Origin: Levilactobacillus bambusae
GTDB taxonomy: Bacteria; Bacillota; Bacilli; Lactobacillales; Lactobacillaceae
Reading direction: 5' to 3'
Assembly (NCBI RefSeq): GCF_003124125.1
Contig: NZ_QCXQ01000002.1
Coordinates: 1 to 64,000, forward strand
DNA: 64,000 bases
A model generated the notes under the pieces. The model was not told the DNA's origin and did not search any database. It saw only the letters and a program-made list of their open reading frames with translations. Position numbers and translations under genes: made by a program. This document shows positions 1 through 64,000 of this stretch, piece by piece. The number at the start of each line of letters is the position of its first letter. Position 1 is the first letter of the stretch.

Positions 1-330
1 GTTCAGTTTTCAAAGGTCTACCTTGTCGTTAGCGGTTTAACCACTTCGTGACAACTTTTAAAGTATATCATGTCGTCAACTAGATGTCAACAACTTTTTT
101 ATAATTTTGAATATTTATTCAAAATTATAAGTTGCTACATTTTTCTTTGACAACGTTTATTATATTACCAGCATTTATATAACCCGTCAAGCTTTTTTTA
201 ATTCATTTTTGAATAATCATTCAGAACTAAATTAATCGTCAAGTTGCCTGGCCGCTAACTTGCTGACAACAAAAAATATCTTACCAAGAACTTAGTCTTA
301 GCGCAAGCCTTTTTTTGTTCTCGGCAATAA
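1..330. other. AT-rich intergenic region, no gene recognised
   Basis: No convincing coding region, RNA gene or ribosome binding site is seen. The stretch is AT-rich, with several runs of T and short repeats of the word GTCAAC in the first 100 bases. It lies beyond the terminator of the leftward LtaS-type gene. It may be the flank of a gene or RNA operon outside the window. Confidence 0.5.
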
Positions 331-378
331 AAAAGTTCCCGCTAGCTTTGATCAGCCATCAAAACTAGCGGGAACTTT
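326..378 (-). terminator. Rho-independent terminator of the ltaS-type gene
   Basis: Positions 332-352 and 358-378 form a 21-bp stem with one mismatch and a 5-base loop. On the minus strand the stem is followed by a T run (326-334 read in reverse). It sits 18 bases after the stop codon of the leftward gene. Confidence 0.9.
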
Positions 379-396
379 CTGATATGATTATGAATC

Positions 397-2499
397 TTAC
401 TTAACGCTGCTGCTTATACTACTTGTACTGCTTGATGACGAATCATCAAGTTCAGGTGCGGTCGTAGTGTAGTCGGACAACGTACTTTGACCGTCATTCT
501 TCGCTTGAAGGCTGGTACCCTTCTTTTGTGCTTCATCTAAGCGTTCCATTGCACTCGTGTACTTATACGAATATTCCTTCTTATCCGTCTTAGTAAACCC
601 AGGGAGCTTATAGAACCTGAGTAAATCACCATAGATGACCCGATCAGATAACGATAGTTCCGTTGTTACCTGGTTCTGCATCTTAGCCACCTGTTTCTTT
701 TGCTTAGCGTTTAAGGTTAATGGTTCACCCGTCTTGGTGGAATAAACGGTTCCACCAACCTTAACGTACGTCGGCGACACAAAGTCACCATCTCTAAAGG
801 CTACGGTTTGACTTCGGTTTTTAGCTAAGAGGTCTTCCCCGAATTGAATCGATTTATTATCCTTAACCCCTAATAGGTTCAATAAGGTTGGCATCACATC
901 AATTTCACCACCGTACGTATGATTAATCCCACCCTTTAAGTTACTAGCATTAATCATAAAGGGAACCTTTTGGAATTGGGCTAAATCATAGGACGTGACT
1001 TTATCCTTATGGAGTAAGTCAGCAATCGCAGTTCGGTGATTATTGGAAATTCCGTAGTGATCCCCATAGAGAACAACCATACTGTTCTTACTTAGCCCCG
1101 TCTTTTGAAGGTAAGCCATAAATTCACCAAAGGCTTCATCCAAGTAGTGGGCAGTTTGAACGTAAGGATCAACCGTCTTATCCCCCGTTTTGGTTGCGGG
1201 GAAATCAACATTTTCTTTATCTAACTCGTACGGGTAGTGGTTCGTTACCGTAATTAATTTAGCGTAAAACGGCTGTGGCAGCTTCTGAATGTAGTCAGCA
1301 GAATCCTTTAGGAAGATCTTATCCTTCAAACCGTATCCAACGCTATAGTCGGATTTTTGTTTATAGTAGCTTGAGCTAAAGAAGTACTGATATCCCCATG
1401 ACTTGTAGGTATTGTCCCGGTTCCAAAAGCTCGGAACATCCCCATGAAAGGCCGCCGTTGTGTAGCCTTTCTGATCTAAAATCGCGGGAGCCGCCTGAAA
1501 GGTATTCTGAGTTCCGTACGTTGTCATCGCTGACCCGGTCGGTAACCCGTACAATGAATTTTCTAGCATTAACTCAGCATCGGACGTTTTCCCCTGCCCA
1601 ACTTGATTATAAAAATTGTCAAAGGAGATCGTATGCTGATTATGATAAAACTTATTTAGGTTAGGCGTTACCTGTTTGCCATCAACTTTGTAGTCGATCA
1701 AAAATTGTTGGAAACTCTCCAAGTGAATAACGAAGACGTTCTTCCCCTTTTCCTTACCGTAATAAGAAATGTTCGGTGAAACCCGGTTCTTCTTTAAATA
1801 CTTAATAACACTATTTAAATCACTGGCGCTCGCATGGGCCCGCGTCTGACTTTCCTTTTGGGTGGTATACGCATTAAAAGCCGCGTACTCGTTTAACCCT
1901 AGATACTTCACTAAATAGTTGTTATCAAACGTCCGTGTTAGTAATCCGGATCGATCAGAGTTAGCCAGCCCGTATTCGCCAAACATTAAGGCGAATGATA
2001 GAACGGTAATGCTCAACGCATACCGCCGCTTGAATGGCCGGTAGTCAATCTTAATCACCCGGGTAGCTAACAGGACAATCAGCACAATGATATCCACGTA
2101 AACGAAGAAGTCAAACGGCCGAACAATGGCCGCCAACGACTTGCCAAGGTTATTTTGGGTACTCCCGGATCCGGTAATGACCGACATCGACATAAAATCC
2201 GAAAATTCACGGTAGTAAACAACGTTGGCAAAAATCCAACTAGATTCCAAAAAATCAATGATGAGCATTAGCCAGTAGGAAAGCTTCCCCCGAAAATAAA
2301 GGGCAATTCCGAAGATTAACAAAATTGCCGGAACCGGGTTAATGACCAACAAGAACTGCTGAACTCCACCCTTAGCTCCCAGTGTAAATTCAGTTTGATA
2401 AGCGACATACGTTTTTATCCAAAAGAGGACAACAACTAAGATAAAAAATCCCAGTCGCGTATTTAAAAACCGCGACGTTTTCTTTCCGATGCTAGACAT
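397..2499 (-). CDS. ltaS: LtaS-type polyglycerolphosphate lipoteichoic acid synthase (sulfatase family)
   Basis: This 700-residue protein should polymerise glycerol phosphate from phosphatidylglycerol onto a glycolipid anchor at the outer face of the membrane. About five hydrophobic segments occupy the first 180 residues, followed by an extracellular sulfatase-type domain. The LtaS metal and nucleophile residues are visible: Glu in VIHLES, the catalytic Thr in GQGKTSDAE (near residue 305), and Asp-His in YGDHYG. The C-terminus is a Ser-rich tail (DDSSSSSTSS). The length is typical of lactobacillar LtaS proteins. A GGAGG precedes the ATG and a promoter lies about 35 bases upstream. The glycolipid anchor genes lafA/lafB lie 2 kb away on the same strand. 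It could be a specialised paralogue (LtaP-like) rather than the only LtaS. Confidence 0.9.
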   Translation of the reverse strand: MSSIGKKTSRFLNTRLGFFILVVVLFWIKTYVAYQTEFTLGAKGGVQQFLLVINPVPAILLIFGIALYFRGKLSYWLMLIIDFLESSWIFANVVYYREFSDFMSMSVITGSGSTQNNLGKSLAAIVRPFDFFVYVDIIVLIVLLATRVIKIDYRPFKRRYALSITVLSFALMFGEYGLANSDRSGLLTRTFDNNYLVKYLGLNEYAAFNAYTTQKESQTRAHASASDLNSVIKYLKKNRVSPNISYYGKEKGKNVFVIHLESFQQFLIDYKVDGKQVTPNLNKFYHNQHTISFDNFYNQVGQGKTSDAELMLENSLYGLPTGSAMTTYGTQNTFQAAPAILDQKGYTTAAFHGDVPSFWNRDNTYKSWGYQYFFSSSYYKQKSDYSVGYGLKDKIFLKDSADYIQKLPQPFYAKLITVTNHYPYELDKENVDFPATKTGDKTVDPYVQTAHYLDEAFGEFMAYLQKTGLSKNSMVVLYGDHYGISNNHRTAIADLLHKDKVTSYDLAQFQKVPFMINASNLKGGINHTYGGEIDVMPTLLNLLGVKDNKSIQFGEDLLAKNRSQTVAFRDGDFVSPTYVKVGGTVYSTKTGEPLTLNAKQKKQVAKMQNQVTTELSLSDRVIYGDLLRFYKLPGFTKTDKKEYSYKYTSAMERLDEAQKKGTSLQAKNDGQSTLSDYTTTAPELDDSSSSSTSSISSSVK

Positions 2500-2531
2500 C
2501 TAACTGCCTCCAAATATTACAATCTAAAAAA

Positions 2532-2559
2532 ATTATAACTGAAATCCCAAGGACTTCAA
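2532..2559 (-). promoter_or_regulatory. Predicted sigma-A promoter of the ltaS-type gene
   Basis: On the minus strand TTGAAG (2554-2559) and TATAAT (2532-2537) are 16 bases apart, placing the transcript start about 25 bases before the GGAGG and ATG of the LtaS gene. Confidence 0.65.
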
Positions 2560-2610
2560 TGTATGAATCAATTCTTAACAAACATTTCAAAGTTATCCCT
2601 AAAAATTTCA

Positions 2611-2640
2611 AAAAAATAAGGGTCTGTCACAACAGATCCT
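2611..2640 (-). terminator. Terminator of the DUF1797 gene
   Basis: An 8-bp stem with one mismatch (2619-2626 with 2633-2640) is followed on the minus strand by TTATTTTTT. It lies 26 bases after the stop codon of the leftward YkuJ-like gene. Confidence 0.65.
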
Positions 2641-2666
2641 CATAAAAACACGACAACATCGGTTTA

Positions 2667-2903
2667 TTAATTATCCGAAAGTAAATCAAAGAGTTCAATG
2701 GCAACTAAGTCAATGTTATCAAACTCAAACGACACGTCCGGATTAAATTCGTATAACGTGTAGGTATTTGAATCCTGGTGGTAAACCACACGGGCACGTT
2801 CTACACCGTCTTTTTCGAAACGACGTGGTTGAGGCTCATCGCCTGTATCCTGCTGCATAACCTTTAACCGGTCAATGATGCCTACCAAATGAGAGTCTTC
2901 CAT
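2667..2903 (-). CDS. DUF1797 family protein (YkuJ-like)
   Basis: A 78-residue soluble acidic protein. Its length and pattern match the YkuJ/DUF1797 family of Firmicutes: an N-terminal helix with GIIDRL, a central strand region with a partly conserved RRFE motif, and the closing FDNIDLVAIELFDLL. The biochemical function of the family is unknown to me. AGGAG lies just before the ATG. It stands alone between the ltaS-type gene and the laf group, with its own terminator downstream. The family call is from recalled patterns, not a search. Confidence 0.8.
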   Translation of the reverse strand: MEDSHLVGIIDRLKVMQQDTGDEPQPRRFEKDGVERARVVYHQDSNTYTLYEFNPDVSFEFDNIDLVAIELFDLLSDN

Positions 2904-2984
2904 CGGGTGGTCTCCTTTCTAACTTCAATACGATTTTACCAAATTTAAGCGCGTCTGACACGATAAATTCGTGAAAATTCAAAT

Positions 2985-4013
2985 TTACTTATCATCAGTA
3001 GAATCTTGGACCTTGGTTGGTGGGATCACGAGAGCAATCAATCCGCTAAGCATCCCGAGATAGTAGGTTAAGATCCGCCAGAGGAGCATTGCCAGCACGA
3101 GTTTGCTACTAGAAGTAATGAAACTGCCAAACAGCGCTTCAAAACTATACTCCGCCCCCCCGGACCCCCCCGGAATCGGAAACAGAGAAATGACAATCAC
3201 AATTAAGATGTGCAGGCACGTTACCATAACAATGTTAACGTGGGTATATCCCAGTGCCAGCATAATAAAGTACGGTATGAGGTAGTACGCCAGTAGTTGA
3301 AAGAAAGTAATGAGAAAAATCTTAGCCATCATTTTCCATTCATGGCTAATACGCAGACTTTCATGGTAAAAATTATCCAGTTTTTCGTCCAACTGTCGTT
3401 TAATACCATCTAGCCGCTCCTGCTTCATGAACCATCCCACGGGGATTAAGCATAGGCTCACCAATTTTTTGGTAAACCGCGGCCAATACATCACTAATAA
3501 CAGACCGATAATAACCCCTAAGTGGATTAAAAAACCAAATAAAACGAGGAGCGCAAGGGCATGCATCTTTTCGACGATGTAGTTAAACCCAATCAAAAGG
3601 GCAATAATAAAGTTCACGACAATCATAGCTTGATACACCACGAACTTCATTAAAAGAACCGAACTGGCACGACCACCATCCACCCCCGCCTGCATAAGCG
3701 CGATGAGCTGAGCGGGCTGGCCCCCAGTTGAAAACGGCGTTATCCCGTTAAACAGCTGTTCAATAGCTGGGACCCGAACGGCATCCCGGAAGGTAAACCC
3801 CGAAATCCGGCTAGATATAAAGACTTTAACAATCAGTCCCTCTAACCCCAGGTAAAGCAGCATACAGAGAACGGCCACCGCAAACCACCAAAGGTTGATA
3901 TGCAGTAAGTCGTTCCAAAGGGCGTGCAGCTTAATTTTACGCAGTGAGAAAGCAAAGATTCCTACCCCGACCAGGAACATAATTGCCAGGGCAATTTTAT
4001 TTCGTCTGGTCAT
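2985..4013 (-). CDS. Flippase-like membrane protein (LPG synthase TM-domain/UPF0104 family), third gene of the laf group
   Basis: A 342-residue protein with about eight hydrophobic segments, of the family that includes the membrane domain of lysylphosphatidylglycerol synthase (MprF) and YbhN. The motifs FSTGGQPAQ and FPIPGGSGGAEYSFE are typical of that family. The soluble aminoacyl-transfer domain of MprF is absent. The gene starts 3 bases after the lafB stop and so belongs to the glycolipid operon. A role in moving or positioning the diglucosyl-diacylglycerol anchor across the membrane is an inference from context. A run of seven Cs occurs near 3168-3174 inside the gene, but the frame is intact. 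Confidence 0.8.
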   Translation of the reverse strand: MTRRNKIALAIMFLVGVGIFAFSLRKIKLHALWNDLLHINLWWFAVAVLCMLLYLGLEGLIVKVFISSRISGFTFRDAVRVPAIEQLFNGITPFSTGGQPAQLIALMQAGVDGGRASSVLLMKFVVYQAMIVVNFIIALLIGFNYIVEKMHALALLVLFGFLIHLGVIIGLLLVMYWPRFTKKLVSLCLIPVGWFMKQERLDGIKRQLDEKLDNFYHESLRISHEWKMMAKIFLITFFQLLAYYLIPYFIMLALGYTHVNIVMVTCLHILIVIVISLFPIPGGSGGAEYSFEALFGSFITSSSKLVLAMLLWRILTYYLGMLSGLIALVIPPTKVQDSTDDK

Positions 4014-4016
4014 TGG

Positions 4017-5039
4017 CTACCTCTCTTCTGCTTGTTGCGTGTAAAAATCATGCCATACTTGTGCGAGATGGTGTTCCGAATAACGATCAGCGGCTGCCAA
4101 ACTTAACTCTTTTAATCTAGCCAATGCGGCTGAGTTAGCTGCTAGGTTCCGCAGTTTAATGTTCATTTCTACCCCGTTTTGGGCGGGTTCATAATACCCA
4201 TCAATAATTGCTTTATAAAGATCTAAATCACGTAACAAAACCGGGGTTCCGGTACTAAACGCCTCTAACACCGACATGGGAAAAAGTTCGTTATAGGATG
4301 GGAGCAAAAAAACGTCCGCCATGTCATAGTAATCCACTAACCGATCGCGGTCGACAATTCCCGGGAACTTTAGGTTAGCCGGGGGATTCTCCACGACCCG
4401 CTTTAACTCAGCGTACCCATCCGTCATGGCACCAAATGAAAAGCCACCGGCCCAAACGAACTGCATTTCGGGGTTCTTTTTAGCGAGGGTAATAAAATCA
4501 TTAACCCCCTTGCGTTCCTGAATTTGGCCAACCCCTAAAACCGTAAACCGGTTGGAATCCAGCCCATACTGTTGTCGGAGGGCTAGTTTCTTGGCGTTAG
4601 AGACCGGATAAAATTCTTCCTTCCGCACAAAATTAGGAATGTACGTAATTTTAGCTGGATCAATACCGTACGCCGCTAATTTTGGAATGAACGTTGGGTT
4701 GACCACCACGATGTGATCCATCCGCTTATAAAACGCAATCACGTACCGGTAAAAAATTGACCGAAAGGGTTGAGGTAGCTTTAGACTACCCTCTAACGTC
4801 TCAGGTAAGAAGTGAACATACCCAATTTTTCGGCCCCGGTTTGGCATAAACGTTGAGAGATAATACGATGGATTAACGGTATGGTAGTGTGAAATATCCG
4901 ATTTCTGCCATGAATTAACCCGAACGTTAAACGCCCCTGCCTCATCATGGGTCATGAGGTACATCAACTCATCATACGCACTACCGACTCCCTGGCCCTT
5001 CACCGAATCGGCCTGTGAAAACATATTAATGGTAAGCAT
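4017..5039 (-). CDS. lafB: GT4 glycosyltransferase adding the second sugar to the glycolipid anchor (LafB/BgsA/CpoA type)
   Basis: A 340-residue GT-B fold glycosyltransferase of family GT4. The N-terminal domain carries the GQGVGSAYDEL loop, and the C-terminal nucleotide-sugar domain has GVGQIQERKGV and the E-x7-E type motif around PSYNELFPMSVLEAF. It should transfer a hexose to monoglucosyl-diacylglycerol to give the dihexosyl anchor of lipoteichoic acid. It follows lafA by 18 bases and precedes the membrane protein by 3 bases. The sugar (glucose or galactose) cannot be told from sequence. A RBS (GAAGGAGTCAG) precedes the ATG. Confidence 0.85.
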   Translation of the reverse strand: MLTINMFSQADSVKGQGVGSAYDELMYLMTHDEAGAFNVRVNSWQKSDISHYHTVNPSYYLSTFMPNRGRKIGYVHFLPETLEGSLKLPQPFRSIFYRYVIAFYKRMDHIVVVNPTFIPKLAAYGIDPAKITYIPNFVRKEEFYPVSNAKKLALRQQYGLDSNRFTVLGVGQIQERKGVNDFITLAKKNPEMQFVWAGGFSFGAMTDGYAELKRVVENPPANLKFPGIVDRDRLVDYYDMADVFLLPSYNELFPMSVLEAFSTGTPVLLRDLDLYKAIIDGYYEPAQNGVEMNIKLRNLAANSAALARLKELSLAAADRYSEHHLAQVWHDFYTQQAEER

Positions 5040-5057
5040 TAACTGACTCCTTCTAAA

Positions 5058-6236
5058 TTAGCTATCAAAATCGATGGTATCTTCATGCGATTCTTCGTAC
5101 ATCACCTGAGCATCGTGATAAAACTTAATCACTCGTTGACCAAACGTATCCGCTGAAATTTCAGCCAACTTACGTTCCAACAAGTCGGGATCGTGGTAGT
5201 CATCTGGGTGCGTGAGGTAATCAATGACGTCGGCAACCATTTCATCCTGCGTCTTAAAGGTCATCCCCAACGACTTTTCGCTCAAAAGGTCATCCGTATA
5301 GGGACTTGTCATCACAACCGTTTTTAATCCCGCTGCCATCGCCTCAATATAAGTTAATCCCTGGGATTCCGAATCGGATGACGACAAGAAGACGTTTGCT
5401 AGGTGGTAATAATGGTAAACATCATCATTATTAATTTCGCCGGCAAAGGTGATATGGTCCGTTAATTGCATGGTTTTGGCCTGTGCTTCTAAATCTTGAC
5501 GCGCTGGTCCATCCCCGACAATCAGCAACTGGGCGGTTGGTACCGCCTTTAAAATTTCTGGCAGCGCATCAATCGATTCCTTAATGTTCTTTTCGTAGGC
5601 TAACCGGCTTAACGATAAAATGATGGGGGTATCCGGTTCATAACCGTATTTCGCCCGTAAATTACTCGTATCCGGCTGGTCATACTTATGCAAATTAACG
5701 CCCGTCGGAATAATTCGGATGGGCGATTTAACCCCGTAACCCGTTAATGTTTCTAACACTCGGTCACTCGGTGCGATAATTCCCGTCATATGATAGCAAA
5801 ACGCTACCGTTAGTTGTTTAACGTTTACCGGCTTTAGTATTTTACCGTTCGCAATGTAGTGCAGATAATCCTCGTACATCGTATGGTACGTATGTAAACA
5901 TGGAATATGCAAATTGCGGGCTACAAACTTTCCAATGAGACCCATCGAAAACTCAGTCTGCGTGTGAACAATATCCAAATTCAATTCCTTCGCAATTTGG
6001 TACGCTTGAAACAAGCCACGAACGGCAATTCGGCGATCCTTAAAGGAAATGAAGGGAATGCTTGAGAACCGAAAAACGTTTCGTTCGTACACGTTCTTTT
6101 CAACGTGCGGGTCAGTCGTTGTAAAAATATAGACTTGATGCCCCTGTTTTTCTAGTTCTTCACGCAACGTTTTAATCGATGTTGAGACCCCACTAACCTG
6201 AGGAAAATATGTATCTGTAAACAGTCCGATATTCAC
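5058..6236 (-). CDS. lafA: 1,2-diacylglycerol 3-glucosyltransferase (LafA/BgsB type, GT4)
   Basis: A 392-residue GT4 enzyme. The N-terminus, FTDTYFPQVSGVSTSIK, is the hallmark of the processive-free monoglucosyl-diacylglycerol synthases (A. laidlawii alMGS, BgsB, LafA). The donor domain shows SLSRLAYEKNI, VGDGPARQDLE and SSSDSESQGLTYIEAMAAG (the EX7E region). It should transfer glucose from UDP-glucose to diacylglycerol at the inner membrane face, giving the first sugar of the lipoteichoic acid anchor. It is the first gene of a three-gene leftward operon with a clear promoter about 70 bases upstream. Confidence 0.88.
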   Translation of the reverse strand: MNIGLFTDTYFPQVSGVSTSIKTLREELEKQGHQVYIFTTTDPHVEKNVYERNVFRFSSIPFISFKDRRIAVRGLFQAYQIAKELNLDIVHTQTEFSMGLIGKFVARNLHIPCLHTYHTMYEDYLHYIANGKILKPVNVKQLTVAFCYHMTGIIAPSDRVLETLTGYGVKSPIRIIPTGVNLHKYDQPDTSNLRAKYGYEPDTPIILSLSRLAYEKNIKESIDALPEILKAVPTAQLLIVGDGPARQDLEAQAKTMQLTDHITFAGEINNDDVYHYYHLANVFLSSSDSESQGLTYIEAMAAGLKTVVMTSPYTDDLLSEKSLGMTFKTQDEMVADVIDYLTHPDDYHDPDLLERKLAEISADTFGQRVIKFYHDAQVMYEESHEDTIDFDS

Positions 6237-6313
6237 ATTTTCTCCCCCTAAATCTTTTGTGACAGAGTTTACTCAACCGGGGTAACCCCCAATTGTCACG
6301 TCTAATAGAGCTA

Positions 6314-6342
6314 ATTATATGGGTTTCCTGAATCCTTTGCAA
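6314..6342 (-). promoter_or_regulatory. Promoter of the lafA-lafB operon
   Basis: On the minus strand TTGCAA (6337-6342) and TATAAT (6314-6319) are separated by 17 bases. The predicted leader is about 70 bases and contains a GTGACA...TGTCAC inverted pair of unknown meaning. Confidence 0.75.
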
Positions 6343-6489
6343 ACAGAGATCCACGTCTAAGCCGGCTAATTTTAAGCTGACGCCCCATCGTGACGCTTTT
6401 ATGTACCCAGCCACTGTTCTCGAAGTTAGTTCTTTAAAAAAAGTTTAAGTCCCTTACTCACGACATAAAACGTAAAGCGGGAACGTTAA

Positions 6490-6808
6490 ACCCGCTTCGC
6501 TTGAGCAGACGACTCTTTCAACAAGGCCCGAAAGTCTTCCATCCTCAATAGGATGCTTTCGGCCCTTTAGTTACGGGATAGGGTGTGGAGCTTCTTGCTT
6601 ACTTTTAAGGATTAACGGAGCTCATAAAAAATACTGGGTTTTAGTATTATTTGTGAGCTTGATTAACCGCAGAAAGTTGAGAAACGGGACCCGACTAAAG
6701 ACAAACCACAACCAAATAAGATAAAGGACCAAATTCGATCAAAACACAATCGAACCTGGTCCTTTATCTTATTTTGCATGGCCTGAGCGTCTTATGTCCC
6801 AGCCTCAC
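6490..6808 (-). repeat. Interspersed structured repeat, copy A (with internal insertion)
   Basis: Read on the minus strand it begins GAGGCTGGGACATAAGACG and matches the elements at 26359-26531 and 62022-62222. The main stem (6714-6731 with 6757-6774) is 18 perfect base pairs. A second hairpin with the words CCGAAAGCATCCT and AGGATG lies near 6523-6565. Between them this copy carries about 105 extra bases with a further imperfect hairpin (about 6608-6670). It lies between the ptsH terminator and the lafA promoter and has no coding capacity. Confidence 0.85.
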
Positions 6809-6840
6809 AAAAAAGCGCTGAATCCAAAGATTCAGCGCCC
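6809..6840 (-). terminator. Terminator of ptsH
   Basis: GCGCTGAAT (6815-6823) pairs perfectly with 6830-6838, followed on the minus strand by six Ts. It begins 20 bases after the ptsH stop, so ptsH is transcribed without a downstream ptsI. Confidence 0.92.
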
Positions 6841-6859
6841 TACCGGTTACCTAACTAAG

Positions 6860-7126
6860 TTAGTTAGATAAACCTTCATTCTTCATCGTTTCAGCAATGG
6901 CATCCATTGCTTCTTTTTCATCTTCGCCATCTGTCGTAATCGTAATGTCAGCGTTCTGACCAACACCAAGGGACATAACCCCCATGATAGACTTCAAGTT
7001 TACTGACTTGTCTTGGTACTGCAAAGTAACTTCTGAGTTGAACTTACTTGCGGTTTGAACCAAAAGCGTTGCTGGACGGGCATGAATCCCAGTTTCAGCA
7101 GTAATGTGAAATTCGCGTTTTTCCAT
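6860..7126 (-). CDS. ptsH: Phosphocarrier protein HPr
   Basis: An 88-residue protein with the two HPr phosphorylation sites: His in TGIHARPAT (about residue 15), phosphorylated by Enzyme I and PEP, and Ser in [11 protein letters not shown] (about residue 46), phosphorylated by HPr kinase. It carries phosphate for PTS sugar uptake, and HPr-Ser-P is the corepressor of CcpA. Start: ATG preceded by AAGGAG. It stands alone: a strong terminator follows and the next gene on the strand is lafA, so the usual ptsHI operon is broken or ptsI lies elsewhere. The presence of CcpA-type sites near gntP in this window fits a regulatory role. Confidence 0.95.
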
Positions 7127-7292
7127 TATCGATCAATCTCCTTATCAGGTAGGTTATATTGTGGGACTGGTGAGGGCTTCATAATAGCACTTATAACCAT
7201 TATTAGAAAACGAGGCCTTCCCGCTTACTTAAAGAATAGCAATAAACCCGTCAAAATACAAGTTATTTAAAATCGCTTTCATAAAACAAATT

Positions 7293-7478
7293 CTAGTGAT
7301 CATCGTGCTCGTAGTGGTAAATAACCTTACCACCACGTTCAGCTTGGCCAATAACCCGTTTTCGCGTTTCGTAAGCCATATAGGCCTTTTGAAATTCGGG
7401 GAATTCTTCCTCTTCGATTTCAAAGCTCTCTAACTGGCCATCCCGAAGTTGATCCATCAACGCAGTAAAGTCTCGCAT
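7293..7478 (-). CDS. Small acidic hypothetical protein
   Basis: A 61-residue protein from the ATG at 7478, chosen because GGGGGGA lies 7 bases before it; a TTG five codons upstream opens the same frame but lacks such a site. Sequence features: an N-terminal helix MRDFTALMDQLRDG, an acidic run EIEEEEFPEF, and a His/Asp-rich end HYEHDDH. No domain or signal peptide is recognised. It is divergent from clpE and its predicted promoter shares the CtsR-like half-site region. Function unknown. Confidence 0.6.
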   Translation of the reverse strand: MRDFTALMDQLRDGQLESFEIEEEEFPEFQKAYMAYETRKRVIGQAERGGKVIYHYEHDDH

Positions 7479-7508
7479 GTGTTTTCCCCCCAACTACTTA
7501 TTTCTTCC

Positions 7509-7537
7509 ATGCTACTTGATCCCCCACGTTTGGTCAA
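7509..7537 (-). promoter_or_regulatory. Possible promoter of the small acidic protein gene
   Basis: On the minus strand TTGACC (7532-7537) and TAGCAT (7509-7514) are 17 bases apart. The -35 hexamer coincides with a GGTCAAA-type half-site on the plus strand, so CtsR or a similar repressor might touch it. Confidence 0.4.
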
Positions 7538-7652
7538 AGAATTTCTGCACTAAAATGGTCAAACGAGTTTTTAGCTTAACTTAGGGGCAAGTGCTAAAAT
7601 GAGGGGTGTTAGAAGCTTGAAATTAGTTGTTCTTTCCCCGATAACAAATTAC

Positions 7653-7680
7653 TTGCACCACAACTGTGAGCATGTATAAT
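7653..7680 (+). promoter_or_regulatory. clpE promoter
   Basis: TTGCAC (7653-7658) and TATAAT (7675-7680) with a 16-base spacer, directly followed by the CtsR box at 7689-7706. Confidence 0.85.
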
Positions 7681-7688
7681 ATCGGTAA

Positions 7689-7706
7689 AGGTCAAATAAG
7701 GTCAAA
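7689..7706 (+). promoter_or_regulatory. CtsR operator of clpE
   Basis: AGGTCAAATAAGGTCAAA is a direct heptad repeat of GGTCAAA with a 3-base spacer, matching the known CtsR box. It overlaps the predicted transcript start, consistent with heat-stress repression of clpE by CtsR. The ctsR gene is not in the window. Confidence 0.93.
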
Positions 7707-7754
7707 CACTAACGATTCCTATTTGAAATCTTTTAGAAGAAAGGAGACAGCAAT

Positions 7755-10034
7755 ATGCTATGTCAGAACTGCCACAAAAATCCAGCGACCATTCATCTCT
7801 TTATGAACATGAACGGTCAACGGCAGCAAGTTGACCTATGTCAAAATTGCTATCAACTTCTAAAAAACCAGGAAAATAATTCTGGAAATGGAGGTACGCG
7901 TAATATGGCACAAGATCCATTCGGGTTCAACAACTTGGATGATATCTTTCGGGCAATGTCTAACGGCAATGGTACCGGTCAATCCGGCTTCCAACAACAA
8001 GTTCCCCCTACCCAACCTAGTGGCCCTAACGGAAACGGTGGTGGTCAAAACGGTAGCGGAAGCTTGCTCGGCCAATATGGCATTAACCTCACCCAGATGG
8101 CTAAGGATGGTAAAATCGATCCAGTCATTGGACGGGACAAAGAAACCGCTCAAGTTATTGAAATTTTAAACCGCCGCACTAAGAACAACCCCGTTCTCAT
8201 TGGAGAAGCCGGGGTTGGTAAGACCGCCGTTGTTGAGGGTCTGGCCCAACGGATTATCTCCGGCGACGTTCCTCAGAAGCTGACGAATAAACAAATTATT
8301 CGCTTAGATGTTGTTTCGCTGGTTCAAGGGACCGGAATTCGGGGTCAATTTGAACAACGGATGCAACAATTAATGAAGGAAGTCGAAGCTAACCCAGAGG
8401 TCGTCCTCTTCATTGATGAAATTCATGAAATTGTCGGTGCTGGAAACGCAGAAGGCGGAATGGACGCTGGAAATGTCTTAAAGCCCGCCCTTGCCCGTGG
8501 TGAATTCCAATTAATTGGGGCCACCACCTCAACTGAATATCGCGACATCGAAAAGGATGCCGCCCTTGCCCGCCGACTTCAGCCCGTTCAAGTGAACGAA
8601 CCAAGTCCGGAAGAAGCCATTAAAATTCTTAAGGGTGTTGAACAAAAGTACGAGGATTACCACCACGTCAAATACAGTGAGGGATCCCTTGATGCCGCCG
8701 TTCGGTTGTCTGACCGTTACATCCAGGATCGGTACTTGCCGGATAAGGCCATTGACTTAATGGACGAAGCCGGTTCCAGAAAGAATCTCACGATTAACGT
8801 TGTGGACCCGCAAACCATTGAAGACAGTATTAAACGGGCCGAAGAACAAAAGCAACAGGCTCTCGACCAGGAAGACTACGAAAAGGCCGCTTACTACCGG
8901 GATCAGGTCAAGAAATTAGAGGCCAACAAGGACTCCGCCACTACGGATGAAAAGGTTCCCGAAGTTACCGCCACCGATATGGAAAAGATCGTTGAGGAAA
9001 AGACGGGAATTCCAGTTGGCGATATGCGTGAGAACGAAGAAAAGCAGCTGAAAGATTTGGCCCCGGACCTTGAAAAACATGTTATCGGTCAAGATGAAGC
9101 CGTTGATAAGGTTGCCCGAGCCATTCGCAGAAACCGGATTGGCTTAAACGGAACCGGTCGCCCAATTGGGAGCTTTCTCTTTGTAGGTCCTACCGGCGTT
9201 GGAAAGACGGAAACGGCCAAACAACTCGCTAAGGAACTGTTTGGTTCCGAAGATTCGATGATTCGGTTTGATATGTCTGAATATATGGAACCCCACTCAA
9301 TTTCTAAGTTAATCGGGTCCCCTCCTGGCTACGTGGGCTACGAAGAAGCCGGACAACTCACCGAGCAGGTTCGTCGTCATCCTTACACCCTAATTCTGTT
9401 GGATGAAGTTGAAAAGGCTCACCCAGACGTTTTGAATATGTTCTTACAAATTCTGGACGATGGCCGCCTAACCGATTCACAGGGCCGAACCGTTTCCTTT
9501 AAGGATACGATTATTATCATGACTAGTAACGCTGGTTCTGGTGATGCGGAGGCCAACGTTGGATTTGGGGCTGCAGCAAGTGGCCAGACCCACTCCGTTT
9601 TGGATCGGTTAACCAATTACTTTAAGCCCGAGTTCCTTAACCGGTTTGATGACATCATTGAATTTAACCCGTTAACTAAGGCCGACCTCATGAAGATCGT
9701 ATCCCTAATGATTGACGACGTTAATAACATGCTGAAAAAGCAACGAATTCATATCCATGTAACTGAACCCGTGGAAGCCAAACTGGTCGATGAAGGTTAC
9801 AACCCCCAAATGGGGGCCCGGCCACTGCGGCGGGTTATTCAAGAGGAAATCGAGGATAAAATTGCCGATTACTACCTCGACCATTCCAACACAAAGAAGT
9901 TATTGGCCTCAATGAACGGTGATAAAATTGTGATTTCCGCTGATACTTCAAGCAAGAGCAACCAGACTTCTGACACCACGGCGGAACGATCACAGGACGC
10001 CAAAAAAGAGGATCAGGATCGCAAAGAAAAGTAA
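7755..10034 (+). CDS. clpE: ATP-dependent Clp protease ATP-binding subunit ClpE
   Basis: A 759-residue AAA+ unfoldase that feeds substrates to ClpP. The first 35 residues hold the ClpE zinc finger (CQNCHK and CQNCYQ), followed by a Gly/Asn/Gln-rich linker to about residue 105. AAA+ module 1 has Walker A GEAGVGKT and Walker [11 protein letters not shown]; a short UVR-like middle domain rich in Glu/Lys lies near residues 355-400; AAA+ module 2 has GPTGVGKTE and [12 protein letters not shown]. The C-terminus is a charged tail. RBS AAGGAG lies 8 bases before the ATG. The CtsR box and promoter upstream make it a heat-shock gene. A strong terminator follows. Confidence 0.97.
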
Positions 10035-10071
10035 GATCCCGATTCGCTACCAGATCTAGCGATTAGGTGCC

Positions 10072-10136
10072 AAAATAGGGATGCTAGTTTAATTCGAGGA
10101 TTGATAATCGAATTAGACTGGCACCCCTATTTTTTA
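10072..10136 (+). terminator. clpE terminator
   Basis: A long imperfect stem (10072-10097 with about 10109-10136) ends in CCCCTATTTTTT. It begins 38 bases after the clpE stop. Confidence 0.85.
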
Positions 10137-10220
10137 TGCATTCCTTCTCATAAACTAACTGCGTTCTGGTACCCGTTTGGGGTATACTAGACGTATGAAA
10201 AAGATTGGAGATGAGTACTG

Positions 10221-11303
10221 ATGGCATTTTTTGATTGGTTAACAAACTTTTTTTCGAATAACCATGAATCGGTTGAACAAGATGACCCTAATTCAATGAA
10301 TAAACAGTCACGTTCAGTAGACCCAATTCAATCAAAAACGACTTCAACCGATCAATCAGTGCCTTTAGCGCCCACCCAATCGAGCCGGGAACGGTCGGTT
10401 GAAGTACCCACCGCAATTCTGATCTTATTATATGAGACCGATGACGGACAGGAGCTTCGTAAGCCCGACGTTTTAATGGGCCACGTTGGTGATCCCCTAA
10501 AGTTTCATGAGCCAACCATTAAGGGCCACGTTCTAGTTGGAATCGACGGATTTACTTCCAACTTTATTCGCGCTTACGATGCGATCACCTTTAAATTTGC
10601 TAAACAGTTGGGTCAAGCCATTATGGTTTATCCGATCGACATTGATACCGGCCAAATTTTAAGTGAGCCAACCATTCTAAGCGGGCAGTTAGGTGAGGCT
10701 TACGAAGTTAACACACCATCAATTGAAAACTATACGATTATTCGTTCTAGCGGCCGGTTAAACGGTATTTTTTCGAGTCAAAGTGCAACCGTCTACCTGC
10801 TTTACCGGCGCGCCGATTGGAAAACGTCGCAGGTCCTTAACCTCTTTGGCGAGCTAACAGAAACGCGAAACGTCTACGATCGGCCAGCCGGAAGCTTCAT
10901 GGGTTACGGTCTCCCTGCTAACTCTGTTTGGCACGTGTATCAACGGGTTCAGCTAACGGACGACACCGAGTGGCTTAATCTAGGCGGTCTTCAATGGATT
11001 CGGGCTGATAACGTTAATATCATTGATCATCCGTTATTTAACCCGTACGCTAACTACCAGGCGCTATCGCGGTGGGTTTCCACCCCCATTACGGGAAGTG
11101 CAACGGTTGATTACATCCCAGATAAAAAAATTAAGGGTTACGTTCAGCCCTACGGCATTCCCATCTGTGAAATTCCGCATGGAACCAAGGTCCAACTCAT
11201 TGCTAGAATTGTCGATAATCAAGAACTGGTGTGGTATCAATTAGACAACCAAAGTTTTGTCAACGCTAGGTACTTAACGAACATTAAGGAAGCCACTTCA
11301 TAA
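10221..11303 (+). CDS. Hypothetical protein with MucBP-like repeats and SH3-like domains, no signal peptide
   Basis: A 360-residue protein. Residues 1-65 are a hydrophilic Ser/Gln-rich lead. Residues about 66-130 and 130-195 are two copies of a MucBP-like unit (LLYETDDGQEL and MVYPIDIDTGQIL, each followed by a G-x-x-x-Y/F pattern). Residues about 210-265 and 300-355 resemble bacterial SH3/GW modules (NVYDRPAG..., W-L-N-L-G, WIRADNV; VWYQLDNQSFVNARYL). MucBP and GW units are normally found on exported surface proteins, but no signal peptide, membrane segment or LPXTG is visible, so it may be cytoplasmic or the domain reading may be a structural resemblance only. It has a GGAG upstream of the ATG and a shared terminator downstream. 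Confidence 0.6.
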   Translation: MAFFDWLTNFFSNNHESVEQDDPNSMNKQSRSVDPIQSKTTSTDQSVPLAPTQSSRERSVEVPTAILILLYETDDGQELRKPDVLMGHVGDPLKFHEPTIKGHVLVGIDGFTSNFIRAYDAITFKFAKQLGQAIMVYPIDIDTGQILSEPTILSGQLGEAYEVNTPSIENYTIIRSSGRLNGIFSSQSATVYLLYRRADWKTSQVLNLFGELTETRNVYDRPAGSFMGYGLPANSVWHVYQRVQLTDDTEWLNLGGLQWIRADNVNIIDHPLFNPYANYQALSRWVSTPITGSATVDYIPDKKIKGYVQPYGIPICEIPHGTKVQLIARIVDNQELVWYQLDNQSFVNARYLTNIKEATS

Positions 11304-11305
11304 AA

Positions 11306-11359
11306 TTAAAGTAGCGGTCCCATTCCGAGCTAACACTCGAAATGGGACCGCTACTTTAA
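11306..11359. terminator. Bidirectional terminator between convergent genes
   Basis: TTAAAGTAGCGGTCCCATT (from 11306) pairs with its complement ending at 11359; the flanks are A-rich on one side and T-rich on the other. It serves the rightward MucBP-like gene and probably the leftward ATPase gene. Confidence 0.85.
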
Positions 11360-11375
11360 CGTCTCAGAGACCGCA

Positions 11376-13916
11376 CTATGATGAACCTAGTCGTTTCCAA
11401 ATTTCTAACCCGGTCACCGGAATTAAAATACCAATTAGGCAGATAATCCAGGCCCCAGTTGGTAACGTCACGAGGCCAAACCAAGGTTGAAGGATCGGTA
11501 CAATCGCAATCATGAGTACCAGAATTAGCGATAACAGCATGCCCCAGTTCAATCCCGGATTTTGTTTAATCGTGGCTAACGAGAGGAAGCTCCGGGTCTT
11601 AATGGCGTAAATACTGATCATTGACCCGATGGAAAGAACCAGAAAAATCATGCTTTGACCAAGCGTAAGTGAATGATCTGGCAGAACCTTCGATCCAATT
11701 AGGAAGACAACCAGCGATACCGTTGCCAGCAGGAAACTTCGGAGCATCACCCGTTTCCCTAAACCGTTGGCGAAAATCCCCTCGGTGTTATCGAGTGGCG
11801 GCTGCGTCATTGCTGTTCGTTCGCCAACCTCGCGACTCAAGTAAAAACCAGGAATTCCGTCGGCTAAAACGTTAATGAGTAAGAGCTGTTCGGCTAGTAA
11901 CGGCGTTCCCCAGCCCAAGCTGACCGCCACTAACATAATCGCGATCTGGGCAAAGTTAACCCCGACTAAGAATTCCACCGTCTTTAGAATGTTTTGATAA
12001 ACCGTTCGGCCTTCACTTACGGCAGCAATGATCGTCGCAAAGTTATCGTCCGTCAGCACCATATCTGCCGCACCCTTTGACACCTCCGTCCCTGTGATTC
12101 CCATCGCAATTCCAACGTCGGCCGCCTTTAGTGCGGGGGCATCGTTGACACCATCACCCGTCATTGCAACAATATCTCCCCGTGCCTGCCACGCTGCCAC
12201 AATTCGAATTTTATCTTCCGGGGTAACCCGAGCGTACACCGAAATGTTTTGGACCTGGTCTGCCAGATCTTGATCACTCATTTGAACAAGATCTTCTCCG
12301 CTGACTACCCGATCGCCGGATTCATAAATTCCAATTTCCGTTGCAATGGCCACCGCAGTCGCTAAATGATCTCCAGTAATCATAACCGTTTTAATCCCGG
12401 CCTTTTTTGCCTGGCGAACGGCTTCCACAGCTTCGGGTCGGGGTGGATCAATTAAACCAATTAATCCCCCAAACGTTAACTCAGTCTCGAAGCTCTTCCA
12501 GTCCCGGTCGTTTAACTCCTCGGCTGAGAGTTCCCGGTACCCAATTGCGAGGACCCGCAACGCATCCTTAGCAAAGGCCGCGTTCATCTCATTCACCCGA
12601 TCCTGTTCCCCGGGTTGCCATTTAACGGGGAGGCGATCGACAGCTCCCTTCATGATTAGCAGGAATCGGTCAGACGATAGTTGGTGCAGCGTCGCCATCG
12701 TCTTACGTTTTGAATCAAAGGGATCCTCTTCTAACCGTGGCAACTCTCTTTCTAATTCTTCCCGGTTCCGACCCAGCTGATCCAAGTACCTGACGATGGC
12801 CAACTCAGTTGAATCCCCGATTGGGTTTCCTTGGCCATCGTCCAGTACCGCATTACTCGCTAAGGCAAACCGATTCATCATCTGATTTTCAGCTGGTGAC
12901 ATCGTTGTCGTAGCTTCCGCTGGTGCGTTACCCGGCACCCATACGGTGGTAATCGTCATCTTATTCTGCGTCAGCGTCCCTGTTTTATCGCTGGCAATAA
13001 CATCAACTTGGCCAATTGTTTCCACGGCATCAACCCGTCGGATAATGGCATGCCGTTTGGCCATTTCGCCAACCCCATGGGCTAAACTAATCGTTACGAT
13101 CACGGGGAGAGTTTCAGGAACCGCCGCTACTGCTAGAGACACCCCAATAATAAGACTATCAGCTATGGGTTCCTGGTACACAAACGTACTCAAGAAGAAA
13201 ATAATAATTCCACCAATAATTGCAGCGGCGCTAAGTGCTAAGGATAGTCGGCGCAACCGTTTCTGCAGGAGCGTCATTCGCCTTTTCGTCCCGTTAAGGA
13301 GTCCCGCAATTTGGCCAATTTCCGTTTGCATTCCCGTTTGACGGACGACAAACTCACCTGTCCCACTCGTTACCGCCGTCCCCGAGTAAACCGTTGCGTC
13401 GTCATCAGGTGATTTTTCAATGGGCTCACTTTCTCCCGTTAAAATGGCTTCATCGATTAACAAGCCGTTGCCCTTTAGGAGGTGACCGTCTGCCGGAATT
13501 TTATCCCCGCCAACCAGTTTGACAACGTCATCGGGAACCAGGTCTTCAGCGTTAATCGCTTGAAATTGTCCGTCCCGTTTTGTTACCACTTCTTGCACCG
13601 ATAGTTTTTTCAATTCAGCCAGTGCTTGTTCCGCGTGAGATTCTTGGTAGATTGCAATTGCAACGTTAATCACTAATATTGCCCCAATAACAATGGGCTT
13701 CGTCCAGTCATCCCCCTTTGCCACGGATAGATACACGGATAAAACAACGGCAAAGAGCAGAACGAGGGATGAGACATCTGAGAGATGACGCCAAATTTGA
13801 GATAACAAACTCGGCGGCCGCCTCTCTTCTAAGGCGTTCTTTCCGTACTGTTGAATTCGCTGTTTGGCAGCTGCCGTGGTTAGGCCGTTTTGATCGTTAA
13901 AAACTTTTGCGGTCAT
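11376..13916 (-). CDS. Cation-transporting P-type ATPase (P2 type, probably Ca2+)
   Basis: An 846-residue membrane pump from the ATG at 13916, preferred because AAGGA lies 8 bases before it; an in-frame ATG 13 codons upstream lacks a site. Order: actuator domain with LTGESEPIEKS, the PETLP membrane motif (PEGLP in most Ca2+ pumps), phosphorylation site DKTGTLTQNK (Asp near residue 310), KGA nucleotide-binding motif, the hinge MTGDGVNDAPALK, then six C-terminal membrane segments. An N-terminal cation ATPase domain precedes (GLTTAAAKQRIQQYG). The arrangement matches PacL/YloB-like calcium pumps, but ion specificity is not proven. The gene stands alone. Confidence 0.88.
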   Translation of the reverse strand: MTAKVFNDQNGLTTAAAKQRIQQYGKNALEERRPPSLLSQIWRHLSDVSSLVLLFAVVLSVYLSVAKGDDWTKPIVIGAILVINVAIAIYQESHAEQALAELKKLSVQEVVTKRDGQFQAINAEDLVPDDVVKLVGGDKIPADGHLLKGNGLLIDEAILTGESEPIEKSPDDDATVYSGTAVTSGTGEFVVRQTGMQTEIGQIAGLLNGTKRRMTLLQKRLRRLSLALSAAAIIGGIIIFFLSTFVYQEPIADSLIIGVSLAVAAVPETLPVIVTISLAHGVGEMAKRHAIIRRVDAVETIGQVDVIASDKTGTLTQNKMTITTVWVPGNAPAEATTTMSPAENQMMNRFALASNAVLDDGQGNPIGDSTELAIVRYLDQLGRNREELERELPRLEEDPFDSKRKTMATLHQLSSDRFLLIMKGAVDRLPVKWQPGEQDRVNEMNAAFAKDALRVLAIGYRELSAEELNDRDWKSFETELTFGGLIGLIDPPRPEAVEAVRQAKKAGIKTVMITGDHLATAVAIATEIGIYESGDRVVSGEDLVQMSDQDLADQVQNISVYARVTPEDKIRIVAAWQARGDIVAMTGDGVNDAPALKAADVGIAMGITGTEVSKGAADMVLTDDNFATIIAAVSEGRTVYQNILKTVEFLVGVNFAQIAIMLVAVSLGWGTPLLAEQLLLINVLADGIPGFYLSREVGERTAMTQPPLDNTEGIFANGLGKRVMLRSFLLATVSLVVFLIGSKVLPDHSLTLGQSMIFLVLSIGSMISIYAIKTRSFLSLATIKQNPGLNWGMLLSLILVLMIAIVPILQPWFGLVTLPTGAWIICLIGILIPVTGLEIWKRLGSS

Positions 13917-14069
13917 ATTGGTCATCCTTTCGGTATGTGGCAAATCCATTTCCATTAAGGCTTAAGCTTACTAAAAAAATGCGATTAAATTATTGCTAGA
14001 CTATGAAAAAAGCAAGAACATCGGTCGACTAACGGCAGATATCAACCGACCATTTTAATGACCATAAAA

Positions 14070-14122
14070 AGAGGTAGCGAAGCCCATCGATCAAAAGAAT
14101 CGAATCTGGCTCCACTACCTCT
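14070..14122 (-). terminator. Terminator of the C69 dipeptidase gene
   Basis: AGAGGTAG (14070-14077) pairs with 14115-14122, extended by an imperfect inner stem, and is followed on the minus strand by TTTTTATGG. It is 38 bases after the stop codon. The rest of 13917-14159 shows no gene. Confidence 0.8.
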
Positions 14123-14159
14123 CTAATTGGGTTGACTGATTGGCTGAGCAATCAAATGA

Positions 14160-15608
14160 CTATAAGTTTTTATCCATGTTAAACGTAAGCTTCGACAGTT
14201 CCAAGCCGTGCGCAATTAAACTATTTATAAACGGTTGCGTCTTATCCTGCATGAGTGCCGTAACGTTATGGTTGGCCGTCGTTAAGGCCTCGGTCAGCTG
14301 ATCCCCACTGAGATCCCGGGTATTCGTTAACGTCTCATTAACGTGTGTCCGTAATAACTGTTTGACATCAGTTAGGAAATCAACGTCCTGTTGAATAAAC
14401 TGACTATAGTGGGACTCAACGAGCATGGATAGCGTTCGGTACATCCAGTAGGCACTCTTGCCATCCTCAATTTTCATTGGCGTGTTGGCGTAAGTAGCAT
14501 CCGTATCCGTAGCGTTGGCAAAGAACGGTACATAAGGACTAAATGCCGGGACCCCAAAGCAGAGCCAAAAAATAGCCGAACGATCCGCAGAGACGTCATT
14601 TCTAAGTTGTAGAACGTGGGAATTCTGGGTCCGATTCATTGAAATTGGCCGGTATTTCGTCCGAGTTTCCGGAGTACCCAGTTTGCCTAGTGGATCATAA
14701 ATGGTTTCGTTATAGTGAGAACTCAAGATATATTCCACGTCTTCCACGGCAATTTTCTTTTCCGTTCGGCGAATAAAAGGGAGATCACTGGATTCGGGAT
14801 CCTGATCAATTTCTGGGTTAAGGTACCGCTGGGCAAACCATACCCGTGGTGTATTGTAGTGGCGATCCTTTTCGTTGCTGGTCCCAAAAATATGCCGGAA
14901 GTTCCACCCCTGTTGATCCGGATTTAAATGGTTGACTTCAACAAATTCTTGAATCCCTTCCGACCACATAAAGTTATCTGGATCCTTAAAATCAACCTGC
15001 TGAATGGCAACCTGATTAGCTGCAACGGCGTACGCATCGTCAGGAATTCGTTGGGCAACCCAATGATGTCCCGTCACAATTTCCATGTACCAAACATCGT
15101 TGTGATCTGAAAAAATGACCCCGTTCCCCTCAGGTGACCCATACTGCTTAATTAAGTCGCCCAAGTACTTCACTCCGCCCCGCGCCGAATTAATGTAAGG
15201 TAAAACCATTGTCGGCATGGTATCCTCCGCTAATCCATCCATGACCAACGGATCAACGGAAAGCGCCTTTTCGTTGCCATAGACACTTTCCGTTGCACTC
15301 ATGGCAACGTTTTTTTCGTTAAACCCATTTTCGTCATATTCCCCTTCGTTTTCAACATCAACGTTGGGGGTGGCCATGTAGCGGTACCCGTCTTCGGGCA
15401 ACGTCGCCGTAAAGCCATTCTGGGTTGAGGTAATGACTTCACCCTTTCGACCGGTAACAGCTGGCTGCATAATGAACCGTTGCGGCGTTAACGGTAGAAA
15501 GGTATCATCGTTCCGCGCAATCATCGTTGAGCCATCAATTGACGCCTTCTTTCCCACCAATACCGTTGTACAGGCAGAGAGGTGTTTACCAGGAATCTTA
15601 GTTGTCAT
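14160..15608 (-). CDS. pepD: Dipeptidase, peptidase family C69 (PepD type)
   Basis: A 482-residue cytoplasmic Ntn-type dipeptidase. The nucleophile Cys follows a short lead (HLSACTTVLVGKKAS, Cys about residue 13), and IARNDDTF is the conserved loop after it. Family members hydrolyse a range of dipeptides in the last step of peptide use. In many homologues the chain is processed to expose the Cys; the short N-terminal lead fits. AAAGGAG lies 9 bases before the ATG. The gene is monocistronic with its own terminator and is divergent from the NADH oxidase gene. Lactobacilli often carry several C69 paralogues, so the exact symbol is provisional. Confidence 0.9.
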   Translation of the reverse strand: MTTKIPGKHLSACTTVLVGKKASIDGSTMIARNDDTFLPLTPQRFIMQPAVTGRKGEVITSTQNGFTATLPEDGYRYMATPNVDVENEGEYDENGFNEKNVAMSATESVYGNEKALSVDPLVMDGLAEDTMPTMVLPYINSARGGVKYLGDLIKQYGSPEGNGVIFSDHNDVWYMEIVTGHHWVAQRIPDDAYAVAANQVAIQQVDFKDPDNFMWSEGIQEFVEVNHLNPDQQGWNFRHIFGTSNEKDRHYNTPRVWFAQRYLNPEIDQDPESSDLPFIRRTEKKIAVEDVEYILSSHYNETIYDPLGKLGTPETRTKYRPISMNRTQNSHVLQLRNDVSADRSAIFWLCFGVPAFSPYVPFFANATDTDATYANTPMKIEDGKSAYWMYRTLSMLVESHYSQFIQQDVDFLTDVKQLLRTHVNETLTNTRDLSGDQLTEALTTANHNVTALMQDKTQPFINSLIAHGLELSKLTFNMDKNL

Positions 15609-15782
15609 GAGTTAGCGCTCCTTTATTTTCATTGGAACCTAGTTTACTCCTTTTATCCAGGAGACTTCAACTTTTAACTTAGAAACCAATCGGGCCATTT
15701 TGTTTGCGTTTTCACACCTTTTAGTTCACACTGTAAGTGGTTAAACTTTGGAATGCATTATTTTTAGATGGAGGCTTTTAAC

Positions 15783-17123
15783 ATGAAAGTAATCGTTATT
15801 GGTTGTACACACGCAGGAACCTATGCCATTCAAGAAATCTTAAAGGATCATCCCGACACCGAGGTTACCGTTTACGAAAAAAACGATAACATTTCATTTC
15901 TCTCCTGTGGGATTGCCCTCTACTTAGGCGGGGAAGTAAAGGATCCCGCCGGACTCTTCTACTCCAGTCCTGATGCACTCGCTAAATTAGGCGCTAAGGT
16001 CGAAATGAAACACAACGTCACCGATATCGATCAGGCAAATAAAACGATTACGGTGGAAGATTTAGACCAGTCCACGACGTTCACGGATACATATGACAAA
16101 TTGGTGATCACAACCGGATCATTACCAATCATTCCCCGGATTTCAGGGATTGATAACGATAAGGTCATGCTCTGTAAAAACTGGAATAATGCCCAGGAAC
16201 TCTTTAAGGCTGCACCAGATGCCAAACGGATCACCATTGTGGGTGCGGGCTACATTGGAGCCGAACTAGCTGAAGCTTACTCTAAGACGGGCCACGAGGT
16301 TACCTTAATTGATTCCGCCGATCGCGTCCTCAGCAAGTACTATGACAAATCATTCACGGATAAGATTGAACAAGCCTACAAAGATCATGGCGTTCACCTT
16401 CAACTTGAAGAAACGGTAACCGGTTTCGAAGGTTCCGACTCTTTAACGATTACGACGGATAAGGGATCGGTCGAAACTGACCTTGCCATCCTATGTATCG
16501 GGTTCCGGCCAAATACCGCCCTCCTGAAGGATAAGGTCGACATGATGCCAAACGGCGCCATTGTTACGAACGAATACATGCAAACTTCCGATCCAGATAT
16601 CTTTGGTGCCGGTGATAGTGTTGCCGTTCACTTCAACCCCACCGGTCAAAACGCCTACGTTCCGCTAGCCACTAACGCTGTTCGTCAAGGGATTTTAGTT
16701 GGTAAAAACTTAGTGAAGCCAACCGTTAAGTACATGGGGACCCAATCAACGTCAGGCCTTGAACTTTACGGCATGACCATGGGATCCACCGGTATGACCT
16801 TGGACGCAGCGTTGAGTCAAAATATGAACGCTAAACAAGTTCTGTTAACCGTTAACTACCGACCAGACTTTATGCCAACGACGGAACCCGTTTTAATGTC
16901 CCTCGTTTACGAGCCAGAAACGCACCGGATTCTAGGGGGCGGCCTAATGAGTAAATATGATATTACGCAGTCAGCCAACACGCTATCTGTCTGCATTCAA
17001 AACCAAAACACCATTGATGACCTTGCCATGGTTGACATGTTATTCCAACCAAACTTTGACTGGCCATTTAACTACCTGAACCTCCTGGCCCAAGCAGCCT
17101 TAGACCAAGAAGACGAAGGCTAA
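15783..17123 (+). CDS. nox: FAD-dependent NADH oxidase (water-forming type)
   Basis: A 446-residue flavoprotein of the pyridine nucleotide-disulfide oxidoreductase family. The N-terminus binds FAD (VIVIGCTHAGTYA); the single redox Cys lies in NISFLSCGIA (near residue 42), as in NADH oxidase/peroxidase; the NAD site is IVGAGYIGAELAEA; the second FAD motif is IFGAGDSVAVHF. It should oxidise NADH with O2 to water, regenerating NAD+. The start at 15783 is chosen because GGAGG lies 8 bases before that ATG; an ATG five codons earlier overlaps the site itself. NADH peroxidase is an alternative, since the two are close in sequence. Confidence 0.9.
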   Translation: MKVIVIGCTHAGTYAIQEILKDHPDTEVTVYEKNDNISFLSCGIALYLGGEVKDPAGLFYSSPDALAKLGAKVEMKHNVTDIDQANKTITVEDLDQSTTFTDTYDKLVITTGSLPIIPRISGIDNDKVMLCKNWNNAQELFKAAPDAKRITIVGAGYIGAELAEAYSKTGHEVTLIDSADRVLSKYYDKSFTDKIEQAYKDHGVHLQLEETVTGFEGSDSLTITTDKGSVETDLAILCIGFRPNTALLKDKVDMMPNGAIVTNEYMQTSDPDIFGAGDSVAVHFNPTGQNAYVPLATNAVRQGILVGKNLVKPTVKYMGTQSTSGLELYGMTMGSTGMTLDAALSQNMNAKQVLLTVNYRPDFMPTTEPVLMSLVYEPETHRILGGGLMSKYDITQSANTLSVCIQNQNTIDDLAMVDMLFQPNFDWPFNYLNLLAQAALDQEDEG

Positions 17124-17143
17124 GTTAATCCTTCCTTAACCCC

Positions 17144-17186
17144 AAAAGCATCAGTTGCCCCCATAAAGGGTAATTGATGCTTTTTT
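17144..17186 (+). terminator. nox terminator
   Basis: AAAAGCATCAGTTGCCC (17144-17160) pairs with 17168-17184 with one mismatch and is followed by TTTTTTG. Confidence 0.9.
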
Positions 17187-17191
17187 GTTTA

Positions 17192-17572
17192 CTATAAAAA
17201 TCCCGTTACTATCGAAACTCCGTAACTGAGAATGACAATGAACGCCCCACCCCATAGTAACCGGGCCCCAAGCGACTGATTCCGCCAAAAATTTTGGCCA
17301 ATATACACCAAGGCCACACCGCACCCCGTTAAAAATAATCCGGCGGACGCCGGGGCTGGAAGTGAGCTCATTGCCAATCCCCGGGCCAAACGAATAAACT
17401 GACTTATTTCATAACCGATCCCCAGAATTGCAATCACTACCACTAATCCCCAACCAATTCGATGCCAAACGGCCGACCGTTGGTGAATAGCATTCACTAG
17501 CTGGTGCCATCCCACCCCGAATAGAATGATGGTTAAGATGCACCCGACGATAAAATACCCCTTAATAGCCAC
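17192..17572 (-). CDS. Small membrane protein of unknown function
   Basis: A 126-residue protein with four predicted hydrophobic segments (about residues 5-25, 38-58, 72-92 and 103-124). No family is recognised. The start is GTG at 17572, with GGGGGG 5-6 bases upstream. It follows prfC on the same strand with a 73-base gap and could be in the same transcript. It converges with nox at the terminator. Confidence 0.6.
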   Translation of the reverse strand: MAIKGYFIVGCILTIILFGVGWHQLVNAIHQRSAVWHRIGWGLVVVIAILGIGYEISQFIRLARGLAMSSLPAPASAGLFLTGCGVALVYIGQNFWRNQSLGARLLWGGAFIVILSYGVSIVTGFL

Positions 17573-17645
17573 ATAATCCCCCCTACAAAAAAGAACTGGC
17601 CTCAGTTTATTTCAACCTTAGCACAGTTCATTTATTTTGTAATTG

Positions 17646-19226
17646 TTAGAGCTTAGCGGTTAATTCAACCTTCGGGTACTTATCCTGGAACCATCGTTCA
17701 GCATATTGATTCTCAAAGAGGAACAAGGGATCGTCATTGATATCCTTAACCAACAAATTCCGGGACGATGCCATGTGAGGATCCAACTGTTCTGGGTTAA
17801 TCCAACGCGCAATTTTATGTCCCATCGGTTCCATCTCAACTTCCGAATTATATTCATTCTGCATCCGGAACTGGAAAACTTCAAATTGAAGCTGCCCAAC
17901 CGCACCCAGAATATACTGTCCGGTGGTATAGGATTGGTAGAGTTGGACCGCACCCTCTTGAACTAGTTGGTTAATCCCCTTGTGGAAGGACTTTTGTTTC
18001 ATAACGTTCTTTGCCGTTACCCGGACAAACAGTTCAGGAGTAAACTGGGGTAGCTTTTCAAACTTAATCGCCCGTTTACCCGTGTAGATGGAATCCCCAA
18101 TCTGAAAGTTACCGGTGTCATATAGTCCAATAATATCACCGGCAACCGCCTTTTCAACACTCTCACGGGTGTTAGCGAGAAATTCGGTGACGTTTCCCAG
18201 CCGAACCTTTTTCCCTGTTCGTTCCTGGGTCACATCCATTCCCCGGTCAAATTCACCCGAACAAACCCGGACAAACGCAATCCGATCCCGGTGATTTGGG
18301 TTCATATTAGCCTGAATCTTAAAGACAAATCCTGAAAATTCAGGATCAGTTGGCTCAATTTCACCATCATCCGTTGTTTTATGTGGGGATGGGGCCGGCG
18401 CAAATTGAAGGTAGGCATCGAGAAAGGTTTTAACCCCAAAGTTAACGAGGGCCGAACCAAAGAATACGGGGGTTTGATCCCCGCTGGCAATTTTTTCGGC
18501 ACTAAATTGATCCCCGGCCTCGTTAATTAATTCCATATTATCCCGGGCATCCGTATACCACTGATCAGTTTTTAGATCGGCGTACCCATCGTCGATGTCC
18601 CCGTCGTCTTGCAGGGAAATAAAGGGATCATTCTCATCCGCCGGACGGAAGAGTTCAATGCGATTATTAAATCGATCATATAACCCCTTCAGTTCCTTTC
18701 CCATCCCGATTGGCCAGTTCATTGGGTAGGCTTCAATCCCTAAGACTTCCTGTAGCTCGGTAATTAGGTCCATTGGGTCCCGGCCGTCCCGGTCCAGCTT
18801 GTTCATAAACGTAAAGATCGGGATGCCCCGCATCTTACAAATCTGGAAGAGTTTCTTTGTCTGGGGTTCAATCCCCTTAGCCGAATCAATGACCATGACG
18901 GCTGAGTCAACGGCCATTAATGTCCGGTAGGTATCCTCCGAAAAATCTTCGTGTCCGGGGGTATCCAAGATGTTAATCCGTTTGCCAGCGTAATCAAACT
19001 GCATCACCGAACTCGTAACGGAAATTCCCCGTTTTTGTTCGATTTCCATCCAGTCGGACTTCGCAAAGTTCCCGCTCTTTTTAGCCTTAACGGTTCCGGC
19101 TTCCCGAACGACACCTCCAAATAAAAGCAGCTGTTCCGTAATGGTCGTCTTCCCAGCATCGGGGTGAGAAATAATGGCAAAGGTCCGGCGCTTTTCAACC
19201 GCGTCGGTTAATTTTGTATTACTCAT
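17646..19226 (-). CDS. prfC: Peptide chain release factor 3
   Basis: A 526-residue translational GTPase that recycles RF1/RF2 from the ribosome. G1 is SHPDAGKTT, switch/G2 lies around [12 protein letters not shown]3 is DTPGHEDF, G4 is FMNKLDRDG, followed by domain II and the RF3 C-terminal domain. The start at 19226 (MSNTKLTD) is chosen because AAAGGA precedes it and the usual RF3 length results; the frame stays open for 32 codons upstream with no ribosome site. The gene stands alone on the minus strand upstream of the small membrane protein gene. Confidence 0.95.
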
Positions 19227-19424
19227 GGTCTGTCCTTTCCTTGTTCGACTAATTACCGGCGCTAAACCGATTCGATCAAAACATAGTGGATTCATTTTAT
19301 CATAAACCAGCATGATTTTCACGTCATCGCAAGGGTTAGGGACATCAACCGTTTAGGATAACCTTAGTGTGGTTACGTTATTCCTCAAGATCTACCGAGT
19401 GACTTCTTCACCCTCCGATAATTC

Positions 19425-21455
19425 CTAATTATTTTGCTGAATCTGTGCCACCACATAGTTAATTATTTTTAATGAACTCAAACCATCATCAATGGCACAA
19501 AACCGGTTGTAGAAGTTCATAAACTTGGCGTTTTCGCTCATATCAGGAGTTTTCAGGGCCGCCGTTACATCCTGCCAGAGTTGCCCTTCATCTTGGGCAA
19601 TCTGACCGGGTAAATCCCGTTCGTAATTAAGGTAGAAGCCGCGTAGTTCATCCTTATACATATGGTAATCGTACGGATAGAATACGATGGGCCGCTTTAG
19701 GTAAGCGTAGTCAAAGAACACCGACGAATAATCTGTAATTAAGGTATCGGAAACCAGGTAAAGGTCTGAGATATTAGGATGACTGCTAAAGTCGTAGACA
19801 AAGTCAGAGTAGTCGCTGATATCCAACGCATTGGAAATTAAATAGTGCATCCGCAAGATCAATACGGTATCTTCACCAAACTTGGTCTTGAAGTCATCAA
19901 GGCTGAACGGCAATTCGAAGGTATACTTCCCCTTTTCCGCAAACTGATTATCCCGGTACGTTGGTGCATACAGCACCACCTTTTTATCGAGGGGCAGCCC
20001 AAGTTGCTGCTTCAAAGCCGTAATATCATCCGGAGTACTATTAATTAATTCATCATTTCTGGGATACCCAACCTTTAGGATCTGATTGTTAAATCCAAAG
20101 GCCGATCGGAAAATCTGGGTTGAATAGTCGTTAGGTGAAACTAACGCATCCCACCGATTGGCCTCTTTAACAAAGTTAGCGTGGTATTTTTTGGTCGTCG
20201 TTCCTGGCATAGAGACGTTCTCAATGTCCAACCCAAGCTTTTTCAGCGGGGTACCGTGCCACGTTTGGATGTAGGTCACATAACTGGGTTTACGGACCCA
20301 CGCTGGGAACCGGGCGTTACTAATCCAGAACTGGGCCTTTTGAAGCGTCCGTACCCACTTGCTAGTTCGCCGAACGACAAACGGAATGTGCTGGTCCCGA
20401 CAGAACCGCTTTAAATCCCGGTCGTTGTCAATGGACCAAACGAAGTGGAATCCCGGATACAGTTGAGTAAACAACTGATAGATGGCGTACGGTGAATCAC
20501 TAACCTGTCGGCCGCCAAAGCTTTCAAAAATAATGGTGGTTTGATCAAACGGCCGGTGCCCCCGCTTAAATAACCGGCGCATCCGTTGCAGGTTCACCTT
20601 ATCCATGAGGATTGAAATAAGGTGAAAGGCCGCCGTCGTTTTCTCTGGCACCGTTGCAATTTTTTGCCCGACCGTTGGGGCAGCCGTTTCAATAACTCGT
20701 AATCCGTTATTAAAGCTCTTCTCCAAGAGGATTAACCGATGATTGGGCGCATAAGCCTGGGTAACGTGGCCTTCTAAGGCCCCCACTAACACAAGCCGCT
20801 GTTCGATCTGGTCCCCCTCATGGGTGGAACGGATAAAGAGCTCTTCGGTGGTGTCACTCGGCAGATCAGTCAGAGGGATTTCTACCATAAATAGTCCCTG
20901 GAGTGCCCGTTTCGTAATCGGATATTCCAAAATTGACTCATTCGCCCGGTTTTTTAACACAATGCTTTGTGACTCAATTGGCCGACTATTGATTTGGTTA
21001 TGCCCCGTAATCTGGAGCCGATCCGGAAATAAATTAATTGAGTTAACCGAAAACTCATTCTGCGGCTGCTCAACGTGCAGATCAAATAGGGCCCGGCCAT
21101 TCGCATCACTACTAAATTGATACCAGCTCGTTAATGACAGCTGGTGCCGGTCGCTTAAGTACTCACTCTCCACTTGAATGACGCCCCGAGTCTCATGACT
21201 AATGAGGTTTAAGTAAAGTTCCCAGCTAAACTGACTTTGATCAAAATCGGCAAACGCAAAGTCATTGGCATCTAACAGAACGTGCATTATGTTACCGTTT
21301 GTGACGTTCTCAACGGGAACCGTTAAACTTGCCCGGGACTCCTTTTCAAAAAACGTCACCGCTAAATCATCGTAAGGACCAGGAACGTCAATTAATTCAA
21401 ATTCGAGTTCTTGTTTTCCTTGTTTGGGATGTAATCCAGATAAAATTGCTCGCAA
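19425..21455 (-). CDS. tagF2: CDP-glycerol glycerophosphotransferase family protein (TagF type)
   Basis: A 676-residue protein. The C-terminal half (from about residue 290) is the CDP-glycerol glycerophosphotransferase catalytic domain: WHGTPLKKLG, GYPRNDEL, VLYAPTYRDNQ and LITDYSSVFFDYA are the classic TagF/TarF motifs, including the catalytic His. The N-terminal 280 residues are rich in beta-strands and may bind the acceptor or another partner. It should build the poly(glycerol phosphate) chain of wall teichoic acid at the inner membrane face. It follows the tagF1-like gene by 12 bases and is the last gene of the operon. The symbol follows the L. plantarum naming as recalled. Confidence 0.85.
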   Translation of the reverse strand: MRAILSGLHPKQGKQELEFELIDVPGPYDDLAVTFFEKESRASLTVPVENVTNGNIMHVLLDANDFAFADFDQSQFSWELYLNLISHETRGVIQVESEYLSDRHQLSLTSWYQFSSDANGRALFDLHVEQPQNEFSVNSINLFPDRLQITGHNQINSRPIESQSIVLKNRANESILEYPITKRALQGLFMVEIPLTDLPSDTTEELFIRSTHEGDQIEQRLVLVGALEGHVTQAYAPNHRLILLEKSFNNGLRVIETAAPTVGQKIATVPEKTTAAFHLISILMDKVNLQRMRRLFKRGHRPFDQTTIIFESFGGRQVSDSPYAIYQLFTQLYPGFHFVWSIDNDRDLKRFCRDQHIPFVVRRTSKWVRTLQKAQFWISNARFPAWVRKPSYVTYIQTWHGTPLKKLGLDIENVSMPGTTTKKYHANFVKEANRWDALVSPNDYSTQIFRSAFGFNNQILKVGYPRNDELINSTPDDITALKQQLGLPLDKKVVLYAPTYRDNQFAEKGKYTFELPFSLDDFKTKFGEDTVLILRMHYLISNALDISDYSDFVYDFSSHPNISDLYLVSDTLITDYSSVFFDYAYLKRPIVFYPYDYHMYKDELRGFYLNYERDLPGQIAQDEGQLWQDVTAALKTPDMSENAKFMNFYNRFCAIDDGLSSLKIINYVVAQIQQNN

Positions 21456-21467
21456 ATTGTCCGCTCC

Positions 21468-22328
21468 TTAATAATTAAATATCAAATGATTTTGCAACAG
21501 TGGCGCTAACTGAGCGTTATCGTCGAGATTAATAAACCATCGGGTGTTGGGGTCGTTAAATTGTTGCAAGACTAATTCATCAAAGGCGTAGAGGTCCGCA
21601 TACCGTTTATACGTCACATAATCAACGACTTCAAAATAATCTTCGCTCATTGTCATTAACGTTGTGTCCGATGCATGATCCGAATCCGCCTGGCTAAAAC
21701 TTGTCTCATCTTGAAGGGTCCGTGGCACAATATTGGCTGTTTCAGCAACGTTCACTGCCAACTTCACGTTCCGCTCATGCCGAACGAACCGGTACACGGC
21801 CTCTTCGTTAACGTTGAGAAGATAGCTTTCAGCCAGCGTTTCTTCCTCGTCGAATTTTTGGATCCCAATGACACGGCCGGATTCATCGTAAGTATTCGTC
21901 TGACAAATATGGTCGTGATCAAATTGATTAAGTTCGAGGGGATCATTATCCTGGCTCAAGACTAATTCCGCTACAATATGACCATGGTCGTTTAAGTACC
22001 GCAGGACGGTGTGCCCGTCATCCGTCACAACTTCACGTTCCGTAAGCCCAGAAAAGTTGATATCATGACGTTCGTCTTCTGAGAGTGGAATTCCGTGGGA
22101 ATCTCTAAAAAGTTCAGGGAGGGTCACGAGGTTAACGCCATGGGAATTGGGGAGTCCCTTCATCAGACGATTAAAAATCCCTTTGACGATCCAATACTTA
22201 TTAAAGTCCATCATCGCTAACATGACCGTTACCTGAACTTCACGTTCCAACAGGTTCGTTAGTTGCTTGCGAAAGGTGGCCTTTCGAACGCCATTCAACG
22301 ACGTCATAAGAAATACGGCTTGCTTCAT
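21468..22328 (-). CDS. Teichoic-acid operon protein resembling a glycosyltransferase N-terminal domain (TagF1-like)
   Basis: A 286-residue protein from the ATG at 22328, with AGGAGG 8 bases upstream; the frame is open 16 codons further without a site. It begins like the first strand of a GT-B enzyme (MKQAVFLMTSLNGVRKATF) and then has repeated strand units with Y/F-D-E-x-G patterns (TYDESGRVIGIQKFDEE, ESYLLNVNEEAVYRFVR). These units resemble the beta-sheet part seen in TagE/GtfA/GtfB proteins. No nucleotide-sugar domain is present. It sits between tagD and tagF2; a partner or chaperone role for tagF2 is inference. Lactobacillar genomes often call it tagF1. Confidence 0.65.
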   Translation of the reverse strand: MKQAVFLMTSLNGVRKATFRKQLTNLLEREVQVTVMLAMMDFNKYWIVKGIFNRLMKGLPNSHGVNLVTLPELFRDSHGIPLSEDERHDINFSGLTEREVVTDDGHTVLRYLNDHGHIVAELVLSQDNDPLELNQFDHDHICQTNTYDESGRVIGIQKFDEEETLAESYLLNVNEEAVYRFVRHERNVKLAVNVAETANIVPRTLQDETSFSQADSDHASDTTLMTMSEDYFEVVDYVTYKRYADLYAFDELVLQQFNDPNTRWFINLDDNAQLAPLLQNHLIFNY

Positions 22329-22356
22329 TCTAAGTTCCTCCTGATTAATGCACGTT

Positions 22357-22400
22357 AAAAAGAAGAAAGAACCCAAAGTACACGACTGAGGATTCTTTCT
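22357..22400 (-). terminator. Terminator-like hairpin between tagD and the tagF1-like gene
   Basis: An 11-bp imperfect stem (22364-22374 with 22390-22400) is followed on the minus strand by TCTTTTT. The RBS of the next gene begins about 12 bases later, so it probably reduces, rather than ends, transcription of the downstream genes. Confidence 0.6.
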
Positions 22401-22416
22401 AGGGAACTAGCCCTAA

Positions 22417-22830
22417 CTATTCTTCTTTCCAATCATCGTCGTTTGACAACCCAAGATCCTGTTTGATTTTGGTGGTTGAAATCCCTTCGGTCCGGGGAAG
22501 GTAGATAACCTCACAGTAATCCTTTAAGAAATCGAACTTTCCCTTCCAGTCATCGCCCATGACAAAGACATCAATGTCATTATCTTGAACATCCTGAATC
22601 TTTTGGTCCCATCCCCGTTCAGGAATGACTTCATCAACATATTTAATCGCTTCAAGAATGTATTTCCGGTCTTCATATGAGGTGTAGGCGCGCTTGCCTT
22701 TTTCGGCGTTAAACTCGTCCGTTGAAACACATACCGTCAAATGATCGCCGAGCTCGCGGGCCCGCTGCAACAATCGAATGTGACCCTTATGGATCAAATC
22801 AAAGGTGCCATACGTGATTACTTTTTTCAT
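22417..22830 (-). CDS. tagD: Glycerol-3-phosphate cytidylyltransferase
   Basis: A 137-residue enzyme that makes CDP-glycerol from CTP and glycerol 3-phosphate for wall teichoic acid. The nucleotidyltransferase motifs are complete: GTFDLIHKGHIRLL (HxGH), the RYILEAI-like helix (RKYILEAIKYVDE), and RTEGISTTKIK (RTxGISTT). The length is typical of TagD/TarD. It is the first gene of the tagD-tagF1-tagF2 group, with a promoter 77 bases upstream. Confidence 0.95.
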   Translation of the reverse strand: MKKVITYGTFDLIHKGHIRLLQRARELGDHLTVCVSTDEFNAEKGKRAYTSYEDRKYILEAIKYVDEVIPERGWDQKIQDVQDNDIDVFVMGDDWKGKFDFLKDYCEVIYLPRTEGISTTKIKQDLGLSNDDDWKEE

Positions 22831-22906
22831 AAAAATCTCCTGTTTATTTAAATTCGCAACGTTTAATTTGGCGGCGGGGACCCTACCCCAACCGCTAACC
22901 TCTTAA

Positions 22907-22934
22907 ATAGTAGCATACTGGTGCTATTCGTCAA
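22907..22934 (-). promoter_or_regulatory. tagD promoter
   Basis: On the minus strand TTGACG (22929-22934) and TACTAT (22907-22912) have a 16-base spacer, just past the end of the upstream AI-2E family gene. Confidence 0.7.
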
Positions 22935-22950
22935 TGTGAATTAACGAACG

Positions 22951-24129
22951 TTAATCATTTCTTGACGAATTATCCGATCCCGCAGCTGCCGTCTTCGGAT
23001 GAATCAATTGGTCCGCCTTCGCCTGTTTTTGCTGAGCTTGCTGGACCTCATATATATTATATCCGTACTGAACAACCGTTTTAACAACAGCATAGAGTGG
23101 AATGGCTAAAATCATTCCGGCCAAACCCGCAATATTTCCGGCCGCCAGTAATAACACAATGATGGTTAGGGGATGAATTTGAAGGGAGCGCCCGATAATA
23201 TTAGGGTAAATCAAATTACCATCAACCTGTTGCACAATGACGACCACCACAATCACTTCAATGATCATTGTGGTTCCAGACGTCATTGCAACTAATAAGG
23301 AGGGCGCAATTCCTAGGTACGGACCCACGTAGGGGATAATATTACAGACCCCGGCAAATACGCCGAGGAGCAACGCATACTTTTGCCCGATCAACATGTA
23401 GCCGATGGCAGTAAAGGTCCCTACGAATAAGCATTCAATCACCTGGCCACCAATATAGTGCGAGATCGTTTCACTCATTTTATTCAACAACTCAATAATT
23501 TGATTCTGTCGGGCTGACGGCATAAATTTCCGGAGTGACGGCTCAAATTTTGGCCCATCTTTCAACATGTAGAACAGCATTACAGGTACCGTCACTGCAA
23601 TCACCGTTACACTAGTGATTGTTGAGACCACTGATCCGATTCCCGTACTAACCCCATTGAGCATGGAATCAGCGTACTTTGAAAGGTAATTTTGGGTTCG
23701 ATTTATGTATTTTGATACATCAACGTGTTGAAGTAACCGACTATGGGACCATTTTTCAACCAGGGTCTGGGTCTCCCGGGTAAAGTTGGGGACACTGCTA
23801 ATTAAGTTAGAAATCTGGTTAATCAGCCGGGGGACCAACCAGGTCACACCATAGGCTAAAACACCAAACAACAACACGAAAACAATGGCCACCGCCCACG
23901 TCCGACTAATCGAAAACTTTCCGAGTTTAACCTTAGTGAGGAGTTGGACAACGGGGTTCAGCATATAGAAGAGCACGCCCGAAATGAGAATGGGAACAAA
24001 AATCGTTGATAAAAAAATACCGATTGGCGAGAAGAGAAAACTAATTTTAGTACAGCACCAGATTAACGCCGCAATAATTAGGAGTTCTAACGACCAAAAC
24101 ATGAGTCCTGAATTTTTTAACTGCTCCAT
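22951..24129 (-). CDS. AI-2E family transporter (YdbI/YueF-like membrane protein)
   Basis: A 392-residue polytopic membrane protein with the family's two N-terminal helices, a soluble stretch with coiled-coil tendency (about 110-170), and C-terminal helices. Typical motifs: the YVGPYLGIAPS loop, GNLIYPNIIGRSLQIHP and AIPLYAVVKTVVQY. Members include TqsA and proposed Na+(Li+)/H+ antiporters, so the substrate is not known. AGGAGG lies 6 bases before the ATG. No clear terminator separates it from tagD, which has its own promoter. Confidence 0.88.
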   Translation of the reverse strand: MEQLKNSGLMFWSLELLIIAALIWCCTKISFLFSPIGIFLSTIFVPILISGVLFYMLNPVVQLLTKVKLGKFSISRTWAVAIVFVLLFGVLAYGVTWLVPRLINQISNLISSVPNFTRETQTLVEKWSHSRLLQHVDVSKYINRTQNYLSKYADSMLNGVSTGIGSVVSTITSVTVIAVTVPVMLFYMLKDGPKFEPSLRKFMPSARQNQIIELLNKMSETISHYIGGQVIECLFVGTFTAIGYMLIGQKYALLLGVFAGVCNIIPYVGPYLGIAPSLLVAMTSGTTMIIEVIVVVVIVQQVDGNLIYPNIIGRSLQIHPLTIIVLLLAAGNIAGLAGMILAIPLYAVVKTVVQYGYNIYEVQQAQQKQAKADQLIHPKTAAAGSDNSSRND

Positions 24130-24196
24130 GGACTTCCTCCTTATTTTTTAAGCCTATTAATATTTAATATTATACCCTTTTTCGGGGTTCAGTAAG

Positions 24197-24240
24197 AAAA
24201 CGAGCTTAAACAAAACGGTTGTTTTGCTCAAGCTCGTTTT
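24197..24240 (-). terminator. Terminator of the DUF402 gene
   Basis: 20-base arms 24197-24216 and 24221-24240 form a stem with two mismatches; on the minus strand it ends with GCTCGTTTTCTT. It follows the stop codon by about 30 bases. Confidence 0.8.
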
Positions 24241-24269
24241 AGTGGAAGGCAACGTCACGATCGCAGCTC

Positions 24270-24821
24270 CTATTGAGATCGACGTGACAGTTCAAGGTAC
24301 CGATTATACCAGAGGTCAACGTACTCCTCTGAAAACGGTCCCTTATGATTATTGATCCAGTCAACCAGAACCAAAACGTTCGACTTTAAAATCTGGTCAG
24401 TCTCTGACCCGTAATGCCACCGTTGACTAAAATCTTCGTATTCATCCACATCTAACAGTCGTTTTTCACCATCCGGAAAGACTTTAACGTCCAAATCATA
24501 ATCAATGTACTTTAAAGCTTCCTTATCCAAGACGTAGGGGGATGCCAAGTTACAGTAGTAGGAAACCCCATTATCACGAATCATGGCGACGATATTGAAC
24601 CAATACTGCTTGTGGAAATACACGATCGCAGGCTCACGGGTAACCCACCGCCGGCCATCATCCTCTGTGACTAGCGTATGGTCGTTACACCCAATTAGCG
24701 TGTTCTCGCTGGTTTTGAGTACCATGGTATCGCGCCAAGTTCGATGCAGGCTGCCGTCATGCTTGTAGCTCTTGATCGTAATGAAGTCGCCTTCCTTAGG
24801 TCCCTTAGCTTCGCGTACCAT
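24270..24821 (-). CDS. Nucleoside tri/diphosphate phosphatase, DUF402/UPF0374 family (YgaC-like)
   Basis: A 183-residue soluble protein. The start [20 protein letters not shown] and [10 protein letters not shown], the central YWFNIVAM and the helix-rich end with Asp/Glu clusters ([20 protein letters not shown]) match the YgaC/SA1684 family, whose members hydrolyse nucleoside di- and triphosphates with metal bound by acidic residues. GTAGGG lies 7 bases before the ATG. It stands in a leftward row with recX but has its own terminator. Confidence 0.85.
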
Positions 24822-24928
24822 ATCATAACCCTACTTTCTAAAGTAACGGGTAGTATAAACTTTTTTCATTAATATTATACCAGATTCTTCAACTCGTGGG
24901 CGGGCATTTTTTGCTCCATCCTTACCGC

Positions 24929-25738
24929 TTAATCGTCCGCTTGCAACGTTTCTTCGTGATCTTCAAACCAATAGTTAATGGCATCAATGGCATACCCCTT
25001 CCGGTAGAGCGCCTGACGCGTTTTTTGTTTACGCTCGCTTGGCTTTCTTCCCCGGAAACGGTGCCATAAACGCTCTGCATCGTGATCCAACAGCTGGGCC
25101 TGTTTTTCTTCATCGGGAACTAATTCAAGTTCGGTAAAAACCGCTTCGATTTCATCATGACCAAATCCCCGACTCATGAGGGCCTGCGTAATTTTAGGTT
25201 TCTGCATCGAGAAAGGCTTATTTTGGTAACGTTTGGTCAGCTTTTTGGCGGTTGCCAACGCATTTTCAATCTGTTCAGTCACTGAAAATTCTTCGAGGGC
25301 ATCGTCAATGAGGTTTTCCCCCACCCCCTTATGCCGCAGGTTCTGCCGGATGACGCGGGGACCCTTATCAGAAGTCAGCTTCATCGTTCGAACGTAGCTG
25401 CCCGCATACTTTGCGTCATCAATGAGATTCAAATCCCGGAGTTTCCGCAGCGTTTGTTCACGAACATCTTCAGGGATGTCTAACGCAACCAGCTTATCAA
25501 TGACTTCTTTTTCCGTCCGCAGTTGGTTAGCTAAGTAATCCAGCGCCCGGTTAAACGCCCGAGAAACATCGTCAGCGTGAATAAGCTGTTTTTTCAGTTT
25601 GGGTGTCACATCCATACCCTTAAATACCCGAAACTCGATTAAAACGGCTTCACTGACTGGAAAGGCATAAGCCCCGTCCACATAAATATTATACCGGCCC
25701 TGATGTTTTTGAGCCTCAATCATGGTAATTTGTGACAT
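24929..25738 (-). CDS. recX: Regulatory protein RecX
   Basis: A 269-residue protein of the long RecX form found in lactobacilli. It is built of three-helix repeats; DYLANQLRTEKEVIDKL, DDAKYAGSYVRT, KGPRVIRQNLRHKGV and QALYRKGYAIDAI are RecX signatures. RecX binds RecA filaments and limits recombination and SOS activity. The recA gene is not adjacent. The gene is divergent from the flavodoxin gene. Confidence 0.92.
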   Translation of the reverse strand: MSQITMIEAQKHQGRYNIYVDGAYAFPVSEAVLIEFRVFKGMDVTPKLKKQLIHADDVSRAFNRALDYLANQLRTEKEVIDKLVALDIPEDVREQTLRKLRDLNLIDDAKYAGSYVRTMKLTSDKGPRVIRQNLRHKGVGENLIDDALEEFSVTEQIENALATAKKLTKRYQNKPFSMQKPKITQALMSRGFGHDEIEAVFTELELVPDEEKQAQLLDHDAERLWHRFRGRKPSERKQKTRQALYRKGYAIDAINYWFEDHEETLQADD

Positions 25739-25883
25739 TTTTGGCGTCCCCTTTCATTAAATCATCTACTAATTGCCCACTTACATCAAGCGATCACCGA
25801 CTTTTTTGAATTTGTTCGGTTGAACTTCCAATCCCCTGTTATAATAAACGTATTCATAAGTTTAAAGGATGGGATGAGAAAAA

Positions 25884-26348
25884 ATGATGACCGCACACGT
25901 AGTCTTTGCTACGATTACCGGTAACAATGAAGATGTCGCTGATATCGTAACCGAACAGTTTGAAACCCTTGGCGTGAAAGTTCAGGAGAGCGAAATTTCA
26001 CAAATGGATGCAGCTGATCTATTGAAATCCGATATTCTGGTCGTGTGTGCCTATACTTATGACGAAGGCTCACTTCCAGAAGAAGGAATGGATTTTTATG
26101 ACGACCTTCAGGACCTCGATTTAACCGGTCACGTCTACGGTGTAGCCGGTTCAGGTGACACTTATTACGGTAAGTATTATAACACCACGGTGGACCGCTT
26201 TGATGAAGCGTTCAAAAAAACCGGAGCCAAAAAGGGCGCCGATGACGTTAAAATCAATCTTGAGCCCGGCGAAAAAGATATTCAAGCATTGGATGACTTT
26301 GTTAGTCAGTTAGTTCGATCCGAAAAAAAGCAGCGGGAACTCAACTAA
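25884..26348 (+). CDS. Flavodoxin
   Basis: A 154-residue FMN protein for low-potential electron transfer. The phosphate-binding loop is ATITGNNEDVAD (T-x-T-G-N-x-E), the flavin-stacking loops are near AYTYDEGSLP and AGSGDTYYG. The protein is strongly acidic apart from a Lys-rich tail. It starts with two ATGs; the first is used. A clear TATAAT (25840-25845) lies upstream, but no well-spaced -35 is seen. Repeat copy B follows directly. Confidence 0.93.
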   Translation: MMTAHVVFATITGNNEDVADIVTEQFETLGVKVQESEISQMDAADLLKSDILVVCAYTYDEGSLPEEGMDFYDDLQDLDLTGHVYGVAGSGDTYYGKYYNTTVDRFDEAFKKTGAKKGADDVKINLEPGEKDIQALDDFVSQLVRSEKKQRELN

Positions 26349-26358
26349 ATAACAGCAT

Positions 26359-26531
26359 GAGGCAGGAACATAAGACGTTTAGATCATGCGAAATAATGCC
26401 CGGGGCCAGGTTCGATTATATCTTGATCGGATTTGGCCCCGGGCTTTATTTGGTTGTGGTCTGCCTTATGTTTCGGACCATGTGTTGCAAGAATCGTATT
26501 TTTAGCGAAGCGGACCTAATGCCCCAGCCTC
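26359..26531 (+). repeat. Interspersed structured repeat, copy B
   Basis: 173 bases with imperfect terminal inverted repeats (GAGGCAGGAACATAA at the left, its relative TAATGCCCCAGCCTC at the right). The main stem is 26391-26408 with 26434-26451 (one mismatch). Its pairs differ from copies A and C (GCCCGGGG instead of GACAAAGG) yet both arms changed together. The left arm of the second hairpin is missing; the right arm remains as TTTCGGACC. It fills the space between the convergent flavodoxin and YihY genes and may serve as their terminator. Confidence 0.85.
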
Positions 26532-26540
26532 GAACTATTA

Positions 26541-27497
26541 TTATTTATGCTTTTTTTGTCGTTTGATCTTTCTGTTCGCCCGGTGCTGGATTCGATTGAT
26601 TTGACGTCGTGATGCATGAAGCCAGTATAATCCCGCTTGTTCTTCAATTGCCCCCTCAATCATTTCTTGAAGGGTAGCATTAATCACCCCGCCAAACATC
26701 AGAATCACACCTGAAAAATCCAGCCACAGCATAATCACGATAAATGTCCCAATTGTTTTATAGCTATCAATATTCTGCGCAAAGTATTTAACGTACAGGG
26801 TAAATAATTGCGACAATAGCAGCCACCCAGTAGTCGCAATTAGAGCGCCAGCCCAGACAAACTTCCAGCGAACCTTAGCGGAAGGCACAAAGTAGTAAAG
26901 AACCAGCAGGAGTAAAAATAGCATAGTAAACGTTAACGGCCACTTTACGGAGGAGATGAACTCAACTGGTTGAGCCGATAAATGAAACAGCGGCGTAATT
27001 TTTTCCATAATTAATTGTCCAAAACTAAAGAATAAAACGGCAATAATCATAATAATGATTAGGGCCGACATCCAAATAAACGAAATGACCCGGTTCCAGA
27101 TGGCGTTTTGGTTAGGTGCCACTCCGTAAGCCCGGTTAACGGTCCGTTGAAACGCCGCAACGGCCCGACTAGCGGACCACAACGTGACAATCAGTCCGAT
27201 CGAGAAGGCCCCCCCGCTACCACGGGTTAAGAACGATCGGACAATTGGCTCTAACGTTTGAAAAATAGTGCTTGGTACCATGGGTTCAATGTAATCTAAC
27301 ACATGGTTAGCATTAATGTTTAATAGGGGTAATAAATTACCGATAAACAGTAACGCCGGAAAAATCGAGAGTAAAAGATAGTAGGCTAACACAACGGCTG
27401 AATCCGAAACCTGTGCCATGGTGTAGTGTTTTACGACCAGTCCGACAAAGTCCTTGAATTGCTGCCAGGCCCCCTCCTTCACCGTCTTTTCACTCAT
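26541..27497 (-). CDS. YihY/BrkB family inner-membrane protein
   Basis: A 318-residue protein with six predicted membrane segments and a Lys/Arg-rich C-terminal tail (RKIKRQKKHK). Family motifs: VVLAYYLLLSIFPALLF near residue 38, LIVTLWSASRAVAAF, and FVPSAKVRWKFVWAGA. The function of the family is not settled; the older label ribonuclease BN is wrong for this family. It starts 24 bases after the end of the UDP-GlcNAc 2-epimerase gene, so the two are probably co-transcribed. Confidence 0.88.
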   Translation of the reverse strand: MSEKTVKEGAWQQFKDFVGLVVKHYTMAQVSDSAVVLAYYLLLSIFPALLFIGNLLPLLNINANHVLDYIEPMVPSTIFQTLEPIVRSFLTRGSGGAFSIGLIVTLWSASRAVAAFQRTVNRAYGVAPNQNAIWNRVISFIWMSALIIIMIIAVLFFSFGQLIMEKITPLFHLSAQPVEFISSVKWPLTFTMLFLLLLVLYYFVPSAKVRWKFVWAGALIATTGWLLLSQLFTLYVKYFAQNIDSYKTIGTFIVIMLWLDFSGVILMFGGVINATLQEMIEGAIEEQAGLYWLHASRRQINRIQHRANRKIKRQKKHK

Positions 27498-27521
27498 CCT
27501 TGTTTCCTCCTTTGCCTATTC

Positions 27522-28640
27522 TTACTTCTGAAAGGCCGCCCAAATCGCCTTTAGGATTCGTTCTGAAGCGTGCCCGTCGCCGTACGGATTTTCCGCATCG
27601 GCCATTTGTTGATAAGCGACTGGGTCCGTCAACAGTACTTCCATCGCCTGAATAACGTCCTCCCGCTTAGTCCCCACCAACTTCAAGGTCCCAGCGTCAA
27701 CCCCCTCGGGCCGTTCCGTCTCCGTTCGCAGAACTAAAACTGGTTTACCTAATGATGGGGCCTCTTCCTGAACCCCGCCGGAATCCGTCATAATGAAGTA
27801 GCTTCGGGCTGCCAGATTATGAAAATCAACCACGTCTAAGGGTTCAATTAAGTGGATGCGGTCGTCATTGCCTAACACTTCTTCTGCAGTTTGCTGCACC
27901 ACCGGGCTTAAATGTACGGGGTACACAACTTCAACGTCTGAATGCCGATCAACGACATCCCGAATGGCTTGAAAGACCTCCCGCATGGGGGCGCCTTGAT
28001 TTTCCCGTCTGTGCATGGTCAGCAGAATTAACCGCCGTGCTGGGTTAACCTGATCTAACACCTCATGGTGATAATCTGGCCGCACCGTTTCCTTTAAAGC
28101 GTCAATGGCCGTATTACCAGTCACAAAAATATGGTGGTCATCATGGGATTCCCGCCGTAAGTTTTGGCGTGATAACTCCGTGGGGGCAAAGTAGAGATCG
28201 GACAAAACATCCGTTAATTGGCGGTTCATTTCTTCTGGGTAAGGCGACCACTTGTCCCACGTTCTTAGCCCCGCTTCAACATGCCCTAACATCGTATGGT
28301 GATAAAAAGCGGCTACACTGGCGGCAAACGTCGTCGTCGTATCCCCATGGACCAGGATAATATCCGGATCAGACTCGTTCAAAACTGGTTCTAATCCCGT
28401 TAAGACCCGTGTCGTAATCCCATTTAGGGACTGATTAGGCCGCATAATATTTAAATCAAAATCTGGGGTAATGTGGAAGATCTCTAACACCTGATCCAAC
28501 ATTTCTCTGTGCTGGGCCGTCACGGTGGTAATCGCCTGAAATTGTTCAGGATGCCGTTTCATTTCTAATATGATTGGCGCCATTTTAATTGCTTCCGGTC
28601 GGGTTCCAAAAACGGTCATCACCTTAATTGGCTTTTGCAT
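27522..28640 (-). CDS. mnaA: UDP-N-acetylglucosamine 2-epimerase (non-hydrolysing)
   Basis: A 372-residue GT-B-like enzyme interconverting UDP-GlcNAc and UDP-ManNAc. Signatures: VFGTRPEAIKMAP at the N-terminus, VHGDTTTTFA, HVEAGLRTWDKWSPYPEEMNR (given here in parts: HVEAGLR, PYPEEMNR), TMHRRENQG and MTDSGGVQEEAPSLG. UDP-ManNAc feeds the linkage unit of wall teichoic acid, which fits the tag genes 5 kb away. The start ATG has AGGAGG upstream. It heads a two-gene unit with the YihY family gene. Confidence 0.94.
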   Translation of the reverse strand: MQKPIKVMTVFGTRPEAIKMAPIILEMKRHPEQFQAITTVTAQHREMLDQVLEIFHITPDFDLNIMRPNQSLNGITTRVLTGLEPVLNESDPDIILVHGDTTTTFAASVAAFYHHTMLGHVEAGLRTWDKWSPYPEEMNRQLTDVLSDLYFAPTELSRQNLRRESHDDHHIFVTGNTAIDALKETVRPDYHHEVLDQVNPARRLILLTMHRRENQGAPMREVFQAIRDVVDRHSDVEVVYPVHLSPVVQQTAEEVLGNDDRIHLIEPLDVVDFHNLAARSYFIMTDSGGVQEEAPSLGKPVLVLRTETERPEGVDAGTLKLVGTKREDVIQAMEVLLTDPVAYQQMADAENPYGDGHASERILKAIWAAFQK

Positions 28641-28776
28641 TATGATCCTCCTAACGCAAACTCAAATTCAACGTTTTAATACTGCTTTTCAAAATTAATG
28701 TAATCTGTTTTATTATACCAGACGAGGCTAGCTATGATAGACTGAACGTAGATTTAATGCGAAGGATGTGAATAAG

Positions 28777-30012
28777 ATGAACGACTCAAATTTTGAACGT
28801 GACCTCAAAAAATACGCCTACCTGATTGTCGAAACGGGGGCCAACGTTCAACCAGGTCAAACTGTCGTGGTAGCAATTGCTGTTGACCAACAACCTCTAG
28901 CTCATCTGATTATGGAAGCTGCGTATGAACGTGGTGCCAATGAAGTGATCATTGACTGGAAGGATGATCTAACCACTAAAAATTATTTATTACATACCAC
29001 CGAAAAAAGCTTAGCAACTGCTCCCCGTTACTTGGAGGTTCAGGCCAAGGACCGGGCGGCTGACCGGGTCACCCGAATTTCCGTCGTTTCTTCTGCACCC
29101 GATGCCTACGCTGAAGTTGCAGCCGACCGAATTTCGGCTTATCAGGCCGCCCGGGGACGTGCCCTCGCCCCCGTTAGAAAGGCGACCCAAAATAACGATT
29201 TGAGCTGGGTTGTGGTGGCAGCGGCCGGTCGAAAGTGGGCCCAGGAAGTCTTCTCGGATCTAACGGATCAAGCTGCTGTCTCCGCCCTTTGGCAAGAAAT
29301 CTTTAAAACCACCCGAATTGACCAACCCGATCCCGAAGCTGCTTGGGATCAGCACGTCAAAGCACTCGGATTGAAGGCGGATTGGTTAAATCATCAGCAG
29401 TTCGATGCCCTCCACTACGTTGCTCCCCACACTGACTTAACGGTCGGATTACCCCAACACCACCTCTGGGAAGCAGCGGGCAGCTACGACGCAGCCCACC
29501 ACTTCTTTATTCCTAATATGCCCACCGAAGAGGTTTTTACTGCACCAGATCGCTTGCGGGTTAACGGAACGGTTCGCTCTACCCGGCCCTTAAGCTATGC
29601 TGGTACCCTAATCAACCAACTGCAGTTAACCTTTAAGAACGGTAAAATCGTTGAAGCTACGGCAGCCGAGGGTGAACATGTCTTACAGCAGTTAATTGAA
29701 ACGGATGCCGGGTCCCAATACTTGGGCGAAGCCGCCCTGGTTCCAGACAATTCACCAATTTCACAGTCTGGAATTGTCTTTTTGAACACCCTATTTGATG
29801 AAAACGCCGCCGATCACTTGGCGATTGGCGCAGCCTACCCCACGAATATCCGAAACGGCAGTACCTTCACCGATTCCGAATTATTAAATGCCGGTTTGAA
29901 TATCTCCCAGGTTCACGTTGATTTTATGATTGGGTCATCAAAAATGGCCGTTGACGGGCTAGATAAAAAGGGACAGGTAACCCCCATTATGCGCAACGGG
30001 AATTGGGTCTAG
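28777..30012 (+). CDS. pepS: Aminopeptidase, peptidase family M29 (PepS/AmpS type)
   Basis: A 411-residue metallo-aminopeptidase. M29 features: N-terminal domain with LIVETGANVQPGQTVVV, and C-terminal metal-binding residues spread over AEGEH..., FLNTLFDENAADHLAIG and SQVHVDFMIGS (His-x-Asp). It releases N-terminal residues from peptides in the cytoplasm. Start at 28777 is favoured because AAGGA lies 10 bases before that ATG and gives the family length; an in-frame GTG three codons upstream overlaps the RBS. Confidence 0.9.
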   Translation: MNDSNFERDLKKYAYLIVETGANVQPGQTVVVAIAVDQQPLAHLIMEAAYERGANEVIIDWKDDLTTKNYLLHTTEKSLATAPRYLEVQAKDRAADRVTRISVVSSAPDAYAEVAADRISAYQAARGRALAPVRKATQNNDLSWVVVAAAGRKWAQEVFSDLTDQAAVSALWQEIFKTTRIDQPDPEAAWDQHVKALGLKADWLNHQQFDALHYVAPHTDLTVGLPQHHLWEAAGSYDAAHHFFIPNMPTEEVFTAPDRLRVNGTVRSTRPLSYAGTLINQLQLTFKNGKIVEATAAEGEHVLQQLIETDAGSQYLGEAALVPDNSPISQSGIVFLNTLFDENAADHLAIGAAYPTNIRNGSTFTDSELLNAGLNISQVHVDFMIGSSKMAVDGLDKKGQVTPIMRNGNWV

Positions 30013-30102
30013 GTCGCTCTATTTGATATGCTACCCACGAATACGCTATACTTTTACTAGATTATGGCGATTATTTAGACCGCCTGAGGGAGGAAGATTT
30101 TG

Positions 30103-31044
30103 ATGCAGAAACTGAGTTTAATCGTTCCCTGCTATAACGAAGAAGAATCCATCATGCTATTCTTCGACACGGTCACTAAGGTGATTGACGGGATGAACAC
30201 CCCACAAAAAACGGTTGAACCCGAATACATCTTTGTTAATGACGGTTCAAGTGATAATACTTTAACCATCATGAAAAAATTGCAGGCGGAACACCCCGAC
30301 ACTGTCCATTACGTTTCCTTTTCCCGTAATTTTGGCAAGGAAGCGGGGCTTGATGCCGGCTTAAATGCCAGTACGGGTGATCTTATTGCGGTCATGGACG
30401 TTGACCTACAGGATCCACCGGAACTCCTGCCTGAAATGGTTGAGCTAATTAATAATGAAGGTTACGATTGTGTGGGGACCATTCAACATGACCGTGCAGG
30501 CCAAGGCTGGTTTCGCGCTTGGGCTTCCTCCACTTTCTATAAGATAATTAATAAAATTTCCGATGTTCGCATTGAACCAAATGCCAGGGACTACCGGTTA
30601 ATGACCCGCCAAATGGTTAACGCCGTTCTATCCATGAGCGAATATAATCGATTCTCAAAGGGAATTTTTAGCTGGGTCGGGTTTAAGACAACCTACTTGA
30701 CCTATGAAAGCAAGCCTAGAGCGGCGGGAACCACCCACTGGTCATTACGCGAACTTCTGAGTTATTCTCTAACCGGGATCATGGATTTCTCCGATGTACC
30801 CCTAAAAATCGCCACCTTTGTGGGCGGGATTTCTTTTTTTCTCTCCCTCATCGGAATTGTCTTCATCATTATCCGCAAGTTAACCGTCGGAGGCAGCGTG
30901 GCTGGGTGGGCCTCCCTCGTGACAATCATTCTCCTCGTTGGCGGAATTCAACTTTTCTGTCTCGGAATTGTCGGACAATACCTTGGCAAAATTTACTTAG
31001 AAACGAAGCACCGGCCCCTATACATTGTGAAGGACGAAAAATAA
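30103..31044 (+). CDS. Polyprenyl-phosphate glycosyltransferase (GT2, GtrB/CsbB type)
   Basis: A 313-residue GT-A enzyme with two C-terminal membrane segments (about residues 230-255 and 265-290). Motifs: IVPCYNEEESI, VNDGSSDNT, DVDLQDPPELLPEM (metal-binding DxD region) and EYNRFSKGIFSWVG. Such enzymes charge undecaprenyl phosphate with glucose or GlcNAc for modification of surface polymers outside the cell. The matching GtrA flippase and the polytopic transferase are not next to it. Start ATG at 30103 with GGAGG 9 bases upstream. Confidence 0.88.
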   Translation: MQKLSLIVPCYNEEESIMLFFDTVTKVIDGMNTPQKTVEPEYIFVNDGSSDNTLTIMKKLQAEHPDTVHYVSFSRNFGKEAGLDAGLNASTGDLIAVMDVDLQDPPELLPEMVELINNEGYDCVGTIQHDRAGQGWFRAWASSTFYKIINKISDVRIEPNARDYRLMTRQMVNAVLSMSEYNRFSKGIFSWVGFKTTYLTYESKPRAAGTTHWSLRELLSYSLTGIMDFSDVPLKIATFVGGISFFLSLIGIVFIIIRKLTVGGSVAGWASLVTIILLVGGIQLFCLGIVGQYLGKIYLETKHRPLYIVKDEK

Positions 31045-31058
31045 ATTTCACTCCACAA

Positions 31059-31091
31059 AAAAACTCCTACGTTAACCACGTAGGAGTTTTT
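31059..31091. terminator. Bidirectional terminator between convergent genes
   Basis: AAAAACTCCTACGT (31059-31072) pairs perfectly with 31078-31091, giving a T tail in both directions. It serves the GT2 gene and gntP. Confidence 0.93.
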
Positions 31092-31104
31092 CTAATTCAG
31101 CTAA

Positions 31105-32460
31105 TTAATTGATAATCGTGTTCATCAGAAGCACCATTAGCAACCCGACCACTGAAATAATGGTTTCAAGTGAGGTCCAAATGGCAAACGTCTGCTTAAC
31201 CGTAATATCAAAGTATTCTTGGAACATCCAGAACCCAGCATCATTAACGTGAGATGCGGCTAACGAACCAGCTCCGATAGCTAACGCAATCATAACTGGA
31301 TCAGCATGTAAGGATGTCATCAATGGGAACACAATTCCGGCTGCCGTCATTCCGGCAACGGTTGCGGAACCCAAGGAAACACGTAAGATAACAGCCACTA
31401 ACCAGGCCAAGATGATTGGTGATAGGCTAGTGTGCATCATTAATTGTTGAACGGCTTTACCAACCCCACCATCAATTAAGACTTGTTTGAAGGCAGAACC
31501 ACCAGCAATAACCAACAGCAACATTGCGATTGACTTAACGGCATCAGTAATGGTTCCTTCAATTTCCTTCATTGTCCGGCCACGGTGAAGACCCATAGAC
31601 CACATTGCGAAGAGCATTGAAATCACCATTGCAATAACAGGATTCCCGAAGAACGATACCCAAGCATCAACACCAGTTGGGTTCTTAATGGTCCGCCCGC
31701 CGTTCACAATTAGTGAGTAAATCGTGGCAACTGCCATGAAGACAACTGGGAATAAACTTGTTAACAGTGATAAACCAAAGCTAGGTGTATCCTTGATATC
31801 AAACTGTTTCATTTCACCAAAGGCAGGCAATGACTTCTTCACAACGAAGACGTCTGGCATAAAGTGGCGAATGACACGCGTCCAAATTGGCCCGGCTACG
31901 ATGATACATGGGATCGCAACCACAATCCCGACTAACAGAACTTCACCAATGTTAGCACCTAAGGCCGTTGCAACGGCCGTTGGAGCTGGTTGTGGTGGTA
32001 AAAATCCTTGAGCGGCGGATAAGGCTGCGGCCATTGGAATCCCTAAGTACATGAACGGAACATCGGCTTCCAGTGCTACGGCAAAGACAATTGGCGTAAC
32101 AATAACTAATCCGACTTCGAAGAGTAAGGAAATCCCAATGATAAAGGATGCGACAACAACGGCAAGTTGGAGACGCTTCTTACCAAACTTATCAATTAAA
32201 GTCCGGGCGATCCGGTATGAACCACCGGCATCTGCAACTAATCGACCAATCATTGCCCCAAAACCGAAGACAATAATTAACTCACCCATCGAACTTCCAA
32301 TACCAGTCTTCAACGCATCCGCAATTTTTGCCGGATTCATTCCCAAACCAAGGGCAACTAGAATTGAAGTCACGATAAGGGAGACGAAGGTATCTACGTG
32401 GAATCTAATAATTAGAACCAGTAAAAGTAAAATACCTAGAATAAGTACTAAAAATGGCAT
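31105..32460 (-). CDS. gntP: Gluconate:H+ symporter, GntP family
   Basis: A 451-residue permease with about 12-14 hydrophobic segments. GntP family features: the conserved IVFGFGAMIGRLVADAGG region, FLPPQPAPTAVA, and ASHVNDAGFWMFQEYF near the C-terminus. It should import gluconate; gluconokinase lies 27 kb away in the same window under an RpiR regulator. A promoter and two CcpA-type sites lie upstream, so catabolite repression is likely. Other aldonates are possible substrates. Confidence 0.9.
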   Translation of the reverse strand: MPFLVLILGILLLLVLIIRFHVDTFVSLIVTSILVALGLGMNPAKIADALKTGIGSSMGELIIVFGFGAMIGRLVADAGGSYRIARTLIDKFGKKRLQLAVVVASFIIGISLLFEVGLVIVTPIVFAVALEADVPFMYLGIPMAAALSAAQGFLPPQPAPTAVATALGANIGEVLLVGIVVAIPCIIVAGPIWTRVIRHFMPDVFVVKKSLPAFGEMKQFDIKDTPSFGLSLLTSLFPVVFMAVATIYSLIVNGGRTIKNPTGVDAWVSFFGNPVIAMVISMLFAMWSMGLHRGRTMKEIEGTITDAVKSIAMLLLVIAGGSAFKQVLIDGGVGKAVQQLMMHTSLSPIILAWLVAVILRVSLGSATVAGMTAAGIVFPLMTSLHADPVMIALAIGAGSLAASHVNDAGFWMFQEYFDITVKQTFAIWTSLETIISVVGLLMVLLMNTIIN

Positions 32461-32517
32461 GAACTTTTCTCTCTTTCCTATAGTGACGTTTGCAATAGTG
32501 AACGTTTCTTAAATATT

Positions 32518-32554
32518 AGAAAACGGTTTCCAAATTTTTTAAAAAGCGTTTTCC
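32518..32554 (-). promoter_or_regulatory. Two CcpA (cre)-like sites in the gntP leader
   Basis: AGAAAACGGTTTCC (32518-32531) and AAAAAGCGTTTTCC (32541-32554) resemble the cre consensus TGWAANCGNTNWCA. Both lie just downstream of the predicted transcript start (about 32561), the position expected for roadblock repression by CcpA with HPr-Ser-P. Confidence 0.65.
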
Positions 32555-32567
32555 TGCCTGCTCCAAT

Positions 32568-32596
32568 ATTGTATGAAAAATTTTTACAACAATCAA
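32568..32596 (-). promoter_or_regulatory. gntP promoter
   Basis: On the minus strand TTGATT (32591-32596) and TACAAT (32568-32573) have a 17-base spacer. Confidence 0.7.
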
Positions 32597-32723
32597 GCAT
32601 TTATATGAAATAAATTTACATTTTTCAAACGTGGACACCATGTCAAGACCTCGACAGGTCTTTATTAAGATAAGATGATTCAAATAATAAACTAAAACTT
32701 ATTTAACCGGCAAAAACGGTTTA
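32597..32723. other. Left border of the accessory Sec locus, intergenic
   Basis: No gene is seen. It contains a small hairpin AAGACCT-cgac-AGGTCTT near 32644-32661 and a weak stem AACCG/CGGTT (32705-32709 with 32717-32721) 2 bases past the stop of the last cluster gene, which might act as a poor terminator. No copy of the tRNA-Arg 3' end is present here. Confidence 0.4.
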
Positions 32724-33731
32724 CTATTTTGTGATAGTAAGCGGATTCAAGGTTAAAATTTGTTCCATATTTAAAAGCAATCGCCGGGTAAAGTAACCTC
32801 GTCTTAGTAGACGGCCAAATTTTTGTACCTGCAATTGACAGCGAGACATCTCACTATCACTAACAGATGAAATCAAGCCGTCAATTTCGCTAATCGAGGA
32901 CAACGCATACCCCAGGTAATTATCCTGAACTAGCTGAGCGATAGCGGCCTCTTTCCACACAATGACGGGCATCCCAAGGGCAAGGTACATCGCCACTTTA
33001 TAGGGATTATTATAACGAGTGTAAGCCCCAAAATCGTCCCCTGTATCCCAGGCCAGCCCGAACCCGTTCGGCAGCGTTTCCTCTAACAAACTGGCACCTA
33101 AAGCCCCATGGTATTCCACGTTCATTGCGGGCTGTTGACCATTGTTCAGTCCAAACGCAATGAGCGGGGTTTGTTGATTCCACGTGCTCAACAGGTTGGA
33201 CTTAACAAATGAACCCGCTATTACTACTTCCCGCTGAACTGGTTCCGTCTTAAAGGCCGTATCCGTCAGGTAATCCCAGCAGTCTTGCACCACAATTGGC
33301 GTGGTTACGCCATCCATTTTCATTTGCTGACGCATATTTACCGTAGGAGCAATAATTCCTGCTACTAAATTTAAGTGGCGGATTTCATCAAAACCGGGGT
33401 TAATCCCATGTCGCAATCGTTCGTAGTCGTGTACCATTAACACCACTTGAACTCCCCGGTACACAAGGTGTTCAGCAAATGATACCTCAAATTGGTTTCC
33501 GTTATACGAGGGGTACTGGTAAACCACTAAGTCTCCGGCCCGTATGCTTCCCGTCATTCCCTCAATTCTAGCGCCCAGTTCCGCCATGGTTTCTCTAGAC
33601 CGGTCGTACCGGTGAACGTCTAAGTAACGATATCCCGCCGCGTTGTGGGCAATCCGGGCAAAATCAGCTTTGGCCTTCGTTGTGGCATCTAATGAGGTGC
33701 CCTCTATAATTCTAGTAACCCACTTCGTCAT
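32724..33731 (-). CDS. Gtf3-like glycosyltransferase of the SRRP glycosylation locus (copy 2)
   Basis: A 335-residue GT-B fold protein related to the Gtf3/Nss family of accessory Sec loci, which adds a sugar to GlcNAc on the serine-rich adhesin. Visible family features: DLVVYQYPSYNG, MVHDYERLRHG, a Gly-rich central strand (EVVIAGSFVKSN), FGLAWDTGDDFGAY and the YNNPYKVAMYLALGMPVIVWKEAAIA donor-site region (here cited in parts: YNNPYKVAMYLA, MPVIVWKEAA). Start ATG 33731, AAGGAG 7 bases upstream; it overlaps the previous gene by 20 bases. It is the last gene of the cluster and is paralogous to the gene at 47087-48151. Confidence 0.8.
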   Translation of the reverse strand: MTKWVTRIIEGTSLDATTKAKADFARIAHNAAGYRYLDVHRYDRSRETMAELGARIEGMTGSIRAGDLVVYQYPSYNGNQFEVSFAEHLVYRGVQVVLMVHDYERLRHGINPGFDEIRHLNLVAGIIAPTVNMRQQMKMDGVTTPIVVQDCWDYLTDTAFKTEPVQREVVIAGSFVKSNLLSTWNQQTPLIAFGLNNGQQPAMNVEYHGALGASLLEETLPNGFGLAWDTGDDFGAYTRYNNPYKVAMYLALGMPVIVWKEAAIAQLVQDNYLGYALSSISEIDGLISSVSDSEMSRCQLQVQKFGRLLRRGYFTRRLLLNMEQILTLNPLTITK

Positions 33732-34632
33732 CACCGCTCTCCTTCCTTACCAGCCAGCCGCCTTGTATACAAATTAACGGTTTTTGTGTCACTAACCGTC
33801 CGTGAATCAGGCGATCTGAAAATCCCTCGTAGATCACTTCATTGAAGGCAGCCAGTGTTATTTTATCTGGCGTTAGGCGATTCAAAAGCGCACTACTTAA
33901 TTCAAGCAAAATGGCTCGATCACCGATCAAGACCGTTCTCAGAAGTTTCTGGACACGTTGCCCATTGCCAAGTGTCCCAATCTCTAATTGATCGTCTAAG
34001 TAAATTCGATTGGCTTTAACATGAGGAAAGGGATCCATTAACAACGTATAGTTTGAGTCAACAATGGCTAGTCGGTTTACTTCTGGATGGGCAAATAGTT
34101 CCCAGTAAAGGGATAACCAACCTAACCGGGTATCTAAGTCAGCGTCAAACTTGATTCCCGATAGGCCAAGATCAGACATAGACCTCATAAGCGGAGATTC
34201 TGATCCTCCGCCAAGTTGAATAACCAAGTCTACCCGTTCTTTAGTTAATGCATTGCCAAGGTTCATCTGAATGGGTTCGGGAGCTAGTACTTGGTTACGA
34301 ATTGAATCCGTAGTTACCCTGTATTCATAGGTATCCTTCCCGTTCACCTGTCGCATCATTACCCGATTGCCATAACCCTTAGGTTTCTCGAACCGTTCGA
34401 CAACGGTCCCCTCTAAGTTTAGTAGTTCAATAATTTGTTGCGTCTCATTAAATCGCCAACACCGACTGGCTGGCCAAAATTTCATATTGGACTCACTGCT
34501 GAGTTCACCGTTTTCCAGGAATTCAATTGCTAGCACTCCTCCGTTTTTTCCCATTTTAACCCGTTGAATTCCATTAGCCATAAAAATCCACTCGTGGCCC
34601 TTTAGCTGCCGATAAATTCCCTGACTATCCAT
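33712..34632 (-). CDS. Cassette protein B': beta-module plus degenerate glycosyltransferase-like domain
   Basis: A 306-residue protein. Residues 1-95 form a strand-rich module (HEWIFMANGIQRVKMG, GVLAIEFLENGELSS, CWRFNETQQIIELLN) shared with the gene at 35367-36218. Residues about 130-300 resemble the GT-like proteins of the A type: HPEVNRLAIVDSNYTLLMDP and IYLDDQLE, RLIHGRLVT. At the place where the A protein has TDLGDVE this one has VDSNYTL, so only the first Asp is kept and the C-terminal SxxWFK end is absent. It is probably non-catalytic or altered, perhaps a partner subunit. It follows A' by 9 bases. Confidence 0.6.
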   Translation of the reverse strand: MDSQGIYRQLKGHEWIFMANGIQRVKMGKNGGVLAIEFLENGELSSESNMKFWPASRCWRFNETQQIIELLNLEGTVVERFEKPKGYGNRVMMRQVNGKDTYEYRVTTDSIRNQVLAPEPIQMNLGNALTKERVDLVIQLGGGSESPLMRSMSDLGLSGIKFDADLDTRLGWLSLYWELFAHPEVNRLAIVDSNYTLLMDPFPHVKANRIYLDDQLEIGTLGNGQRVQKLLRTVLIGDRAILLELSSALLNRLTPDKITLAAFNEVIYEGFSDRLIHGRLVTQKPLICIQGGWLVRKESGDDEVGY

Positions 34633-34641
34633 TTCAACCTC

Positions 34642-35370
34642 CTACTGAAGTTTAAACCAGGCATTGGTCTCATGTTGGTTAAACGACATGATTGACGTTA
34701 CTAAGCGCCCGTGCCCCAACCGCTGAGTAAAGTACCGATACAAAACGTAGTTAAAAAGACTGAGATCCGTTAAATTATTAATTTGATCCGCTGTCATGGT
34801 CCGCTTTAACGTAATTAATCCGCTAAGTAGTTCTAAGACAATGCCGCGTTCACCCGCAATCACTGCTGGATTCAGCGTTTGCAGACGTGAATTATGCACA
34901 ATAAATGAATTCACTTCGGGGATTGTCTGGGTCAACAACTGCAAATCTTCTAGTTCATTTAGTTCATCTGCGACATACAGACAATCGGCATCCATCTCTG
35001 GAAACGGATTTTGATTTAGCGTAACCGTTGCTGCATCGACCATGGCTACCCGTTCAACTTCTGGATGCCGGTGCAGCATCCAATAGGCCCACGTCCACTT
35101 ATCCGAGGTAGGCTGGGAACCATCATCCTTGCTTTCACACTGGTATAAGCCCGGCCATTGACTTTGAATCTTAACATTTGTCCGAAGGTACAGGGGCAAC
35201 GTCCAGCGTGTCACCGAATCAGCTAACCGGGAGCCAGTACGCTGAATTTGTTCGTCCTGTTCTGACGACTTCGATAGGGCCTCACTGAGTATAATTTCTC
35301 GCTGTACCGCTGCATGCGGGATAAAACTAACGGGTGCCTGCTGTAACTTAAAAATTGATTCCAATGTCAT
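34642..35370 (-). CDS. Cassette protein A': glycosyltransferase-like protein
   Basis: A 242-residue protein, paralogue of the gene at 36228-36968. Shared features in order: HPEVERVAMVDAATVTLNQN (metal-site strand, one Asp kept, second changed to Thr), NPFPEMDADCLYVADEL, LNPAVIAGERGIVLELLSGL, FNYVLYRYFTQRLGHGRLVT and the end NAWFKLQ. The fold is likely GT-A, with activity uncertain because the Asp pair is incomplete. The start ATG overlaps the stop of the preceding gene by 4 bases (ATGA). It is inside the SRRP glycosylation operon, so a role in extending the SRRP glycan is inferred. Confidence 0.6.
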   Translation of the reverse strand: MTLESIFKLQQAPVSFIPHAAVQREIILSEALSKSSEQDEQIQRTGSRLADSVTRWTLPLYLRTNVKIQSQWPGLYQCESKDDGSQPTSDKWTWAYWMLHRHPEVERVAMVDAATVTLNQNPFPEMDADCLYVADELNELEDLQLLTQTIPEVNSFIVHNSRLQTLNPAVIAGERGIVLELLSGLITLKRTMTADQINNLTDLSLFNYVLYRYFTQRLGHGRLVTSIMSFNQHETNAWFKLQ

Positions 35371-36218
35371 CGTGGCAATTTCCCCCCTTTGTTGACAACC
35401 TGCGTTCGATTCATAAATTGTTCCTGAATGACGTTGCGCAGTTCTCCTAGCGCAGTCTGCGGAGTACCCGCTAATTGATCAACCCGGCTGCGAAATAAAA
35501 CTTCTCCCGATAGTTCCATTAACATTGAACGACTCCCGATTAACCCCTGCAAGTGCTTATCGGACGCTTCCACCAGTCCCAGCTTTACCTTGGGTGAACT
35601 CATTAACTCATACGTTGTTAAGGCTATTTCATGGGTTATAATCCCCACCCGGTTGACATAACTATGTTCGGACAGCCACCAATAAATAGTTTGCCAATAG
35701 TCGAAGTTTGCTGTATTGGCTTGGACCGGTACGATGGTTATCCCATCTTGTTCCGGCTGATCTGCCCAGGTTGAAATAGTCTCAGCTTGTGATGACTGTT
35801 CTACCCGAATCAGAATCGCAGCTTGTGATTCCATTGTAACGGCTGGAGGGGACGCCAAAATAGGGGCAGGTGCCCATCGATCGTTAATGGTTCGTTCCAT
35901 CACTGTGGAACTATAAAATTTATCCTTGCTGGTTGTATCCATAAGTATTAGTGATTGATCTTCCCACACCGGTGGCTGGTACACAGCTTGAACTTGCTGA
36001 TTCGCATCTAAAAAATTGATTAATTGGCGTTCATTATCCCAAGTCCAGGCCTTCAAGTTGGGTAAAAAGCCCATTTTAGAGGGGTAGCTTAGATACCCCT
36101 CTTCCTGAAACTCAATGGCTAATATGCCGACCCCTCCCATAATGACATTCTGATGACCGTTTTTAGAGAATTTCCACCAGTGACCCTGTACAGTATCAAA
36201 AAAAGCGTTGCGATTCAT
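35367..36218 (-). CDS. Cassette protein B: beta-module plus degenerate glycosyltransferase-like domain
   Basis: A 283-residue protein with the same N-terminal module as the gene at 33712-34632 (GHWWKFSKNGHQNVIMG, GILAIEFQEEGYLSY, AWTWDNERQLINFLD). The C-terminal part keeps the general outline of the A proteins (WLSEHSYVNRVGIITHEIAL, SRSMLMELSG) but has lost all Asp residues at the metal site and the HGR-V end. It is therefore probably not a transferase on its own. GGGGG lies 5 bases before the ATG. It overlaps A' by 4 bases, which argues for coupled translation and a complex with an A protein. Confidence 0.6.
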   Translation of the reverse strand: MNRNAFFDTVQGHWWKFSKNGHQNVIMGGVGILAIEFQEEGYLSYPSKMGFLPNLKAWTWDNERQLINFLDANQQVQAVYQPPVWEDQSLILMDTTSKDKFYSSTVMERTINDRWAPAPILASPPAVTMESQAAILIRVEQSSQAETISTWADQPEQDGITIVPVQANTANFDYWQTIYWWLSEHSYVNRVGIITHEIALTTYELMSSPKVKLGLVEASDKHLQGLIGSRSMLMELSGEVLFRSRVDQLAGTPQTALGELRNVIQEQFMNRTQVVNKGGKLPR

Positions 36219-36227
36219 GTGTACCCC

Positions 36228-36968
36228 CTACTTATGTTTAAACCAGGATCGTGAATCCGATCGGTTAAAAAAGAAAATGGTTGAAACTTGGCGGCCATGC
36301 CGCAATCGCGTCGGAAAATAACGATAGGCTACGTAGTTGACCATTCCCATTTCATACGCCCGTAATTCAGAGCCGTCATTAACTAAATGCTGATAGATCT
36401 GCTCCACCACTAAGTTAGCCATTAGTCCCAAAAACTCTAAAACTTCGGCTCGGTAACCACCAATCACTCCGGGGTTTAAAAGTTGAACGTGCTGATTAGC
36501 TCGAAGAAATTGATTAACCTGATCTGGCATGGTCCCCTGAAAAACAATGTCGATGGCGAGATCAGTAAATTCATCACCCAGGTAAAGTCGGCCTGGTTTC
36601 ATTTGACCAAACGGATTATTTAACATTTCAACATCGCCTAAATCCGTTAAAACCACTTCCGTAATCTCAGCATGGGCCGCCAAAAACCGATAAGCCATTA
36701 TCCAGCGCAAGAAGTATAGGGACACATTCTGAAAGACTTCGAGCCCGTTAACCTGAGTCAGGACTAAGTCGGGAGTGTTATAGGTAAGATCATCGTTCGT
36801 TAAAACGTACACCGGTACACCAAAGGGCTTAGTTGACTCAACTAACCGACTAGCTTTTGGAAGCACCGAATCCGACGTTAAGACGGTTCCACCCCGCTGA
36901 GTATCCGTTTTTCCTGAGATAAATTCCGTTAAAATAAGTCGGTTTGGCGCCCGTTTAACTCCTGCCAT
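36228..36968 (-). CDS. Cassette protein A: putative GT-A type glycosyltransferase
   Basis: A 246-residue protein from the ATG at 36968, chosen for GGAGG 6 bases upstream. It is the best preserved of four related genes here. Motifs: an N-terminal strand NRLILTEFISGKTD, a substrate loop, the acidic metal-site strand VVLTDLGDVEMLNNPF, GRLYLGDEF, LLNPGVIGGYRAEVLEF, MGMVNYVAYRYFPTRLRHGR, QVSTIFFF and the end SRSWFKHK. The D-x-x-D pattern after a hydrophobic strand, and the NPG-IGG and HGR loops, are as in GT-A enzymes. It overlaps the gtfB-like gene by 14 bases. I do not recognise a named family. Confidence 0.65.
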   Translation of the reverse strand: MAGVKRAPNRLILTEFISGKTDTQRGGTVLTSDSVLPKASRLVESTKPFGVPVYVLTNDDLTYNTPDLVLTQVNGLEVFQNVSLYFLRWIMAYRFLAAHAEITEVVLTDLGDVEMLNNPFGQMKPGRLYLGDEFTDLAIDIVFQGTMPDQVNQFLRANQHVQLLNPGVIGGYRAEVLEFLGLMANLVVEQIYQHLVNDGSELRAYEMGMVNYVAYRYFPTRLRHGRQVSTIFFFNRSDSRSWFKHK

Positions 36969-37827
36969 TCTCCCCCTCCGTTTCAATAAGAATTTTAGTC
37001 ATGGGCTGGTGTGCTTTTAGAAGCTGGTCCGCCAACTTCTGTGGGAGCGCAACATGCTGAACGTACGGTAACCGATTGTCAAGAATCGCCTTTAAATTGC
37101 CCCGAACCTCGCCCTGTTCATCCAGTGGCGATTCGATCAGTGCTAAAGTATTATCCGACTGGGTTTGGGATAGGGCCGTTAACTCAAGGCCAAGATACGA
37201 AATAACAGCTGCGTCATCCGCTTGAATAATTTCACCCACCTTAGCAGCTAAAAAAGCTCCTGTACTATCGTAGCGCTCCAAAATTCGGTGGGAGGCTGGA
37301 TCCTCAACAGTAATGAGGTTCATCTGCCCGTTATAAAAGTAGTAAGTCAAAACCACAACTTGATCATCGTTATAGAATTGAATTCGTTGGACATGATTAT
37401 CGTCATAGTCAATCCGGCTAAAGAGCTTGCCGTCAAACGCATACTCCTCAATAAAATCCCGGGTTCCATCCAAATTCAGGTAGGTAATATTATTTACTAA
37501 CCGGCGAGTATTCGGGTACAATCGGACGGTTCCAATAGGGTACCCATCATGAATTAAGTTAATTTGACCGGACTTTGCCATAAAAATTTCAGCACCCGCA
37601 ACGGTTGGAATCTGATCAAAAAAGAGGAATTGGTCGGGATTATAAGTTCGGTTTGTCACGTAATCAACCACGTTAACAACGTTAATTTGTTCCTGAATCT
37701 GCTTCTGCAAAAGGCCCGGATCCGGTGCGAGCGTTAACAATGTCCCGTTTATTCGCTGTAACCGCGCTTTTTGGGCCGTCCAATCTGTAGTATCAGGATG
37801 CAGCACATTTAGAACCTCATAGTTCAT
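36955..37827 (-). CDS. gtfB: Short GtfB-like co-activator of SRRP glycosylation
   Basis: A 290-residue protein matching the N-terminal half of accessory Sec GtfB: QFLFFDQIP, AEIFMAKSGQINLIHDG, RRLVNNITYLNLDG, IDYDDNHVQRIQFY and TYYFYNGQMNLI form the extended beta-sheet that grips the unglycosylated serine-rich substrate. GtfB joins GtfA as the non-catalytic subunit of the first O-GlcNAc transferase. Streptococcal GtfB is about 440 residues; here the C-terminal second Rossmann domain is missing and the protein ends in a short Gln/Glu-rich tail. It overlaps gtfA by 11 bases and gene A by 14 bases, so the short form looks native. Confidence 0.75.
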   Translation of the reverse strand: MNYEVLNVLHPDTTDWTAQKARLQRINGTLLTLAPDPGLLQKQIQEQINVVNVVDYVTNRTYNPDQFLFFDQIPTVAGAEIFMAKSGQINLIHDGYPIGTVRLYPNTRRLVNNITYLNLDGTRDFIEEYAFDGKLFSRIDYDDNHVQRIQFYNDDQVVVLTYYFYNGQMNLITVEDPASHRILERYDSTGAFLAAKVGEIIQADDAAVISYLGLELTALSQTQSDNTLALIESPLDEQGEVRGNLKAILDNRLPYVQHVALPQKLADQLLKAHQPMTKILIETEGENGRS

Positions 37828-39259
37828 GAATTAAACGCCTCCATTTTTCTGCGATAACGTGATCCTGATAGTCCGTGACGGACTCAACAACTTGTCGTTG
37901 CAAAGCCGGGTAATCCTGAACGGCCACTAGCTGTTCAATTCCTAACGTCAATTGTTCAACGTTAAAGGCCTCATCATCCCGCTTAAAGGGTCGTAAAAAG
38001 CCGTTTACCCCGTCGTGAACCAGTTCAATGGCCCCAAATCGGGCATTAAACGTAATCACTGGCAGGGCAGCACTCATTGCCTCAATGTATGTCAACCCAA
38101 ACCCCTCAGAATAAGAGGCTGAAATAAAGGCGTCGTAGTGCGGGTATTCGGCTTCTGGCTGTTTGGTTAGCCCCTTCAGTTCAATGTATTCCCGGGCGTC
38201 CTCCCGCTGAATCAAATCGTTTAACTTTGATCGGGTTTCTCCCTGACCAAAGATATCCAACGTAACAGCATGCCCCGCCCGATGTAACTTGACTACCGCT
38301 TGAACGATTAAATCAATATGTTTTTCCGTGGCTAACCGAGATATCGTCACTAACTTAACTGGGTGCATCAAGGTATGCGTCTCAATAGCGTCCACGTGAT
38401 CATTAACCCCACCAACCGGAATGGTAACAATCTTATCCGCTTCGGTTGGAAAATCTTGCAGCAGGTCCTGACGCTGCATCTCAGTTGCAACCACTAACCG
38501 ATCAATCTGATTTAAATGGGTGAGCACATATTCATAGTAGTTATTCCATAGTGGCGCACTCAAAACATTGCGGTCCGATAGATGATCGGCATGTACGACA
38601 TCAACCTTATGCCAATCGGCCACTGGATCGTCAAAAAGTGCGACTTCATTATCCTCGCCTCGGTCAACGATAAACGTGTTCTGTCCCCCGTAAAGTCGGT
38701 TCAGTTGGTGAAAGAAATACCGCTTCAGTAAAACCATATTCTGAAAGTATAGGTGCTGATCGTTAGCTTGATGGTAAAGGTGGATATTTGTAATCTGACT
38801 CTCTGTTCCAACAACCCTCTTTCGGTACGAAACCATTAACTGACCGGTCCAAATATTAAACAGTTCAACTCGGTCAGTACTGACCAAGAGGGTTTCGGGC
38901 TTGTCAGGATTAGGCTTTTTAACGTAGAATTCCCGGATTCGCAGGCCTGAAGTCGTTCGAGCCTCGGACATCCGGTTTGTTTTTGTCTGGTCAACCAGCA
39001 TCCGAAATTCAGCGGTACTACGCCGCGTCAAACCCGATACCGCATAGTCCTCCCCCAAAACGAAGTATTCCCACATGTTGATGACTTGGTCATCCTTGAT
39101 CTGCCAAACATCCATGGCTTCATGCAAATTCTTAATCAATTCTACAAAGATGAATCGGTATGGCAGATTCGCCTGATCAAACCGTTTGGCTCGGTAAAAT
39201 TGCGCGTGTTCTACCCCGGAATTTCCCACACCCATTGCTTGGTTTACAAAAAAATTCAA
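37817..39259 (-). CDS. gtfA: Accessory Sec system glycosyltransferase GtfA
   Basis: A 480-residue GT4 enzyme that adds the first GlcNAc to Ser/Thr of the serine-rich repeat protein. It opens with MNFFVNQAMGVGNSGVEHAQ (Gly loop for donor binding), followed by a strand-rich insertion (about 55-200) that forms the substrate-binding sheet, and the GT-B donor domain with TISRLATEKHI, DIFGQGETRSKL and SEGFGLTYIEAMSA (EX7E). The ATG overlaps the asp3 stop by 4 bases and the gtfB start overlaps its end by 11 bases. Confidence 0.9.
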   Translation of the reverse strand: MNFFVNQAMGVGNSGVEHAQFYRAKRFDQANLPYRFIFVELIKNLHEAMDVWQIKDDQVINMWEYFVLGEDYAVSGLTRRSTAEFRMLVDQTKTNRMSEARTTSGLRIREFYVKKPNPDKPETLLVSTDRVELFNIWTGQLMVSYRKRVVGTESQITNIHLYHQANDQHLYFQNMVLLKRYFFHQLNRLYGGQNTFIVDRGEDNEVALFDDPVADWHKVDVVHADHLSDRNVLSAPLWNNYYEYVLTHLNQIDRLVVATEMQRQDLLQDFPTEADKIVTIPVGGVNDHVDAIETHTLMHPVKLVTISRLATEKHIDLIVQAVVKLHRAGHAVTLDIFGQGETRSKLNDLIQREDAREYIELKGLTKQPEAEYPHYDAFISASYSEGFGLTYIEAMSAALPVITFNARFGAIELVHDGVNGFLRPFKRDDEAFNVEQLTLGIEQLVAVQDYPALQRQVVESVTDYQDHVIAEKWRRLIHEL

Positions 39260-40044
39260 TTCGTATTGCTCCCTTCAGGTGAAGATTGGTTAAAAAATCT
39301 AAAGTGCCGTTCAAATTCAACGAGTCCCCTGTGAACCCGGTCTGAGGTGCCAAAGGTTTGAATCTGAATTGGCGTTTTTGCCTTAACCCCCGTCTGTCGC
39401 AGCAATTGGATTATCTCAACAACATCCGTCGCTTCTAATCCAGGATTAGATAAGATGAGGAGGACATTATTTTTGTTCGGCAATAACGGACAAGTTGTCG
39501 TTTCCATCGACTGGGCTAAAATCGTAATCGTCCACGCTGTCGTGGTTGGCTGCTTGGCTAATAGGACTTGATTACCACTGGAAAGGCGTAAATGGCGAAT
39601 ATCAGCAACGTTGGGAGCCTGATGAATTACTAACCATAGTCCCCGAAAGATCATCCGTTGATTATTAAGATTCACTAGTTCGATTCGGTAGGAAGCTGCT
39701 GATGCCGGATAATCAAATTGACCCTTTAACTCCACATAGTTCTCCTGTTGAATGAGGATGTCGTCCTGGTCAAAAAATGTGACCTGCATGTGAACGGACC
39801 CAACCGGCTTAGCCTCGATATCTAATTGATATCCGTAGGTGGTTCCCGGCGTTAAAAGGGGTAATTCCGCAGATGCCCGGTCATAAAAGAAGTTTAACTT
39901 TGACCTCCACGTATGAATAACCGACCCTGGTGATTGACGAGGATTCAGATAAAGCACTTGGTTATCCTTCATTTTCAGCTGTGTCCCAAATGGATAGGTC
40001 GTTCCCGTATTCAATCCCCAGTGTACTAAATATGCGCTTGTCAT
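39256..40044 (-). CDS. asp3: Accessory Sec system protein Asp3
   Basis: A 262-residue protein with the Asp3 signature: an N-terminal VHWGLNTGTTYPFGT, NFFYDRASAELPLL, and a jelly-roll-like carbohydrate-binding fold (YGYQLDIEAKPVGSVHMQVTF, cited in parts: YGYQLDIEA, VHMQVTFFD). In the known system Asp1-Asp2-Asp3 form a complex that binds the glycosylated preprotein and couples it to SecA2. The C-terminal 90 residues (LLPNKNNVLLILSNPG onward) are longer than in many streptococcal Asp3 proteins. RBS GAGGCAG before the ATG. 14 bases after asp2. Confidence 0.85.
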   Translation of the reverse strand: MTSAYLVHWGLNTGTTYPFGTQLKMKDNQVLYLNPRQSPGSVIHTWRSKLNFFYDRASAELPLLTPGTTYGYQLDIEAKPVGSVHMQVTFFDQDDILIQQENYVELKGQFDYPASAASYRIELVNLNNQRMIFRGLWLVIHQAPNVADIRHLRLSSGNQVLLAKQPTTTAWTITILAQSMETTTCPLLPNKNNVLLILSNPGLEATDVVEIIQLLRQTGVKAKTPIQIQTFGTSDRVHRGLVEFERHFRFFNQSSPEGSNTN

Positions 40045-40058
40045 CCTCTGCCTCCTAA

Positions 40059-41627
40059 TTAATCAAAATGCCGGTTAAAGTACTGTGTTAAAACACGCTG
40101 ATACTGTGAAATGAACCATTTGACCACCTCGTTGGTTTGGTCGTTGTGCCGGCCAATTAATCCCTTATGGATAACCGGCGCACCCGGAAAGTTTTGAATC
40201 AAATAGTCATTTAGGACTTGAAATGCATTTTGATCATAATCATCATCCTTCATGTAGACGATATCAAACTGGGTCCTCGAAAAATCTCCCGTTTTAAACT
40301 TACGCCAGAAGATTTGATTTGCCCGTTGAATATCCTCATCAGTCGTTCCCCCCGTCCAACTCAACAGCATATCCAACGAAACATCGAAGTCATCCGGGCG
40401 CTTAATTCTGGAGTTCGCAGCAATGGTTCCCAAATGAATTAGAGGTTTTCCAACAATGACGGCAATTGGTTTGAGATCGGCTGCATAGTACAGGGCAGCG
40501 AACGATCCCATGGAAAGACCAGATAAGATTAAATCGTGCGGGTCAAACTTAAGCTCCGCTAACCGTTCATGGATATACTTAGGAATACTAGCTTCTAGCT
40601 CCTTGCTACCCACGTAAAAGTCGCCTCCCACAAGTCGTGGGTCATTAATCAGTACATATGGCGCCTCTAAGCGACTCATCATAAATTGGCCTTCAAATCC
40701 CTCATTGGGCCGATATCCCGAAAAATAAACGTTTAGGGGTGGTTGGCGGTCCCCAGCATTAAAGTAGAAAATAAGTTCTTGGTTGAGATGCCGATCTAAA
40801 ATCTGATTTTCACCGCCAATCATCATAAAACCATGCTGACCATGGGACCGGCGCAAATGGACGGGGCCAATGGTAATATCACCGGTTCCTCGGCCAAATA
40901 CACTTAGTGAAACATTCGTATTCTCAGTGATAGGTGGCAACACGGTAGTTTGATGCAGCTGATCCCCCTTAATTACCAGAGTTTGATGGTGATTGCTCTG
41001 GGTGGCATCTAAGTGAATGTGATACTCGATCTCAGTTTGATCATCGCTAACATCGCATTCGGGCATTAACTCCCACTGCGCCGGAACTTGGGCTTCAAAA
41101 AGCCGACTAGTAAAACTACCTAACCACTGAAGTTTCGTATCTGACACCCCGTGAAAAATTAATTGAGTGGCTCCCCGTTGTTCAATCTCGGTCACTAATT
41201 CAGCTGCATATTGAAAATCACGGGTGTGAAATAAGAACCCCGCCTGCCCCTGAAAAAAATTGAGGTTAAGTTCTCTAGCAAGCTCCGCTGGAACTTGAAA
41301 GGAAAGGTAACGAACATTTTGCAGCCTCAACAAGGCCCGATCGGACTCATTCACGGCTACTCGATCATCTATTACCACACTATTAGCGGGAAACTTCGCC
41401 ACTAATTCTAATTGGTTAACCACTTTGGAATCAGCGGGAATTAAAAACCGAGCCTGATCATATTGTGAATTTAATTTGCCACCTAAAAAAAGGCCGGCCT
41501 CATTTTCTGTTTCGGATAAAACCTCCTGATCAGAAAAGTACACGACGGTTTGATCTTCTGGCAGCCAGTCGGCCAGGTGAAGGGGTTGACCACCTAGTTG
41601 AATTAAAATTGGATTGCTAATCGCCAT
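40059..41627 (-). CDS. asp2: Accessory Sec system protein Asp2 (O-acetyltransferase/hydrolase fold)
   Basis: A 522-residue protein. The C-terminal half is an alpha/beta hydrolase: nucleophile elbow LSGLSMGSFAALYYA (Ser near residue 371), an acidic residue in YMKDDDYDQN and the His in IGRHNDQTNE complete a possible triad. In S. gordonii Asp2 acetylates GlcNAc on the adhesin and is needed for export. The N-terminal half is strand-rich. The ATG overlaps asp1 by 11 bases. Family assignment is supported by order (asp1-asp2-asp3) and by the hydrolase motif. Confidence 0.87.
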   Translation of the reverse strand: MAISNPILIQLGGQPLHLADWLPEDQTVVYFSDQEVLSETENEAGLFLGGKLNSQYDQARFLIPADSKVVNQLELVAKFPANSVVIDDRVAVNESDRALLRLQNVRYLSFQVPAELARELNLNFFQGQAGFLFHTRDFQYAAELVTEIEQRGATQLIFHGVSDTKLQWLGSFTSRLFEAQVPAQWELMPECDVSDDQTEIEYHIHLDATQSNHHQTLVIKGDQLHQTTVLPPITENTNVSLSVFGRGTGDITIGPVHLRRSHGQHGFMMIGGENQILDRHLNQELIFYFNAGDRQPPLNVYFSGYRPNEGFEGQFMMSRLEAPYVLINDPRLVGGDFYVGSKELEASIPKYIHERLAELKFDPHDLILSGLSMGSFAALYYAADLKPIAVIVGKPLIHLGTIAANSRIKRPDDFDVSLDMLLSWTGGTTDEDIQRANQIFWRKFKTGDFSRTQFDIVYMKDDDYDQNAFQVLNDYLIQNFPGAPVIHKGLIGRHNDQTNEVVKWFISQYQRVLTQYFNRHFD

Positions 41628-43206
41628 TTAAGCTTTCCTCCCAAAATGCCAGTATTTGGTCACTCGTAAACGTTGGTATAAGCTGGACATTAGCCACTAG
41701 GGCTTCATTCCAGACGTTTAACTGACTGATATACATAGCAATCGACTCCTTAAGTTGGCTTTCCGTTTGAACGAGCCGTCCGTTTTGCCCCGGTTGTAAG
41801 TAGGGAGTTTTTACTCGATTCAGCTGGGGGACCCCGGCACTAATGGCCGCCACCTGAAGATATGTCACCGGCGATTCACTTAGATCGATGAGCAGCCGGG
41901 CTTGCCCCATTTCGGATTGAGCCCGACTTTTCGTTAACTTCGGCTCCAAGTGAAACTTAGCCAACTCAGCATATAAGGGCCCCAATTGGTCCTGCCACAG
42001 TTTCTCATCCGTTTCAGATAGGGTTTCCTGAATTGCCATGGCCGTATGATAGAGATCCGGCCACTGATCTGAATTGAATAAGACATTCGTCAATTCGGCC
42101 GTTTCAAACCAATCGGCTATGGGGTAATTCTGACGGATACGGGAGATGATCAGCTTGGCTAGCTGTTGGGTTTGCTGATCACTGCAGTTCACGACCGTCA
42201 GCTGCCCCTGAAACTGATGAATGCTTAAATCCATTGTGTCAAATTGCCAGGCCAGTTCAGTACTTTCTAGCTGTCCCACCGACCAAATAATTTTCTGAGT
42301 GGCCGATGCAGCACTGTTGCCTAACCTCAGGTCTGTGGCATACGGGTACCCAATTCGAGCCCTTTCACTCACTGACTGCCCAAACCTATCGCGGAGCTGG
42401 ATAATCTCCTGGTTGCCCGCTACAAAAATTTGATGGGCGCCCATAAATAATGCGGCCATGGTCGGATCCTGTACTTGGTTAGCTGTCACTAGCAGGTTTA
42501 CAGGTACCAAGCGTTGTAAATCAACTAGCACTGCCGCATTTTGCTGACTCGGATTAGCTATAAAGTGAACGACGGCTTTTCTAGCCTTAAGTTTCGTCAC
42601 ATGCCGGATCATCACTTCCGTTAAAACGGCCTCTAAATCTGGATAGTTTCCCCGTTCAAACCGTGATTTTGCAATGGGCTGAACTAAAAGCTGCCTCTGA
42701 TTCCCCTCTAAGACAACATGTCCATATTCATCAAACCATTTTTGGGTGAGAACCTTTTCTTGCTGATCCAACATCCTCTCAACCAGTATAAAACCACGTT
42801 CATCGTAATCCTGAACCTGCTTTAATCCACCGTTCCAATTCGTTTCTACCCGGGTAACAAGCCCCATTTCATTAACAAAAATTTGTTTCACTAATTCATC
42901 GTCGACCATAACGTCCGCACCGCTAATCGTTTGGATGAGTTCAGCTTGATGCGGAAGCGGTACATCTGATAAACCAAGGCCCCGTCCCTCAGTGATTTTA
43001 ATCCCTAATGCGTGATCTAAAACATCCCACGTTGGAAACCCCAGCAGATCATTTCGGTTCAAGAACAGCCGCAAATCAGATTGATGATGAACCGTTAATA
43101 GCTGAACTTCACGTTCGTTATCGCGCATTAAACGTGCCAAACTAATCATGGCCTCATTTGGGGCGTAGTCAGGCTGCGTGTGTTCTCCAGGAACCAACAC
43201 TAACAT
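41617..43206 (-). CDS. asp1: Accessory Sec system protein Asp1
   Basis: A 529-residue protein of GT-B-like fold without catalytic residues. The N-terminus MLVLVPGEHTQPDYAPNEAM is followed by strand units (QDYDERGFILVERMLD, QKWFDEYGHVVLEGNQR) like the extended sheet of GtfA/GtfB. Near the C-terminus, QARLLIDLSESPVTYLQ and AAISAGVPQLNRVKTPYL match Asp1 proteins. It acts with Asp2 and Asp3 in directing the glycosylated adhesin to SecA2. It starts 17 bases after secY2. Confidence 0.87.
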   Translation of the reverse strand: MLVLVPGEHTQPDYAPNEAMISLARLMRDNEREVQLLTVHHQSDLRLFLNRNDLLGFPTWDVLDHALGIKITEGRGLGLSDVPLPHQAELIQTISGADVMVDDELVKQIFVNEMGLVTRVETNWNGGLKQVQDYDERGFILVERMLDQQEKVLTQKWFDEYGHVVLEGNQRQLLVQPIAKSRFERGNYPDLEAVLTEVMIRHVTKLKARKAVVHFIANPSQQNAAVLVDLQRLVPVNLLVTANQVQDPTMAALFMGAHQIFVAGNQEIIQLRDRFGQSVSERARIGYPYATDLRLGNSAASATQKIIWSVGQLESTELAWQFDTMDLSIHQFQGQLTVVNCSDQQTQQLAKLIISRIRQNYPIADWFETAELTNVLFNSDQWPDLYHTAMAIQETLSETDEKLWQDQLGPLYAELAKFHLEPKLTKSRAQSEMGQARLLIDLSESPVTYLQVAAISAGVPQLNRVKTPYLQPGQNGRLVQTESQLKESIAMYISQLNVWNEALVANVQLIPTFTSDQILAFWEESLNGD

Positions 43207-43222
43207 TTCTAATCATCTCTCC

Positions 43223-44422
43223 TCACAGCAGTTCGTAATGGCTGCTAACGTATAGGGCCCGAAACTGTTCAATCACGTTATCCAAAATCGTCACAACCAT
43301 GTATAGACTTGAAAAATAGTAGGAAAATAAACTTGCAACTGGTAGCCACAGTCCAACGACTAATGGAAGGCAGCTAATGGTCACTAAATACAAGTTAGCT
43401 ACGACATCAATCCGATGCACGTGCTGATTTAAAAATTGCTCGGTTGCTTCACCAGGCATGACACCCAAGAAATAATCACCATTTTTATTCATGTCCTCCG
43501 CAATCTGATGCGGCATTAGGTTCATATAGCTAAAGAGGTTGCCCAACAAGATAATGATCAGTGCATATAGTAAGATGCCCTGCCAGTGCCGAGTTGAGAA
43601 CCAGACCTGAATAACTTGTTCCCCGTTTGGGATATCCCAATGACTGATAACGAGTCGAAGAAGCGAAAAGACGACTAAGCCAAACATTAGTGGCATTGCA
43701 CCAGGCAACAGTACTTTGATCGGCAGATAGGCCGTAGTCAGTGAGTTGTCCGTCATTAATTGCTGAATGGGGAGTCGTAATTCAGCATGGTTAAAAAACT
43801 CCGTCACCGCCATAAAAAATAGGGTCGCCACAATCAAAATAATCACGTTTGGAACCGACATTGTGTAGGCCGTCCCCGTTTTCTGTCCGGAAAAGGTCTG
43901 GATACTGGAGGCCAGGATACCAGGTACGATCATAATGCCTAGTCCCCCAAAACCAAATATCCGGTTTAGGTCCGACAACCAAGTAACCAACATTGCTCCC
44001 GCAACTAAGACAAGAACCGAACTTGCCATGATCATCTCTGCGTTCATAGTTCCACGGGGAGTTATCCAATTCCTCATCATACTGACCATTTGAGCCGCCT
44101 GCAAAATAGCAAAGACTAAAACCATAAGCCGTTGCATAACCATCGTTTGATCCGGCGTCCATTTTTTTCCAATCCCTAGTGCCCGTAACGCTGAAAAAAG
44201 AATGAGCGTGACCATATACGGTCCCATCCCAATGGAAAATAGCGTTGGTTTTGCGTATTGAGCTCCCGTGATCGTGGTATAAACCTGTAATAACGGATTC
44301 GTATGCAGGAGGCTCTGCGCTCGCCCGGGATCTAACTGGGGAATTAACACTTGTTGTCCTAACTGTAAAACGACCAGTACCAGCACGGTAAATCCAATCT
44401 TTTTATAAAACTGTTTTGTCAC
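43223..44422 (-). CDS. secY2: Accessory Sec translocase channel SecY2
   Basis: A 399-residue membrane protein with ten predicted segments. SecY family traits: the plug region after segment 1, SIGMGPYMVTLILFSALRALG, and GIMIVPGILASSI with conserved Gly/Pro. It is shorter and more divergent than a housekeeping SecY (about 430-440), as known for SecY2. It forms the dedicated membrane pore for the serine-rich adhesin. It follows secA2 by 17 bases and precedes asp1. Confidence 0.9.
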   Translation of the reverse strand: MTKQFYKKIGFTVLVLVVLQLGQQVLIPQLDPGRAQSLLHTNPLLQVYTTITGAQYAKPTLFSIGMGPYMVTLILFSALRALGIGKKWTPDQTMVMQRLMVLVFAILQAAQMVSMMRNWITPRGTMNAEMIMASSVLVLVAGAMLVTWLSDLNRIFGFGGLGIMIVPGILASSIQTFSGQKTGTAYTMSVPNVIILIVATLFFMAVTEFFNHAELRLPIQQLMTDNSLTTAYLPIKVLLPGAMPLMFGLVVFSLLRLVISHWDIPNGEQVIQVWFSTRHWQGILLYALIIILLGNLFSYMNLMPHQIAEDMNKNGDYFLGVMPGEATEQFLNQHVHRIDVVANLYLVTISCLPLVVGLWLPVASLFSYYFSSLYMVVTILDNVIEQFRALYVSSHYELL

Positions 44423-44439
44423 CAGAACTGCTCCTTTTC

Positions 44440-46812
44440 CTACGGAAATTCAATTTCAAACGACCCATCTGGATTTTCATGAAGGCTTGAGAGGACTATA
44501 TTTTGAACCGCTAAACGCCAAAATAGTGTCTTCATATGATTAAACCCCGAAACGGCTTCTAATTGGTACGTCGCCATCGGATCGTGTTGCCCCACCGATC
44601 GAGTACTTGTAATCGCCCGTAACTGATGTAAATTGTCAACCTGTTCAATCCAGGCATTGTCTAAAGCGTGTAAAATAGTAAGGCGTAAATAATATTCTTG
44701 TTGGTCCCTTCCCGCTAATTGCCCCATCTTATTGGTTAATTGCTGATGTACACGTTGCAAAATAGCCGTTTTTAGCTGCTCAGGATGCCCCATTAACTGG
44801 GTAAATTGATCATTAACAATGAAATTATAGTCGATGGTATTCGTCATAAAGTTCAGTACCGAGCTTAGCGTTAAATTGGGTTGGCTAAGCAGTTGCTTAA
44901 CCGCCTTAACAGCAACCTGATCTGCAACCTGGAGTAATTTCGCTAATGGCATAACCATTAATTGGTTGCGAAACTGATAGATTGCATTTTGTTGGGTTCT
45001 AAGCACGTTATCATAAGCGACAGACGACTGCCGACCGTTTTTCCCCTGACTGGCTGCCCGCTTTTGGGCTCTACTAACCACCTTTTTCAATCGGCGGTTA
45101 GTAATGGGAAATCCTTCTGATCGCTTACCGGCCTGTTCCTCTGCCAATAGTCGTTGCTGATCCTTACCGATTTTTTGAGGACCGTGTTCAATTATTACGC
45201 GATCATCTAAGGCAACGTAGAACTTGGTTAATCCAGGATCACCCTGTCGTCCAGCGCGGCCCCGCAATTGATTATCCACCCGGCGGCTCGTCATCCGTTC
45301 AGTCCCAATCACTAAAAGGCCGCCAGTTGCGGCTGCACCAGGTCCAAGCTTAATGTCTGTCCCACGACCCGCCATGGAAGTTGCAACCGTTACAGCGCCC
45401 ATTTGACCCGCATCCTTAATTATGGCAGCTTCCCGAGCCGCATTTTTTGCATTCAAGACGTTATGAGCAATTCCATTTTGAAGCAGCAACAGGGAATAAA
45501 GTTCTGAAAGTGACACAGATCCCGTCTCAATCAGTACGGGCTGCCCCCGATCATGTGCTTCCTGAATCCCGGCCAACGATGCATAGAGCTTTTCTTCGTT
45601 GTTAACATAAAGTTCATCCGGTAAGTCTATTCGGACGTTAGGTTTATGGGGTGATACCGTAAGAACTCGTAAATCATACGTATCTAAAAATTCCCGCCGA
45701 TCCGTTGCTGCCGTTCCCGTCATTCCCGCTAAGTGAGGAAACATCCGGAAAAGATTTTGGTAGGTTACGGAAGCCATCGTCCGATTCTGGGCACTCAGTG
45801 GGAGCCCCTCTTTAGCTTCTAGTGCTTGATGCATTCCCGCCTCAAGATGCATCCCAGGTAGAGTGCGTCCATCCTGAATGTCCAGAAGCAAAAGTTGGTT
45901 TTCACTAACCACATAGTCCCGGTTAACTGTAAATAGGGTATTCGCTCGGAGCGCCAATTGTAAATGCCGATACAAATCAACCCCTCGCTCATCAAGCAGG
46001 TTCTCAACCCCAAAGTACGCTGATAGCCTTTGAATTCCAACCGGTGTAAACCAAACTTGCTTACGATCCTCACTCATTTCATAGTCCTGATCCCGAGTTA
46101 ACGTTTTAACCACCCGATCCGAGGTCTCAAACAGGTTTGATTGAACTTTTGGAGCACCCGCAATGACTAACGGTGTTTGCGCCATGTCTAATAGAACGGA
46201 ATCAACTTCATCAACGAGTGCATACCGAAAATGGCTCAAAGCTTTTTGAGAGTCGTCCGCTACTAAATTATCCAGTAAGTAGTCAAACCCGAGGTTATTG
46301 TATGTTGTATAGACGATGTCTGCCCGGTAAATTTCTGCTTTATCAACGGATTGAGCGGTAGTCTCGGTCCGAGCCATACTGGTTAATCCCAACCAGTGAT
46401 AAACCTGCCCCATTTCTTCGGCGTCCCGTTGAGCTAAATAATCGTTACTAGTGACTAAAAAAGCCCCCGGACCAGCTAAACCGTTTAAATACATAGGCAT
46501 TGTTGCCGTCAATGTTTTTCCTTCACCAGTTGCCATTTCCGCAATATTGCGCCCATTTAAAATCGTGGCTCCTAACACCTGATTGGCATATGGAAAAAGG
46601 CCGAGGACCCGGCGATCTGCTTCTCGAACGGTAGCGTAAGCCTCAACGAGTAGCTGAGATAATGACTCGCCATGACTCATCCGGTTACGAAACTCCCCCG
46701 TCTTACCTTTCAGCTGTTCATCTGACAATTGGGTGTAATTATCTTCTAAAGCCAGTATTGACGTCGCCATGCGTTGATATTTTTTTAATTGCCAGTGATT
46801 CCAATTCACCAT
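44440..46812 (-). CDS. secA2: Accessory Sec translocase ATPase SecA2
   Basis: A 790-residue motor ATPase dedicated to the serine-rich adhesin. NBD1 has Walker A MATGEGKTLTA (near residue 97), the Walker B region ALVDEVDSVLLD, and HLAGMTGTA; NBD2 has TSMAGRGTDIKLGPG and QLRGRAGRQGDPG. The C-terminal zinc-binding tail of housekeeping SecA is absent, and the protein is shorter, as expected for SecA2. The start is uncertain by one codon: AGGA lies 3 bases before the ATG and 6 bases before the following GTG. The upstream region also carries a promoter for a rightward gene. Confidence 0.94.
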   Translation of the reverse strand: MVNWNHWQLKKYQRMATSILALEDNYTQLSDEQLKGKTGEFRNRMSHGESLSQLLVEAYATVREADRRVLGLFPYANQVLGATILNGRNIAEMATGEGKTLTATMPMYLNGLAGPGAFLVTSNDYLAQRDAEEMGQVYHWLGLTSMARTETTAQSVDKAEIYRADIVYTTYNNLGFDYLLDNLVADDSQKALSHFRYALVDEVDSVLLDMAQTPLVIAGAPKVQSNLFETSDRVVKTLTRDQDYEMSEDRKQVWFTPVGIQRLSAYFGVENLLDERGVDLYRHLQLALRANTLFTVNRDYVVSENQLLLLDIQDGRTLPGMHLEAGMHQALEAKEGLPLSAQNRTMASVTYQNLFRMFPHLAGMTGTAATDRREFLDTYDLRVLTVSPHKPNVRIDLPDELYVNNEEKLYASLAGIQEAHDRGQPVLIETGSVSLSELYSLLLLQNGIAHNVLNAKNAAREAAIIKDAGQMGAVTVATSMAGRGTDIKLGPGAAATGGLLVIGTERMTSRRVDNQLRGRAGRQGDPGLTKFYVALDDRVIIEHGPQKIGKDQQRLLAEEQAGKRSEGFPITNRRLKKVVSRAQKRAASQGKNGRQSSVAYDNVLRTQQNAIYQFRNQLMVMPLAKLLQVADQVAVKAVKQLLSQPNLTLSSVLNFMTNTIDYNFIVNDQFTQLMGHPEQLKTAILQRVHQQLTNKMGQLAGRDQQEYYLRLTILHALDNAWIEQVDNLHQLRAITSTRSVGQHDPMATYQLEAVSGFNHMKTLFWRLAVQNIVLSSLHENPDGSFEIEFP

Positions 46813-46826
46813 TAATCCTGCCCCAC

Positions 46827-46855
46827 TTTATCCATTACTTTTTTCGTGGTATATT
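46827..46855 (+). promoter_or_regulatory. Possible promoter of the 59-residue rightward gene
   Basis: TTTATC (46827-46832) and TATATT (46850-46855) with a 17-base spacer; the -10 is good, the -35 weak. The expected start is within about 4 bases of the ATG at 46865, so the mRNA would be almost leaderless. Confidence 0.4.
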
Positions 46856-46864
46856 AACCCTATT

Positions 46865-47044
46865 ATGACAAAACAAAATAAATTATTAGATGATGCCATT
46901 AGGCAGCGCTTCGACCAAGAAAAAGATTATCAGGCGGTCCGACCATCGCATAAAAAACGTACCCGTCTTGAGGTTGCCATTGGAATTATTATGTTTTTAA
47001 TCCTGATTAGCAATCTCATTATCATGCTCATTAATTATCTTTAG
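46865..47044 (+). CDS. Small single-membrane-segment protein inside the accessory Sec locus (SecE2/Asp4 candidate)
   Basis: A 59-residue protein on the strand opposite to all its neighbours. Residues 1-35 are charged (MTKQNKLLDDAIRQRF, then HKKRTRLE) and residues about 37-58 are one hydrophobic segment (VAIGIIMFLILISNL) ending close to the C-terminus. This is the size and layout of SecE and of Asp4, small partners of SecY and SecY2, although no clear sequence identity can be shown. No RBS is seen before the ATG; a TATATT lies 9 bases upstream. A Rho-independent terminator in the same orientation follows 10 bases after the stop, which supports a real gene. Function is inference. Confidence 0.6.
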   Translation: MTKQNKLLDDAIRQRFDQEKDYQAVRPSHKKRTRLEVAIGIIMFLILISNLIIMLINYL

Positions 47045-47054
47045 CTATTAACAT

Positions 47055-47082
47055 CCAGCCGACTAACTCGACTGGTTTTTTT
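47055..47082 (+). terminator. Terminator of the 59-residue gene
   Basis: CCAGCCGA (47055-47062) pairs with TCGACTGG (47068-47075) with one mismatch, followed by seven Ts. The T run is on the plus strand only, so it serves the rightward gene and not the leftward cluster. Confidence 0.75.
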
Positions 47083-47086
47083 ATGC

Positions 47087-48151
47087 CTAAAGTATTTTTA
47101 AATCGGCCAGAACTAATCGGCCCTGCATTTCTAATACTGCCCGTTTAAGGAAGTATCCAGATCGAACCAAAATTCCAATATTTGCCGTGGCCTTTAAAAT
47201 TTCTTGATATTCGGTCTCAGTCAATTTGGCCAGTCGATCTGGCAGCTCGCTGAGATTCTTAATCACCAGCCCAATCCGATTCCGTGTTACAAATTCTGCT
47301 TCGGCGGCCTGATCCCACACAATAACGGGTTCATTTGCTGCCAAGTACATCGATAATTTATTGGGACTGTTGAACCGTTCATACTCCCCGTAGTTACCCT
47401 CAACCTCTGGATAGTCGGTTGAATCCCACACTAAGCCAAAACTTCCCTGTAGGATATGGCTAATGGCCTCTGGATCATAGGATCCCTGGATTTCCATTCC
47501 TTCGGCTACTTCAAAGGCATCATCTACGTTGGCGTAAATATTCATGGGCTGATGGCGAGCTAATTCGACTAAAAATGGTGCCTTGTGTAAACCACCTGCG
47601 TAATCAATTGGATCAGTAACGTGACGGTCTTTTGAATCAAACAGGGTCGTTACGTACCCGGCAAGACCCCGGATCACAATCGGATATTCAGGGGGTAAAT
47701 GCCACTGTCGCCGAATCTGATCGGCCATTTGATTCGTATGAGCAATAATGCCATCTCCCTCAGTAAATAGTGGCTCATCACTGGGCGTGTGATAATCCCC
47801 CTTCGTTTGCCAGAGAGGTGAAATATCTTGGACATAGGCGACAACGTAGGCCCCAATTTGATGAATTTTCTGAATAATAAGGCGTTGGGTTTCCAACGAA
47901 AATAGTAATGGATACTGGATAATAACGATATCCTGTCGTTTTAACCCGCTAAAAATTCCGTCAAAACGTGCGGATCGGTGGCTAATGTCTTCCCCTTTAT
48001 CGGAATAAACAAAGAAATCAATAATGCGCCCATTCATTTCCTGAATATAAGTGAGGTTGTCTGCTTGAGACTTACCGGATGCCCCTTGATCCCAGCCACT
48101 AAAAAAAGTCTCCTGAAAGTTACCGTTACGTTTGGTCATATAAATCGTCAT
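47087..48151 (-). CDS. Gtf3-like glycosyltransferase of the SRRP glycosylation locus (copy 1)
   Basis: A 354-residue GT-B protein of the Gtf3/Nss family. Features: a Gly/Ser-rich N-terminal loop (SGWDQGASGKSQADN), IVIIQYPLLFSLE, a central loop (DYAGGLHKAPFLVELA), GSFGLVWDSTDYPEVEGNY, RFNSPNKLSMYLAANEPV and VWDQAAEAEFV. In streptococci Gtf3 transfers glucose to the GlcNAc placed by GtfA/GtfB; the sugar used here is unknown. AGGAGG lies 9 bases before the ATG. It is the first gene after the SRRP, with a hairpin between them, and is paralogous to the last gene of the cluster. Confidence 0.83.
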   Translation of the reverse strand: MTIYMTKRNGNFQETFFSGWDQGASGKSQADNLTYIQEMNGRIIDFFVYSDKGEDISHRSARFDGIFSGLKRQDIVIIQYPLLFSLETQRLIIQKIHQIGAYVVAYVQDISPLWQTKGDYHTPSDEPLFTEGDGIIAHTNQMADQIRRQWHLPPEYPIVIRGLAGYVTTLFDSKDRHVTDPIDYAGGLHKAPFLVELARHQPMNIYANVDDAFEVAEGMEIQGSYDPEAISHILQGSFGLVWDSTDYPEVEGNYGEYERFNSPNKLSMYLAANEPVIVWDQAAEAEFVTRNRIGLVIKNLSELPDRLAKLTETEYQEILKATANIGILVRSGYFLKRAVLEMQGRLVLADLKIL

Positions 48152-48214
48152 CTTATGACGCCTCCTTACCCCTATGAATGACCACTGTTATACCAATTTC
48201 TAATTATGTAAGAG

Positions 48215-48249
48215 AAAGAAGCTCCGCTCTATTCGAGTTGAGCTTCTTT
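48215..48249 (-). terminator. Terminator-like hairpin after the SRRP gene
   Basis: AAAGAAGCTC (48215-48224) pairs perfectly with 48240-48249. On the minus strand it is followed only by CTCTTAC, a weak T tail. It probably lowers transcription from the SRRP gene into the glycosylation genes. Confidence 0.55.
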
Positions 48250-48270
48250 TTCGAAAAAACTATTTCACTG

Positions 48271-51200
48271 TTAATCACGTCGCTGGTTGAACAACCGGCT
48301 AATTCCCAAGAAGGCGAACAGCGTAAATCCAATCCCCATTAAAAGAGGCCCTTGAATTTTATCATCACCGGTTTGCGGTAATTCTGATTTTCCCTTTGCT
48401 TGAGCATCATGATGACCTAATGAAACGATATGATCTGACGTGCCATTAGATTCTGAACTGTTAGTTTGTTGACCAATGCTTTCAGTATCTTGACCGCTAT
48501 TATCAGACCCTTGGTGATTACCAGATGATGTCTGATTTCCGGATCCTGATTGCCCCGGAACATTAGAATGACCTGTTACATGAACAATAACAGTTACGGT
48601 GAAGACATTTCCACCTTCATCGGTATACGTGTACGTAATCAGGTAATCTCCCGGTTTATTAGTATCAACAGTTCCTGTCACTACAACATTATTAATTGTA
48701 ATTGGTCGACCATAACCATCAGTTCCACCACCAAAACTGTCACTTGGATTCCAATCGGATCCTTCATTAATAGTTGTGTCGTGGCCGCTCAAGCTAGCAT
48801 CAGACTTCACAACTGTCACCTTAACCGTCACGGAATGAGCGTTTCCGGCAGAATCTACGTACGTATAGGTTACATAGTAATCCCCTGCCTTATGTGGATT
48901 AACAGAACCCGTCACGGTCACATCGTTAATAGTTATTGGATTGCCAAATTCATCAGTCCCACCTGCAAAATTATCGCTTGGGTTCCAAGTAGCATCCGGT
49001 CCGAGGATAATCTCACTATCGTGTCCATGGAGGACAATTTTCGCCATTGCATTGGCTTCGCTATCGCTAGTTGAGGTTGACTCACTGTTGGAACTAGAAG
49101 TGCTTTCGCTATCTGATACAGACGTGGACGTACTATCGGAGACTGAGGTACTTTCGCTATCCGACACGGAAGTTGACTCACTATCTAATACCGACGTGCT
49201 TTCGCTATCCGACACGGAAGTCGATTCGCTATCTGAAACAGAAGTGCTTTCACTGTCTGAAACTGAAGCTGACTCACTATCAGAAACTGAGGTTGACTCG
49301 CTATCTGATACTGATGTGGATTCACTGTCAGATACGGAAGTCGATTCGCTATCTGAGACTGAAGTACTTTCACTGTCTGAGACTGAGGTTGACTCACTGT
49401 CCGAAACTGAGGTACTTTCGCTATCCGATACCGAAGTTGATTCACTCTCTGAGACTGAGGTTGATTTACTATCTGAAACAGACGTAGATTCACTGTCGGA
49501 TACCGACGTGCTTTCACTGTCTGAAACTGAAGCTGACTCACTATCAGAAACTGAGGTTGACTCGCTATCTGATACTGATGTGGATTCACTGTCAGATACT
49601 GAAGTTGATTCACTATCCGACACTGATGTCGATTCACTGTCGGATACGGATGTCGACTCGCTGTCAGAAACAGAGGTCGATTCACTATCTGACACAGAAG
49701 TACTTTCACTATTCGAAACGGACGTGGATTCACTGTCGGAACTCGACGTGCTCTCGCTATCCGAAACTGAGGCTGATTCACTCTCAGAAACAGAAGTACT
49801 TTCGCTGTCTGATACAGATGTGGACTCGCTATCCGAAACTGAGGTGGACTCGCTGTCTGACACAGAAGTACTTTCACTGTTGGAGACCGAGGTACTCTCG
49901 CTGTCAGATACAGACGTAGACTCACTATCTGATACTGAGGTACTTTCACTATCAGAGACGGAAGTTGACTTACTATCTGATACAGATGTCGACTCGCTAT
50001 CCGAAACTGACGTGCTTTCGCTGTCCGATACGGAAGTCGACTCGCTATCTGAAACTGATGTGCTTTCGCTATCTGAAACAGAAGTGGACTCACTGTCTGA
50101 AATAGAAGTTGATTTGCTATCGGAAACCGACGTGCTCTCGCTATCTGATACAGAGGTCGATTCACTATCAGAGATTGAGGTTGATTCGCTATCAGATACT
50201 GAGGTGCTTTCACTGTCTGAGACCGACGTGGATTCACTATCTGAAATCGAGGTACTTTCACTATCAGAGACTGAGATAGACTCACTATCTGATACCGATG
50301 TGCTTTCGCTGTCAGAAACGGAAGTTGATTCACTATCGGAGACGGATGTGGACTGGCTGTCGGAGACCGAAGTACTTTCACTATCCGAAACGGACGTGCT
50401 TTCGCTGTCAGAAACCGAGGTCGATTCACTATCGGAAACTGAGATGCTCTCGCTATCCGAAACTGAGGTCGATTCACTGCCTGAGACGGACGTGGACTCG
50501 CTGTCGGAAACAGAAGTACTTTCGCTGTCTGAGACTGATGTGGACTCACTATCGGAAACGGAAGTCGACTCGCTATCTGAAATCGATGTGCTTTCACTAT
50601 CTGAGACTGACGCCGATTCACTATCGGACACAGAAGTACTTTCACTATCCGAAACTGAAGTGGATTCACTGTCTGAAACCGAAGTACTTTCACTGTCTGA
50701 TACTGACGTAGACCCACTGTCGGAACTCGACGTACTTTCACTATCGGAAACCGATGTGGACTCACTATCTGAAACTGATGTTGATTCACTATCAGAGACC
50801 GATGTCGATTCGCTATCTGAAACTGAAGTAGATTCACTGTCTGAGACTGAGGTGCTTTCGCTATCCGATACCGAGGTCGATTCACTGTCTGAGACCGAGG
50901 TTGACTCACTGTCCGAAACTGAGGTGCTCTCACTATCTGAAACTGACGTACTTTCGCTGTCTGATACTGAGGTGCTTTCGCTATCTGATACCGATGTCGA
51001 TTCACTATCTGAAACTGAGGTGCTTTCACTGTCGGAAACTGAAGTTGACTCGCTATCTGATACCGATGTCGACTCACTATCTGAGACTGACGTGCTTTCA
51101 CTGTCTGATACTGAAGTTGATTCACTATCTGAAACTAATGTGCTTTCACTGTCAGAAACAGAGGTGGATTCGCTGTCTGAGACGGAGGTTGACTCGCTGT

Positions 51201-53799
51201 CCGAAACTGAGGTTGATTCACTATCTGAGACCGAAGTACTTTCACTCTCGGAAACGGAAGTGGACTCGCTGTCAGAAACGGACGTGCTTTCACTATCTGA
51301 GACAGATGTGGACTCACTATCGGAGACCGAAGTACTTTCACTATCAGACACAGATGTTGACTCACTTTCGGAGACAGAGGTGGACTCGCTATCCGAAACG
51401 GAAGTGCTTTCGCTGTCTGAGACCGACGTGGATTCACTGTCTGAAACCGATGTGCTTTCACTATCTGAAACTGATGTGGACACGCTATCCGACACAGACG
51501 TGGATTCACTGTCTGAGACTGACGTGCTTTCGCTATCCGATACCGATGTCGACTCACTATCGGATACTGAGGTTGATTCACTGTCTGAAACTGAGGTGCT
51601 TTCGCTATCAGAGACCGACGTGGATTCACTATTGGAAACTGACGTTGATTCGCTATCTGAAACTGATGTCGATTCGCTGTCAGAAACGGAAGTTGATTCA
51701 CTATCAGATACGGATGTGCTTTCACTGTCTGAAACAGAAGTACTTTCGCTATCTGATACCGAAGTCGATTCACTATCCGATACTGAGGTGCTCTCGCTAT
51801 CCGATACGGACGTGGATTCACTATCAGACACTGACGTCGATTCACTGTCTGATACCGATGTTGATTCACTATCCGCAACTGATGTACTTTCGCTATCTGA
51901 AACTGATGTGGACTCACTGTCCGATACTGAAGTACTTTCACTGTCTGATACTGATGTTGACTCGCTATCCGAGACCGAAGTACTTTCACTGTCTGAGACT
52001 GACGTGGATTCACTATTAGAGACCGATGTGGACTCACTGTCTGAGACTGACGTACTCTCACTATCTGAAACCGATGTGGATTCGCTGTCAGAAACGGAAG
52101 TGCTTTCACTATCCGACACGGATGTGGATTCGCTATCCGAAACGGATGTCGATTCACTATCAGACACTGAAGTTGATTCACTATCTGAAACAGAAGTACT
52201 CTCGCTATCCGAAACGGATGTCGATTCGCTGTCTGAAACTGACGTTGACTCGCTATCTGAGACCGAAGTACTTTCACTCTCGGAAACAGAAGTGCTCTCG
52301 CTATCCGAAACCGATGTGGATTCACTATCCGACACAGATGTCGACTCACTATCGGATACGGATGTTGATTCACTGTCTGAAACTGACGTGCTTTCACTGT
52401 CCGATACTGAAGTTGACTCACTATCGGATACTGAGGTGCTTTCGCTATCGGAGACTGAAGTCGACTCACTATCAGAAACTGAAGTACTTTCACTACCAGA
52501 AACAGAAGTGGATTCACTGTCAGAGACAGACATGGATTCGCTATTTGAGACCGAAGTCGATTCACTATCTGATACGGAAGTACTTTCACTACTTGAGTTT
52601 GAAGCCGATTCTGATCCCTCAGGGGTCTTGTTTACGTTTGGATAAATAAATACATTATTCAAGGCTTTTCCACTTGCATCAGTGGTTTTTATTTGAAAAT
52701 AACCCCCACCTGCTGCTGTAACTTCCAAACTACTCAGTTTGGAATTCGTTACGGACCAATGTCCTGTGGAATCAACGGTCGCTGTGACCGTAAAATAGCC
52801 TCCATCATCTGTACTAACATTAAACGTATATTTATATCCAGGAGTCCCAGTCCCAGACAGTATATTGTTCACCGTCGTTAAGGTACTATCATCAATCGTA
52901 AAGTTAGGATCTGGAACGATCGGAAACGCCTGTTTTGGCACAGCCACCTCTTTAGATTGTTCAGTGATTATATTTGAAGTGGATTGTGAAAGACTTACTG
53001 AGGTACTAGTAGAATCACTTAGCACCGTTGAATTAGTAGAGCCAGTTATTTCTGTGACCGCACTATCCCTGTTTGAGGTGGAGTCAGAAAAAATTTCGTC
53101 ATCGGACATAGATCTACTTTCGCTTATGGAAGTCGACTGAAATCCATTTTGACTACTTGTACCTAATGAAGTTGAATCTGACTGTAACTGGCTGGAATCT
53201 GACCTTTTCGTTGAAGCTGAATTTTTTATTGATTCGCTTGTCGAAACGGACGTTGATGTCGACTCATGATCACTAGCTGAAGTCGACTTGCTGGTTGGAG
53301 TTGAAGTACTTTTACTATTAGAATTTGATGTCGAACCTTTGCTTGACGTCGTTTTACTCTCACTCTTAGAAGTAGACATCGATTCTTTGTTTGACGTCGA
53401 CATACTCTCACTCCTAGAGGTCGACGTCGATTTGCTCATTGAAACAGACTCACTCTTACTAGTTGAAGCCTTTTCACTTGCTGACGTACTTGATGTCTCA
53501 GAACTAGAAGTCGAGGAGTTAGCTGACTTGCTTGTCGTACTTCCACTGGTTGATGCCTTCGTTGAAGTAGCCGGAATCGTTTCGCTCTGCTTAGTCGCCA
53601 AGATCTTGTCGTCTTGATTAGCTTGTTTAGTTGTTTTAGGTGCTGATGAAGTATCTGCATGAACACTAACAGTCAAGCTAGGTAATAGAAAGCTTGAGAA
53701 TGTTGCAATTCCCGCGATAACCCACCGCTTGCCTGCCTTAAACATCTTGAAGTGTTCTTTGTAATCCTTATCTTTAATTTGCCTATTTTTCCCAAACAT
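48271..53799 (-). CDS. Serine-rich repeat glycoprotein adhesin (SRRP) with LPXTG anchor
   Basis: An 1842-residue surface adhesin. Start ATG at 53799, with GAGGAG 8 bases upstream (the frame is open 18 codons further without a site). Order: long KxYKxGKxW-type signal (KMFKAGKRW at 18-26, cleavage after VHA at 48); Ser/Thr-rich region SRR1 (about 80-267); a short folded binding region (about 290-395, with [14 protein letters not shown] and [10 protein letters not shown]); SRR2 of octapeptide SESTSVSD repeats (about 396-1583); two Ig-like domains (about 1586-1661 and 1666-1742, each with NPSD-F-GGTD and [10 protein letters not shown]-like strands); a Ser/Gly/Gln linker; LPQTG at 1807-1811, a membrane helix and RRD end. 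It is the substrate of the whole locus; Ser residues are the glycosylation sites and sortase links it to the wall. Ligand unknown. Confidence 0.95.
49244..49335 (-). repeat. Segmental duplication within the SRRP repeat tract, copy 1
   Basis: 92 bases identical to 49508-49599, offset by 264 bases, exactly 11 units of 24. It shows block duplication inside the otherwise synonym-scrambled tract. Confidence 0.8.
49508..49599 (-). repeat. Segmental duplication within the SRRP repeat tract, copy 2
   Basis: Identical over 92 bases to 49244-49335; see that entry. Confidence 0.8.
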
Positions 53800-53850
53800 T
53801 ACGCTTACTCCTCTACATTCGCTCGCACCAATCATCAACAATTTTTTAAA

Positions 53851-53866
53851 CATAATATATATTATG
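53851..53866. promoter_or_regulatory. 16-bp perfect palindrome in the SRRP leader
   Basis: CATAATATATATTATG is its own reverse complement and lies between the predicted promoter and the SRRP start codon. It could be an operator or part of an alternative -10 region. Confidence 0.4.
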
Positions 53867-53898
53867 CATATGGTACAAAATTATTTTTATTCACTCTA

Positions 53899-53926
53899 AT
53901 TTTACGGATAATTTGTTTATAGTCAA
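53899..53926 (-). promoter_or_regulatory. Predicted promoter of the SRRP gene
   Basis: On the minus strand TTGACT (53921-53926) and TAAAAT (53899-53904) with a 16-base spacer, giving a leader of about 95 bases. The stretch 53927-54060 is AT-rich with no gene. Confidence 0.6.
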
Positions 53927-54062
53927 CATTATTAACGCGTTTTTCTAAAATAAATGCCTTAAAACCAACGTTTTTCACTTTTATACACCAATAAAATGTA
54001 AATGGCATTAACAATTTTTATACCTAAAATTATAAATGTATGCATATGAAAATAGACACAAA

Positions 54063-54090
54063 AAAACACCCATCAAATGACGGGTGTTTT
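54063..54090 (-). terminator. Terminator of the tRNA-Arg gene
   Basis: AAAACACCC (54063-54071) pairs with GGGTGTTTT (54082-54090) and is followed on the minus strand by TTTTGTGTC. Confidence 0.88.
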
Positions 54091-54116
54091 CATGTAAACA
54101 ACTAATTTGACTCGAA

Positions 54117-54189
54117 TGGGCCTACCCGGACTCGAACCGGGATCAGCCGCTTAGGAGGCGGTCGCCCTATCCTGTTGTGCTATAGGCCC
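54117..54189 (-). tRNA. tRNA-Arg (anticodon CCU)
   Basis: The minus strand folds into a full cloverleaf: acceptor GGGCCTA/TAGGCCC, T arm CCCGG-TTCGAGT-CCGGG, and anticodon loop CTCCTAA, which places the anticodon CCT at 54153-54155 and reads AGG codons. The 3' CCA is not encoded. A terminator follows. It stands alone at the right border of the accessory Sec locus, a type of site where genomic islands often begin. Confidence 0.95.
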
Positions 54190-54240
54190 ATATCAAAACC
54201 ATGTTTTATTTTCGCATGGTTTTAGTTAATTGTAAAGATC

Positions 54241-55569
54241 CTAATTTTGACCGTCTCGCCGCTTTTTTCGCATTCCCTTCCGCGAATTGTGCTTATTCTT
54301 ACGGTGTTTCTTACTGAATGACTCACTAACTTTAGCTGACGGTTGCGACGCCCGTTTTTGGTGCTGACCAGTTGATTGTCTAGCGGCTGGCTGCCGCCCG
54401 GAATCCTCTTGCTGCCTAGCCGGCTTTATTTTTACCCGTTCCTGTTTGATTGGCCGGGTGGTGGTTAGACCCTTAGGGGTGTAATAAACGGTCGTTAGTG
54501 AATAATCCAACTCAGATAGCATCCGCCGAACATCCCTTAAATCATGGTCATCCCCAAAGGTAATCACCTCACCTGGTTCACCCATCCTTCCCGTCCGTCC
54601 AGCCCGGTGGACGTAGGTCGTCGCCGTTGTTGGCCGATCATAGTTAACAACCGCTGGTAATTTAGGAATGTCTAACCCCCGGGCGGCTACATCGGTCGTT
54701 AATAGCAGCTTGACGTGCCCCAACCGAAAATCAGTTAGGGCTTTTTGCCGCTGGGTTTGTCGGAGACCACTCGTGAGTGGAACAGCGGAAATATGATCGT
54801 GTTTAAAGTGGGCAGCAGTTTTCGCCAACCGACTTGTCGAATCAAAGAAGACTAGGGCCCGAAAACCGGGGATAGCTAATAACCGTTTTAACATTTGATC
54901 CCGCTTGGTTTCGTTGACTTGGAGCAATTCATGTTTAACCTCACCCTGAGTCTGATCAGATTCACGCACGTCAATCCGCCGAACGTCCTTACCAAACCAC
55001 TTCGGCAGTTCATGCAAGATATCAGTGTCGGTGGCCGAGAAAAAGCCCAGTTGGCAATCAGCGGGGGCGGCTTGGGCAATGCGCCGAACCGTCTCGAGTG
55101 TCTCACCCGTCAACAAATCATCTGCTTCATCAATCACGAGCGTTTCGAGCTGATGCAATTTAAGCCGTCGATCATCAATCAGGCTAGCCACCCGACCAGG
55201 AGTCCCAACCACCACTTCGGGATGCTTTTTTAATCGTTCCATTTGGCGTTTGAGATTTGCTCCACCAGTTAGCGCCAATACTTGCGCGTTTACCAATCTT
55301 GCCCAATCCCGTACGACATTGGTGGTCTGCATTGCCAATTCCTGGGAGGGTGCCAAAATTAAGACTTGGGTTCCCTCGCCGGGCATTACTTCCGCTAAGG
55401 TTGGTAACACAAACGCTAAGGTTTTACCCGATCCGGTTGGTGCTAGCCCCAGCAAATCTTCTCCCTTGACCATGGGATCATAGATTGCCGCTTGAATTTG
55501 GGTGGGACCGTCAAACCCAAGTTTGTGAAACTGGTCTTCAAATTGTTTCAACATACTGCCGTTCACCAT
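54241..55569 (-). CDS. DEAD-box RNA helicase
   Basis: A 442-residue ATP-dependent RNA helicase. Q motif GFDGPTQIQ, motif I APTGSGKT, Ia PSQELA, Ib TPGRV, II DEAD, III SAT, V TTDVAARGLDIP and VI HRAGRTGRMG are all present. The C-terminal tail (about 355-442) is Lys/Arg/Gln-rich and probably binds RNA, as in CshB/YfmL-like helicases. The start is uncertain: an ATG five codons inside has GGTGA 8 bases before it. It begins 6 bases after the stop of the oxidoreductase gene, so both are probably in one transcript. Confidence 0.92.
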   Translation of the reverse strand: MVNGSMLKQFEDQFHKLGFDGPTQIQAAIYDPMVKGEDLLGLAPTGSGKTLAFVLPTLAEVMPGEGTQVLILAPSQELAMQTTNVVRDWARLVNAQVLALTGGANLKRQMERLKKHPEVVVGTPGRVASLIDDRRLKLHQLETLVIDEADDLLTGETLETVRRIAQAAPADCQLGFFSATDTDILHELPKWFGKDVRRIDVRESDQTQGEVKHELLQVNETKRDQMLKRLLAIPGFRALVFFDSTSRLAKTAAHFKHDHISAVPLTSGLRQTQRQKALTDFRLGHVKLLLTTDVAARGLDIPKLPAVVNYDRPTTATTYVHRAGRTGRMGEPGEVITFGDDHDLRDVRRMLSELDYSLTTVYYTPKGLTTTRPIKQERVKIKPARQQEDSGRQPAARQSTGQHQKRASQPSAKVSESFSKKHRKNKHNSRKGMRKKRRDGQN

Positions 55570-55575
55570 TCCGTT

Positions 55576-56586
55576 CTATTCGAAATCCGTTTCGTCACTG
55601 GGAAACACAATTCCAGCTGACTGTCGCAGATCAAAGAGTAATTGATTAACTTCAACGCTTAGTTTAAACCATTTGGTGTATCGTTCCTGCTGTCGTTCAT
55701 TGGTTGGATTAACCATCACCGCCGCAAAATCAGTGGCTTCAGGGATCATCGAATTTCCGGCTAACTTGGTTCCAAGCGAACTCAGTGTACCATCTTCGGC
55801 AAGGTAATCCACCTGATCCAGTTCACCCGCATTATCGATAATCAAAGTATCTTTCAAGCCGTAGATTTCAGAGGTTTGGTAGGACGTCGATGTCTTACCA
55901 AAGTTCAAACTCACCGTAAACTTCGGGTACTGTAAAATGGCAATCCCCTTACCATCCACTCCCGTACTAATCATGTCAGGAAAGTAGGTGGCCTTCTTTG
56001 GCATACCAAAGAGTGTTACGGCATCGTAGGCAGTGTACACCCCTAAATCTTGGAGGGCCCCACCCGCAAATTCAGCCGTAAAAATGTTGGGGGTTTCGCC
56101 CGCTAACACCTTATCGTACCGGGATGAATACTTCATATAGGTAAACGTTGCTCCCTGAATGGTCGACATTTTATCAACCTGGGATGCAATCGCCTGAAAA
56201 TTAGGGGTGTGAATATTTCGTGCGGCCTCAAAGTACAGGGCCTTCGGGTGCTCCTTTAACAGGAGCTGAAATTCCTTCATTTCGGCTGGGTTCACGAACG
56301 CCGGTTTCTCCACAATCACATTTAAATCATGGACAATGACCTGCTTCGCCTGAGAAAAATGCAAACTATTAGGGGACGCAACGTATACCACGTCCACGTT
56401 TCCGCTTTCCAACATGTCCTGCAGGTCAGTATATGTCTGATCCGCCCCGTTCTTTTGGGCAAATTCATCCGCGTGCCCTTTAGTCCGCGAGTAAACGCTA
56501 GTGAGCGTATATTCGCCGCTTTCCGTTGCTGCCTCAACAAATTGTTGTGTAATCCAATTGGTCCCAATGGTTCCTAGTTTTAACAT
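55576..56586 (-). CDS. Gfo/Idh/MocA family NAD(P)-dependent oxidoreductase
   Basis: A 336-residue enzyme. The N-terminal Rossmann domain starts with LGTIGTNWITQQF and has the family motif VVYVASPNSLHF and VIVEKPAFVNPAE (EKP signature). The C-terminal domain has the family beta-sheet with FAGGALQDLGVYTAYDAV, where the GGG-x-x-x-D-x-G-x-Y/H pattern is seen. The substrate (a sugar, inositol or dihydrodiol) cannot be told. It lies directly upstream of the helicase gene. Confidence 0.9.
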   Translation of the reverse strand: MLKLGTIGTNWITQQFVEAATESGEYTLTSVYSRTKGHADEFAQKNGADQTYTDLQDMLESGNVDVVYVASPNSLHFSQAKQVIVHDLNVIVEKPAFVNPAEMKEFQLLLKEHPKALYFEAARNIHTPNFQAIASQVDKMSTIQGATFTYMKYSSRYDKVLAGETPNIFTAEFAGGALQDLGVYTAYDAVTLFGMPKKATYFPDMISTGVDGKGIAILQYPKFTVSLNFGKTSTSYQTSEIYGLKDTLIIDNAGELDQVDYLAEDGTLSSLGTKLAGNSMIPEATDFAAVMVNPTNERQQERYTKWFKLSVEVNQLLFDLRQSAGIVFPSDETDFE

Positions 56587-56765
56587 GGAATAACCCCCTC
56601 AAGTTTAAGTTGTCCCCTTATTTTAACAAATATCTTACTCAAACCCCATTCTTTCACAGACTCATTTCATTAAAAAATGTTTTTTCTGAGCTTTTTTGCG
56701 AAATTAAGTCCTTTAGCAAGTAAAGCGTGTTATATTTGGGGTAAGTAATAAAGGGAGGGATTTTG

Positions 56766-57125
56766 ATGAAAGCACGTCGACTAGCACTTTTCGGGGTGTC
56801 CTTATTCGCCGGTTTAACCAGTGGTCGTCAACTAAAACGCACGAAGGAACAGCCGGATCAATCCCCCCTCTTTTTTAGTGGCACCTGGGTCTTTGAAGAT
56901 CCCCGGACCCTTCACCGGCACGTCCTAGTGGTCAGTCCTAACCTCGATTTGGCGCTAGATGATCAGCCGGTTCGGGCTAGCGTCAAAGAAGTGACGGCTA
57001 ATCAGTTAGTCTATACGGATCAATACGGATACGAATTGAAAATCCAGGCTGATGACCAGCAGCCCCGAAGCTTCTTTGATGAAGCAGATGATCAAACCTA
57101 TTACTTTTTAACTTCTATTAATTAA
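56766..57125 (+). CDS. DUF4828 family protein
   Basis: A 119-residue protein. The N-terminus is a hydrophobic lead (LALFGVSLFAGLTSG) that could be a signal or anchor, followed by a small beta-rich domain with FFSGTWVFEDP, LVVSPNLDLALDD, LVYTDQYGYELKI and FFDEADDQTYYF. This matches DUF4828 proteins of lactobacilli as I recall them; function unknown. The start ATG at 56766 has GGAGGG about 7 bases upstream. It converges with the GH25-like gene on a shared terminator. Confidence 0.78.
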   Translation: MKARRLALFGVSLFAGLTSGRQLKRTKEQPDQSPLFFSGTWVFEDPRTLHRHVLVVSPNLDLALDDQPVRASVKEVTANQLVYTDQYGYELKIQADDQQPRSFFDEADDQTYYFLTSIN

Positions 57126-57130
57126 TTAAT

Positions 57131-57181
57131 CAAAATAGGCGCCGGATAAATCCATTTTGGATTCATCCGGCGCCTATTTTG
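57131..57181. terminator. Bidirectional terminator between convergent genes
   Basis: AAAATAGGCGCCGGAT (from 57132) pairs with its complement ending at 57180, with a further inner stem. It serves the DUF4828 gene and the GH25-like gene. Confidence 0.92.
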
Positions 57182-57185
57182 ATGA

Positions 57186-57953
57186 TTACTGAGTCTTATT
57201 CCATTCTTTCTGGGTGCCGTTAAAGACGGACCGGGAAACGTTAATGCTGGAATTACCCAGTTTCATACTGCCTTGGGGTTGAAACTCCACAAAGGCAACC
57301 TGTTTTTCAGGATTCTTTAAGCTTCCGTCGGCCTGCCAATACCGGTTCTTAGTGCTAACGGCGTTTTTTCCCCACTGATGGTAAAGTTCGGCCGTGGTCC
57401 AAATAATCACCTTCTTACCATAGTAATCAGAAAGTGACTGGACAAGTTTTTTGAGGTTCTGGGTTTGTTTCTGAGCGTCAATGGTTGACCGAGAATAATC
57501 ACCGTAGTATTCCACCTGAATCACAATCGGCAACGAACCACTGTCCGATCCAACCGTCTTAATGAAGTTCTGGGACTGTTTGGCTGCGGACGTTGAAAAG
57601 CTGTAGACGTGGTAAACCCCGATTGCAACGTCGTTTGCCCCCTCAGACCGGGCAAGGTTATCCGAAAAGTCATCGTCAACGTAGGTTGAGCCAGACGTCG
57701 CATGGATATAGACGAACTGAACCTTTTTAGCCGCCAACTTTTGAAAATCCACGTACCCAGCATCTTGATCAATTGCAACCCCTTGAACGGGATACTGTGC
57801 AATCTGCTTTTGATGATAGAGATGGATGCTATGGGCCATCCAGATGCCGCCAGCTGCAACGAGCAAAAGTATTAAGATAATAAGCCAGCGTCTCCGTCGT
57901 CTTAAGCGACGGTATGTATTCGCATATATTGGCTGGATATCACGCCGCTTCAT
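57186..57953 (-). CDS. Membrane-anchored GH25 (lysozyme)-like protein
   Basis: A 255-residue protein from the ATG at 57953, with GGAGG 6 bases upstream. After an Arg-rich start (YRRLRRRRRW) a membrane segment (about 24-42) places the rest outside. The domain follows the GH25 barrel: VQGVAIDQDAGYVDF, VQFVYIHATSGS, FSDNLARSEGA, GVYHVYSFS and YWQADGS. The usual acidic pair of strand 4 (D-x-E) reads IQVEYYGD here, with Gln in place of Asp; the Glu remains. Muramidase activity is thus uncertain. A non-catalytic cell-wall binding role is possible. Confidence 0.75.
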   Translation of the reverse strand: MKRRDIQPIYANTYRRLRRRRRWLIILILLLVAAGGIWMAHSIHLYHQKQIAQYPVQGVAIDQDAGYVDFQKLAAKKVQFVYIHATSGSTYVDDDFSDNLARSEGANDVAIGVYHVYSFSTSAAKQSQNFIKTVGSDSGSLPIVIQVEYYGDYSRSTIDAQKQTQNLKKLVQSLSDYYGKKVIIWTTAELYHQWGKNAVSTKNRYWQADGSLKNPEKQVAFVEFQPQGSMKLGNSSINVSRSVFNGTQKEWNKTQ

Positions 57954-58012
57954 AGTCGCCCTCCCGTTTAAAACACCATTCCAATCCATTATAGCACGGG
58001 GGACTAAAAAGA

Positions 58013-58861
58013 TTAGTGCAGACGAATTTTCTCCATCAACGCATGCACCTTGCGAATGGATTCATCACTCTCGGATCCCATTCGTAACGCACTCGTTGTG
58101 AACAGCGTATCCATAATGACCATCTGGGCAATTTGGGAGTACATTCCTTCACTTCTAACGTCATTTTCTTCAGCTAACGATGCAAATGTAATATCGCATA
58201 GCTTAGCCAGTGGTGACCGCATCGAATTCGTAATTCCGATTAGAGTCACCTTGTGTTTATGTAATTCCCGGCAAATGGTCATGGTTTCCTTGTTCCGCCC
58301 CGAGTGCGAAACAACGATTGCCACATCGTTCTTCGTCATTTGACTCGCTAACATCAGCTGGAGATCGTAGTCTGGGTAGTACACACAGTCGCGGCCCGTT
58401 TGAATAAACTTATGGTAACCATCGAGTGCTGCAATGCTTGACCCCCCCAGTCCGAAGAACCCCAGACGTTTTGACCGTAAAATTCGTAGTACCGCCCGGG
58501 CTAAGTCATTTTCTGATAACCCCGATCTGGTTGCCGTCAGAGCATCCTGGGTCTGCTTAAAAATCTTATCCGTCATGGCGCTTAAAGAGTCGCTCTTTTG
58601 AATCTCATTAAAGAACTGGGGTTTGTTTTCCTGCTCCAATTGCCCCAGTGCGAGGCTAAATTCCCGGTAAGAAGCAAACCCCACTCGCTTCGAAAACCGA
58701 GAGACTGAGGCGGTTGAAACACTAGCCGCATGGGCCAACTCTTTAATCGTCATGTTACTCACATCCCCGGGGCGGGCTAGAACCAGGTTCGCAATTTTTC
58801 GTTCCGATGGTGACATAGCGTCAGACGATGATGCCATGCCACCCAACGTTAATTTTGCCAT
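58013..58861 (-). CDS. RpiR/MurR family transcriptional regulator (probable gluconate regulator)
   Basis: A 282-residue regulator. The N-terminal HTH_6 domain (about 15-80) shows MTIKELAHAASVSTASVSRFSKRVG (cited in parts: MTIKELAHAASVSTAS, SRFSKRVGF), and the C-terminal SIS domain (about 115-250) has GLGGSSIAALDGYHKF and VSHSGRNKETM for sugar-phosphate binding. It is divergent from gntK and the 157 bases between contain two inverted repeats, so it probably controls gntK in response to 6-phosphogluconate or gluconate. GGAGGC lies before the ATG. Confidence 0.9.
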   Translation of the reverse strand: MAKLTLGGMASSSDAMSPSERKIANLVLARPGDVSNMTIKELAHAASVSTASVSRFSKRVGFASYREFSLALGQLEQENKPQFFNEIQKSDSLSAMTDKIFKQTQDALTATRSGLSENDLARAVLRILRSKRLGFFGLGGSSIAALDGYHKFIQTGRDCVYYPDYDLQLMLASQMTKNDVAIVVSHSGRNKETMTICRELHKHKVTLIGITNSMRSPLAKLCDITFASLAEENDVRSEGMYSQIAQMVIMDTLFTTSALRMGSESDESIRKVHALMEKIRLH

Positions 58862-58917
58862 TCTGATGGGGCCTCCTTTTGAAGCGCTTTACTAAGTCGT
58901 TTAAATGTAACTAATTT

Positions 58918-58965
58918 TGTAAACATTTTACATCATTTGCCTTGAAATGTGAAAATAATTTACAT
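58918..58965. promoter_or_regulatory. Putative RpiR operators between the regulator and gntK
   Basis: TGTAAACATTTTACA (58918-58932) and the imperfect palindrome ATGTGAAAATAATTTACAT (58947-58965) share TGTAAA-type half-sites. The second fills the spacer of the gntK promoter. A cre-like AAGCGCTT palindrome is also present at 58882-58889. Confidence 0.65.
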
Positions 58966-58970
58966 ATAAT
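58942..58970 (+). promoter_or_regulatory. gntK promoter
   Basis: TTGAAA (58942-58947) and TATAAT (58965-58970) with a 17-base spacer. Confidence 0.85.
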
Positions 58971-59018
58971 AACTGTAAATCAAAATTTTGCTTCCTCTAC
59001 AGAAAGGACTTTTTAACC

Positions 59019-60575
59019 ATGCAATTCATGATTGGTATCGACATCGGTACAACGAGTGTTAAAACCGTAATGTACAACGATGAGGGCACAATTGCTGCTC
59101 AATCAAACAACCTCTATCCCCTTTACCAAGACTTACCTGACATGGCCGAAGAAGATCCAGATGAGATCTTCTCAGCCCTCCTCGATGGTTTAACGACGGT
59201 AATGCGTTCCGTTGATACAACTAAGGATAAAGTTGCTGGTGTTTCCTTCTCCTGTGCCATGCACAGTCTGATCCTCTTAGACGAAAATCACAAACCGATT
59301 ACCCGTGCAATCACTTGGGCTGATAACCGGGCTGTTGAATACGCTGACAAGCTTAAGAATAGTCCAGAAGGTAAAGAACTTTACGAAAAGACGGGAACTC
59401 CCATTCACCCAATGACCCCGCTTTCAAAGTTAATGTGGTTAAATGCCGAACATAAAGACTTGATGAACCAGGCTCGTTGGTTCATCGGGATCAAAGAGTA
59501 CGTGATTTACAAACTCTTTGGTGTTTTACAGGAAGATTACTCAATCGCTAATGCGACTGGAATGTTCAATATGTACAAAATGGATTGGGACGACCAAGCA
59601 ATGGCCCTTGCGGGTGTTACACGGGACCAATTACCTAAGCTGGTTGACACAACCGCACAGCTTCACGGACTTAAGAGTGAGTACGCTGCAGTTACCGGTT
59701 TGCCAGAGGAAACCCCATTCGTGATGGGTGCTTCAGATGGCCCATTAGCCAACCTAGGGGTTAACGCCATTGAACCTGGGGTGGTTGCCGTTACAATTGG
59801 TACTTCAGGAGCCGTCCGGGTCGTCACTGACAAACCTCAAACTGATCCTAAGGGCCGGTTATTCTGTTACTACCTATGCAAGGATCACTGGGTTGTCGGC
59901 GGGCCCGTCAATAACGGTGGAATTGTCTTCCGTTGGGTTCGTGACCAACTCTGTGCCCCTGAAAAATTAACGGCTGAACAAATGCACGTTGATTCTTACG
60001 ACCTGTTGACCAAGATTGCTAGTGAAGTGCCAGCTGGTTCAGACGGCTTGATCTTCCTGCCATTCTTAGGTGGCGAACGGGCTCCAATTTGGGATGCCAA
60101 CGCTCGTGGAACCTTCTTTGGGTTAACCCGTCAAACCAACCGGGCAACTATGATCCGGAGTGCGCTCGAAGGAATCGTCTACAACTTATACACGGTTATG
60201 TTAGCCATGGAAGAAGTTGTTGGAAAACCTAAGAGTATCCAAGCAACTGGTGGATTTGCTAAGAGTGCTTTCTGGCGTCAGCTCTTATCAGATATCTTTG
60301 AACAGGACGTTACCATTCCGGAGAGTCCTGAAGGAACTGCCTTGGGTGCAATTGTAATTGGGATGTACAGTCTTGGAATTATTGATAACTTAGGCGAAGT
60401 TTCTAAGTTTATCGAAAACGCCAAGACTTACCACCCAAACCCAGACACATTCCCAGTATACCGGGACCTCGTTCCAATTTACATTCGCTTAAGCCGGATG
60501 TTAAAGACGGAATACAAGAACATTGCCGAATTCCAACGGACCCATCCAGATCCAAACCTGGATGGCGAAGAATAG
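59019..60575 (+). CDS. gntK: Gluconokinase (FGGY family)
   Basis: A 518-residue sugar kinase that makes 6-phosphogluconate from gluconate and ATP. The N-terminus FMIGIDIGTTSVKTVMYN is the phosphate-1 motif; AITWADNRAVEYAD, GASDGPLANLG (catalytic Asp), TIGTSGAVRVV and FLPFLGGERAPIWD are typical of GntK in lactic acid bacteria. RBS AGAAAGGAC precedes the ATG. It is divergent from the RpiR gene. The permease gntP is elsewhere (31105-32460), and no 6-phosphogluconate dehydrogenase is in the window. Confidence 0.94.
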   Translation: MQFMIGIDIGTTSVKTVMYNDEGTIAAQSNNLYPLYQDLPDMAEEDPDEIFSALLDGLTTVMRSVDTTKDKVAGVSFSCAMHSLILLDENHKPITRAITWADNRAVEYADKLKNSPEGKELYEKTGTPIHPMTPLSKLMWLNAEHKDLMNQARWFIGIKEYVIYKLFGVLQEDYSIANATGMFNMYKMDWDDQAMALAGVTRDQLPKLVDTTAQLHGLKSEYAAVTGLPEETPFVMGASDGPLANLGVNAIEPGVVAVTIGTSGAVRVVTDKPQTDPKGRLFCYYLCKDHWVVGGPVNNGGIVFRWVRDQLCAPEKLTAEQMHVDSYDLLTKIASEVPAGSDGLIFLPFLGGERAPIWDANARGTFFGLTRQTNRATMIRSALEGIVYNLYTVMLAMEEVVGKPKSIQATGGFAKSAFWRQLLSDIFEQDVTIPESPEGTALGAIVIGMYSLGIIDNLGEVSKFIENAKTYHPNPDTFPVYRDLVPIYIRLSRMLKTEYKNIAEFQRTHPDPNLDGEE

Positions 60576-60587
60576 TCGAGAATCCTT

Positions 60588-60632
60588 AAACGCGGTTCAC
60601 CCCCATTTTCTGGGTGGTGAACCGCGTTTTTT
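60588..60632 (+). terminator. gntK terminator
   Basis: AAACGCGGTTCACC (60588-60601) pairs with its complement ending near 60629, followed by TTTTTT. Confidence 0.93.
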
Positions 60633-60700
60633 GGTTACTTTCACCCTGAACCTTGCTATAATAGATAAATTGGAAATCGATGTAAGGAGATGACATTCTG

Positions 60701-62020
60701 ATGGAAGAGAACCACCTCGAACGAAGTATTGGCCTGTTTTCAGCGTTGGCGACCGTCATGGGGACGGTTATTGGCGCTGGGGTGTTCTTCAAGGTCTCAA
60801 GCGTTGTTGCGGCTAACTATTCCGCTAGCTATACCATTATTGCCTGGGTATTGGGCGGAATACTAACCATTTGTGGTGGATTAACGGTGGCTGAATTGGC
60901 GGCCGCAATCCCCCGTACTGGAGGAGCCCTGAAGTACCTTGAATATGCTTACGGCAAACCCATGGGCTTTCTCATGGGGTGGGCTCAGCTACTGATTTAC
61001 TACCCCGCAAATATTGCGGCGCTGAGCATTATCTTTGGGACCCAGTTCGTTAACCTCTTTGCCCTCCCCCACGGCTGGTTAGTTCCCATTGCCGTGATCT
61101 GTGCAGCTAGTTTGACCCTCATTAACTTTTTGGGGGCTAAAGTTGGGGGTCGGGTGCAATCCGTCGCCCTAATTGTCAAACTAATTCCCATTGCCCTGAT
61201 TGTGATTGTGGGGCTAATGGTTCCCTCACACGTTAACGTGGTCTGGTGGCCGGTCCAACCCGGTCATCAGCTGAGTCCCATTACGGCGTTTAGTTCGGGA
61301 CTTTTGGCCACCATGTTTGCCTACGACGGTTGGATTAGCATTGGTAACGTGGCGGGGGAAATGAAAAACCCAAAGAAGGATCTCCCGCGGGCCATTGTAT
61401 TCGGTTTAACGGGCATTATGATTATTTACACGTTAATTAACGTCGTCTTCCTTAAAATGCTTCCCATTGATCAAATCGCTGGAAACCAAAACGCAGCTTC
61501 AGAAGCAGCGATACGGCTCTTTGGTCAGTTTGGGGGTAAATTAGTGACCATCGGGATTTTAATTTCCGTGTATGGCGCCATTAATGGCTACACCATGACG
61601 GGGATGCGGGTCCCCTACGCCCTAGCAACTGAACGTTCATTACCATTCAGCGGCTGGCTTAGCAAGTTGTCTAAGACTAACGTTCCAAGCCACGCTGGGT
61701 TACTCCAGTTCGGCATCGCCTTTATCATGATGTTAATGGGCAGCTTTGACATGCTGACGGATATGTTAGTGTTTGTCATGTGGATTTTTAACTGTTTGCT
61801 CTTTATCGAGGTCTTTATTCTGAGGCACCGCGAAAGCGAACTGGAACGCCCCTATAAAGTTCCTTGGTACCCCGTGATCCCCTTTATTGCCCTCCTGGGT
61901 GGGGTATTCATCTTGATCACCACCCTTATCACCGAATTTAACTTAGCCATGGTTGGAATTTTACTGACCTTAATCGGGATTCCCGTCTACGTTATTATGC
62001 AGAGGCGAAACAGAAAATAA
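60701..62020 (+). CDS. APC superfamily amino acid permease (SteT/LAT-like)
   Basis: A 439-residue permease with 12 predicted membrane segments. The first segment has GTVIGAGVFFKVSSVV (the GxG substrate loop), segment 3 region ELAAAIPRTGGALKYLEYAYG, and segment 6 AYDGWISIGNVAGEMKNPKK (cited in parts: AYDGWISIGN, GEMKNPKKDLP). It resembles the Ser/Thr exchanger SteT and other LAT-type exchangers; the substrate is not certain. TATAAT (60657-60662) lies upstream and AAGGAGATG precedes the start. Repeat copy C follows. Confidence 0.88.
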   Translation: MEENHLERSIGLFSALATVMGTVIGAGVFFKVSSVVAANYSASYTIIAWVLGGILTICGGLTVAELAAAIPRTGGALKYLEYAYGKPMGFLMGWAQLLIYYPANIAALSIIFGTQFVNLFALPHGWLVPIAVICAASLTLINFLGAKVGGRVQSVALIVKLIPIALIVIVGLMVPSHVNVVWWPVQPGHQLSPITAFSSGLLATMFAYDGWISIGNVAGEMKNPKKDLPRAIVFGLTGIMIIYTLINVVFLKMLPIDQIAGNQNAASEAAIRLFGQFGGKLVTIGILISVYGAINGYTMTGMRVPYALATERSLPFSGWLSKLSKTNVPSHAGLLQFGIAFIMMLMGSFDMLTDMLVFVMWIFNCLLFIEVFILRHRESELERPYKVPWYPVIPFIALLGGVFILITTLITEFNLAMVGILLTLIGIPVYVIMQRRNRK

Positions 62021-62021
62021 A

Positions 62022-62222
62022 GGCTGGGACATAAGACGTTCAGGCCATGCCAAATAAGACAAAGGACCAGGTTCGATTGTATTTTGATCGAATTTGGTCC
62101 TTTGTCTTATTTGGTTGTGGTCTGTCTTATGTCCCGTAACTACTGGTCCGAAAGCATCCTGCTAAGGATGAAAGGCTTTCGGACCATGCTGCAAGAGCCA
62201 TCTAGTGAAGCGAAGCGGACCA
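62022..62222 (+). repeat. Interspersed structured repeat, copy C (most complete)
   Basis: Begins GGCTGGGACATAAGACG. An outer stem GGGACATAAGAC (62026-62037) pairs with 62124-62135; inside it a 20-bp perfect stem (62050-62069 with 62095-62114); a second hairpin pairs 62145-62154 with 62176-62185 and CATCCT with AGGATG. The 3' part holds GAAGCGAAGCGGACC, shared with copies A and B. It fills the space between the convergent permease and uvrA-like genes, so it may also end their transcripts. Confidence 0.88.
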
Positions 62223-62247
62223 ATTATTCTAACCCCTTGTTTTAACC

Positions 62248-64000
62248 TTATTTCATTTGTTCCTTTAGTGCCACGCCAGTCCGTGATCCCGGCGCCTTTA
62301 GACTTTCTTCCGGTGTTCCAGCATAACGGATTTGACCACCGTACTTACCGGCATCCGGCCCCATATCAATGAGCCAGTCAGCCTGACTGATTAACGCTAA
62401 ATTGTGCTCAATTAGAATGAGGGTGTTGCCTCGATTAACCAGTCCCTCAAAGAGTTCAATAATTCGCTGCGTATCGTTTAGGTGCAGTCCCGTGGTGGGT
62501 TCATCCAAGAAGTAAATACTTCCCGTATGATCTAATTCCATCGCCAGCTTCACCCGCTGAACTTCCCCACCCGACAACGTCGTCATGGATTGGTTAAGGT
62601 TTAAATAACCCAGACCCACTTGATCCAGCAGGCTCACCTTTTGATAAATTGCTGGGACATCCTTAAAGAAATCGAGTGTCTCACTAATTGAGAGGTTTAA
62701 CACCTCAGCAATATCCTTCCCGTGATATTGGTACTGTAAGGCCTCTTGACTATACCGTTTGCCACCGCACAACTCACAAGTTTGAATCACCGGATCCATA
62801 AAGGCCATCTCGGTGATCATCACACCCTTCCCCTTACACCGGGGACAGGCACCCTTCCCGTTATAACTAAACAGCTGGGACGATACCCCGTTGGCTTTGC
62901 TAAACAGCTTCCGGAGGGGATTCAAAATATTGAGGTAGGTGGCAGGCGTGGACCGAATATTCACACCCACGGCTTCCTGCCGCAAATCAATAAAATCCTG
63001 ATCCGCAACTTTTTGTTTGATCGCATTAACTAACGAACTTTTACCAGAACCCGCTGGGCCGGAAATAATGGTCATGACTCCCCGAGGGACCTTCGTACTA
63101 ACATCAGTTAAGTTATGGGCGGTCACGTGTTCGACTGACAGCCACTTATCAGGCTGACGGGGTTGTCGGAAAACAACCGGTTCCCGGAGCATCTTACCCG
63201 TAATGGTATCGGAGTCCAATAACTCGGGGTAAGTCCCCGTAAACGTCACCCGGCCCCCATCCTGGCCAGCTTTAGGTCCAATTTCCACGATGTAATCCGC
63301 CATTCGAATAATCTCCGGATTATGGTCAACGAGGACAATGGTATTGCCTTGCTCCCTGAGTTTGGTCAGGGACTTCGTTATGAGCTGAATATCATGCGGA
63401 TGCAGTCCCACACTTGGTTCATCCAAGACATAGATCAAATCTGATAAGGAACTGGTTAGAAACTTAGCAATCTTAATCCGTTGGGCTTCCCCACCCGATA
63501 GCGTATCCGTTCCACGATTAAGTGACAAATAGCCGAGACCAATATCAACCAGGGCCTGCACCTTACTTTGAAGTTCACGGACCATTGTCTTGGCTAGTGG
63601 GTCGGTAATTTGACCGAAGAAGTCAAGGACGGACACGAGATCCATTGCGCAGACCTCCGCAATGTTTTTTCCGTTAATCAATCCCTTTAATGAATCCGGG
63701 TTTAGCCGACTTCCGTGACACACGGGACAGACTTCCCGCGTAACGATTTCAGCGAGGGCCGCCTTATGGTGCTGGCCTGAGGCGCTATGCACAATGGACC
63801 GCATCATCCGGGGCACCAAGCCCTCGTACTTGGCAGTCCTAGCCCACTCCTCCGGCGGGTTCTTTAGCTTCTGCCGGGGTGCGTGCATCAATAAGTCATA
63901 CTCGTCTTTAGAGTAGTCCTTAATCTTCTTATCTAAATCAAACAGGCCACTGTGCCCGTATTCGTTCCAACGCCACGTTCCGGGACCAAACCCTGGAAAC
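62248..64000 (-). CDS. UvrA-family ABC ATPase paralogue (partial, runs off the window)
   Basis: At least 583 residues; the frame is open to the window edge (FPGFGPGTWRWNEYG and onward), so the N-terminus is missing. It has a zinc finger CPVCHGSRLNPDS, signature/Walker B of the first ATPase domain (TLSGGEAQRIKIAKFL, LDEPSVGLHPHD), a second Walker A SGPAGSGKSS, a second zinc finger CPRCKGKG...CELCGGKRY, and TLSGGEVQRVKLAMEL with LDEPTTGLHLND. The spacing is that of the shorter UvrA-like proteins often linked to drug tolerance rather than the main UvrA next to uvrB. Which one it is cannot be settled without the missing end. Confidence 0.88.
   Translation of the reverse strand, partial: FPGFGPGTWRWNEYGHSGLFDLDKKIKDYSKDEYDLLMHAPRQKLKNPPEEWARTAKYEGLVPRMMRSIVHSASGQHHKAALAEIVTREVCPVCHGSRLNPDSLKGLINGKNIAEVCAMDLVSVLDFFGQITDPLAKTMVRELQSKVQALVDIGLGYLSLNRGTDTLSGGEAQRIKIAKFLTSSLSDLIYVLDEPSVGLHPHDIQLITKSLTKLREQGNTIVLVDHNPEIIRMADYIVEIGPKAGQDGGRVTFTGTYPELLDSDTITGKMLREPVVFRQPRQPDKWLSVEHVTAHNLTDVSTKVPRGVMTIISGPAGSGKSSLVNAIKQKVADQDFIDLRQEAVGVNIRSTPATYLNILNPLRKLFSKANGVSSQLFSYNGKGACPRCKGKGVMITEMAFMDPVIQTCELCGGKRYSQEALQYQYHGKDIAEVLNLSISETLDFFKDVPAIYQKVSLLDQVGLGYLNLNQSMTTLSGGEVQRVKLAMELDHTGSIYFLDEPTTGLHLNDTQRIIELFEGLVNRGNTLILIEHNLALISQADWLIDMGPDAGKYGGQIRYAGTPEESLKAPGSRTGVALKEQMK

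Follow-up and report, generated by a model that had tools for sequence, protein, structure and literature searches.

A duplicated two-gene cassette in an adhesin locus of Levilactobacillus bambusae carries a domain related to a phage glycosyltransferase family

Four consecutive genes of an adhesin locus in Levilactobacillus bambusae, called hereafter A, B, A' and B', probably encode one candidate enzyme (A) and three predicted pseudoenzymes (B, A' and B'). As judged by profile comparison, A corresponds to the C-terminal domain of phrog_1579, a phage glycosyltransferase family. This link, the co-occurrence of A and the B module among 397 genomes, the A-then-B gene order and the pattern of motif conservation are new here. 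On balance, we think it probable that A and B form a complex of GtfA/GtfB-like design, with no detected kinship to GtfA/GtfB, that extends the adhesin glycan, and that A'-B' are non-catalytic helpers.

Results

Organisation of the locus

The window, that is the whole stretch of 64,000 nucleotides analysed, contains an adhesin/accessory Sec locus, identified by SecA2, Asp1, Asp2 and Asp3 above their NCBIfam cut-offs (Table 1). SecY2, GtfA and GtfB are recognisable, each below its own cut-off. The adhesin, whose Ser/Thr repeats include 113 exact copies of the eight-residue SVSDSEST between residues 426 and 1585, lies in the same gene run as the cassette (33712-36968, minus strand), and gtfA/gtfB stand directly upstream of it. 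A sequence-only reading of this DNA had described four related genes alternating in type within the locus; their open frames, all on the minus strand, were recovered at the same positions, and BLASTP and profile homology among them is given below. A starts with an ATG at 36968, preceded by GGAGGGGG, with an alternative TTG upstream at 36986. Its overlap with the end of GtfB is 14 bases, that of B' with the next Gtf3-like gene 23, and that of B with A', which had been reported before, 4. The G+C content of the four genes is 44.4-46.1%, close to the 45.6% of the window, and a foreign origin by base composition was rejected on this ground. A search for a defence function gave no PADLOC match at E up to 0.01.

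Table 1. Genes of the adhesin locus in the window
Feature	Position	Strand	Match or hallmark
Gtf3-like glycosyltransferase, after B'	32724-33734	-	PRK09814 family 7.3e-54, below equivalog cut-off
B', paralogue of B, A domain better kept, most motif residues missing; predicted non-catalytic	33712-34632	-	
A', paralogue of A without D112, G167, H245, K246; predicted non-catalytic	34642-35370	-	
B, N-terminal module (about residues 1-115) followed by a much decayed A domain; predicted to be a pseudoenzyme partner	35367-36218	-	
A, candidate catalytic subunit, 246 aa	36228-36968	-	phrog_1579 C-terminal domain homologue
GtfB-like, short, 290 aa	36955-37827	-	TIGR02919 weak: 7e-6, 25 bits versus cut-off 338.3, profile 46-248 of 438
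GtfA-like glycosyltransferase	37817-39259	-	TIGR02918 5.9e-73, 246 bits, below curated cut-off 574.6
Asp3	39256-40044	-	TIGR03711 103 bits, above cut-off
Asp2	40059-41627	-	TIGR03712 424 bits, above cut-off
Asp1	41617-43206	-	TIGR03713 178.6 bits, above cut-off
SecY2-like translocon gene	43223-44422	-	TIGR02920 194 bits, below cut-off 249.6; SecY2 is the top family
SecA2	44440-46812	-	TIGR03714 958.9 bits, above cut-off
Second Gtf3/GtfC-like glycosyltransferase	47087-48151	-	PRK09814 family 5.9e-46, below cut-off
Serine-rich repeat adhesin, 1860 aa	48271-53853	-	KxYKxGKxW signal, Ser-rich repeats, Ig-like domains, LPQTG anchor

The A domain in a phage protein family

All 30 A proteins scanned matched the profile of phrog_1579, a phage glycosyltransferase family whose members include, among others, proteins of the Mycobacterium phages Bipolar, Sparky and Rita. 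Window A aligned with positions 252-482 of the 482-position profile, its C-terminal half (E 2.9e-38), with about 25-38% identity to the family and the same D..D, N.G and H-K residues. Relatives of A were found in 372 of 50,697 phage records and in 11 of 72,556 plasmid records, and the phage proteins bearing the domain are mostly annotated as glycosyltransferases. The phage chain differs in having a GT2-type N-terminal half, which A, a single domain paired with B, does not contain. A family-2 glycosyltransferase domain (PF00535) preceded the A domain in the four phage-type proteins scanned whole, at or above the Pfam cut-off in two of them, and it may be this N-terminal half that gave phrog_1579 its name. 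A profile search of loci L072-L079 detected no B-type gene next to the phage-type genes. The primary account of virion glycosylation in mycobacteriophages is Freeman 2023, as cited in portions of PMC11256854 and PMC12363180, the latter portion naming Che8 gp110 a capsid glycosylation gene; Che8 gp108, gp109 and gp110 were rejected as relatives of A, which none of them matched.

None of the four proteins reached a Pfam or NCBIfam cut-off (for NCBIfam, there was no match at E up to 1), and none had a convincing PDB match. A does have a described relative, phrog_1579. PDB profile matches were weak and short, with best E values of 0.05 for A, 0.5 for B and 0.023 for the module; the alignments A5 and A12 gave a best E of 0.22 and no match, respectively. 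Pfam matches below cut-off were set aside: Hydrolase_6 for window A (0.067), Retrotran_gag_3 for window B (0.088), 11 families found in one or two members each of the 30 A proteins (best E 0.0076), and DUF6734 (0.00046) and DUF2158 (0.0011) in one of seven phage-type domains. The order of the motifs in A (D..D, N.G, H-K) presumably resembles that of GT-A enzymes that bind metal through a C-terminal His and, by eye, that of GT8 (PF01501). However, A scored 12.9 against the GT8 profile versus a shuffle median of 13.5, and 14.1 versus 13.7 against the phage GT2 half, that is, no signal in either case. Membership of A in GT8 or another named glycosyltransferase family was rejected, since neither a cut-off match in Pfam or NCBIfam nor a profile signal above shuffled controls was obtained. 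The B module was likewise rejected as an add-on domain of GtfA/GtfB, its profile not matching window-type GtfA/GtfB.

Relatedness of the four proteins

BLASTP identified A and A' as paralogues (31% identity over 249 columns, E 2e-34), and similarly B and B' (26%, E 2e-27). A' and B' share 37% identity over 145 (E 2e-21), and A matched B' at E 3e-9; A' matched B at just 0.002, and the direct comparison of A with B was not significant (E 1.1). Profiles do reveal homology between B and A (hhalign 94.8%, E 5e-8). In a second hhalign run, B scored 49.7 to A, none of 40 column-shuffled controls exceeding 16.0; the score of B' was 147.4, with 23.2 as the highest control. B and B' share an N-terminal module, each ahead of a degraded A domain, in agreement with what had been read from the letters. 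A ends in WFKHK and A' in WFKLQ. In a tree that omitted the heavily decayed B domains and numerous A genes from arrays, A' clustered with B'-type domains and not with A (96% SH-aLRT); this grouping was set aside because of the long branches in both. B-type domains of the single-pair loci L059 and L062, assigned to B' by hand, fell with B'.

Four cassettes of the A-B-A'-B' type were found, three in the present genome and a fourth in Lactobacillus selangorensis. All of them are intact, with A' and B' still open frames in each. Window A', B and B' share about 26-42% identity with their counterparts in the other cassettes.

Conservation of the motif residues

D109, D112, N165, G167 and K246 are present in 32 of 32 A and in all eight phage-type domains (L073 and L074 being near copies); H245 is found in 31 of the A and again in all eight. 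D112, G167, H245 and K246 are absent from four of four A', D109 being kept in three. No H245 remains in the six B'-type proteins; one of them retains D109, and one or two, according to the alignment program, retain D112. The DxxD site occurs in A only, and neither B nor B' has the full motif set. These counts fit the earlier view of an acidic site intact in A, partial in A' and B', and absent in B. Outside the motif, residues persist: H99 and G171 in four of four A', and G171 in six of six B'. For B, G171 was placed in 21 of 22 rows by MAFFT and in 6 of 22 (15 gaps) by hmmalign, a disagreement that makes the alignment of B to A uncertain. A motif kept in A, short of four residues in A' and not present as a set in B or B' is what points to a single candidate enzyme in the cassette.

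Co-occurrence and gene order

Of 397 family genomes, 13 contain A; 11 of these 13, and no others, also contain the B module (Fisher 9e-20, uncorrected for kinship and with a module profile built from A-linked B genes). The two A genomes lacking the module have, respectively, a stop-bearing A (G404) and a one-ORF module-A form, in which two repeats weakly similar to the B module precede A, and which adjoins the start of an adhesin whose signal looks, by eye, to be of the KxYKxGKxW type. B lies downstream of 34 of 39 A/A' genes, with a gap of at most 26 bases, overlaps counted, in 31 of the 34. The five without B behind are the fusion, the stop-bearing gene, a 187-residue gene at an array end, and the full-length L050:10176 and L057:8073. 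That A and B go together, as had been supposed, is thus borne out. Constant proximity to gtfA/gtfB is not: several pairs stand elsewhere, some beside DUF285 surface-protein genes.

Asp2 was found in 12 of the 13 A genomes (one below the family cut-off) versus 116 of 397 overall (p 2.5e-6), and in the thirteenth SecA2 adjoins the pair. Pairs and arrays are also located away from accessory Sec genes, so there may be substrates besides the adhesin. A scan of genome contigs found no relative with a single protein as query and five loci with an alignment as query; all five came through one peptide pattern, and for this reason no frequency was taken from it.

Discussion

GtfA/GtfB, as portrayed in a portion of PMC6973325, is the initiating adhesin O-GlcNAc transferase, composed of a catalytic and a chaperone subunit. 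A-B resembles it in being an adjacent gene pair of the same locus, with predicted catalytic and non-catalytic subunits encoded side by side, but A and B match neither TIGR02918 nor TIGR02919 (NCBIfam). Gtf3/GtfC and GT-D (DUF1792), which extend the GlcNAc core of the adhesin glycan according to portions of PMC6973325 and PMC6291802, belong to the same type of locus; they differ in that neither A nor B matches them in sequence, and the Gtf3-like genes are separate here (Table 1).

In the scheme that we favour, A would be the catalytic, metal-dependent subunit of a two-gene glycosyltransferase, and B, a module with a pseudo-A domain, its non-catalytic partner, binding the acceptor and/or stabilising A. 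The pair would work on the still cytosolic serine-rich repeat adhesin, once GtfA/GtfB had attached the first sugar, and would lengthen the glycan together with Gtf3-like enzymes prior to SecA2/SecY2/Asp1-3 export. A'-B' would be a tandem duplicate of A-B; having lost catalytic residues and kept other conserved ones, they are probably extra binding or scaffold subunits, or else an acceptor-specificity pair. Sugar transfer by A, binding of A to B, the adhesin as substrate and the order of the steps are each points that we infer.

The chemistry might be different, A catalysing another metal-dependent group transfer onto the adhesin or its glycan and B targeting it. The lack of similarity of A to any glycosyltransferase family (Pfam, NCBIfam, PDB profiles, hhalign against GT8 and GT2) and the possible origin of the phrog_1579 name in its GT2 half would suit this idea. 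It is nevertheless improbable, given that the domain lies inside phage proteins mostly annotated as glycosyltransferases and, here, inside a glycosylation locus, and that its motif order recalls GT-A enzymes. Slightly less credit goes to A-B as an initiating enzyme that attaches the first sugar to Ser/Thr of surface proteins, GtfA/GtfB serving other sites or substrates: pairs do occur alone or beside DUF285 genes, away from gtfA/gtfB, but in the window gtfA/gtfB immediately precede A, and the phage domain follows a distinct GT2-type half in its chain, which may point to a later step.

Two alternatives remain. The sequence-only reading had proposed A'/B' as a second heteromeric transferase, and a metal-independent site adding another sugar would be compatible with the open frames, diverged from A/B, in all four cassettes and with the D109 left in three A'. 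The loss of D112, G167, H245 and K246 from every A', and of H245 from every B'-type protein, with D109 and D112 mostly gone from the latter, speaks against this proposal, and a second active transferase is unlikely, a shade more so than an initiating A-B. A cassette in decay, most of it without function, seems very improbable. The motif losses in B, A' and B', the stop in the A of one relative (G404) and a few short frames would agree with it, but the genes retain their open frames, overlaps and ribosome-binding elements, and non-motif residues persist in A' and B' despite the low identity between cassettes.

More tentatively than the A-B complex itself, we suggest that the cassette may represent a second class of adhesin glycosyltransferase, of independent origin, in which an enzyme is joined by a pseudoenzyme, with a catalytic domain shared with phages, a module-bearing dead copy as partner, and a tandem duplication leading to one catalytic and three specificity-setting pseudoenzyme chains. 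A adds a candidate glycosyltransferase family for which no Pfam, NCBIfam or PDB representative was found in the searches made, and D109, D112, N165, G167, H245 and K246 provide a defined residue set for testing. If our reading is true, a domain common to 372 phage records and to bacterial adhesin loci would be open to testing as an enzyme, and adhesin glycosylation loci would have evolved the design of a catalytic and a non-catalytic pair twice, from different domains.

Gene layout and relatedness

The four genes of the A-B-A'-B' cassette were found where the sequence-only reading had placed them, tightly packed on the minus strand (Table), and each start is preceded by a purine-rich element. 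Read from the right, the locus encodes, all on the same strand, a serine-rich repeat adhesin, a Gtf3/GtfC-like protein, SecA2, SecY2, Asp1, Asp2, Asp3, GtfA, a short GtfB, A, B, A', B' and a second Gtf3-like protein. The adhesin carries a KxYKxGKxW signal and an LPQTG anchor, and SVSDSEST occurs in it 113 times without mismatch. SecA2, Asp1, Asp2 and Asp3 scored above the NCBIfam cut-offs, whereas SecY2, GtfA (246 bits, versus a cut-off of 574.6) and GtfB (25 bits, covering about half of the model) scored below them. GtfB is also short (281-301 aa) in the stretches L014, L016 and L018.

Table. Coordinates of the cassette genes and of other features
Feature	Stretch	Position	Strand	Description
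A	window	36228-36968	minus	candidate catalytic subunit
B	window	35367-36218	minus	N-terminal module and degraded A domain
A'	window	34642-35370	minus	paralogue of A
B'	window	33712-34632	minus	N-terminal module and degraded A domain
GtfB	window	36955-37827	minus	290 aa; match to the TIGR02919 model (438 positions) confined to positions 46-248
Antisense frame	window	48941-52645	plus	1234 aa, antisense to the adhesin; probably a by-product of its repeats
Gtf3-like frames	L016, L. selangorensis	1881-13459		six frames
Gtf3-like fusion	L016, L. selangorensis	3746-5557		fused to a GT-D domain (PF08759); only frame scanned
Long A frame	L060, genome G256	862-2256		464 residues, two repeats ahead of the A domain
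Surface protein	L052	6485-8629		one protein scanned: DUF285 repeats; weak metallopeptidase-like matches below cut-off

That A and A', and B and B', are paralogues was borne out by sequence comparison. A' and B' share 37% identity across 145 residues. As single sequences, A and B gave no BLASTP match; their family profiles aligned by hhalign with a probability of 94.8% (E 5e-8), and with trimmed alignments the values were 90.9% and a score of 49.7, versus at most 16.0 in 40 shuffles. This profile homology upholds the view that B carries a decayed copy of the A domain.

The window's genome has three complete cassettes, on contigs C10, C21 and C35, and Lactobacillus selangorensis has one. In a tree, the four A' grouped together (support 88), as did the A genes of their four loci (support 97), so that the duplication probably predates the separation of the four cassette loci. 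The C21 copy (L014) belongs to a second accessory Sec locus, and the C35 copy (L015) lies at the start of its contig. Four of the Gtf3-like frames of L016, other than the fused one, look alike by eye at their C-terminal ends.

Distribution of A and B

The A profile matched 13 of 397 genomes of the window's family, 3 of 395 of its order, all three inside that family, and one of 149 of its phylum, the window's own. Named carriers are L. selangorensis DSM 13344, Secundilactobacillus odoratitofui DSM 19909, Pediococcus acidilactici DSM 20284 and Lactobacillus sp. ESL0701. The B module, searched without the A domain by a profile built from B genes adjoining A, was found in 11 of the 397 family genomes, every one among the 13 with A (Fisher test, 9e-20, uncorrected for kinship). 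The survey thus supports the expected co-occurrence of A and B. Of the two remaining A genomes, G404 has a stop inside its A gene, and G256 has the long frame listed in the Table. The two repeats of this frame resemble each other (25%, E 1.3e-6); the second resembles the B module weakly (9.5 bits, E 1.3e-4, three-sequence search) and the first scores 2.9 bits. The frame adjoins the start of an adhesin gene in which a KxYKxGKxW-type motif was recognized by eye.

Twenty stretches hold 39 A/A' genes, and B follows 34 of them on the same strand; in 31 of the 34 the two genes overlap or are at most 26 bases apart. Asp2 is present in 12 of the 13 genomes with A, including a match below cut-off in G256, versus 116 of 397 overall (p 2.5e-6); the thirteenth, G295, has no Asp2 match and carries SecA2 beside its A-B pair, at a contig end. 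In P. acidilactici and a relative, A and B genes form arrays near surface proteins (L052, L055, L056).

Family identity and phage relatives

HMM searches, which had been proposed as a check, assigned A to PHROG family 1579 and to no Pfam or NCBIfam family. None of the four proteins reached a Pfam or NCBIfam cut-off or matched a PADLOC model; in the PDB, phmmer found nothing with A and B', and profile searches with A, B and the module yielded weak, short matches only. The match of A lies in the C-terminal half of PHROG 1579, named "glycosyltransferase" (E 2.9e-38), and the family was matched by all 30 proteins of the A-family alignment. By tblastn, relatives were found in 372 of 50,697 phage records, 339 of them named Mycobacterium, and in 11 of 72,556 plasmid records. 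In the one plasmid region read (L079, Enterobacter, NZ_AP025933.1), the phrog_1579-type gene is surrounded by phage genes and lies near those for holin, lysozyme, terminase and major capsid; this record looks like a phage-plasmid.

A family-2 glycosyltransferase (GT2) model precedes the A domain in all four phage-type proteins scanned whole, at or above the Pfam cut-off in two and below it in two. The name of PHROG 1579 may derive from this GT2 half, and therefore does not establish that it is the A domain that transfers sugar. PMC11256854, citing others, describes glycosylated capsid proteins in phages Che8 and Rita; Rita encodes an A-type domain (tblastn match). Che8 gp108, gp109 and gp110 did not match A, so that Che8 glycosylation is no direct evidence for the A domain. 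By profile comparison, A resembles neither GT8 nor the phage GT2 half, which makes the label "GT-A-like" a guess from motif order.

Putative catalytic residues and proposed function

Residues, numbered as in A, were counted in 32 of 35 A genes, omitting one short, one stop-bearing and one long frame outside the alignment. D109, D112, N165, G167 and K246 are invariant in these 32 and in eight phage-type domains; H245 is kept in 31 of the 32 and in all eight. All four A' have lost D112, G167, H245 and K246, and two have lost N165; D109 is kept in three. Of six B'-type proteins, a single one keeps D109 and none keeps H245; for D112 the count is one or two, according to the aligner. In both alignments, all 22 B proteins lack a D at positions 109 and 112, and their C-terminal tail is absent or unaligned; these rows are weak evidence, since G171 is counted in 21 of 22 by MAFFT versus 6 of 22 by hmmalign. 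A metal site intact in A, partial in A' and B' and absent in B, as first described, thus agrees with these counts, for B within the limits of its alignment. The losses in A' and B' do not bear out the idea that this second pair is an active transferase. The retention of H99 (4/4 A', 5/6 B') and G171 (4/4, 6/6) alongside the loss of the putative catalytic set is what one would expect in pseudoenzymes and not in plain decay; A' and B' are predicted to be pseudoenzymes.

An A-B complex is the most economical reading, in which A would transfer the sugar and B would hold the acceptor or A. No title on such an enzyme-pseudoenzyme pair was among the matches listed from the open-licence literature. 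According to PMC6973325 and PMC6291802, GtfA/GtfB attaches GlcNAc to Ser/Thr in related loci, and this sugar is then extended by GtfC-type enzymes. A-B would add to the chain built by these enzymes, before export, and A'-B' would serve as non-catalytic subunits. In Pediococcus and in genome G169, A or B genes lie beside DUF285 surface-protein genes, which suggests that surface proteins other than the adhesin can also be targets.
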